From a virus: a DNA stretch of 25,682 nucleotides. This document shows positions 1-25,682 of the stretch, piece by piece (positions within the stretch are counted from its first letter, which is position 1; each line of letters begins with the position of its first letter). The notes below the pieces were generated by a model. The model ran no database searches and was not told where the DNA came from. It saw only the letters and a program-made list of their open reading frames with translations. A program made the position numbers and the translations under genes. The stretch covers positions 1 to 25,682 of the IMG/VR virus record IMGVR_UViG_3300010160_000205; one strand, 5' to 3'.

Positions 1-1189
1 CTTGTTGCTTGTCAAAACTTGGAGAATCTTTTTCAATCATTCTTCCAATTTCAGCCCATGTCTCAGCAGAGCCTACCGGAGTATCAAGAGGCTTTCCATT
101 TTCATCCGTGCGGAAAAGAGTGTATTGGTTATCGTCGTAAAGAACGTTGTAGTTATCATCGGAGCTAAACGAAACTTCATCTGGATTTTCGTCTTTTGTC
201 CAGCCAAGTGGAGCCTCGCGAAAACCTGCCTGAATAACAGAAGCATCTGGGATGTCTGCACTGTACGCATCTTTGTACGTACCAGTTCTGTCATCGTAGA
301 TCTTCGCCTTGCGTAAAGCTTCGCCAGGTATACGAGCTTGAAATACCGTGGCGTTGCCACTAGTAATAGTATACAAGCCGTCTGGTAGGTTCTGGTCACC
401 GCGAACTTCAACAAGACCGGTATCAGCGGTAAGTGTTTTTCCAAATGCTGCATCGTATCTTCCAGGGCTACCTGCACCAACGTACGTTCCACGTACAGTG
501 CCTATTGCGCCATCAGGCATACGATACTGAAAGTTAATACCGCGTCCCATTTCAACCCAGCGGCCTTTACGGTCACGCCACTGTAAGGCAACGCGAGCTC
601 TACGAGACGCAGACGAGTTACCGTCACGAAACGCGGCGGTTATTGCCTCAAGAACGTCAATCTTAAAGTAACCAGGTACAAACTTCTTTGTCATAAGTAA
701 ACGAGAGAACGCGTGGTCGCGCTCAACCGAGCCAGGCTCAGCCGCGTGGGCACTTGCTACTAGCGAGCGCACGTTATCGTTAATAGAAGAGTCTGCAGCT
801 AACCATGTTGCATATTTTTCACGATACTCCGCTGGAGTAAGTGAAGCATTCAACGCTGAAAGAGGGTGACCCTGGATAAGAAGATCTGTGTGCTTTGTGT
901 TATTAGTGTTAAATGTTTTTGTTGCGGTAGAGATAAAGATAGATACCTCGCGTAGAGCTCCTACCTCGCGAGATTCAACACTTAATGAGCTTAGTGATGC
1001 CAATGCGCGATCCATAACTGTAAGCGCGGAGCGTGGAGTTACACGGCGTTCTTCACGAACACTAGCATTAGACTCTTGTACTAGAGCAAGCACCTTCTCG
1101 TGCAACGACGCGTAAACGGCTAGCTTCTTTGGAGAGGCTGCCTTACGGTTTTCACCGCGCTGGATCTTCTTATTTAACGGAGATTCCAC
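1..1189 (-). CDS. large virion-associated or internal protein, 3' part outside window
   Basis: Open from a GTG at 1189 to the window edge (396 codons seen, C-terminus missing), so it is partial. The GTG overlaps the stop of the upstream gene by one base (TAGTG), which suggests translational coupling in the portal operon. The first 190 residues look helical and charged. A segment near residues 195-215 contains WRDRKGRWVEMGRG followed by a glycine-rich stretch with a YVGAG motif, and the rest looks beta-rich. No catalytic motif is visible in the part present. Position directly after the portal and the Dps-fusion protein suggests a head or internal virion protein, but I do not recognise the family. 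A multidomain protein continuing outside the window is likely. Confidence 0.8.
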   Translation of the reverse strand, partial: MESPLNKKIQRGENRKAASPKKLAVYASLHEKVLALVQESNASVREERRVTPRSALTVMDRALASLSSLSVESREVGALREVSIFISTATKTFNTNNTKHTDLLIQGHPLSALNASLTPAEYREKYATWLAADSSINDNVRSLVASAHAAEPGSVERDHAFSRLLMTKKFVPGYFKIDVLEAITAAFRDGNSSASRRARVALQWRDRKGRWVEMGRGINFQYRMPDGAIGTVRGTYVGAGSPGRYDAAFGKTLTADTGLVEVRGDQNLPDGLYTITSGNATVFQARIPGEALRKAKIYDDRTGTYKDAYSADIPDASVIQAGFREAPLGWTKDENPDEVSFSSDDNYNVLYDDNQYTLFRTDENGKPLDTPVGSAETWAEIGRMIEKDSPSFDKQQ

Positions 1190-3261
1190 TATTCTTTTTC
1201 CGATCTACGCTTCTTTGGCAAAAGGTCTGAATCTTTACTATCGTATAACTTTGTTGCAAGCGTGTAAGCTCTCTCAAACGGTACGTCTCCGTCACGAACA
1301 CCGCGTAGCCATGCGCCGCGAAGTGCTGGAATAATGTCGTAGCTAAGACCGGAGTACTCTGCCATAGAGTATATAGCATGCTCCGGTGATCCGTACTCCT
1401 GGGCGCTCTTAAGCGCAACCTGTAGTAGTTCATGCTGGATTACGGCTGCTTCTCCGCGAGATGACTTAGGGTGAGCCTTAGGAAGTAAATCATTGTCCTG
1501 CTTGTAATTTGGATTTGCAGGAGAGCCAGACTTAAGAAGCTTAAGGAACGCGTTAACGCGAGCCATTGCCCACTGGTCACGAGTCTTACCTGGTCGGTGA
1601 CTAGACGAGAACGCGCCCGAGCCTCTGCGGTAGACAGCCTTTAACATTGCAAGTGTTGCCTTACGTCCAGGCTTTGCGTTCTTGTTGTGTTCTGTCACCT
1701 TGTTAGATAAGGCTTGCTCTGTCTTGGCAGAGAAAACAATTTTCTTAGATCCGGCAGCGCTACCTGGCTTGTTTTTCTTTGAGCCGTGAATGCGATCCTT
1801 CTTTGGAGCAGGACGTGAGCTTGCCGCGGTGATTGGTCCGCCGACTGCCCACGCGTTACAAGTACGAGACGCGGCGCACTTGAAGTCTAGTGCTTCACAG
1901 TATCCAAGCTCTGCCTGGTCAATTGCTGCGTCAGCGTCTGCCTGGCTAGAATCACCTTGCTCTAATCCGGAGGCAATGCAATCAAGCATCTTTGGAGTGC
2001 GAACAAAGAAGACACAGTTTCCACAAAGACTTGTCTTTGCTTCCTCCGGAGTTGTCTTCCACTTGTCAGCTTTTTCCTGCCAAAATTCTTCATTTGGTTC
2101 TTGAGGATTCAACGGGCCGTAGCCAACGTTGTCAATTGCGTTTTGACGATTCTTTAAGTTAACTTGAATATCCTGTGTTGCAACAGGACATGAGTCACCT
2201 TCACCTGCAGCAACGATAACTTCTCCGTCGTCTGCTCCTTTAACGTTGACTATTCCGTCAGGGATAACTGCAAAACGGCACTTGCCGTCATCTTCAATTA
2301 CAGGTGCTATAATCTTACAGACGCCAGGTCCTTGATACAAAACGCAGTTGATGCACTTAACACCAATTTCTTTGTACTCGTTTTCAGCCGCAGGAGTGTA
2401 TCCTGCCCAGATACCTGTTTCGTCCTCGTTAAACTTTCCGTACTTGTCTGCAATTTCTAAAAGAGCTGCAGCAAGATCTTGTTCTTCAGCAACGATAACG
2501 CCTGCGGCTGAAATAGCCTCGGCTTGTTGCTCTTGAAAAGAGAAAAGCATATCGGTTTCTTCAGCGCTGTACTGTCCGTACTCTTCTGCTGATAAACATT
2601 GAGTACACACACATGCTGAGTCACATAGGCAGTAACCGTTGTCTGAGGCAGGGCATACGCATCCGGCTTCTCCGCATAACGGGCAACCGTCATGGTCATT
2701 CATAAGCTGTTCAATCACAGGAGCACCTTCGTAGGGTGCGTCTGCTTCTATAAATTGAACAGCCTTAGATTTTCCCGGCATGTCCGCTGCTGTAGCAGAC
2801 ATGTAAGACTCTAGCTGCCAACGCCACTTCTTGTGCATGTCATCACGCTCTGCAAGGAAGTTAGCAATACCTTGTTCGTTAGCATCAACTGCCATGTTAA
2901 ACGCGGCGTTAATGACTACAAGTATAGAGCTGTTTGCTATGTAAAGATCTTCAACCATAAGCATCGCGTCATTGCCGACCTCTGCATCTTCAATCTCGCG
3001 AAAGTTCATAAAATCTTGAAGCGTATACGGAGCGTCTGAGCCAAGTTTACGAATGTCCTCGGCAAGAGTGTCAATAGAACTATAAACGTCTTCGTAAATC
3101 TCTTGAAAGAACTCGTGGAATTGCGCAAAGTCTCGGCCCTTAACATTCCAGTGATGTCCGTGCGCCTTAAAGTAAAGCACAACTGCATCTCCTAGAACGC
3201 GGGCAAGGGAATTAACAAGATCTGTCTTGTCACCCTCTACTTGTCCCATATCCATATTCAT
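1189..3261 (-). CDS. Dps/ferritin-like domain fused to cysteine-rich and phage head-associated region
   Basis: A 690-residue protein. Residues 10-165 form a Dps domain: H37 (HHWNVKG), H49, D64 and E68 match the ferroxidase ligands of Dps with the family spacing of 12, 15 and 4 residues. Three cysteine clusters follow: CPLCGEAGCVC plus CLCDSACVCTQC near 190-225, a CxxC...C...C group near 300-335, and another near 410-470. A conserved block near 500-620 includes RRGSGAFSSSHRPG, then QWAMARVNAFLKL and DNDLLPKAHP; it resembles a phage domain of unknown function seen in head proteins. The ATG overlaps the portal stop (TAATG). Family knowledge: Dps oxidises and stores iron and protects DNA. Inference: a virion-linked iron or oxidative-protection function, or a scaffold that reuses the fold. 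A normal Dps is about 160-180 residues, so this is a true fusion. Confidence 0.85.
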   Translation of the reverse strand: MNMDMGQVEGDKTDLVNSLARVLGDAVVLYFKAHGHHWNVKGRDFAQFHEFFQEIYEDVYSSIDTLAEDIRKLGSDAPYTLQDFMNFREIEDAEVGNDAMLMVEDLYIANSSILVVINAAFNMAVDANEQGIANFLAERDDMHKKWRWQLESYMSATAADMPGKSKAVQFIEADAPYEGAPVIEQLMNDHDGCPLCGEAGCVCPASDNGYCLCDSACVCTQCLSAEEYGQYSAEETDMLFSFQEQQAEAISAAGVIVAEEQDLAAALLEIADKYGKFNEDETGIWAGYTPAAENEYKEIGVKCINCVLYQGPGVCKIIAPVIEDDGKCRFAVIPDGIVNVKGADDGEVIVAAGEGDSCPVATQDIQVNLKNRQNAIDNVGYGPLNPQEPNEEFWQEKADKWKTTPEEAKTSLCGNCVFFVRTPKMLDCIASGLEQGDSSQADADAAIDQAELGYCEALDFKCAASRTCNAWAVGGPITAASSRPAPKKDRIHGSKKNKPGSAAGSKKIVFSAKTEQALSNKVTEHNKNAKPGRKATLAMLKAVYRRGSGAFSSSHRPGKTRDQWAMARVNAFLKLLKSGSPANPNYKQDNDLLPKAHPKSSRGEAAVIQHELLQVALKSAQEYGSPEHAIYSMAEYSGLSYDIIPALRGAWLRGVRDGDVPFERAYTLATKLYDSKDSDLLPKKRRSEKE

Positions 3262-4976
3262 TACGGTAGGTTCCCTTCTTGTAGCGCTGGTGGTAATTCT
3301 TCTTCAGGAGTTTCCTCTGTTGGTGCTGGAGCGTTTGCCTGTGAAAGTAATTGGTCAATCTCTGGTGGAACCGGGGCAACGGAGTCTGCCTGTTGAGCTT
3401 GGCGAACGCTCTCCATAACCTCAGGTGCGATAGCTCCGAGCATTGCCTGCGTAAGCTCTGGAGATATAGATCCCTTTTCAACGAGCAAGCGAATTGCGAT
3501 TTCTTTTGCGTCAGGAGCATCTGCCGCGGAGAAACCGTGAGCGCGTCTCCATGTGTCATAGGAAACAGCCATGTTTGCAAAACCGTCGTCAGCGTCCTTA
3601 GCGCGGTCATTACGTGTAGCAACCTGTGAAGGGTCGTACCAAACAACGATGCGCTTAGCATCCTCTGCGGAGTAACCTGAAGCGATGAGCGCTGGTCGTA
3701 GATAGACAACAGTTAACGCGTCGGCAATCAAAAGCATCAATGGCTCAATGTGTGCCTTATATAAGGCTTCGTCAATTTGAAGTGCATTAGAGTACTTAAC
3801 GTTTGCTAGGCCGGTAACAATATCCTTAGGAACGTCAAGTCCCTGGAGGATACGCTCGAGGACGCGATCTGACCGCTCTGCAAGTGCAGGGTCAAATGAA
3901 CGCTCAAACTTAAACTGCTTAATCTTGTCGCCAAGCTCCGCAGGTCCACGAATAATAAGTGGAACAACCGCGCTTGCTGAGTCTTCATCGCGAATAGGAG
4001 TCGTCATCGCATCCATGAGTTGATCTTCAAACTCGTCTGCTGCCTCCTCGGCAGTCATACCTGGATTGAGATTGTTCTCGTCATCATATGGATAATCTGG
4101 ATCTGGAGACGCGGCAACAGATAGACCGTCTGGTAAGTATAAGGCTCCTGCGTTTAAGCGCGAGCGAGCTGTTGCGCGAAACGTACGGTTGAGCAAAAGT
4201 AACTCTGCACAAAGATCTAATAGACCGCGGATACTTGAATCTGCTTCTTCAGAGTAGCGTGGGTGAGCTCTCCAGATACGACCAACAAACGCGGAGTTAG
4301 GAAGCTTAAGCTCTCCTACGTTTCCGGAGTTATTTCCGCGAGCCATATCTCGGCGAGGCACGATTAAATAGTTATTGCGTGCGTCAACCTGTAGCTCGTC
4401 TGTCGAGCGAATATCCCAGGACTCTGCAATTCCGCTTCCTATTCGCGCTGGAGATTGAATAAGGTAACACTCTCCTGTAACGGATAAGTTTAATGCCGCG
4501 TCCTTTAATAGGCCAGCTTGCCCGCCGTACGCGGAGTCAAGGCGTCCTAAAACACGCTCGGCTGCGGACGCAAGTCGCTCGTCGATAACATCGGAGTTGC
4601 GAACAGGAATAGGACTCTCCGCAGGATTGTCAACTACCGCCGCGTATAGACGAATACGTGAAACAACCGAGGCAACTAAGTTAAAGGCGTATTTAATTTC
4701 ACCGATGGCGTCATAGTATTCCCAAGCTTCACTCTGCCAGTCACTTGACTTGCCGCCACGGCGTTGCTTAAAGCGTTCAACCTCACCCTTATCGTTAAGG
4801 GGCATCTGCACTGCCGCGGCTGTAAGAGCGCGAGGAGCAGAGTAAGGAGCGGATTGAGCGTAGTTAGGATTAGAGGTAATGTTGATAGAGCTTGGCGGAA
4901 CGACACGAGAAGATTTAGGTTGCGCGCGGCGTTGAGCGCGCGATGGCTTTTTATCGTTGCTACTAAAGACTGCCAC
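3261..4976 (-). CDS. phage portal protein
   Basis: A 571-residue protein from a GTG start at 4976, preceded by GAGGAG 10 to 15 bases upstream. Portal proteins form the dodecameric ring at the head vertex through which DNA is packaged by the terminase. Length and layout fit the family: a basic, disordered N-terminus, the segment SEAWEYYDAIGEIKYAFNLV near 80, a central alpha/beta body, a helical region with QFKFERSFDPALAERSD followed by LQGLDVPKDIVTG, and a low-complexity acidic/proline tail after 530. The PKDIVTG segment is typical of actinophage portals. The stop overlaps the start of the Dps-fusion gene (TAATG), so the two are probably co-translated. The terminase lies 4.7 kb upstream rather than adjacent. 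Confidence 0.85.
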   Translation of the reverse strand: MAVFSSNDKKPSRAQRRAQPKSSRVVPPSSINITSNPNYAQSAPYSAPRALTAAAVQMPLNDKGEVERFKQRRGGKSSDWQSEAWEYYDAIGEIKYAFNLVASVVSRIRLYAAVVDNPAESPIPVRNSDVIDERLASAAERVLGRLDSAYGGQAGLLKDAALNLSVTGECYLIQSPARIGSGIAESWDIRSTDELQVDARNNYLIVPRRDMARGNNSGNVGELKLPNSAFVGRIWRAHPRYSEEADSSIRGLLDLCAELLLLNRTFRATARSRLNAGALYLPDGLSVAASPDPDYPYDDENNLNPGMTAEEAADEFEDQLMDAMTTPIRDEDSASAVVPLIIRGPAELGDKIKQFKFERSFDPALAERSDRVLERILQGLDVPKDIVTGLANVKYSNALQIDEALYKAHIEPLMLLIADALTVVYLRPALIASGYSAEDAKRIVVWYDPSQVATRNDRAKDADDGFANMAVSYDTWRRAHGFSAADAPDAKEIAIRLLVEKGSISPELTQAMLGAIAPEVMESVRQAQQADSVAPVPPEIDQLLSQANAPAPTEETPEEELPPALQEGNLP

Positions 4977-5016
4977 TACTTATTACTCCTCGTCATTGTC
5001 GTAACGGAACGCCAGA

Positions 5017-5331
5017 TCATTCTTGATCTATACGCGCGGTTATTAGTCCAACTAAACCGGACAGGGCAAATATACACCCTACTAAGAAAGTGATACTTGG
5101 AAAAGCGGCGTAAAAGATCACGACCGGGAGCGCAACCCATAACGAGACGCACCAGTGACATGTAAAGAAGAAGCCCAGGTAACTATCCTCGGGAGACTTC
5201 TTAGACCAGATAAGTTCACGCACAGGCGAGAATATCTCGTCATAGACAAGCGCCCGTGTAACGCGGAAAACAAAAAACATAAGTACGATGAAGTGTAACG
5301 TAGGGATGTGGCTGAAGGTTGTCATATTCAT
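5017..5331 (-). CDS. DUF1360-like small membrane protein
   Basis: 104 residues from the ATG at 5331, chosen because it overlaps the upstream stop as ATGA; a longer reading from 5394 would overlap the previous gene further. The N-terminus has a hydrophobic segment (residues 10-26), then FRVTRALVYDEIFSPVRELIW, a THCWC-like FTCHWCVSLWVAL motif, and two C-terminal hydrophobic segments. This pattern (R-x-T-R...D...P-x-R, then CxxCxxxW inside a membrane segment) matches DUF1360 proteins, which are found in bacteria and phages and have no known activity. Two or three membrane spans are expected. It ends close to the portal start. Confidence 0.75.
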   Translation of the reverse strand: MNMTTFSHIPTLHFIVLMFFVFRVTRALVYDEIFSPVRELIWSKKSPEDSYLGFFFTCHWCVSLWVALPVVIFYAAFPSITFLVGCIFALSGLVGLITARIDQE

Positions 5332-5717
5332 TTTGCGTCTTCTTTCATTGTTTGGTAGGGGCTCCAGGAGCGGAGCCGTGAACCGCAGTCGCAACCGCGG
5401 ACGTACTTAAAGGCGATAACCTTTCCGGACTCGGTAATGAGCTGAGAATCTTGTCTTTTATTTCCAGACCAATTGAGCGTGCGTATAACTTCTCTAAAGA
5501 CCAGGCGTGGTCCGTCAGGATGATCCGCGGCAACAAGAACTACCTGGGTAGCGGGGGTTTGGGAGTCTTCCATAACTACGAGGCGTACTCGTGTGAAACT
5601 GCGAGCGCCAGTTGGATTAGTAATAGAGGAAGAAGTAGAAGCTAAGGTAAAATCCTGAAATACATCGGGGGATGCAACTAGGATAGAAGCAGGGAAGATG
5701 TCATGGGTGATCTTCAT
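5328..5717 (-). CDS. hypothetical protein with CxCG...R motif
   Basis: 129 residues; ATG at 5717 overlaps the upstream stop and the stop overlaps the DUF1360-like gene start, both as ATGA. The protein is mainly beta-type with no membrane segment. The C-terminus carries RGCDCGSRLRSWSPYQTM, a short cysteine motif followed by basic residues that could bind metal or nucleic acid. I do not recognise the family. The tight coupling on both sides shows it belongs to the head-assembly operon. Confidence 0.75.
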   Translation of the reverse strand: MKITHDIFPASILVASPDVFQDFTLASTSSSITNPTGARSFTRVRLVVMEDSQTPATQVVLVAADHPDGPRLVFREVIRTLNWSGNKRQDSQLITESGKVIAFKYVRGCDCGSRLRSWSPYQTMKEDAK

Positions 5718-6211
5718 TGGGTTGCCTTATCCACGCGGCGTTTCATCGCGCGGTAGGTTACGCCGGAAGCACGGGCAAGCTCTGACACGGTAACACCTTT
5801 GACATACAGATCACCGGCGATACTTGTAAGCTCAACATTCGCGGTGAAAGAAGAGGACGAAGGAGCCGTGCGGGCGCGATAGCGTCGCGCTAGCGGTGAC
5901 AGTCTCGCGATACGCAACTGCTCGTCTAATGGAATCCCAGGTGATGGAACACGCTTGCGTCTTGACTTTACTTTTTTAACGGGAGGCTTCGGGATAGGGA
6001 AACCTGCGGTGATAACTTCGCGCTCGGGTAACTCTTTCACAACCCAGGAACGAATGGTGCTACGCCGCTTCTCAGGGATGAATCCATTAGCGATAGATTG
6101 TAACGACCAGCCTGCTTCGTTTAACTCCTGAACACGGCGCCAGAGTTGCTCCTTGTGCAGGGTGGCGAGAAGTTCTTTCTCTGCCTGCGGAAGTTCTTGC
6201 GCCTTAGCCAT
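5714..6211 (-). CDS. DNA-binding protein with two helix-turn-helix segments
   Basis: 165 residues, ATG at 6211, first gene after the AT-rich gap. An N-terminal HTH-like stretch (residues 30-60, GWSLQSIANGF...STIRSWV) and a C-terminal one (residues 137-160, VTVSELARASGVTYRAMKRRV) flank a basic linker rich in K/R/P. A central LDEQLRIARLSPLARRYRA segment resembles the middle of the two-HTH protein at 15520-16101, so the two are probably distant paralogs. Being the first gene of the head operon, it could be a regulator or a small-terminase-like DNA-recognition protein; neither is proven. Confidence 0.75.
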   Translation of the reverse strand: MAKAQELPQAEKELLATLHKEQLWRRVQELNEAGWSLQSIANGFIPEKRRSTIRSWVVKELPEREVITAGFPIPKPPVKKVKSRRKRVPSPGIPLDEQLRIARLSPLARRYRARTAPSSSSFTANVELTSIAGDLYVKGVTVSELARASGVTYRAMKRRVDKATQ

Positions 6212-6555
6212 GTGAATACAGTATCATCTTTCTGCGAAGACGTGTACACTTTTGCGGTCATAAGATGATGTACAAAACTAGCAGAAGCAGTACCTTTTGG
6301 TTAAATGGCTTGGACGTGAGAAATGGATATGCTAGGAGTGACACGCCTTCGAAAACGTCTCCAACCGTGAAAAATATTTACGGCTAAGGATTATAAAAAT
6401 AATAAAAGTAATAGCAATAAGTATTATAAAAATAATAATTTGTTTGTTGGGTAGATAAAATATTGTTTAGTATATTAGTTATAGTAACTATAGATCTTAA
6501 GATACCTATAGGCTACTAGTAATTAAACTATACATATAAGTATATAAAAAATAAA
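6212..6555. other. gene-free AT-rich intergenic region with direct repeat
   Basis: No convincing ORF on either strand. From about 6370 the sequence is extremely A+T rich. A 16-bp direct repeat (ATTATAAAAATAATAA) occurs at 6390-6405 and 6423-6438; on the minus strand each copy contains TATAAT. TTGCTA is found 16 bp upstream of the one nearest the HTH gene, so it may be a promoter for the head operon. It could also be a protein-binding or replication-related site. Confidence 0.5.
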
Positions 6556-6580
6556 CCCTGTGCAAGTAAATGCACAGGGC
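6555..6580 (-). terminator. intrinsic terminator, probably bidirectional
   Basis: A perfect 9-bp stem (CCCTGTGCA / TGCACAGGG, 6556-6564 and 6571-6579) with a 6-nt loop. On the minus strand it is followed by TTTATTTTTTAT and lies about 20 bases after the stop of the peptidoglycan-binding gene, so it ends the lysis-region transcript. The plus strand also has a T-rich tail. Confidence 0.9.
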
Positions 6581-6599
6581 TTATTTGTTTAGATAATAA

Positions 6600-7082
6600 T
6601 TAAACTATTGGAACTACATTCATGTCGCCTTTAAAGATAGCAAGGAACGTGGCTTCATCGACAGTGCCATTAGGCTCTAGTCCCTCTAGCTTTTGGAACT
6701 TCTCAATGGCTGTCTTAGTCTCATCGCCTAGCCAACCATCCTTGTCTGTCATAGCCTCGTTGTAGCCTAGCTCCACGAGACGACGTTGTAGGTGATGTAC
6801 AGTTAAAGATTTACGTGCTGCTTTATTCTTATACACACAGTTAGCTAGGTAAACCTCGTCGGTGTCAGCGCCACTTACAGCAGCCTTAGGAGCTGAAGGA
6901 ACTGGCGTTTCAACAGCCACCGCAGGGATATCAACTACAGGAGCTTCGACGATAGCGTCTTCAACTACAGGAGCCTCTACCTCTGCTTCAATAATGATCT
7001 CTTCTACAGATTGTGCCTCTTCAGGCTGTACCGCAAATGAATCATCTTCGTGTTGGTCAATGTTAATAATGTCTTCGCTCAT
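6600..7082 (-). CDS. peptidoglycan-binding domain protein (lysis or wall attachment)
   Basis: 160 residues, ATG at 7082. Residues 1-75 are acidic and low-complexity with E/V/A/P repeats, a probable disordered linker. Residues 90-150 form a PG_binding_1-type three-helix domain: LTVHHLQRRLVELGY, DGWLGDETKTAIEKFQKLEGLEPNGTVDEATF. Such domains bind cell-wall peptidoglycan. No signal peptide or catalytic domain is present. The next upstream gene is a transglycosylase, so the two may act together as a split endolysin. No good ribosome-binding site precedes the ATG; TATAGT lies 6 bases upstream of it, which would give a leaderless transcript. A strong terminator follows. Confidence 0.85.
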   Translation of the reverse strand: MSEDIINIDQHEDDSFAVQPEEAQSVEEIIIEAEVEAPVVEDAIVEAPVVDIPAVAVETPVPSAPKAAVSGADTDEVYLANCVYKNKAARKSLTVHHLQRRLVELGYNEAMTDKDGWLGDETKTAIEKFQKLEGLEPNGTVDEATFLAIFKGDMNVVPIV

Positions 7083-7095
7083 AGGTACACTATAA
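7083..7095 (-). promoter_or_regulatory. possible leaderless promoter (-10 TATAGT)
   Basis: On the minus strand GGATTATAGT is followed by six bases and then the ATG at 7082. The same GGATTATAGT string forms the -10 of the promoter near 9101. A start of transcription at or next to the ATG would explain the missing ribosome-binding site. The -35 is not clear. Confidence 0.4.
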
Positions 7096-7108
7096 TCCGT
7101 AGCTAGAA

Positions 7109-7669
7109 CTACGACTTTGACGATGGGAACTTAGGGAGCCACCTTGTTAGGGAAGGCTCCGCAGGGTCACCATCATAAGCATTAGGGCCAAAGCCCCATG
7201 AGCCCCAGTCAGTTCCTTGGGCTGTCATATAGTAAGCTGCCTTAGCATTAGCCACTGGATCTAGCAACGCCGCATCGCTATTGATGCCAAACTTTGCACG
7301 ACGATCAGAGCCTAGTGAACCAATCATATTGATTTGGAATAAGCCATAGGAGTTGTCTCCTGTGCTGGCTGTTTTGTTGTGGGACGTAGGGTGCCCACGA
7401 GATTCTTTCATAACAGTAGCCCAGGCAAGCTTAAGTGCCTTGCCTTCAAAGCCTACCGCTTGCAAGAGTTCAACCAACTCTGTGTCAGTTAGTGCCTTTG
7501 CATTCTTGTACTTAATCAGTGGGTCTGTTACCTCCACTGTTACTGCCTTTGCTACAGTGTCATCCGCTTTGCTTGATGAAACCATAACGATTGAGAATGT
7601 GCCGATTGTTAGTGCCAATACATAGGCCGCTGTCGACATTGCTAGTCCACGTAGTGTGAGTTTTTGCAA
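7109..7669 (-). CDS. membrane-anchored lytic transglycosylase (SLT-type)
   Basis: 186 residues. The start is TTG at 7669, ten bases after a strong AAGGAGG; an ATG ten codons later is an alternative. Residues 10-33 are a hydrophobic anchor or signal sequence. The catalytic domain (about 60-180) has VMKESRGHPTSHN with the expected catalytic glutamate, then YGLFQINMIG and a C-terminal AYYMTAQGTDWGSWG, typical of soluble-lytic-transglycosylase/lysozyme-like folds that cleave the glycan strand. The size is that of a single catalytic domain, with no wall-binding domain; the next gene supplies one. Role: host lysis or local wall opening. Confidence 0.88.
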   Translation of the reverse strand: MQKLTLRGLAMSTAAYVLALTIGTFSIVMVSSSKADDTVAKAVTVEVTDPLIKYKNAKALTDTELVELLQAVGFEGKALKLAWATVMKESRGHPTSHNKTASTGDNSYGLFQINMIGSLGSDRRAKFGINSDAALLDPVANAKAAYYMTAQGTDWGSWGFGPNAYDGDPAEPSLTRWLPKFPSSKS

Positions 7670-7805
7670 CGCTAGTTCGCCTCCTTAGGTCGGGGATGGG
7701 ACAACTCGTTGAAGTTCCAACGAGCTTCTTGCTACCGCTATGCTTCTCAAGCTTACGCTTGTCCTCTACCGCTTGCATAGGGCCGGAGATAGGAAGGGAT
7801 AACAT
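7560..7805 (-). CDS. possible small ORF upstream of and overlapping the transglycosylase
   Basis: 81 residues from an ATG at 7805 preceded by GAAAGGA 6 bases upstream, a good ribosome-binding site of the form used elsewhere here. The first 45 codons lie in otherwise empty DNA, but the last 37 overlap the transglycosylase in another frame and look like out-of-frame sequence. The true product may be a leader peptide whose translation reaches the downstream Shine-Dalgarno. A TATAGT about 45 bases upstream of the ATG could be its -10. No recognised family. Confidence 0.4.
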   Translation of the reverse strand: MLSLPISGPMQAVEDKRKLEKHSGSKKLVGTSTSCPIPDLRRRTSVAKTHTTWTSNVDSGLCIGTNNRHILNRYGFIKQSG

Positions 7806-7859
7806 TGTTAGTCCTTTCGTCTCTCCGTAGTAGGCTGTTTGCCTGTAGTTAACTATACC

Positions 7860-7883
7860 ACAATAAATAGCCTTGAGGCTACT
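7860..7883 (-). terminator. small hairpin overlapping a stop codon
   Basis: TAGCC TCAA GGCTA followed by TTTATTG on the minus strand; the TAG of the 102-aa gene forms the first bases of the stem. The stem is only 5 bp, so it is a weak intrinsic terminator at best. Confidence 0.4.
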
Positions 7884-8187
7884 TTTTACTCTGTTTCTTA
7901 GCATCTCTTTTAGCCTCAGCTCTTTCAAGCATAGCCTTTGCCTTTTGCTCTAATACTTCAAGTACGTTAAGGAACGTAGACTCAAAGAGCTCCTGTCGCT
8001 GTACTCTACGATAGCCAAGTGGGGCGATGTCTCTTCCCCAGTCGTCATCTTCCTCGTCATTGATGTAGACGTTTACAGCGTTAGAACTACAGCCGCAATT
8101 GCTACACCCACAGGCAGACCTATCAGAAGCTCCCTCGTTTGAAGGAGCCTCTGATGGAAGGTCTGCTACACTGTCTGTGCTAGACAC
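7879..8187 (-). CDS. hypothetical protein with CxCxxCxC cluster
   Basis: 102 residues from a GTG at 8187, which lies 22 bases inside the end of the upstream two-span membrane gene; no separate ribosome site is seen, so it is likely coupled. Residues 25-33 contain ACGCSNCGC, a dense cysteine cluster that could bind metal, followed by an acidic stretch (NDEEDDDWG) and a charged helical tail (EVLEQKAKAMLERAEAKRD). No family recognised. It lies in the lysis-like group. Confidence 0.7.
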   Translation of the reverse strand: MSSTDSVADLPSEAPSNEGASDRSACGCSNCGCSSNAVNVYINDEEDDDWGRDIAPLGYRRVQRQELFESTFLNVLEVLEQKAKAMLERAEAKRDAKKQSKK

Positions 8188-8336
8188 GCTGATGCAATAG
8201 CGCCAAGCCCTAAGGCTAACACTAAGCTTCCATTATCTGTATATAGCGAGGTAACGATGGCTAAAGCCGCTAGCACCGCTGATGCTACAGCAGGCCAGAT
8301 TAAGTTACTCACGAGTACGCGTAGGTTGGCTAACAT
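8166..8336 (-). CDS. small two-span membrane protein, holin candidate
   Basis: 56 residues. The ATG at 8336 overlaps the stop of the upstream HTH gene as TAATG. Two hydrophobic segments, about residues 12-31 and 37-55, are joined by a short polar turn (YTDNGS); there is no long charged tail. Size, topology and location one gene before the transglycosylase and peptidoglycan-binding genes fit a small class II-type holin, which would form membrane lesions to release or activate the lysin. This is inference; other tiny membrane proteins in the area (9135-9413, 9469-9591) are alternatives. Confidence 0.65.
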   Translation of the reverse strand: MLANLRVLVSNLIWPAVASAVLAALAIVTSLYTDNGSLVLALGLGAIASACLAQTV

Positions 8337-8521
8337 TACTTAGCCTTACGAGTCTTTCCCTTGAGGCGATCTGACGTGTTGCGAATATCAGTGCCAGCCT
8401 CAGCGATAAGCTTGCGAGCCTTGCCGTATGTAACACCAAGCTCTGACGCTACTTCTACTACTGACTTGCCAGCTGTGTACAGCTCTGCTGCCTTTGTTGG
8501 AGTTGCAGTATCTGTTGACAT
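8336..8521 (-). CDS. small helix-turn-helix DNA-binding protein
   Basis: 61 residues from the ATG at 8521, preceded by AGAGGAACGAC; a reading from 8539 would include this ribosome site and is rejected. Residues 15-43 read AAELYTAGKSVVEVASELGVTYGKARKLIAEAG, a clear HTH, followed by a basic C-terminus. Similar short HTH proteins are common in actinobacteriophages. It is the first gene of the lysis-like group and could regulate it. Confidence 0.82.
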   Translation of the reverse strand: MSTDTATPTKAAELYTAGKSVVEVASELGVTYGKARKLIAEAGTDIRNTSDRLKGKTRKAK

Positions 8522-8599
8522 TGTCGTTCCTCTCTTCATTCTCTGTAGTCGTGCTGTAGTACTTCAACCTATGAACGCACGATTAGCTCGTAGGCTTAT

Positions 8600-8624
8600 T
8601 TGAGTAGTTTTTGGTACTGCTCAA
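8600..8624 (-). terminator. hairpin at the end of the zinc-protein gene
   Basis: TTGAGCAGT / ACTACTCAA, nine pairs including one G-T, loop of 7 nt. The TGA stop of the upstream gene lies inside the first arm. No T-run follows, so termination is uncertain. Confidence 0.35.
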
Positions 8625-9073
8625 GATTTAGTCTTCTTTTCTTTTTTAGGAGCTTCTTTCCCATGATTGTTACATAACATCTTCCCACCCCATGCTCCAC
8701 GAGGTTTGATGTTGCTGTCGCATGCACTGCCGTATCCTGCAGCTTCACACACAACTTTACTGCCATGCTTGAAGTTAGATATCATTGAGACAAGAGCTCG
8801 CTTGATTACAGTGTTGTTTACCACGAATCCATTTTCCTGGTGACAAGACCAGCATAGGTATTCGTTGCGACGATGCGATGGATCTCTAACGGCATTGCTA
8901 GAGCCACAGTTATCACACGCGGTAACGTGTTTAACATTACGCACGAGGTCCCTGTAGTCATACGCACATACGAGTTGTTCTTCGTGTTCATAGACAAGTA
9001 CGTCTGTTTCATTGCATAAAGGACAGGTACCGTATACATACACTTGTTCTCTTTGAACAGTTCCCTTTGTCAT
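8621..9073 (-). CDS. multi-zinc-ribbon protein
   Basis: 150 residues from the ATG at 9073, preceded by GGAGGATCA; the longer frame to 9157 overlaps the next gene and lacks a ribosome site. Three CxxC pairs are seen: CPLC near 17, CDNC near 55 and CWSC near 76, followed by further cysteines near 109 and 119 and a CNNH near 135. The tail is lysine-rich (KKEKKTKS). Several treble-clef or zinc-ribbon knuckles for nucleic-acid or protein binding are likely. No enzymatic motif. Family not recognised. Confidence 0.78.
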   Translation of the reverse strand: MTKGTVQREQVYVYGTCPLCNETDVLVYEHEEQLVCAYDYRDLVRNVKHVTACDNCGSSNAVRDPSHRRNEYLCWSCHQENGFVVNNTVIKRALVSMISNFKHGSKVVCEAAGYGSACDSNIKPRGAWGGKMLCNNHGKEAPKKEKKTKS

Positions 9074-9100
9074 TGATCCTCCGTATTTGTCGTTAGTAGA

Positions 9101-9129
9101 ACTATAATCCTGTTTGATTATCTTGTACA
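9101..9129 (-). promoter_or_regulatory. promoter for the zinc-ribbon gene
   Basis: TGTACA (9124-9129), 17 bp, TATAGT (9101-9106) on the minus strand, 28 bases upstream of the gene start. It is a relative of the repeated promoter but without the TGA extension. Confidence 0.6.
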
Positions 9130-9134
9130 ACGGA

Positions 9135-9413
9135 TTAGTCGCGTGGGCGAACCACACCTAAGATTGCTTGATGGGCAGATGCTTTATTAAACTCGCGTTC
9201 AGCTCTATCGTCATACACTGATGCGATTAGGAGTGAAGGAAGAACCATAGCGATAGAACCGCAAATGGCAGTGGCAAATGTAAGAACCTGCATATTCTCA
9301 AAGAACATGATGAACATTGCAAGTGTCCAGAATCCTGCTATTACCTTAAGCGCGAATGAGACTCGACGATAACGGAATCCACGTTCGCGGTATTGCTTTT
9401 GTTCTAGTGTCAT
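9135..9413 (-). CDS. small membrane protein, two spans
   Basis: 92 residues, ATG at 9413 after AAAGGACGAAAA. A basic N-terminus (RERGFRYRRVSF) precedes two hydrophobic segments at about 20-40 and 45-68, then a charged tail. Positive-inside reasoning places both ends in the cytoplasm. No family recognised; a membrane or superinfection-exclusion role is possible but unsupported. Confidence 0.75.
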   Translation of the reverse strand: MTLEQKQYRERGFRYRRVSFALKVIAGFWTLAMFIMFFENMQVLTFATAICGSIAMVLPSLLIASVYDDRAEREFNKASAHQAILGVVRPRD

Positions 9414-9448
9414 TTTTCGTCCTTTTGTAGTGGGGAAGTACTAGTATA

Positions 9449-9477
9449 ATTATATCAGGAAGATAGGATTAAGCACC
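9449..9477 (-). promoter_or_regulatory. promoter (repeat family), before 9135-9413 gene
   Basis: CCTGATATAATTAT on the minus strand, -10 at 9449-9454 with extended TGA. The -35 region overlaps the end of the upstream 40-residue gene and is weak. Confidence 0.65.
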
Positions 9478-9591
9478 AAAGATAAAGCATAGTGCGATTG
9501 CGATACCTACACCGATGAATGCTCCGATAGGTGCACCAAAGTCTGCGTTGTCGTCTATCCAATCGATTAACGCTGTGAATGGGTTTGTCAT
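9469..9591 (-). CDS. 40-residue single-span membrane protein
   Basis: A small gene between the terminase and the 92-residue membrane protein. ATG at 9591 is preceded by GACGAAAGG at a suitable distance and by its own repeat-family promoter. Residues 1-19 are polar (LIDWIDDNADFG) and residues 20-39 are a glycine- and isoleucine-rich membrane span. Short C-terminally anchored proteins of this type can be holin or antiholin-like, but no family can be named. Confidence 0.7.
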   Translation of the reverse strand: MTNPFTALIDWIDDNADFGAPIGAFIGVGIAIALCFIFGA

Positions 9592-9624
9592 TTTCGTACC
9601 TTTCGTCGTTGGGTTGTTAGGATA

Positions 9625-9654
9625 ATTATATCAGGAAGATTGGGATAATGTACA
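9625..9654 (-). promoter_or_regulatory. promoter (repeat family), before 40-residue gene
   Basis: TGTACA, 18 bp, TATAAT with CCTGA directly before the -10 (9625-9630). The -35 directly abuts the TAG stop of the terminase gene. Confidence 0.7.
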
Positions 9655-11049
9655 CTATCTCACCTTAAATGTTGAACCACCTCTAAATGGAGGCAATTTA
9701 CGTTGCCCTGGTGACTTGGCGGTAATCCTTCCACCCATGAACCCCGCAGGTGGCTTAATGAGCAGGGCTGTGAGGGCATGAACTAATGCGTCCACCCTAT
9801 CCGGTGACTTACCTTCTCCTGGGATCCAGGAAGCCATCTGAGCCTCTAGGTCACCCATGTATCCGACGTGGTGCACGCGACCTTGCTCATAGGCAAGGGT
9901 GATAGGCTCAGCCCGCAGGGCTTTGCCATACTTAGAGTGAACCTCAAGGACCTTTACCGTTGGGTCAATCGTGTTAATGGCATTTCTTACCAAGGCGCCA
10001 CCTTGATTGACCTCAGCGACCACTGGGCATCCCCATTTACGTGCCATGGCGACTACCTTGTTTGCCCATACGTCTGGAGACCCTAGGACTGAAGCGTCCT
10101 CGAGTACCCAGCTGTGACGCTTGTAAAGATCTCTATCTCCTGTAGAAGCTACAACGACGATACCGCATTCATCACGTGGGCTCTCGGCTACCGATGGGTC
10201 AACGCCTATGCAACGAAGAGGTGCGCCTTGAGGCATGACCATTTCACGATCCTTGTCGATAAGCTCCAACGTCCATAGAGCTCCTTCAACATCTGAGAGC
10301 ATCTCACCGTATAGCTCTTGCGCAGCTAGACGTGTTCCTTGGTAAACTCCAAGAATCGCATCGAGGTAAGCTTGAGAAAGGTTTCCGGAGTTATCCAGCG
10401 TAGAGCCACGGGTAATAGCTACGCGCCCAGTAGTCTCCGCTTCTTTAATGAGCGAGTATAAAAGCGGTACACGCTTCGGCGTTGTGGTAATCATCATCTT
10501 AGGGTTTTGTCCAAGACGTACACCCACGCGTAAGTTGTCAAAGGCTGTCATGCCAGCTGCGTCAGGAGTCTGGCGCCAGGCGGCAACCTCGTCTCCCCAA
10601 GCGTGTGTGAACTGAGGTCCACGGAGGGAGTCAGGTTCATCAGCTGTGAAACATGTAGCCGTATTGCCGTTAGGCCAAGTCAGTCTTCGCTTTGACGGCT
10701 CGTACAGAGGGCGTTCACTTGGAGCTGAAACATTTATGATTCCTGATTCACCTTCAACGATAACGTCACGCACGTCAGCCGCAGTACGAGCTACCAGCGC
10801 GAAACGGCGTTGGCCAGTGTCGGTATGCTTAGCTTCTTCTCTTACCCACTCGGCTGCAGCTCTAGTCTTGCCAGCACCGCGACCTGCGAGGTACATCCAT
10901 ATCGACCAATCGCCTTGTGGTGGCTGTTGCTCTGGGCGAGACCAGACAGTCCAGTCCCACATGAGGTTGTCCATGTCGAATCCCGCAAGGATCTCGTTCC
11001 GCTCTTCGTCTGGCAGCATAGCTAGATGCTCCATTATACTTTTACCCAT
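9655..11049 (-). CDS. terL: terminase large subunit
   Basis: 464 residues. The N-terminal ATPase that drives DNA into the head has Walker A GRGAGKT (residues 56-62), a segment FALVARTAADVRDV, and a Walker B-type FTHAWGDEVAAW with D153/E154. The C-terminal RNase H-like nuclease that cuts the concatemer begins with CIGVDPSVAESPRDECGIVV (about residue 280) and has further acidic residues near VAEVNQGG and SPDRVDALVHALTAL. The length is normal for the family. The ATG at 11049 has no ribosome-binding site, and TATAGT lies only four bases upstream, so a leaderless or near-leaderless mRNA is possible. The portal is 4.7 kb downstream with lysis-type genes between. Confidence 0.93.
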   Translation of the reverse strand: MGKSIMEHLAMLPDEERNEILAGFDMDNLMWDWTVWSRPEQQPPQGDWSIWMYLAGRGAGKTRAAAEWVREEAKHTDTGQRRFALVARTAADVRDVIVEGESGIINVSAPSERPLYEPSKRRLTWPNGNTATCFTADEPDSLRGPQFTHAWGDEVAAWRQTPDAAGMTAFDNLRVGVRLGQNPKMMITTTPKRVPLLYSLIKEAETTGRVAITRGSTLDNSGNLSQAYLDAILGVYQGTRLAAQELYGEMLSDVEGALWTLELIDKDREMVMPQGAPLRCIGVDPSVAESPRDECGIVVVASTGDRDLYKRHSWVLEDASVLGSPDVWANKVVAMARKWGCPVVAEVNQGGALVRNAINTIDPTVKVLEVHSKYGKALRAEPITLAYEQGRVHHVGYMGDLEAQMASWIPGEGKSPDRVDALVHALTALLIKPPAGFMGGRITAKSPGQRKLPPFRGGSTFKVR

Positions 11050-11063
11050 GTGTACTATAGTAC
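11050..11063 (-). promoter_or_regulatory. possible leaderless terminase promoter in a palindrome
   Basis: The palindrome GTACTATAGTAC lies immediately upstream of the terminase ATG and directly after a terminator. Either TACTAT or TATAGT could be the -10, putting transcription start at or near the ATG. The -35 is not evident. Confidence 0.4.
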
Positions 11064-11070
11064 ATTAAAA

Positions 11071-11104
11071 AAGAAAAAGCTAGACGGTTTTAGCCGCCTA
11101 GCTT
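11071..11104 (-). terminator. intrinsic terminator before the terminase gene
   Basis: AAGCTAG-G-CGG / CCG-T-CTAGCTT stem with one mismatch and a 6-nt loop (arms 11094-11104 and 11077-11087), followed on the minus strand by TTTCTTTTTT. It separates the enzyme operon and the small ORF at 11090-11158 from the terminase. Confidence 0.88.
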
Positions 11105-11158
11105 CTTCTCTACCTGAGAAAGGATGTCATCACCTGATGGTGGATTGGAGTACGCCAC
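11090..11158 (-). CDS. possible 22-residue microprotein
   Basis: GTG at 11158 to a TAA at 11090 that sits inside the terminator stem. The peptide has a polar N-terminus (AYSNPPSGDD) and an amphipathic helix-like end (ILSQVEKKLGG). A GAGG lies about ten bases upstream of the GTG, and a repeat-family promoter starts about 50 bases upstream. The unit promoter-ORF-terminator is complete, so it is either a true microprotein gene or a short regulatory RNA. Confidence 0.4.
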   Translation of the reverse strand: MAYSNPPSGDDILSQVEKKLGG

Positions 11159-11208
11159 CAGGGAGACCCTCGACGTGGACTAATAGCTTAAACCAGTCGA
11201 GTAGGATA

Positions 11209-11222
11209 ATTATATCAGGAAA
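11209..11222 (-). promoter_or_regulatory. promoter -10 overlapping the deacetylase stop codon
   Basis: TCCTGATATAATTAT on the minus strand: the TGA stop of the deacetylase gene (11215-11217) is the TGA of the extended -10. No strong -35 is seen. The transcript would cover the small ORF at 11090-11158 and end at the terminator. Confidence 0.6.
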
Positions 11223-12135
11223 TGTCTCGATAAATCTGCGAAACAACCTTTGCCCAAATTACCGGAGTGTGCTCAAGTGGTTGGTATCCACCAGCTCCAC
11301 CAATAAGTACTCTACCTTGTGAATGCTTATTAGCTATACGAGCTACAGCCTTAGCCGCATACTCATATCCAGGATAATCAAATTGCAAGGTAGACAGAGG
11401 ATCTGTCCTGTGCGCATCAGCTCCCGTAGCTAGAAGAATAACATCTGGCTTGATCTCATCTGCTAGTGCTTCGATCTCATCCATTGCCTTCTTGAAAGCT
11501 TCATCACCGCTGTTCGCCGGTAGCGCCCAGTTGTAGACTCCTTCGTCTGGTGAATGCCCGCTTCTGCCAGTGCCTGGAAAGATAGTTCCATCGTGGATAC
11601 TTGCAGTAACAATATCATAGTGATCTCGTAAAAGATTCTCTACGCCATCACCATGATGCGCATCCCAGTCGATGTACATAGGCCGCAACCCTTTGAGGTC
11701 AAATTGACGAGCAGCCCAAGCCATGTCGTTGAACACGCAGAACCCGGAGCTATGCTCGTACTGTGCGTGGTGCTTAGCTCCCTGAGGATTAAACGCAACC
11801 TTTGCTTCGCCAGCCAAGATCTTCTCAACAAGGCGAACTGTGCCCGCAAACATCTCTAAGGCAACCTGACCTTTTTCAAGACTGTTTGGACGCCACTCTC
11901 CGCAGTGCCCATCATCCAGCACCTTAGAAACATAATGTAAATCGTGTACGAGCTGTACTCGATCTCGATCTACCTCTGTCGCATTAGGCGTGACAAGCTC
12001 GATATCAAATTCTTCTGAAAGAAGATCTGTCGCAAGCTTAGCTCGCATAGGATTAGTCGGATGGCTATCGCCTTCAGTCCCAAGCTTCCACTTCAAATAG
12101 ACATCATCATAAGCTACATGTAGTTTACTCGGCAT
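11215..12135 (-). CDS. histone-deacetylase-family zinc amidohydrolase
   Basis: 306 residues. This family removes acetyl groups from lysine side chains, acetylpolyamines or related amides. All active-site elements are visible: the histidine pair H122-H123 in GAKHHAQ, the glycine-rich SSGFCVFND, zinc ligands D158 and H160 in IDWDAHHGDGV, the third zinc ligand D245 in GADAHRTDPLS, and the transition-state tyrosine Y284 in GGAGGYQP. It therefore should be active. The length is slightly shorter than AcuC-type enzymes. The start overlaps the upstream phosphatase by 11 bases, so the two are co-translated. The substrate cannot be read from sequence; host protein deacetylation, polyamine analogs or modified nucleosides are possibilities. 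Confidence 0.9.
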   Translation of the reverse strand: MPSKLHVAYDDVYLKWKLGTEGDSHPTNPMRAKLATDLLSEEFDIELVTPNATEVDRDRVQLVHDLHYVSKVLDDGHCGEWRPNSLEKGQVALEMFAGTVRLVEKILAGEAKVAFNPQGAKHHAQYEHSSGFCVFNDMAWAARQFDLKGLRPMYIDWDAHHGDGVENLLRDHYDIVTASIHDGTIFPGTGRSGHSPDEGVYNWALPANSGDEAFKKAMDEIEALADEIKPDVILLATGADAHRTDPLSTLQFDYPGYEYAAKAVARIANKHSQGRVLIGGAGGYQPLEHTPVIWAKVVSQIYRDIS

Positions 12136-12643
12136 CCGGTGCTCCTAGCTGGAGCAGGTGCTTTTCAAAGTCCGCATTGCAAAGAACATAGTTTGTTCGC
12201 TTGCTACGCATTAGAGAAATTGCATCTGCAGCTTCATAGCCTTCCCGCATAAGAACGAGAGCTGTAGTCAGACCAGAACGGTTGAGCCCAGCTTGGCAAC
12301 GAATTAAAGTTTTGTTACCAGATTTCCAAGCTGTGTGCGCATATTCAACTACACGCGAAAGCTTTTCCCAGTCGATGTGCTCGATGTTAGAATCATAAAA
12401 ACCAAAACGTAGCTCGTCAACTAACCAGTCGGCTGGCTTTGCCCAAGCGTACAATGTAACTACCGTATCAAAATCGTCCTTTGTGATTTCACGGCTCAAG
12501 CGTGTGTTGGCAGATGTTTCGATTGTGTCGTTATCATCGGTGCCACCGACCCAGAGACCAGGCAGGATCTCACTCCATAGAGGGAAGTCCCAGCTGTCTA
12601 GCTCGTGTTTTGGGGCATACCCTTCTTCGATAATGCTTGCCAT
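12125..12643 (-). CDS. dual-specificity / tyrosine-phosphatase-like protein
   Basis: 172 residues from the ATG at 12643, preceded by AAAGGAG at 8 bases; the frame extends further to 12670 but that part contains the ribosome site. The signature RCQAGLNRSGL (C116, R122) is the CX5R phosphate-binding loop of cysteine phosphatases, with the usual histidine before the cysteine replaced by arginine. D84 (FYDSN) or D91 (HID) could be the general acid. The following helix (LTTALVLMREGYEAADAISLMRSKR) is typical of dual-specificity phosphatases. It is coupled to the deacetylase, so both probably act in one host-modifying or nucleotide-related function. Confidence 0.87.
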   Translation of the reverse strand: MASIIEEGYAPKHELDSWDFPLWSEILPGLWVGGTDDNDTIETSANTRLSREITKDDFDTVVTLYAWAKPADWLVDELRFGFYDSNIEHIDWEKLSRVVEYAHTAWKSGNKTLIRCQAGLNRSGLTTALVLMREGYEAADAISLMRSKRTNYVLCNADFEKHLLQLGAPDAE

Positions 12644-12679
12644 GTGTTTGTCTCCTTTGTCATTTGTCATTATGTATCT

Positions 12680-12708
12680 ATTATATCAGGTTATGTTACC
12701 CGCGAGTA
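12680..12708 (-). promoter_or_regulatory. promoter (repeat family), before the phosphatase-deacetylase operon
   Basis: ACCTGATATAATAGAT on the minus strand with -10 at 12680-12685; the -35 is weak. It lies just after the stop of the peptidase gene and about 40 bases before the phosphatase start. Confidence 0.65.
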
Positions 12709-12711
12709 CCA

Positions 12712-13278
12712 CTACTCTTGCTGCACGAAGGTGTGGATCTCTCCACCGGAGTAGATGTCGTGCTGAATCGCTATTTCAATAGCTCGACGCAAGATCTTCT
12801 CCGCAGCTTCAGGAGTCTTCGCTTTTCGATAGCTTAGAGCTTCTAAAGCTCCAAGTGCGATGTCTCCTCCGCTACCGGAGTAATAAACGTTCCTAGCTTC
12901 TCTATCCCAAGAGTAGTCATTAAAAATTGGATAGATAACTCCCTGAACTGAAATAATTAAGTTCGAGTCATGCTCCGCAGCTGCTCCATCGTCCTTACCT
13001 TCGTACCCAGAGTCTTGAAATGCTTTTCTAAGTGAAGGTATGAACTTCTTAGTCATAAAGATGTCTAGGTTTTCAGTTCGAGTAGGCTTAGGCGCCTTCC
13101 AACCAAATTGAGCAATGTTGCCACCGCGTGATGCACCGGAGACAGCAATTAACGCTCCGTTGTTCTGCACGATTTTATGCGTAGCAAGATCCATGTATCG
13201 ACCACCTTCATCAGATGCTCGTGAATCACAACCAAGAACGGACCAGCCATCACCTTGTATTGCTGCAAGTGTAGTCAC
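12712..13278 (-). CDS. proteasome beta / HslV-like N-terminal-nucleophile peptidase
   Basis: 188 residues from the GTG at 13278, chosen because AGAGGGA lies just upstream and because the protein then begins M-TTLAAIQ. Removal of Met leaves Thr1 as the nucleophile, exactly as in HslV. Asp17 (GCDSRAS) and Lys34 (HKIV) match the Thr1-Asp17-Lys33 catalytic set of proteasomal subunits; SGASRGG and the later YYSGSGGDIALGALEAL match the conserved glycine-rich motifs. No ATPase partner gene is in the window. It may form its own ring, cap host proteasome components or process phage proteins. An upstream TTG start would block the N-terminus and is rejected. Confidence 0.88.
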   Translation of the reverse strand: MTTLAAIQGDGWSVLGCDSRASDEGGRYMDLATHKIVQNNGALIAVSGASRGGNIAQFGWKAPKPTRTENLDIFMTKKFIPSLRKAFQDSGYEGKDDGAAAEHDSNLIISVQGVIYPIFNDYSWDREARNVYYSGSGGDIALGALEALSYRKAKTPEAAEKILRRAIEIAIQHDIYSGGEIHTFVQQE

Positions 13279-13304
13279 TGGTTCCCTCTCCAAAAGACCT
13301 GGCT

Positions 13305-13336
13305 AAACGCCTGGGTTAAATATAACCCAAACGTTT
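13305..13336. repeat. imperfect inverted repeat upstream of the peptidase gene
   Basis: AAACG-CC-TGGGTTA-AATA-TAACCCA-AA-CGTTT, symmetric over 32 bases with one 2-base mismatch. It lies between the 110-residue gene and the peptidase and lacks a T-run in either direction, so it looks more like an operator or a structured leader than a terminator. Confidence 0.55.
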
Positions 13337-13347
13337 AACCTTTGTCT

Positions 13348-13680
13348 TTAGACTAGGTCTATTATCGCAACAGGTACTGTTACCAGTGCGGATTCTACGT
13401 CACGGGTGATTGGATTAACCCGTGCAAATCTGCCTGTAGGTGTTACAAGTTTAACCACAACCTTCTTCTGTTTCTTGCTTACCACGGTAGCTTTTTGACC
13501 TACCATGTAACGAGTCCCAGTAAGACTGTTGAATACTACCGTATCACCTATGTGGTAATCATTGATGGTGCGTTCACTGCGAGATGCAGTAAGACGATCC
13601 TCGATTGCTTCCTTTAGTCTGGCTAAGGAAGAATCGTATACACCCGCATTAACGCCGGCGATGATTACATCTATGTCCAT
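13348..13680 (-). CDS. hypothetical protein, SH3-like beta domain likely
   Basis: 110 residues, ATG at 13680 after GAAAGGAAC, with a full repeat-family promoter in front. The N-terminal 35 residues are helical; the remainder (IGDTVVFNSLTGTRYMVGQKATVV...VVVKLVTPTGRFARV) is a run of short beta strands with glycine turns, like small SH3/KOW-type barrels that bind RNA or protein. I do not recognise a named family. Confidence 0.75.
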   Translation of the reverse strand: MDIDVIIAGVNAGVYDSSLARLKEAIEDRLTASRSERTINDYHIGDTVVFNSLTGTRYMVGQKATVVSKKQKKVVVKLVTPTGRFARVNPITRDVESALVTVPVAIIDLV

Positions 13681-13708
13681 TTTTGTTCCTTTCCGTCAGT
13701 GTAGTACT

Positions 13709-13737
13709 ATTATATCAGGTATACTGATAAAAGTAAA
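13709..13737 (-). promoter_or_regulatory. promoter (repeat family), best-consensus copy
   Basis: TTTACT (13732-13737), 17 bp, TATAAT (13709-13714) with ACCTGA before the -10. The TAG stop of the upstream gene directly abuts the -35. Confidence 0.85.
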
Positions 13738-13935
13738 CTAGACTGTTTGGCTAGGGCAGTGCCCGAATAATTGGGCAGTCAGTTGCATACTGGTTTTCCC
13801 GGTACGGGTCCAGTCTTGATAAACTCGCTCCCACTCTTTGGAAGCACCCTTAGGGTGATAGACCAAGCATTGACAAGGAGACGTGGACAGTTCATCCACG
13901 GCTCTTGTCTGCTCGGCTATCTGAGAATTAAGCAT
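13738..13935 (-). CDS. hypothetical protein, 65 aa
   Basis: ATG at 13935, within GATGCTTAA so that the start overlaps the end of the upstream gene, with AGAGG a few bases before it; a GTG four codons earlier is an alternative. Polar, no membrane segment, two close cysteines (CQC). No family recognised. Last gene of the operon that begins at 14795. Confidence 0.6.
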   Translation of the reverse strand: MLNSQIAEQTRAVDELSTSPCQCLVYHPKGASKEWERVYQDWTRTGKTSMQLTAQLFGHCPSQTV

Positions 13936-14170
13936 CGACCTCTGCACGGAAGTATCCGATACCTTCAGCTGCTTGAACTTCGTCTTCTACCCAAGGTAGC
14001 CGCTTTCGATCTGTGTCAAGGAACGAGCTAGCGTAGAGGACTGCCTCACGCTTGGCTGGTCCAAGAGATTTGAATGCACCGTAACGTGCTTCGCCTGAGT
14101 CAATGTCCTTAACTGTAACTAACCACGCAGCGTTCGGTGCCTTGCTCTTATGTAGTGTTGCTACTATCAT
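13928..14170 (-). CDS. hypothetical protein, 80 aa
   Basis: ATG at 14170, overlapping the upstream stop (ATGA), with GAAAGG upstream. The sequence (WLVTVKDIDSGEARYGAFKSLGPAKREAVLYASSFLD) suggests strand-strand-helix followed by an acidic tail. No catalytic motif or known family. Confidence 0.7.
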   Translation of the reverse strand: MIVATLHKSKAPNAAWLVTVKDIDSGEARYGAFKSLGPAKREAVLYASSFLDTDRKRLPWVEDEVQAAEGIGYFRAEVDA

Positions 14171-14328
14171 TTGGTGCCTTTCGTCTTTGTCTTTAGCTCA
14201 AGAGATTTCTTAAGCTCGTTGATTTCCATACGTAAAGCTCGATTGTCACGTATTGAAAGAATCATCACGAGGCATGCGCCCGATAGTGCGATGATAATTG
14301 CAAGTATATCCGTAGACTCTAGTACCAT
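14167..14328 (-). CDS. 53-residue membrane protein with coiled-coil tail
   Basis: ATG at 14328, preceded by an excellent GGGAGGAAAA and overlapping the end of the upstream gene; its TGA overlaps the next ATG. Residues 7-25 are one membrane span (DILAIIIALSGACLVMILS), followed by a charged heptad-like helix (LRMEINELKKSLELKTKTK). It resembles small spanin- or Rz-like or holin-associated proteins in architecture only; the function is unknown. Confidence 0.75.
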   Translation of the reverse strand: MVLESTDILAIIIALSGACLVMILSIRDNRALRMEINELKKSLELKTKTKGTK

Positions 14329-14624
14329 TGGTTTTCCTCCCAGTTAATAGACCAGCCATTGCAGTAGGTATCCTCTGTTTTAGGATGCCAGTTTGTCACT
14401 GTTTTTTCCGGTATACGCATGAATTTGGTAAACTCATGTGCACATTTATGACAGAGCATAAATTGCAGAGGGTTCTCCGCACCTGCAGCGTAGATGTTAT
14501 CTACGAACATCATGTACCCACCATCAAGTGATAGCTCCAGAGCCACGGGTATGCTCGAATCCATTGACATGGGTTGGAATACCTGTGGGTCTTGGCAGCG
14601 AGAGCACTCGACGATAGTTATCAT
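14319..14624 (-). CDS. zinc-binding hypothetical protein, 101 aa
   Basis: ATG at 14624, three bases after the upstream stop. Cysteine pairs CSRC (residue 8) and CHKC (residue 58) with a following H suggest one zinc site that clamps the fold; the C-terminus is tryptophan-rich (NGWSINWEENQWY). No named family. Confidence 0.7.
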   Translation of the reverse strand: MITIVECSRCQDPQVFQPMSMDSSIPVALELSLDGGYMMFVDNIYAAGAENPLQFMLCHKCAHEFTKFMRIPEKTVTNWHPKTEDTYCNGWSINWEENQWY

Positions 14625-14627
14625 TAC

Positions 14628-14795
14628 TTAGCTTGCAACTCGCAACTGCGTCATTGCCGCATCAATTTGGTTGTACGCATTAGCGCATGTGTAGCAGTAT
14701 GTTTCAGTAGGAATTCCACCGAGACAAAGAGCATCTGTACCCGAGTAAACTAGCGAAGTGTTTTCGCAGTTAATAACCTTACATGTTTTTTCCAT
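14628..14795 (-). CDS. small zinc-knuckle protein, 55 aa
   Basis: ATG at 14795 preceded by GAAGGGATAAAA and a repeat-family promoter. Cysteines at 5, 10, 24, 34 and 37 (CKVINC...CLGG...CYTC) fit a zinc ribbon; the C-terminal helix is polar. First gene of a five-gene operon reaching 13738. Confidence 0.72.
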   Translation of the reverse strand: MEKTCKVINCENTSLVYSGTDALCLGGIPTETYCYTCANAYNQIDAAMTQLRVAS

Positions 14796-14823
14796 TTTTA
14801 TCCCTTCGTCGTTTGGTATTACT

Positions 14824-14852
14824 ATTATATCAGGTTTACTTCTTTGAGTACA
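14824..14852 (-). promoter_or_regulatory. promoter (repeat family) overlapping the end of the 59-aa gene
   Basis: TGTACT (14847-14852), 17 bp, TATAAT (14824-14829). The last codons and TAA stop of the upstream gene lie inside the spacer (AAGTAAACCTGATATAAT). Confidence 0.8.
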
Positions 14853-15015
14853 TTACCTTGCACAAGGCTTCGTACTTTTCATCTAGGAACTTGATTAAGT
14901 TTTCAGGGAGGGGCTGAATCTCTACCTCGCCACGTTCTGAACGACCGCGTCCGCGCTTAGCCAGTTTGACACCGGCGTATAGAACCGCGCTGTCCTTGAC
15001 TAATCCTTTGAACAT
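14836..15015 (-). CDS. small basic hypothetical protein, 59 aa
   Basis: Start at the ATG at 15015, preceded by AAAGGAAAGAA; a reading from 15039 would include that ribosome site. N-terminal half is basic (KLAKRGRGRSERG), C-terminal half is a short amphipathic helix. It has its own promoter and a hairpin at the predicted 5' end of the mRNA. No family recognised. Confidence 0.68.
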   Translation of the reverse strand: MFKGLVKDSAVLYAGVKLAKRGRGRSERGEVEIQPLPENLIKFLDEKYEALCKVMYSKK

Positions 15016-15032
15016 TTTCTTTCCTTTTCTAC

Positions 15033-15047
15033 CAGCCACCTTGGCTG
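15033..15047 (-). promoter_or_regulatory. 5'-terminal mRNA hairpin
   Basis: CAGCCA / TGGCTG with a 3-nt loop, one base after the predicted transcription start of the 15015 gene. Confidence 0.5.
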
Positions 15048-15055
15048 ATAGGTTA

Positions 15056-15084
15056 ATTATAACATGGTGGTGGTAGAAAGTAAA
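15056..15084 (-). promoter_or_regulatory. promoter (repeat family)
   Basis: TTTACT (15079-15084), 17 bp, TATAAT (15056-15061); here the -10 is preceded by CATGT rather than CCTGA. The -35 begins just after the stop of the 15087 gene. Confidence 0.8.
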
Positions 15085-15086
15085 CC

Positions 15087-15362
15087 TTACTCGTCGGTAA
15101 CGTCTTCCTCATCCGGCCACATCTCCGGGCGTAGGGCAAATTCGTATTGGTCACCCCTCCAGGAGTTTGTCCCGAACGAGATGTCTTCTTCCATTAGTTT
15201 GTTTAGGGACAGGACCGCAGTGTGTCCTTCGGCCTTAAACATGATGACCAGCTTCGTGTCTGACTGTTCAGGGTCATCAACGAGAGCTACAGTGAACGGC
15301 ATCCCACCAACTCCATTTCGGTGAGTATCCATATCTACAATTTCTAGCTTATCGGCGTTCAT
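15087..15362 (-). CDS. hypothetical protein, 91 aa
   Basis: ATG at 15362 overlaps the upstream stop as ATGA, preceded by AAGAGAG; the longer frame to 15377 is not favoured. Beta-rich with an acidic end (MWPDEEDVTDE). No motif or family recognised. Last gene of the operon starting at 16764. Confidence 0.68.
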   Translation of the reverse strand: MNADKLEIVDMDTHRNGVGGMPFTVALVDDPEQSDTKLVIMFKAEGHTAVLSLNKLMEEDISFGTNSWRGDQYEFALRPEMWPDEEDVTDE

Positions 15363-15523
15363 GATTCTCTCTTCCATTCTGGTCGTCTCTTAGAAATCTC
15401 ATGGGTTGCTAAATCCATCTTGTGTTTGTGCAGCCAATCCTTTGCTACAGTTTCATTGATGAACTCACCCAGCCATTTTCCTTGTGGGTCGAACACATTT
15501 ACAAGATCGTATAAGCTACTCAT
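15359..15523 (-). CDS. hypothetical protein, 54 aa
   Basis: ATG at 15523 overlaps the stop of the HTH gene (ATGA) and its stop overlaps the next start (ATGA), so it lies in a fully coupled series. It begins SLYDLVNVFDPQGKWLGEF and has a basic C-terminus (SKRRPEWKRES). Function unknown; the tight coupling is the main support. Confidence 0.7.
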   Translation of the reverse strand: MSSLYDLVNVFDPQGKWLGEFINETVAKDWLHKHKMDLATHEISKRRPEWKRES

Positions 15524-16101
15524 TGAGAAACTCGATTAGCTGTCTTGACTGGCGTATAGCAAGTGCTCTTACCAGTCTTAGGTTGCAAGTATCCGTAACG
15601 AGCTAATCGAAAGCGTAGAGCTCCATGAGTAACCCCAAGGCATTTAGCAAGACGGTACAGAGTAACTTTTTCTACCGTGTAAGCTTTCCAAACTAAAGCG
15701 CTGTACTCTTCAGCTTCAGCTCGGTATTGTTTGTGGTCGTAGCGAACTTTCTGTGCAAGAGGTTGTAGCTCAAGTAAACGAGCTAGAGTCTCCTTGCTTG
15801 GCAAGATCGGTACATGCACATCTTTAACCTCAACGTCTTCAAGTGGAACAGACGGCATAGGGAATTCTCCGGGATTAGCAAGAATGCTAAGAACGAGAGA
15901 AGGCTGGGCTGATGATTCGATTTGACGAATACGCTCTCGGGTAAGACCCATTGCATTCGCAAGACTTTGCAGTGTCCACTTGTTACAGCGGAGTGCGTAC
16001 ACGTAAGCTGCACGAGTTTCTTTGTCTTTGATTAGACCAAGTTTAACGGTAGCTTCGAACGGCAACACTAAGTGTTGTCTAACTTCTTTTTTTACTATCA
16101 T
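15520..16101 (-). CDS. DNA-binding protein with two HTH segments (sigma-region-4-like)
   Basis: 193 residues, ATG at 16101 after AAAGGAAAC. The first HTH (residues 42-64, WTLQSLANAMGLTRERIRQIE) closely resembles sigma-70 region 4, which contacts the -35 element. A second HTH (residues 144-168, VTLYRLAKCLGVTHGALRFRLARYG) follows a linker with LARLLELQPLAQKVRYD. The layout matches the 165-residue protein at 5714-6211. With about twenty very similar promoters around it, a phage transcription factor is an attractive inference, but nothing in the sequence shows RNA polymerase binding. Confidence 0.8.
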   Translation of the reverse strand: MIVKKEVRQHLVLPFEATVKLGLIKDKETRAAYVYALRCNKWTLQSLANAMGLTRERIRQIESSAQPSLVLSILANPGEFPMPSVPLEDVEVKDVHVPILPSKETLARLLELQPLAQKVRYDHKQYRAEAEEYSALVWKAYTVEKVTLYRLAKCLGVTHGALRFRLARYGYLQPKTGKSTCYTPVKTANRVSQ

Positions 16102-16110
16102 TTGTTTCCT

Positions 16111-16320
16111 TTAGTTAATTGCTAGTGGGTCGCACGTAGGGAGAGTGTGAGTTCTCCAGTCGGTAATAACTGTGTCTAGTACCTCGGCAAGATCTTCCGG
16201 TAATTGCGCTGCGATAAGCTTTACAGTCGCAACTGTAACCGCATTCCCTGTAAAGATATCATCGTGCTCAGACTGATTGAATCCGCACATGTGACACAAG
16301 TCTCCTCCGCCACTACTCAT
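16111..16320 (-). CDS. hypothetical protein, 69 aa, possible zinc site
   Basis: ATG at 16320 overlaps the upstream stop (ATGA). CHMCGF near residue 9 plus a following H may bind zinc; the rest is helical (VKLIAAQLPEDLAEVLDTVITDW). No family recognised. Confidence 0.68.
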   Translation of the reverse strand: MSSGGGDLCHMCGFNQSEHDDIFTGNAVTVATVKLIAAQLPEDLAEVLDTVITDWRTHTLPTCDPLAIN

Positions 16321-16472
16321 GCGGCCACCTGCGCTTGACTCTTAATACGAGCTTGGAGATCTGAAACCATGTGGGCAAGGTGATGGAATCCCGCATTTTG
16401 GCAGGAAGCTTTCTCTTTGCCAAGCGCGCGCAGAATTAACTCTACGTCTTTGTCGGTAAGTTCGATGTTCAT
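16317..16472 (-). CDS. small helical protein, 51 aa
   Basis: ATG at 16472 two bases after the stop of the preceding gene; its TGA overlaps the next ATG. It starts MNIELTDKDVELILRALGKEKA and continues as a single helical protein (LAHMVSDLQARIKSQA). Similar short LTxxEaxxixxaL-type proteins are frequent in phages, with no known function. Confidence 0.7.
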   Translation of the reverse strand: MNIELTDKDVELILRALGKEKASCQNAGFHHLAHMVSDLQARIKSQAQVAA

Positions 16473-16473
16473 A

Positions 16474-16764
16474 TTAAATCGCCCCTTCTTTTGAGAGGAC
16501 CGCGTTCTTTACAAGCGCGACCACGTCTTTGTTAAATCCACCAATGTTGTACTCCATAACTTCATCCATGTCAGGCGCACCTAAATCGTAGCGTTTCCAA
16601 TCATAGATTGTCGCAACAGACCCATCTGAAAACATGTGGGTCCATTCAACGGTAACTTTGTCACCTGGGTAGTAGAACGTTGGTTCGTCAAATGCCTTAA
16701 TGAGATCTCTCATTGTAGTTGTGACATACCCTTGTAGGGATGTTCCATTTGCGATGTTGCTCAT
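16474..16764 (-). CDS. conserved phage hypothetical protein, 96 aa
   Basis: ATG at 16764, preceded by GAAAGGAC and a repeat-family promoter. The core DLIKAFDEPTFYYPGDKVTVEWTHMF and SVATIYDWKRY matches a pattern I associate with a common actinobacteriophage family of unknown function. Soluble alpha/beta protein; no catalytic motif. First gene of a six-gene operon ending at 15087. Confidence 0.8.
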   Translation of the reverse strand: MSNIANGTSLQGYVTTTMRDLIKAFDEPTFYYPGDKVTVEWTHMFSDGSVATIYDWKRYDLGAPDMDEVMEYNIGGFNKDVVALVKNAVLSKEGAI

Positions 16765-16793
16765 TTCTTTGTCCTTTCGTCGTTGTTAGTACT

Positions 16794-16822
16794 ATTATAT
16801 CATGTTTACTTGTCTAAGTAAA
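16794..16822 (-). promoter_or_regulatory. promoter (repeat family) within the end of the 74-aa gene
   Basis: TTTACT (16817-16822), 17 bp, TATAAT (16794-16799). The -35 and spacer also encode the last residues YLDK and the stop of the upstream gene. GTTTACTT-AGAC-AAGTAAAC forms a perfect inverted repeat across the -35 and spacer. Confidence 0.85.
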
Positions 16823-17030
16823 CTATCTCCACAAATTCATTTGCCCAGGCGGTAAGCCCAGCTTCCATCTTGTTTTTATGATGACCGCAGAAGAATAGCT
16901 CAGCTCCGGAGTTCCCTTTTACTTTCCAGATTGCCTGAGCTGTCTGGCAGGAATCACAAGGAACCCAACCGTAGGAATCCTTGGGTGCTTCCTCAAGTAC
17001 TTCTACTTCTTCAGTAATAGTAGACTCCAC
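16806..17030 (-). CDS. DUF7455-like small zinc-binding protein
   Basis: 74 residues from the GTG at 17030, preceded by AAAGGAGA at 7 bases; the long frame up to 17258 overlaps two other genes and is rejected. The motif CDSCQTAQAIWKV...ELFFCGHHKNKM is characteristic of short actinobacterial and phage proteins of the DUF7455 type, with two Cys, one Cys and two His likely forming a zinc site. Function unknown. Confidence 0.82.
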   Translation of the reverse strand: MESTITEEVEVLEEAPKDSYGWVPCDSCQTAQAIWKVKGNSGAELFFCGHHKNKMEAGLTAWANEFVEIVYLDK

Positions 17031-17064
17031 GTTCTCTCCTTTAGTTAAGTTAATCATACTTGGT

Positions 17065-17304
17065 TTAGAAATTATTGTTTGGGTTGTACCAACCTTCGCG
17101 TGAGTTTTCCTCACCGCATTTGTTGCACACCCACTCGGCAAACCATGTGACAGTATCGTGCGAGTACTCTTCGATGCTAGGAACCTCATAACAAGCATCG
17201 CACTCGTCATTGCCGCAGTCAAGCTCTTGAATACCTTCACTCTCATCTGCGCCGGCAATCTGCCATTCAGACCCAGAGACGCCTGGTGGATAGTTGCTAC
17301 TCAT
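17065..17304 (-). CDS. conserved actinophage-type protein with zinc ribbon, 79 aa
   Basis: ATG at 17304 overlaps the upstream stop (TAATG). The opening MSSNYPPGVSGSEWQIAG is a pattern I associate with small actinobacteriophage proteins. Cysteine pairs CGNDECDAC (residues 30-38) and CNKC (residues 60-63) form a probable zinc ribbon. No known activity. Confidence 0.78.
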   Translation of the reverse strand: MSSNYPPGVSGSEWQIAGADESEGIQELDCGNDECDACYEVPSIEEYSHDTVTWFAEWVCNKCGEENSREGWYNPNNNF

Positions 17305-17495
17305 TAGTTGTTCCGGTGATTTAGGAAGTCTTCAATGGTGTTGTGAATCGCATCATTAATGTTATCGGCAAGTTTGTCGATTTCTTCCTGAGTGAATTCT
17401 ACCGCACCTTCTTCATCCATGTAACACCACATATGCTTAAGTTGATCTAAGGTCAGACTTGAGTCGTAGATCACTTGGTCTTCTTGTTCTTCCAT
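17304..17495 (-). CDS. small acidic helical protein, 63 aa
   Basis: ATG at 17495, preceded by GAAGGGAAG and a repeat-family promoter. The segment LTLDQLKHMWCYMDEEGAVEFTQEEIDKLADNINDAIHNTIEDFLN matches the 68-residue protein at 21503-21709 in pattern (VLYxxxxT..., FTxxxLDKLxxxLNDxxxxxxxDFI), so the two are paralogs. Function unknown. Confidence 0.75.
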   Translation of the reverse strand: MEEQEDQVIYDSSLTLDQLKHMWCYMDEEGAVEFTQEEIDKLADNINDAIHNTIEDFLNHRNN

Positions 17496-17525
17496 TTTCT
17501 TCCCTTCGTCGTTTTGTATAAGTTA

Positions 17526-17554
17526 ATTATATCATACTATAGATCTAAAGTAAA
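17526..17554 (-). promoter_or_regulatory. promoter (repeat family)
   Basis: TTTACT (17549-17554), 17 bp, TATAAT (17526-17531), with GTATGA before the -10. Starts the 63-, 79- and 74-residue gene operon. Confidence 0.85.
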
Positions 17555-17567
17555 CTAAGGTGTTGAA

Positions 17568-17593
17568 GGTACCCTACCGGTGAGTAGGGTACC
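17568..17593 (-). terminator. hairpin after the 147-aa gene
   Basis: GGTACCCTAC / GTAGGGTACC, 10 perfect pairs with a 6-nt loop, nine bases after the stop. The T-run is weak (TTCAACACCTT). Its flanks match those of the hairpin at 18127 but the stem sequence differs. Confidence 0.65.
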
Positions 17594-17601
17594 CGCAACT
17601 A

Positions 17602-18045
17602 CTACTCTGGGTAAGAGTTAAGGAAGAACTCTTGAAGATCTGCATCAACCCAGAAGCCTCTGTAGAAAGGACTCATTGATGAGTCTTCTGTATCTAAAAG
17701 ATTCTTAAAGTAGTCTTCAATTACTTCTTCTTTTACATCAACACTCATGAAGGGGAGGTACCGTGTTCCTTCAATTGTAATGTAGGTGCCCGCATCTAAC
17801 CAGTGATATGTGTTATCTGGGTATCTGAAGGTTACTACTTGACCGTCTGCATCTACTTCAACAACTTCTGCTTGGTCTACATTAAGTGATGGTTCTACTT
17901 GGATATCTTGGAATAGGGTTCTACTTGCTATGTAGCTTTTAAGAGAGGTTGTCTTTGAGTTCTTAAACAACTCGTGGAACTTTTGTGAAGGTGTAAGTGT
18001 GGTGTCTTGTGAGACCTTTACTATATCTAAGTGTGTTGGGTACAT
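17602..18045 (-). CDS. hypothetical protein, paralog of 18162-18608 product
   Basis: 147 residues from the ATG at 18045; the frame opens four codons earlier at a TTG that is really part of the TTGGAACC ribosome-site element. The N-terminal KFHELFKNSKTTSLKSYI and C-terminal FMSVDVKEEVIEDYF align with the neighbouring 148-residue protein (HFERKFKNTPAVDFKSYL; ILSFDVDYEDIIVYL). Acidic, beta-rich centre with a YLPF segment. Same promoter, 5' hairpin, ribosome-site and terminator arrangement as its paralog, which points to duplication of the whole cassette. No known family. Confidence 0.76.
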   Translation of the reverse strand: MYPTHLDIVKVSQDTTLTPSQKFHELFKNSKTTSLKSYIASRTLFQDIQVEPSLNVDQAEVVEVDADGQVVTFRYPDNTYHWLDAGTYITIEGTRYLPFMSVDVKEEVIEDYFKNLLDTEDSSMSPFYRGFWVDADLQEFFLNSYPE

Positions 18046-18066
18046 TTTAGGTTCCAATCTAATTAC

Positions 18067-18081
18067 TAACCCTTGTGGTTA
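18067..18081 (-). promoter_or_regulatory. 5'-terminal mRNA hairpin
   Basis: TAACC / GGTTA stem with a 5-nt loop beginning two bases after the predicted transcription start of the 18045 gene. Confidence 0.6.
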
Positions 18082-18089
18082 ATAAGATA

Positions 18090-18118
18090 ATTATATCATA
18101 CTTTTATTATAAAGTAAA
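18090..18118 (-). promoter_or_regulatory. promoter (repeat family)
   Basis: TTTACT (18113-18118), 17 bp, TATAAT (18090-18095), GTATGA before the -10. The 28-bp element is identical to the copy at 18653-18681. Confidence 0.88.
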
Positions 18119-18126
18119 CAATTGAA

Positions 18127-18153
18127 GGTAACCCTCAAGGGGAGAGGGTTACC
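18127..18153 (-). terminator. hairpin after the 148-aa gene
   Basis: GGTAACCCTC / GAGGGTTACC, 10 perfect pairs, loop of 7 nt, just after the stop and immediately before the next promoter. Weak T-run. Stem differs from, but flanks match, the hairpin at 17568. Confidence 0.65.
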
Positions 18154-18161
18154 CGCAACTA

Positions 18162-18608
18162 TTACTTTAGTGGGTACTTGTCCGCATCTTCTTGGGTAAC
18201 TGGGATCATCTGACCGAAGTCTTGGTTAGTGAACTCAGAGTTAAGGTAGACTATAATGTCTTCATAATCTACATCAAAAGAAAGAATTGTGTAATTGTAG
18301 GTAGGATTACTGAAGTCTACTGTGTAATCTTTAGAACCTGTGTCTTCTACTAAGGTAGGTTCTAACTGATCTTCATCTACTGAATAGTAGATACCTTGTG
18401 GAGTCTTTACTAGGTAGTGACCCGCATCCCCAGAACCTGTACCTATAGATAGAAGGATGGTTCCTTCTGGGAGGTTAAAGGTGTAAGGGGTTTCTAGAGA
18501 CTCGTAAAAGTAGTATCTGTTGTTTTCATCATTTAGATATGATTTGAAATCTACTGCTGGGGTGTTCTTGAACTTTCTTTCAAAGTGATTAAGAGTTGAA
18601 TCTTTCAT
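18162..18608 (-). CDS. hypothetical protein, paralog of 17602-18045 product
   Basis: 148 residues from the ATG at 18608; the four codons before it (from a TTG) belong to the ribosome-site element. Acidic, rich in Y, D, T; predicted mostly beta (GTILLSIGTGSGDAGHYLVKTPQGIYYSVDEDQLEP). No signal or membrane segment. Similar in pattern to its neighbour (see KSYL and SFDVDYEDI). Function unknown. Confidence 0.76.
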   Translation of the reverse strand: MKDSTLNHFERKFKNTPAVDFKSYLNDENNRYYFYESLETPYTFNLPEGTILLSIGTGSGDAGHYLVKTPQGIYYSVDEDQLEPTLVEDTGSKDYTVDFSNPTYNYTILSFDVDYEDIIVYLNSEFTNQDFGQMIPVTQEDADKYPLK

Positions 18609-18628
18609 TTTAGGTTCCAATCTATTTT

Positions 18629-18645
18629 TTAACCTCGGTGGTTAA
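18629..18645 (-). promoter_or_regulatory. 5'-terminal mRNA hairpin
   Basis: TTAACC / GGTTAA stem with a 5-nt loop directly at the predicted transcription start of the 18608 gene. Confidence 0.62.
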
Positions 18646-18652
18646 TAGTATA

Positions 18653-18681
18653 ATTATATCATACTTTTATTATAAAGTAAA
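18653..18681 (-). promoter_or_regulatory. promoter (repeat family)
   Basis: TTTACT (18676-18681), 17 bp, TATAAT (18653-18658); identical to the copy at 18090. Confidence 0.88.
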
Positions 18682-18720
18682 CAATTGAATTGAAGAAGGT
18701 AGAAGAAGTCATATAGATCA

Positions 18721-18732
18721 ATTATATCATGT
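18721..18732 (-). promoter_or_regulatory. additional upstream -10 (CATGATATAAT)
   Basis: A second extended -10 68 bases upstream of the 18653 promoter, with an AT-rich but non-consensus -35. Probably a tandem promoter for the same gene. Confidence 0.5.
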
Positions 18733-18773
18733 TTTATTATATTTTTGTTAAATATAAAAATAAAAATACGAAA

Positions 18774-18793
18774 GGCCCAGCGTGAGCTGGGCC
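18774..18793 (-). terminator. strong intrinsic terminator
   Basis: GGCCCAGC / GCTGGGCC, 8 perfect GC-rich pairs, 4-nt loop, followed by TTTCGTATTTTTATTTTT on the minus strand, 12 bases after the stop of the 88-aa gene. Confidence 0.92.
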
Positions 18794-18805
18794 AGTCGCG
18801 GCAAG

Positions 18806-19072
18806 TTAGCGATTCGCAGAAACGAAATCGTTGACGGTAGGATAGTGTGCGAGACAGTTAGTCATGATTGATTGCGCAGGTGACAAGTCGAGAAACGAAA
18901 TTGACGGCAGAGTTTGATTGTCGCAAGATTCGTGTTCGCAGTAGAAGTCAGAGTCAGCGAAGTTGATTTCGCAGTTGTAATTTTCGTCGGCGTCGAAATC
19001 GTTGAATAAAGTTGGGTCGATTTCGAGTGTCATTGCGTTAGTCGCAGTGGCGGTGATTTTTATTTGTGTCAT
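18806..19072 (-). CDS. hypothetical acidic protein, 88 aa
   Basis: ATG at 19072, preceded by TTGGAGAAAATC; the earlier TTG at 19084 is the ribosome element. Acidic with TCG/GAA-rich codons and two close cysteines (CEHESC near residue 46). The pattern MTQIKITATATNAMTLEIDPTLFND suggests a small beta protein. Flanked by its own promoter and strong terminator, a single-gene transcription unit. No family recognised. Confidence 0.72.
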   Translation of the reverse strand: MTQIKITATATNAMTLEIDPTLFNDFDADENYNCEINFADSDFYCEHESCDNQTLPSISFLDLSPAQSIMTNCLAHYPTVNDFVSANR

Positions 19073-19104
19073 GATTTTCTCCAATTCGTTAAGTTAATAA
19101 TTGA

Positions 19105-19133
19105 ATTATATCAGGTCAATTATATTTTGTAAA
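19105..19133 (-). promoter_or_regulatory. promoter (repeat family)
   Basis: TTTACA (19128-19133), 17 bp, TATAAT (19105-19110), with ACCTGA before the -10. Starts the 88-aa gene. Confidence 0.85.
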
Positions 19134-19153
19134 TACGAAAGGCCGGAGAGCTT

Positions 19154-19173
19154 TGGAGCGCCTTAGCGCTCCA
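19154..19173 (-). terminator. hairpin spanning the stop codon of the 82-aa gene
   Basis: TGGAGCGC / GCGCTCCA, 8 pairs with TAAG loop; the last codons form one arm and the TAA stop is in the loop. Downstream comes GGCCTTTCGTATTT as after the previous terminator. Confidence 0.6.
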
Positions 19174-19411
19174 TCGCCTCCCAGTCTCCTTCTAATAACT
19201 CACAATCTAAAATATCATCCGCACCTTCATACCACATCTTCAATTTATCCAACGATTCATTTGGGACTTCAATTACAATTGACGGCCAACTAGCTTCGCG
19301 GCTCTTTTTAATTACAATAACATTCGAACCTGAAACAAAATTCTTCAACGATTCTAACGACTCACTAAACGACATCGTTTCTGTCACGATATCTAATTCA
19401 TACTTTTTCAT
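19163..19411 (-). CDS. hypothetical protein, 82 aa
   Basis: ATG at 19411 after TTGGAGTCCAAA. Alpha/beta pattern: MKKYELDIVTETMSFSESLESLKNFV then VIVIKKSREASWPSIVIEVP and a helical acidic end. No known family; one-gene unit with its own promoter, 5' hairpin and hairpin at the stop. Confidence 0.72.
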   Translation of the reverse strand: MKKYELDIVTETMSFSESLESLKNFVSGSNVIVIKKSREASWPSIVIEVPNESLDKLKMWYEGADDILDCELLEGDWEAMER

Positions 19412-19429
19412 TTTGGACTCCAATCCATT

Positions 19430-19448
19430 TATAACGTATTTCGTTATA
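19430..19448 (-). promoter_or_regulatory. 5'-terminal mRNA hairpin
   Basis: TATAACG / CGTTATA, 7 pairs with a 5-nt loop, starting at the predicted transcription start. The stem sequence differs from its neighbours but the shape and position are kept. Confidence 0.65.
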
Positions 19449-19453
19449 GGATA

Positions 19454-19481
19454 ATTATATCAGGTTTTATTATAAAGTAAA
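19454..19481 (-). promoter_or_regulatory. promoter (repeat family)
   Basis: TTTACT (19476-19481), 16 bp, TATAAT (19454-19459), ACCTGA before the -10. Its -35 overlaps the tail of the terminator of the upstream gene. Confidence 0.83.
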
Positions 19482-19482
19482 C

Positions 19483-19512
19483 AAGCTAGGGTGCTTTGCC
19501 GCACCCTAGCTT
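19483..19512 (-). terminator. strong bidirectional intrinsic terminator
   Basis: AAGCTAGGGTGC / GCACCCTAGCTT, 12 perfect pairs with a 6-nt loop, after the stop of the 84-aa gene. Minus-strand tail GTTTACTTT also serves as the next -35; the plus strand has TTTTTATTTT. Confidence 0.9.
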
Positions 19513-19524
19513 TTTATTTTACTT

Positions 19525-19779
19525 TTAGTCTAGATAGTTTTCAATTGCCTCGGTAAGTATCTCGGTAAACTTTGTACGAAACTCTAGGACCGCAGCTTCG
19601 ATAACCGCATCTTTATCCAGAGACTTTACGAAGTCTTCAATTTCAACTGCGTCACTCTTTAGCTCAAAGAATTCATCTGCGATACGCATGTGAACTTCGC
19701 CGCGCTCTTGGCGCTCTGCAGATTCGAGAATACGGAACGCTGAGATTTCCCCAAGCTGGGCGTTAATTTCTTTTTTCAT
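19525..19779 (-). CDS. hypothetical acidic helical protein, 84 aa
   Basis: ATG at 19779 after TTGGAGTCCAA. Charged helices throughout (FRILESAERQERGEVHMRIADEFFELKSDAVEIEDFVKSLD; LEFRTKFTEILTEAIENYLD). No motif or family recognised. One-gene unit with promoter, 5' hairpin and terminator. Confidence 0.72.
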   Translation of the reverse strand: MKKEINAQLGEISAFRILESAERQERGEVHMRIADEFFELKSDAVEIEDFVKSLDKDAVIEAAVLEFRTKFTEILTEAIENYLD

Positions 19780-19804
19780 TTGGACTCCAATTCTTTTTTT
19801 GTCT

Positions 19805-19821
19805 TTAACCTTTGTGGTTAA
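19805..19821 (-). promoter_or_regulatory. 5'-terminal mRNA hairpin
   Basis: TTAACC / GGTTAA with a 5-nt loop at the predicted transcription start of the 19779 gene. Confidence 0.65.
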
Positions 19822-19828
19822 TAAGATA

Positions 19829-19857
19829 ATTATATCAGGTCAATTATAAAAAGTACA
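19829..19857 (-). promoter_or_regulatory. promoter (repeat family)
   Basis: TGTACT (19852-19857), 17 bp, TATAAT (19829-19834), GACCTGA before the -10. The -35 abuts the terminator stem of the upstream gene. Confidence 0.83.
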
Positions 19858-19884
19858 GGATAGGCGCTTTGCTTCGCGCCTACC
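19858..19884 (-). terminator. intrinsic terminator
   Basis: GGTAGGCGC / GCGCCTATCC with one bulge and an 8-nt loop, followed by TGTACTTTTT, which is also the next -35. Confidence 0.75.
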
Positions 19885-19897
19885 CCGTAGCTTTTAA

Positions 19898-20128
19898 TTA
19901 GTCTTCTAACTCAATCTCTAACTCTTCGATTTGTGCCTGAAGGTAGCTTTCAACAAGTTCCTTAACCTTTGGGCCAACAATCGCCCATACGGTTTCAAGG
20001 TCGCATGATTTCATATCTTCAAGCGAGAAATCTTCAAACTGAATTCGTGTATCGAATTCATAAACTGATGCGTAGTTTTCAAACCATCCGACAATCTCGC
20101 CGGCAACTTCGTTATTTTTATTAACCAT
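19898..20128 (-). CDS. hypothetical acidic helical protein, 76 aa
   Basis: ATG at 20128 after TTGGAGACTCAA. Aromatic and acidic N-terminal half (GWFENYASVYEFDTRIQFEDFSLEDMKSCDLE), helical C-terminus ending ELEIELED. No motif or family recognised. One-gene unit. Confidence 0.72.
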   Translation of the reverse strand: MVNKNNEVAGEIVGWFENYASVYEFDTRIQFEDFSLEDMKSCDLETVWAIVGPKVKELVESYLQAQIEELEIELED

Positions 20129-20147
20129 TTGAGTCTCCAATCAACTA

Positions 20148-20164
20148 TTAACGTAGCTCGTTAA
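20148..20164 (-). promoter_or_regulatory. 5'-terminal mRNA hairpin
   Basis: TTAACG / CGTTAA with a 5-nt loop at the predicted transcription start of the 20128 gene. Confidence 0.62.
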
Positions 20165-20171
20165 TAAGATA

Positions 20172-20200
20172 ATTATAACATGGTTCTATTATAAAATACA
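20172..20200 (-). promoter_or_regulatory. promoter (repeat family, variant)
   Basis: TGTATT (20195-20200), 17 bp, TATAAT (20172-20177), with CATGT before the -10. Nearly identical to the copy at 22101-22129. Confidence 0.75.
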
Positions 20201-20204
20201 ATCC

Positions 20205-20476
20205 AAAATGAAAGAAGCTGGTTACATGGATTGGAGTACACGTAACCAGCTTCAAATCACTGGGCGAAACAGTTTGCTCACCTAGGTTCTGATTCGCGCT
20301 TCACTTTTTGCGCAATACCGTATGTCGATTTTGCTATACGGTTTTAATCCTAACTTCCCTAAGACTATATCGCTCTGTCTCTTTCCTAAGTCAAGTTACC
20401 CTGCGGTAACCGTCAGCTTATCGGGATTAGTGTCCCCATGGGATACCCTTATGCTCCAAGACTTAGTAAGCCCATT
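20205..20476 (-). ncRNA. candidate structured non-coding RNA, about 270 nt
   Basis: A stretch without any ORF longer than a few codons, between a repeat-family promoter (-10 at 20483-20488, predicted start near 20476) and a strong terminator (20214-20253). On the minus strand it can pair TGGGC near the 5' end with GCCCA just before the terminator, CTAAGTC with GACTTAG, GTTACC with GGTAAC (4-nt loop), and ACCGTAT with ATACGGT (12-nt loop). I cannot assign it to tmRNA, RNase P RNA, 6S RNA or a riboswitch. Two short strings recall group I intron core elements but no P8 is seen. A free-standing phage regulatory or structural RNA is the best reading. Confidence 0.6.
20214..20253 (-). terminator. 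terminator of the non-coding RNA
   Basis: GAAGCTGGTTAC / GTAACCAGCTTC, 12 perfect pairs with a 16-nt loop, followed on the minus strand by TTTCATTTTGG. Confidence 0.85.
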
Positions 20477-20482
20477 GGTACT

Positions 20483-20494
20483 ATTATATCATGC
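20483..20494 (-). promoter_or_regulatory. promoter -10 of the non-coding RNA
   Basis: GCATGATATAATAGTACC on the minus strand, same extended -10 and downstream AGTAC as other copies. No good -35 at 17 bp. Confidence 0.65.
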
Positions 20495-20535
20495 CCGTTA
20501 GCCTTTTGGCACGTTTTTATGTACCAGGCCACTAT

Positions 20536-20910
20536 TTAATTAAATAGAACCGTTACCTCTGCTTCGTATGCCTTACGAAGCTTGCCCGCTAATTCCTGTA
20601 GCTGTATAAGCCATGCCGTTGGTAAACCCAGGTTGTCCCCGTCATCGTCCGTGCCACCGGTGAACACGATGTCACCCATGATTACGTCCGTCATGCCAAA
20701 GCTCTTCTCCCATAGGTGCGTGCCGATAACATTAGTAAGCATGCCGTTAATTAGCTTGCCTTCCTCGTTACACCAAAGTGTGAGGTCGTCCCGTAGGTCC
20801 GCCGCTTGTACCCAGCCGCCGACCGCTTCCTGAAGCTTCTTCAGGCTGTCCGTTTCAATATCTAAGACCTCGGTTGTGAAGTCCGTGTTAATTCGCAATG
20901 CTGTTTTCAT
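20536..20910 (-). CDS. DUF3846-like protein
   Basis: 124 residues from the ATG at 20910, which overlaps the upstream stop (ATGA); the longer frame to 20940 lies in the previous gene. The pattern LDIETDSLKKLQEAVGGWVQAADLRDDLTLWCNEEGKLINGMLTNVIGT, then DVIMGDIVFTGGTDDDGDNLGL fits DUF3846, a family of small phage and plasmid proteins of unknown function (NEEG...N...T and GD-x-V-x-TG). Codons here are more GC-rich than in the small genes at 17.5-20.2 kb. Confidence 0.82.
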   Translation of the reverse strand: MKTALRINTDFTTEVLDIETDSLKKLQEAVGGWVQAADLRDDLTLWCNEEGKLINGMLTNVIGTHLWEKSFGMTDVIMGDIVFTGGTDDDGDNLGLPTAWLIQLQELAGKLRKAYEAEVTVLFN

Positions 20911-21092
20911 GACGCCGCTATCTCCGCTTCTGGAAACCACTTGAGAAATGTTTGGATGAGATGAGTGTAGTCTCCTGAAGTCATCTCTTCGGTAAATGTT
21001 GCAAGCTCGTCTTCACGACCCGCACTTATTAAAGCACGCCGACCGGCGCCGATAAATGAGAAAGCATTCCCATCGTTAACTGAAATTGTCAT
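20907..21092 (-). CDS. hypothetical protein, 61 aa
   Basis: ATG at 21092 overlaps the upstream stop (ATGA) with GAGGAGATGAG before it; its stop overlaps the DUF3846-like start. Mixed polar protein ending in a helix (THLIQTFLKWFPEAEIAA). No family recognised. Confidence 0.72.
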   Translation of the reverse strand: MTISVNDGNAFSFIGAGRRALISAGREDELATFTEEMTSGDYTHLIQTFLKWFPEAEIAAS

Positions 21093-21319
21093 GCGCTCAT
21101 CTCCTCTACGAATATGTGTCCAGGTCCGTTACCTTCAGGATCTTGTGACGGTACGAATCCAAGCCCGTTGTCGAGAATGTAGACTACAGGTATCGAGCCT
21201 CCAGCTTGTTCCCAACCGAACAGATCTAATTCTTCTTTGTTTAGCTCGCGGACCTTGACAATTGTTCGCCCAATAAGCGAGCCCCACTCTTTTGTAATGT
21301 ATGCGTCGTACTTACTCAT
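21089..21319 (-). CDS. conserved phage-type hypothetical protein, 76 aa
   Basis: ATG at 21319, ribosome site GACGAAAGGA, start overlaps the stop of the small ORF 21316-21408. The segment LIGRTIVKVRELNKEEL...IPVVYILDNGLGFVPSQDPEGNGPGHIFV resembles a short beta protein common in phages (ending in PSxDPEGNGPG); function unknown. First well-supported gene of a three-gene coupled operon. Confidence 0.76.
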   Translation of the reverse strand: MSKYDAYITKEWGSLIGRTIVKVRELNKEELDLFGWEQAGGSIPVVYILDNGLGFVPSQDPEGNGPGHIFVEEMSA

Positions 21320-21408
21320 CGTGCATCCTTTCGTCGTTTTAGGTGTTCAAGGGCCGCGGTGATCTTCGGCCTATCTTGCCAGAGGTGCCTGCAGATTATG
21401 CACGGCAC
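21316..21408 (-). CDS. possible small zinc-motif ORF in a structured leader
   Basis: A frame ending in TGA that overlaps the next ATG (ATGA). It has coding-like sequence with CIICRHLW and a basic helical end (ALEHLKRRKDAR). From the GTG at 21408 it is 30 residues. The same frame stays open a further 15 codons upstream without an ATG/GTG/TTG, so the real start is uncertain, and no clear ribosome site is seen. The ORF lies in the loop between two 10-base inverted arms. Confidence 0.45.
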   Translation of the reverse strand: MPCIICRHLWQDRPKITAALEHLKRRKDAR

Positions 21409-21466
21409 ATGGACTCGGGCGTCGCGTGTTCCGCCTAGTTTAACTAGTGGCTAGCACCCTTGAACA
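21344..21466 (-). promoter_or_regulatory. long-range inverted repeat in mRNA leader
   Basis: TGTTCAAGGG at the predicted 5' end of the transcript (21457-21466) is complementary to CCCTTGAACA (21344-21353), just before the ribosome site of the 21319 gene. It would close a leader domain of about 120 nt. Confidence 0.55.
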
Positions 21467-21471
21467 GTTTA

Positions 21472-21500
21472 ATTATATCAGGTGGTGGGGAAGAAGTACA
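21472..21500 (-). promoter_or_regulatory. promoter (repeat family)
   Basis: TGTACT (21495-21500), 17 bp, TATAAT (21472-21477), ACCTGA before the -10. Starts the operon with the structured leader. Confidence 0.83.
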
Positions 21501-21502
21501 GC

Positions 21503-21709
21503 TTACTCAAGACCTTCGATGAAATCTTGTACTACCTCAAGAACAGAGTCATTTAGTAAGTCGTGAAGCTTATCGAGCTGCGCTGGTGTGAAAGAAGAAG
21601 ACGTGTATTCGTTAGTGTCGCTATAGTATGATACGTAATTTGCGTGGTCAATAAAGTCTTCGACTGTCATTGTGTACTTGTAGAGTACATGATCTGCTGG
21701 GTAACTCAT
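21503..21709 (-). CDS. hypothetical protein, paralog of 17304-17495 product
   Basis: 68 residues, ATG at 21709 after GGAAGGAATCC. Y/D/E-rich, helical C-terminus (AQLDKLHDLLNDSVLEVVQDFIEGLE). Aligns in pattern with the 63-residue protein at 17304-17495. It also has its own promoter. Function unknown. Confidence 0.74.
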   Translation of the reverse strand: MSYPADHVLYKYTMTVEDFIDHANYVSYYSDTNEYTSSSFTPAQLDKLHDLLNDSVLEVVQDFIEGLE

Positions 21710-21737
21710 TTTGGATTCCTTCCGTCGTTGTGGTTTA

Positions 21738-21766
21738 ATTATAATAGGTTTTAGAGAAAAAGTACA
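21738..21766 (-). promoter_or_regulatory. promoter (repeat family)
   Basis: TGTACT (21761-21766), 17 bp, TATAAT (21738-21743); preceded by ACCTAT, so the TGA extension is lost. Confidence 0.75.
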
Positions 21767-21773
21767 GGGTGCC

Positions 21774-22070
21774 TCAGCAGAGGCAGACCCCGGACTTTGA
21801 TGGTGTTGTGAAACAGGTTCCGCAGGTGTTAAGGATTACCTTTGGTTTGTTAGATTGCTTGTGTGGGTTTACCGCACCAATCTTAGCAAGCTTTGTTGCC
21901 ACAGAATAGTAACTGCGACCTAGTTGCTTTGCGATGTCCTTAATAGACATCTTGCCAGCTCGAAGAGTTTCCATCGTACGCATCTCTGCTATGGTCCACT
22001 CTTCATTTAAGTTGACCGCGGTTTCGAGTGAGAAGCTTTGAGCTCCTCGCATCCAATCTTGTGAGTCCAT
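21774..22070 (-). CDS. Myb/SANT-like HTH protein with C-terminal cysteines
   Basis: 98 residues from the ATG at 22070, preceded by GGAAGGATTG. Residues 22-65 (EEWTIAEMRTMETLRAGKMSIKDIAKQLGRSYYSVATKLAKIG) match the GcrA/SANT-like helix-turn-helix pattern (W-T-x-x-E...I-A-x-x-L-G-R-S). The C-terminus has CGTCF...CLC, likely a zinc site. A DNA-binding regulator is the likely role. Single-gene unit. Confidence 0.8.
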   Translation of the reverse strand: MDSQDWMRGAQSFSLETAVNLNEEWTIAEMRTMETLRAGKMSIKDIAKQLGRSYYSVATKLAKIGAVNPHKQSNKPKVILNTCGTCFTTPSKSGVCLC

Positions 22071-22100
22071 TTTCAATCCTTCCGTCGTTGGTATGGTTTA

Positions 22101-22129
22101 ATTATAACATGGTTCTATTATAAAATACA
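22101..22129 (-). promoter_or_regulatory. promoter (repeat family, variant)
   Basis: TGTATT (22124-22129), 17 bp, TATAAT (22101-22106), ACCATGT before the -10; same variant as at 20172. Confidence 0.75.
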
Positions 22130-22142
22130 ACACCTTCCGGAA

Positions 22143-22376
22143 TTATTTTTTGTTCTCGTACTCCCAGTAGCTTTTAGCCAGCTCGTAAAACATCTTCGCA
22201 AGACCAGGGGTAACCTCGTATCCAATCTGCTCACACGAGGAACGGCAATATCCATTGTCAATGTCGTCCATTAGCTCCGGGTCCTTTAACAGCTTTTCTG
22301 AAGAGAAGATGAATCCGGTGTCTGCTAAATCAAAAAATGTATCCATGCCTTCATGGGCAACGTAAATGCTATCCAT
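22143..22376 (-). CDS. hypothetical protein, 77 aa
   Basis: ATG at 22376 overlaps the upstream stop (TAATG). Acidic N-terminal half, CRSSC near residue 44, helical aromatic C-terminus (LAKMFYELAKSYWEYENKK). No motif or family recognised. Confidence 0.72.
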   Translation of the reverse strand: MDSIYVAHEGMDTFFDLADTGFIFSSEKLLKDPELMDDIDNGYCRSSCEQIGYEVTPGLAKMFYELAKSYWEYENKK

Positions 22377-22528
22377 TATCCAACCTGAAAATCATCGCAA
22401 TAGCGACATTGGTATGAGTCGCCTAGAATTGAGCGTGGGTCATAGTTGTGAATGTAATCGTGCTGCTCTTGAGTTGCGCAGAATTGGAAATCGCCTCTAC
22501 GAATATAAGTGCGTTGTTTCGTTATCAC
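22376..22528 (-). CDS. small cysteine-containing protein, 50 aa
   Basis: GTG at 22528 after ACGACGAAAGGACAACC; the frame to 22558 would run through the ribosome site. Contains FCATQEQHDYIHNYDPRS and CRYC, possibly one zinc site. Its leader holds a long perfect hairpin. Confidence 0.7.
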   Translation of the reverse strand: MITKQRTYIRRGDFQFCATQEQHDYIHNYDPRSILGDSYQCRYCDDFQVG

Positions 22529-22551
22529 GGTTGTCCTTTCGTCGTTAGTGG

Positions 22552-22611
22552 AGCTCACCGGAACTTTTCCATATCCTGTCCCGGAATTGGAAAGGCACGT
22601 TCCGGTGAGCT
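22552..22611 (-). promoter_or_regulatory. long leader hairpin
   Basis: AGCTCACCGGAAC / GTTCCGGTGAGCT, 13 perfect pairs (22599-22611 and 22552-22564), with a further inner CCTTTCCA / TGGAAAAG helix. The first arm starts at the predicted transcription start; the ribosome site follows the second arm. Confidence 0.75.
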
Positions 22612-22618
22612 TAGTACT

Positions 22619-22632
22619 ATTATATCAGGTTA
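22619..22632 (-). promoter_or_regulatory. promoter -10 abutting the protease stop codon
   Basis: TAACCTGATATAATAGTAC on the minus strand; the TAA is the stop of the subtilisin-like gene. -10 at 22619-22624; the -35 is weak. Confidence 0.65.
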
Positions 22633-23535
22633 CCAGTACTTTTGTTCGAATACCGTTACCGTACGGTAAGCATTTTGTAGAGACGCCTTAACGTTATCCA
22701 TTACCGTTCCTATGGCCAAGCCACCCGATAGCTCTTTAGCCAGTCTGGTAGCTACTGAGACCGTTGCACCTGAGGTACCCAGGCTAACCGCCTTGACTCC
22801 GTTTATATCGGTTGCCGTCCATCGTCCCATGGCGTATAGGTCTAGCTCCGGGCTGGAGTTCGAAATTAGCATGATGGGGTAAACCGTGCCCGTGATCTGC
22901 TTGATGGTGTACGGGGTATCCGTTGCTCCTACCGCAATAGCTTGCGGTATGCACGCCGGATAGTTAATTTTCTTTTGATCTGAATTGTTACCCGTTGAAA
23001 TAACAACCGGCACGTTAACCGAGGCTAGCCCGACGATTTGAGCTTGTAGCTTTGCTTCGATAGGGCATGCCGCTTCTCTATACACCCGTCCGAAGGAAAC
23101 TGATACCGCGCCGACGTTTAGCCGTGCCGCATTGGCAGATACCCAGTCGAGAGCAAGTGCTAAAGCTTTAGTGGTGTAGGTGTTTGCGTATCCCGTACGA
23201 GACATGCCGACAACACGAACGAACACTATCTTTACATCTGGGTTTACCGTTACTGCAATAGACGCCATTTGCGTACCGTGACTCATAGCTTTGTCTTTTA
23301 CTAGAGTTGGGTCTACGTAAGCTGCACCGGGGCCAACCATACTTATCGTTCCGTTTGGACACGTGCCGTATTCGATGAAGCAAGCTTCTTCGATGACCGC
23401 ATTCTTTGCCCAGTCGAGATTTGTGTTGATGCCGGAGTCGATGATGACAAGAGTTTTATCGCTTGCCGCATTCGCCGGAGTTGAAAGTAGAGCTAAGCCT
23501 AAGGCTGCACATATAAGTAGCGCTTTAGTTTTCAT
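22630..23535 (-). CDS. secreted subtilisin-like serine protease (S8)
   Basis: 301 residues. The signal peptide (MKTKALLICAALGLALLSTPANA) has a likely cleavage after residue 23. The subtilase triad is visible: D33 in VIIDSGIN, H86 in SHGTQMASI, S255 in GTSGATVSVA, with oxyanion N183 in STGNNS. The cysteines at 52, 59, 157 and 195 could form disulfides in an extracellular protein. There is no obvious propeptide: D33 lies about ten residues after the signal cleavage, which is short for the family. ATG at 23535 has GAAAGAAGGAACC upstream and overlaps the previous small gene by 11 bases. Likely acts outside or on the surface of the host. Confidence 0.9.
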   Translation of the reverse strand: MKTKALLICAALGLALLSTPANAASDKTLVIIDSGINTNLDWAKNAVIEEACFIEYGTCPNGTISMVGPGAAYVDPTLVKDKAMSHGTQMASIAVTVNPDVKIVFVRVVGMSRTGYANTYTTKALALALDWVSANAARLNVGAVSVSFGRVYREAACPIEAKLQAQIVGLASVNVPVVISTGNNSDQKKINYPACIPQAIAVGATDTPYTIKQITGTVYPIMLISNSSPELDLYAMGRWTATDINGVKAVSLGTSGATVSVATRLAKELSGGLAIGTVMDNVKASLQNAYRTVTVFEQKYW

Positions 23536-23671
23536 TGGTTCCTTCTTTCATTGTGTCGTTGTATTTGGTTTTACGTGTATACTTCTTTTTATTAGTAAGT
23601 GGCCGAGCTGCGTTCGATCTCCGGAGTTCAAGTAATCTCCGGAGTTCTTCTTTTGTCTTTGGTAGTTTCAT
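23525..23671 (-). CDS. small basic protein, 48 aa
   Basis: ATG at 23671. The N-terminus has a tandem LRRLLELRRS with a matching DNA direct repeat (GAACTCCGGAGAT at two sites), followed by a lysine-rich tail (TNKKKYTRKTKYN). No clear ribosome site. It overlaps the protease start, so it may couple the two. A nucleic-acid binding or leader function is possible. Confidence 0.6.
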   Translation of the reverse strand: MKLPKTKEELRRLLELRRSNAARPLTNKKKYTRKTKYNDTMKEGTNEN

Positions 23672-23684
23672 AATAGTTGTGGGA

Positions 23685-23730
23685 CCGGTGTGGCCGGGGA
23701 CTATCTGACGGAAGGATCCGACCACACCGG
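23685..23730 (-). repeat. 13-bp inverted repeat between genes
   Basis: CCGGTGTGGTCGG / CCGGCCACACCGG (one G-T pair), 20-nt loop, six bases after the vWA stop and 14 before the small basic gene. No T-run, so a terminator, attenuator or processing hairpin are all possible. Confidence 0.65.
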
Positions 23731-23736
23731 AGCTTG

Positions 23737-25533
23737 TTAGGCAGCCCGCTGCCCAATCTTTGTAAGCGCCTTCGCTGCTGCAGAACCAATCTGCACCGCA
23801 GCTTCTGCTGGGTCTCGTACATCTGAAAGAATCACGGTGTCCGGACCTGCTATCGAACGAGCGTAACTGCCTTCTCCGAATGGAATCCAAAGTATCGCGA
23901 CTCCAGCTTTTTCACAAGCGCGAACCCATGCTTTAGCTTTTGAGCGTTCATCGTCTGTGTAGCAACCATCGCTAACAATTACGAGTAGACGAGCGCCAGT
24001 TCCATTGAGAAGACTTAGAGAACCATCAAGTGCCTTGAACGCCTTATCGAACTTTTCAGTTCCATCAGGTGCAGTGTACACGGTAACTTGATCAAGGTGC
24101 TGTCCTGGCTTAAGTGTAGGGAACACATCCTGTCCGTAGTAAACCATTGCGCACTTACCTTGAACGCGTCGAACAGCTTCTGACATCGCCCAAGCAGTTG
24201 CTGCCATAGGCTCCATGGCTGACGCCATTGAACCAGAGATGTCAACCATAACTCCAACGTTAAGCGTTGGGTCATCTGTATGACGACGTACAGTTCTACG
24301 CCAAGGTTCTGCATGCATCATAGGATTCACAACTTTGTAAGCTGCTTCCTGAACCATTGCGCGAGTGCGCAGGCGACCGGGAGGGAGAATAGATTTAATC
24401 TCCTTCTCGTCACGCTCACGATACTTAGCTTTTTCTAAGAGCTGAGCAATCTTAACTGCTGCTGCACGCTCAGGACCAGTAGGGTTACGAGTTTCTTTTA
24501 CACGAGAATGCGTCTTGAATGCTGACATCTCACCAGTAGCTTTTGCAAACACTTCGTTAGCAGTTTTCTCGTGGTCACGTTGTTGCTTAGCAGCTAAGCC
24601 ACGCATGTCGACAACATCTTTCCACTCTTCAGCTTGCTCTTGATCTTGAGCTTCATCGTTTACAGAGATCGCAATCTCTTCAGATGCTTCTTTCAAAGCT
24701 TCTATGACTTCACCAAGGATGCCATCGAGAAGAATAAGAATTCCCTTTTCACCAAGTGGAGCTTCGTCATCACCTTTGTCTGCAGCAAGCTTAGAGATGA
24801 TGTCGTCCCATTCTTTTGCAAGAACGAGTAGGTTTGTTGGATCACTATGTAGCTCGTGCTTTTGAAAGCGTAACCACACGTTGCGAAGTTGTGCGTATAC
24901 TTCTGTACCGAAGAAAGTAAGTAAGAGATCTTTTATCTCGTACGCGTCTTCTTCATCTAGTGACCCTGCGTCAACGCGAGCCATAACTAGTCCAGCCACT
25001 CGTCCCATAGAACGAGTAGTTGTAGCTTCAGCAAGTGAAGATTTAATATCTTCAAGAATGATATCCATTGCGCAAGCACGAAGGAACACTCTATTGTTTG
25101 GATAGTTTTCTACACCGAGAGCTTCGATACGAGTCTCTTCAAGAAGGGTAAGTGCGTCGAACACATTGCGACTTACTTCTTTGTCTTCAAGGATCTTTAG
25201 AAGATCGTAGCGAGAGTATCGAGCGTGCAGTGCTTCATGAAAGATAGCTCCTGCGCCTCGTGGATAGTTAAATTGAATTGTTCTATTGCGAATGTCGCCA
25301 ATAGTTTCAGGAGATACTCCTACGCCGAAAGCTACATCCACGTTGACCTCAACTTCAGCCATTGGTGGATTAAAGCATGCAGGCGCTGGTCCTCCAGCTC
25401 CTGGGCCAACGTATGCGACGATGTCGCTGCGTCCTGCCCAGGTGTTCACGAGCTCGCCCAGCTGGGCACCAACGCGTAGCCACTCTGGCTGCGTACGTTC
25501 TGCTCGGGTCATTGATAACTTAATGTGTCCCAT
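23737..25533 (-). CDS. vWA-domain protein with HExxH metal site
   Basis: 598 residues, ATG at 25533 after GGAAGGATTACA. The N-terminal domain has FHEALHARYS (H99, E100, H103), the zincin HExxH motif, and LEETRIEA about 30 residues later, which could give the third ligand. A long charged helical middle (260-390) is followed by a von Willebrand A domain from about 425 with MIDAS DISGS (431-435), T446 and a later VSDGCYTDD. Such proteins act with MoxR-type AAA+ ATPases as metal-insertion or disassembly chaperones; a partner ATPase would be expected upstream, outside the window. Whether the HExxH is a working peptidase is not shown. Confidence 0.87.
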   Translation of the reverse strand: MGHIKLSMTRAERTQPEWLRVGAQLGELVNTWAGRSDIVAYVGPGAGGPAPACFNPPMAEVEVNVDVAFGVGVSPETIGDIRNRTIQFNYPRGAGAIFHEALHARYSRYDLLKILEDKEVSRNVFDALTLLEETRIEALGVENYPNNRVFLRACAMDIILEDIKSSLAEATTTRSMGRVAGLVMARVDAGSLDEEDAYEIKDLLLTFFGTEVYAQLRNVWLRFQKHELHSDPTNLLVLAKEWDDIISKLAADKGDDEAPLGEKGILILLDGILGEVIEALKEASEEIAISVNDEAQDQEQAEEWKDVVDMRGLAAKQQRDHEKTANEVFAKATGEMSAFKTHSRVKETRNPTGPERAAAVKIAQLLEKAKYRERDEKEIKSILPPGRLRTRAMVQEAAYKVVNPMMHAEPWRRTVRRHTDDPTLNVGVMVDISGSMASAMEPMAATAWAMSEAVRRVQGKCAMVYYGQDVFPTLKPGQHLDQVTVYTAPDGTEKFDKAFKALDGSLSLLNGTGARLLVIVSDGCYTDDERSKAKAWVRACEKAGVAILWIPFGEGSYARSIAGPDTVILSDVRDPAEAAVQIGSAAAKALTKIGQRAA

Positions 25534-25559
25534 TGTAATCCTTCCGTCTGTTAGGTACT

Positions 25560-25571
25560 ATTATATCAGGT
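25560..25571 (-). promoter_or_regulatory. promoter -10 (repeat family) after tRNA
   Basis: ACCTGATATAATAGTACC on the minus strand just downstream of the tRNA; -10 at 25560-25565. The -35 would fall within the tRNA 3' arm and does not match. It starts the vWA gene. Confidence 0.65.
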
Positions 25572-25574
25572 AAG

Positions 25575-25648
25575 TGGGGAGAGTGGGGCTCGAACCCACG
25601 ACGACCGGATTATGAGTCCGGGGCTCTAACCAACTGAGCTATCTCCCC
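25575..25648 (-). tRNA. tRNA-Met (anticodon CAT)
   Basis: Full cloverleaf on the minus strand: acceptor GGGGAGA/TCTCCCC, D-arm TAGCTCAGTTGGTTAGAGC, anticodon stem CCGGA/TCCGG with loop CTCATAA (anticodon at 25612-25614), T-arm GTGGG-TTCGAGC-CCCAC, discriminator A. CCA is not encoded. It could be elongator Met or, if the C34 is modified, Ile. Confidence 0.94.
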
Positions 25649-25652
25649 GTGC

Positions 25653-25682
25653 GAGAACCCCGGGCACCCATACCCAGGGTTC
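25653..25682 (-). repeat. hairpin upstream of tRNA, at window edge
   Basis: GAACCC-T-GGG / CCC-G-GGGTTC with an 8-nt loop, on the minus strand just before the tRNA. May be the terminator of an upstream gene or a processing signal; it may continue outside the window. Confidence 0.45.

Follow-up and report, generated by a model that had tools for sequence, protein, structure and literature searches.

The window, meaning the whole stretch of DNA analysed here, is a 25,682-base IMG/VR virus record, and the candidate RNA lies on its minus strand, as do the genes. The intergenic gap that holds it (20141-20535, 395 nt) follows a gene for a DUF3846 protein (Table 1). The RNA measures ~270 nt with its terminator and its fold ~215 nt; UGGGC (20474) and GCCCA (20261), the two strands of a closing helix P1, bound the body, and the terminator comes next. 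The window holds 22 TGNTATAAT sites where 0.8 would be expected, and 21 are on the minus strand; the one at 20491-20483, TGATATAAT, is the extended -10 element of the RNA and places the predicted transcript start near 20476. The terminator stem (20253-20214) consists of 15 pairs capped by a loop of 10 nt, and its tail is TTTCATTTT. In 19 of 21 compared sequences the promoter element precedes P1 by 14-35 nt; in L020 the distance is 101 nt, and in L097 the element was not seen. A stem of 12-16 pairs with a T-rich tail directly follows P1 in 19 of the same 21, the two exceptions being L098 and L103, where a GGGTCGAAAGACCC-type hairpin was read by eye instead. Promoter, fold and terminator are retained in nearly every homologue, and the RNA appears to be a stand-alone transcription unit whose own promoter and terminator are conserved with it. 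An earlier note on this DNA had proposed an RNA with its own promoter and terminator, transcribed in the direction of the genes. At the level of sequence both signals and the direction hold, in the window and, for the signals, in relatives; the terminator stands too, while the 12-bp length given for it falls short of the 15 pairs found.

Table 1. Features of the RNA locus (positions in the window unless a contig is named) and members of the groups of homologues
Feature	Position or members	Strand	Basis or partner
DUF3846 (PF12957) gene upstream of the RNA and syntenic with it	20536..20940	minus	Pfam E = 1.1e-18
Extended -10 promoter element TGATATAAT	20483..20491	minus	sequence; copies in window and relatives
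Folded RNA body, P1 5' strand to P1 3' strand	20261..20474	minus	full-length covariance model R1 and covariation
P1 5' strand TGGGC	20470..20474	minus	pairs with 20261-20265 (GCCCA); covaries
P2 5' strand CTAAGTC	20460..20466	minus	pairs with 20386-20392 (GACTTAG); covaries
48-nt conserved core	20412..20460	minus	shared by all groups; covariation in each of its three helices
P3 variable hairpin GUUACC/GGUAAC	20395..20410	minus	comparison of groups A and B
P2 3' strand GACTTAG	20386..20392	minus	pairs with 20460-20466; covaries
P7 5' strand AGACAG, second branch from P1	20375..20380	minus	pairs with 20267-20272 (CTGTTT)
P5 hairpin ACCGUAU/AUACGGU, conserved loop AGCAAAAUCGAC	20317..20342	minus	covariation in group A
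P6 hairpin GCGC-AAAAAGUGAA-GCGC	20296..20313	minus	alignment of group A
P1 3' strand GCCCA	20261..20265	minus	pairs with 20470-20474; covaries
Intrinsic terminator, 15-pair stem and U-rich tail	20205..20253	minus	sequence; kept in relatives
Second ~75-nt element	L012:10792-10876, L014:11205-11286, L020:6277-6356, L097:3935-4016		
Group A	window, L007, L008, L011, L012, L016, L017, L020, L028, L036, L102		
Group B	L019, L035, L038, L049, L113		
Group C	L009/L010/L015, L135/L136		
Group E	L098, L099/L100		
Group F	L097, L101, L103, L104		

The 21 minus-strand TGNTATAAT elements (9449-25568) are near-identical extended -10s placed before many genes of the accessory half, mostly lack a good -35, and form a putative phage promoter family. 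A tRNA-Met (CAT) gene at 25574-25648 on the minus strand adjoins an TGATATAAT element. An 84-nt upstream region is repeated before four accessory genes (18043-18126, 18606-18689, 19782-19865 and 20125-20208; 61-90% identical), which suggests cassette duplication. Translations further point to two gene pairings on the minus strand: a 690-aa protein with a Dps/ferritin-like N-terminal domain (1189-3261) adjoins the portal gene, and at 11215-12135 and 12125-12670 a histone-deacetylase-like enzyme adjoins a dual-specificity-phosphatase-like protein. Related phages carry a second structured element of ~75 nt right after TGNTATAAT, at the message start (GCUGGUCACCUGAACGAC...GUCGGAAACAAUACG); 9 of its 20 predicted pairs have compensated changes in four sequences, and it has no Rfam match and does not occur in the window.

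The terminase of the window shares 79% identity with its counterpart in Actinomycetia phage DSL-LC01, a 129-kb phage genome from a lake metagenome with Actinomycetia as predicted host (PMC10611076). The RNA is present on two contigs of 130,553 and 129,506 bases, and the uncultured lake-water phages that bear it probably have actinobacterial hosts.

Homologues in at least 34 other IMG/VR viral contigs were recovered by searching with a VWA-type neighbour protein, with DNA patterns taken from the RNA and with the DUF3846 neighbour; one of these contigs, L013 (3300027963_000336), is identical to the window here. They comprise about 20 distinct sequences in five divergent groups, for which we use the letters A, B, C, E and F (D is unused); a final DNA-pattern scan found no further group. 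Groups B and C were absent from the training of a full-length covariance model built on group A only (R1; 215 positions, 52 pairs), yet it detects both, B at E 1e-12 to 1e-23 and C at 2e-7 (4e-8 in L135/L136). A core model whose training left out group F (R2) picks up L103/L104 and L097/L101 with E between 2e-3 and 7e-3; all E-values of the R1-R3 models are rough. The layout of group F was then read in the sequence: promoter element (L103), P1, P2, core and terminator hairpin. R3 was trained with group F, whose scores under R3 are by construction.

Pattern matches in L025, L030, L037, L039-L048, L050-L051, L053-L058, L060-L061, L149 and L150 had none of the remaining core and were judged to be chance, as was a single Lysinibacillus match, likewise lacking it, in one pattern scan of bacterial genome contigs. 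In a nucleotide search of 50,697 phage records the window RNA had no match, and the RNA of L038 only short ones at the promoter end of the query. The complete records of DSL-LC01, A3Wally, Pumpernickel, Sixama and GodonK, scanned with R1-R3, and those of LeBron, Reindeer and Kudefre, scanned with R3, yielded nothing credible; the match in Pumpernickel falls within a CDS. No cultured phage among the searched records carries the RNA.

P1 appears to close a junction of two arms, the P2 arm with the 48-nt core and a variable P7 arm with P5 and P6. Folded without the terminator, 20475-20260 is unusually stable (z = -3.2; none of 200 shuffles as stable). Some of the most divergent members, such as L103 (z 0.01) and L015 (z -0.3), have no unusual stability when folded alone. 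The P1 pair is TGGGC/GCCCA in the window, TGGAC/GTCCA in most members, TGGAA/TTCCA in L098 and TTGAA/TTCAA in L097. P2 occurs as 12 distinct strand pairs across the homologues (CUAAGUC/GACUUAG, CUGAAUC/GGUUCAG and CUAGACC/GGUCUAG, for example), with 5.9 of 7 positions paired with the own partner against 3.8 of 7 with a swapped one; P1 likewise pairs better with its own partner. P5 has 98.6% of cells paired and three pairs changed on both sides (ACCGUAU/AUACGGU, ACCAUAC/GUAUGGU, ACCUGAU/AUCAGGU), and P6, with 100% paired, is almost invariant in group A. Group A has a P3 that varies and is shortened in L036; in group B it is absent or tiny. P7 is weak in group A alone (80% of cells paired, ambiguous, no double changes), and group B has GCAGAU/AUCUGC and GUAAAU/GUUUAC there, as read by eye. 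A further helix, P8, is CUUAGG/CCUAGG in the window, CGUAG/CUACG in L020 and AGAG/CUCU in L008; it is ambiguous in group A (74% of cells paired), where the local hairpin CUAACUU/AAGUUAG competes.

In an alignment of ten close relatives (A2), 92% of cells pair. Twelve pairs have changed on both sides yet remain paired, against a shuffled mean of 4.4, and 19 cells have changed on both sides against 5.0; neither figure was reached in 500 shuffles. When partners are slid by 1-3 columns only 0-3 compensated pairs are left. The phylogenetic null is approximated here by the shuffles and column slides. Compensatory changes exceed both controls and no coding signal accompanies them: the locus very probably encodes a structured non-coding RNA. 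This is what the earlier note had suggested, together with the long-range helices P1 and P2, which both exist and covary in relatives, and two local perfect hairpins, which are present as P5 and P3. The de novo covariation search it proposed for homologous phage regions thus gave 12 compensated pairs, and its counter-test, an intact coding frame in relatives, turned up none conserved, with covariation in its place.

The core, ~48 nt in all groups, is built of a stem AGC/GCU, a UAA/GAN-like internal loop, a helix GGG/CCC and a hairpin UCCC-AUG-GGGA, with the consensus RUA(A/C)GGGU, hairpin, (A/C)UCCC(G/A)ANAAG. Over 15 sequences the outer stem varies as AGC/GCU, GGC/GCC and CC/GG, and the hairpin as UCCC/GGGA, UCUC/GAGA, ACCGC/GCGGU, UCCAC/GUGGA and GCCAC/GUGGC; the inner helix is altered in group F only, to CGG/CCG and UGG/CCA, both compensated. 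The triloop, mostly RUG, is AUG in groups A-E (GUG in L019/L035) and differs in F. A26C and G53A of the core change together in L102 and L015 (two events, with no statistic attached), as expected for a non-canonical contact. R3 matches the window core at 1.7e-16, the window being part of its training set.

Rfam 15 (4227 families, including tmRNA, RNase P, 6S, SRP, GOLLD, ROOL and riboswitches) has no family that matches the RNA at gathering score, and the window gave only a tRNA. At E<=10, representatives of all groups had chance matches only, mostly to terminator stems: the best were 0.26 for the window (MIR827, terminator stem), 0.1 for L038 (terminator stem), 3 for L015 and 1.2 each for L103 and L098, with none for L012. 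The suggested covariance search thus returned no family for the window or any group representative, in keeping with the first impression that the RNA resembles neither tmRNA, RNase P nor 6S. No tRNA-like domain with a tag reading frame was found, ARAGORN detecting only the tRNA-Met. Open PMC text searches found no papers on the RNA, and one that names DUF3846. The family is new, being absent from Rfam, and of a known kind, the free-standing structured phage RNAs of unknown role.

GOLLD is much larger than the ~215 nt of the RNA here. Like GOLLD and other ornate phage or lake RNAs, ours is free-standing and structured, comes from lake or phage sequences and has no known cellular role (PMC2864571, PMC12286853); unlike GOLLD, it has different gene neighbours, and there is no covariance-model match between them. 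The 6S and Ms1-type RNAs have, unlike this multibranch RNA, a long bulged rod, and no Rfam match links them to it. These actinobacterial RNAs are stand-alone, structured and of comparable length. The packaging RNA of phi29 is likewise structured, encoded by a phage and transcribed as a unit of its own, but the phages here have an ordinary large terminase, and the RNA sits in an accessory gene island, not beside packaging genes.

Could the region instead code for protein, or serve as a leader of the next gene? A gene would be either a short conserved ORF, MGTLIPIS*, starting at the AUG of the core triloop, or a 59-aa ORF on the opposite strand (20322-20501). The triloop AUG or GUG of groups A-E, with GGG 6-7 nt ahead, and a UGA kept in group A and most of B speak for the former, but L113 (MAVYSRQ...) and L015 (MVEYSQ*) have a changed frame, and L103 and L097 no longer have the AUG. 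Of the antisense ORF, a break leaves 33 aa in L028, a sequence with 97.7% identity, and L012, L011 and L049 likewise have it broken or lack it. Any ORFs across this stretch are short and differ in frame, and some members have none; synonymous fractions are 0.17-0.27 in all six frames, none with an excess, and no reading frame is conserved across homologues. Both candidate genes were rejected, and we regard coding as extremely improbable. A riboswitch or attenuator, its terminator hairpin controlling the downstream gene, would suit the position of the terminator just upstream of a gene, a layout frequent in riboswitches. That gene, however, changes while the RNA stays the same (families 10, 14, 22, 2, 19, 3, 7, 5 and 11, plus singletons), it has its own TGNTATAAT-like element 3' of the terminator in the window and the other sequences read, and no Rfam riboswitch matches; a cis-regulatory leader, rejected for want of a constant downstream gene and for this separate promoter element, is highly unlikely. 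The upstream side is constant. Four of the five groups have the DUF3846 gene upstream of the RNA at a distance of one to three genes: one or two in groups A-C (third ORF by mechanical call in L028) and three in group E. Group F has the RNA ~1.1-1.4 kb upstream of that gene. Of 33 contigs with a DUF3846 protein matching the query at 58% identity or more, 30 have the RNA; the three where it was not found (L089, L105, L106) are all short. Among contigs with more distant DUF3846 proteins it occurs in 2 of 32 (L135, L136). A constant upstream and a variable downstream gene argue for a trans-acting transcript. We hold with strong confidence that these sequences are a structured, trans-acting RNA family, and the RNA is very likely free-standing and phage-encoded.

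So, what might it do in trans? The RNA would be expressed in infection, with transcription starting from an extended -10 promoter and stopping at an intrinsic terminator, both its own. Its core, a UAA/GAN-type internal loop and a short hairpin with a mostly RUG triloop, may be a binding surface, kept in position by the covarying helices, for a protein or ribonucleoprotein of host or phage. Such binding through the core is quite possible, if tentative. We favour a partner over base pairing because the most conserved nucleotides are in the paired, partly non-canonical core, whereas the exposed P5/P6 loops are remodelled between groups. An antisense sRNA whose loops AGCAAAAUCGAC (P5) and AAAAAGUGAA (P6) pair with host or phage messages would explain why these are conserved on variable stems within group A, and stand-alone units with terminators are typical of sRNAs; yet the best conserved part is no open seed, and groups B, C and E/F have a remodelled P5/P6 arm, which makes this rather unlikely. 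An RNA-only assembly, or sequestration of ribosome or polymerase in the manner of GOLLD/ROOL or 6S, would accord with the lake-water phage origin, the own promoter, the multibranch fold closed by P1 and a hairpin CCCAUGGG that is self-complementary in most of group A. In L113, L015, L098 and group F the hairpin no longer has this property, the RNA is only ~215 nt long, and neither GOLLD, ROOL nor 6S matches it in Rfam; we think that role distinctly improbable. It is conceivable, though unlikely, that the RNA founds a new class of actinophage ribonucleoprotein (or catalytic) RNA. The core, with its UAA/GAN-like loop and the joint A26C and G53A changes in it, would then be a binding or active site of a new sort, through which a host machine is taken over.

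Comparative support of this strength is uncommon for an RNA absent from Rfam in phages probably of lake actinobacteria. The covariance models can be used to find more members, and the RNA is a concrete target in which defined core mutations can show what effects small phage RNAs have on hosts. Its retention throughout most of the close DUF3846 lineage, despite turnover of the genes that follow, suggests that these phages probably need it.
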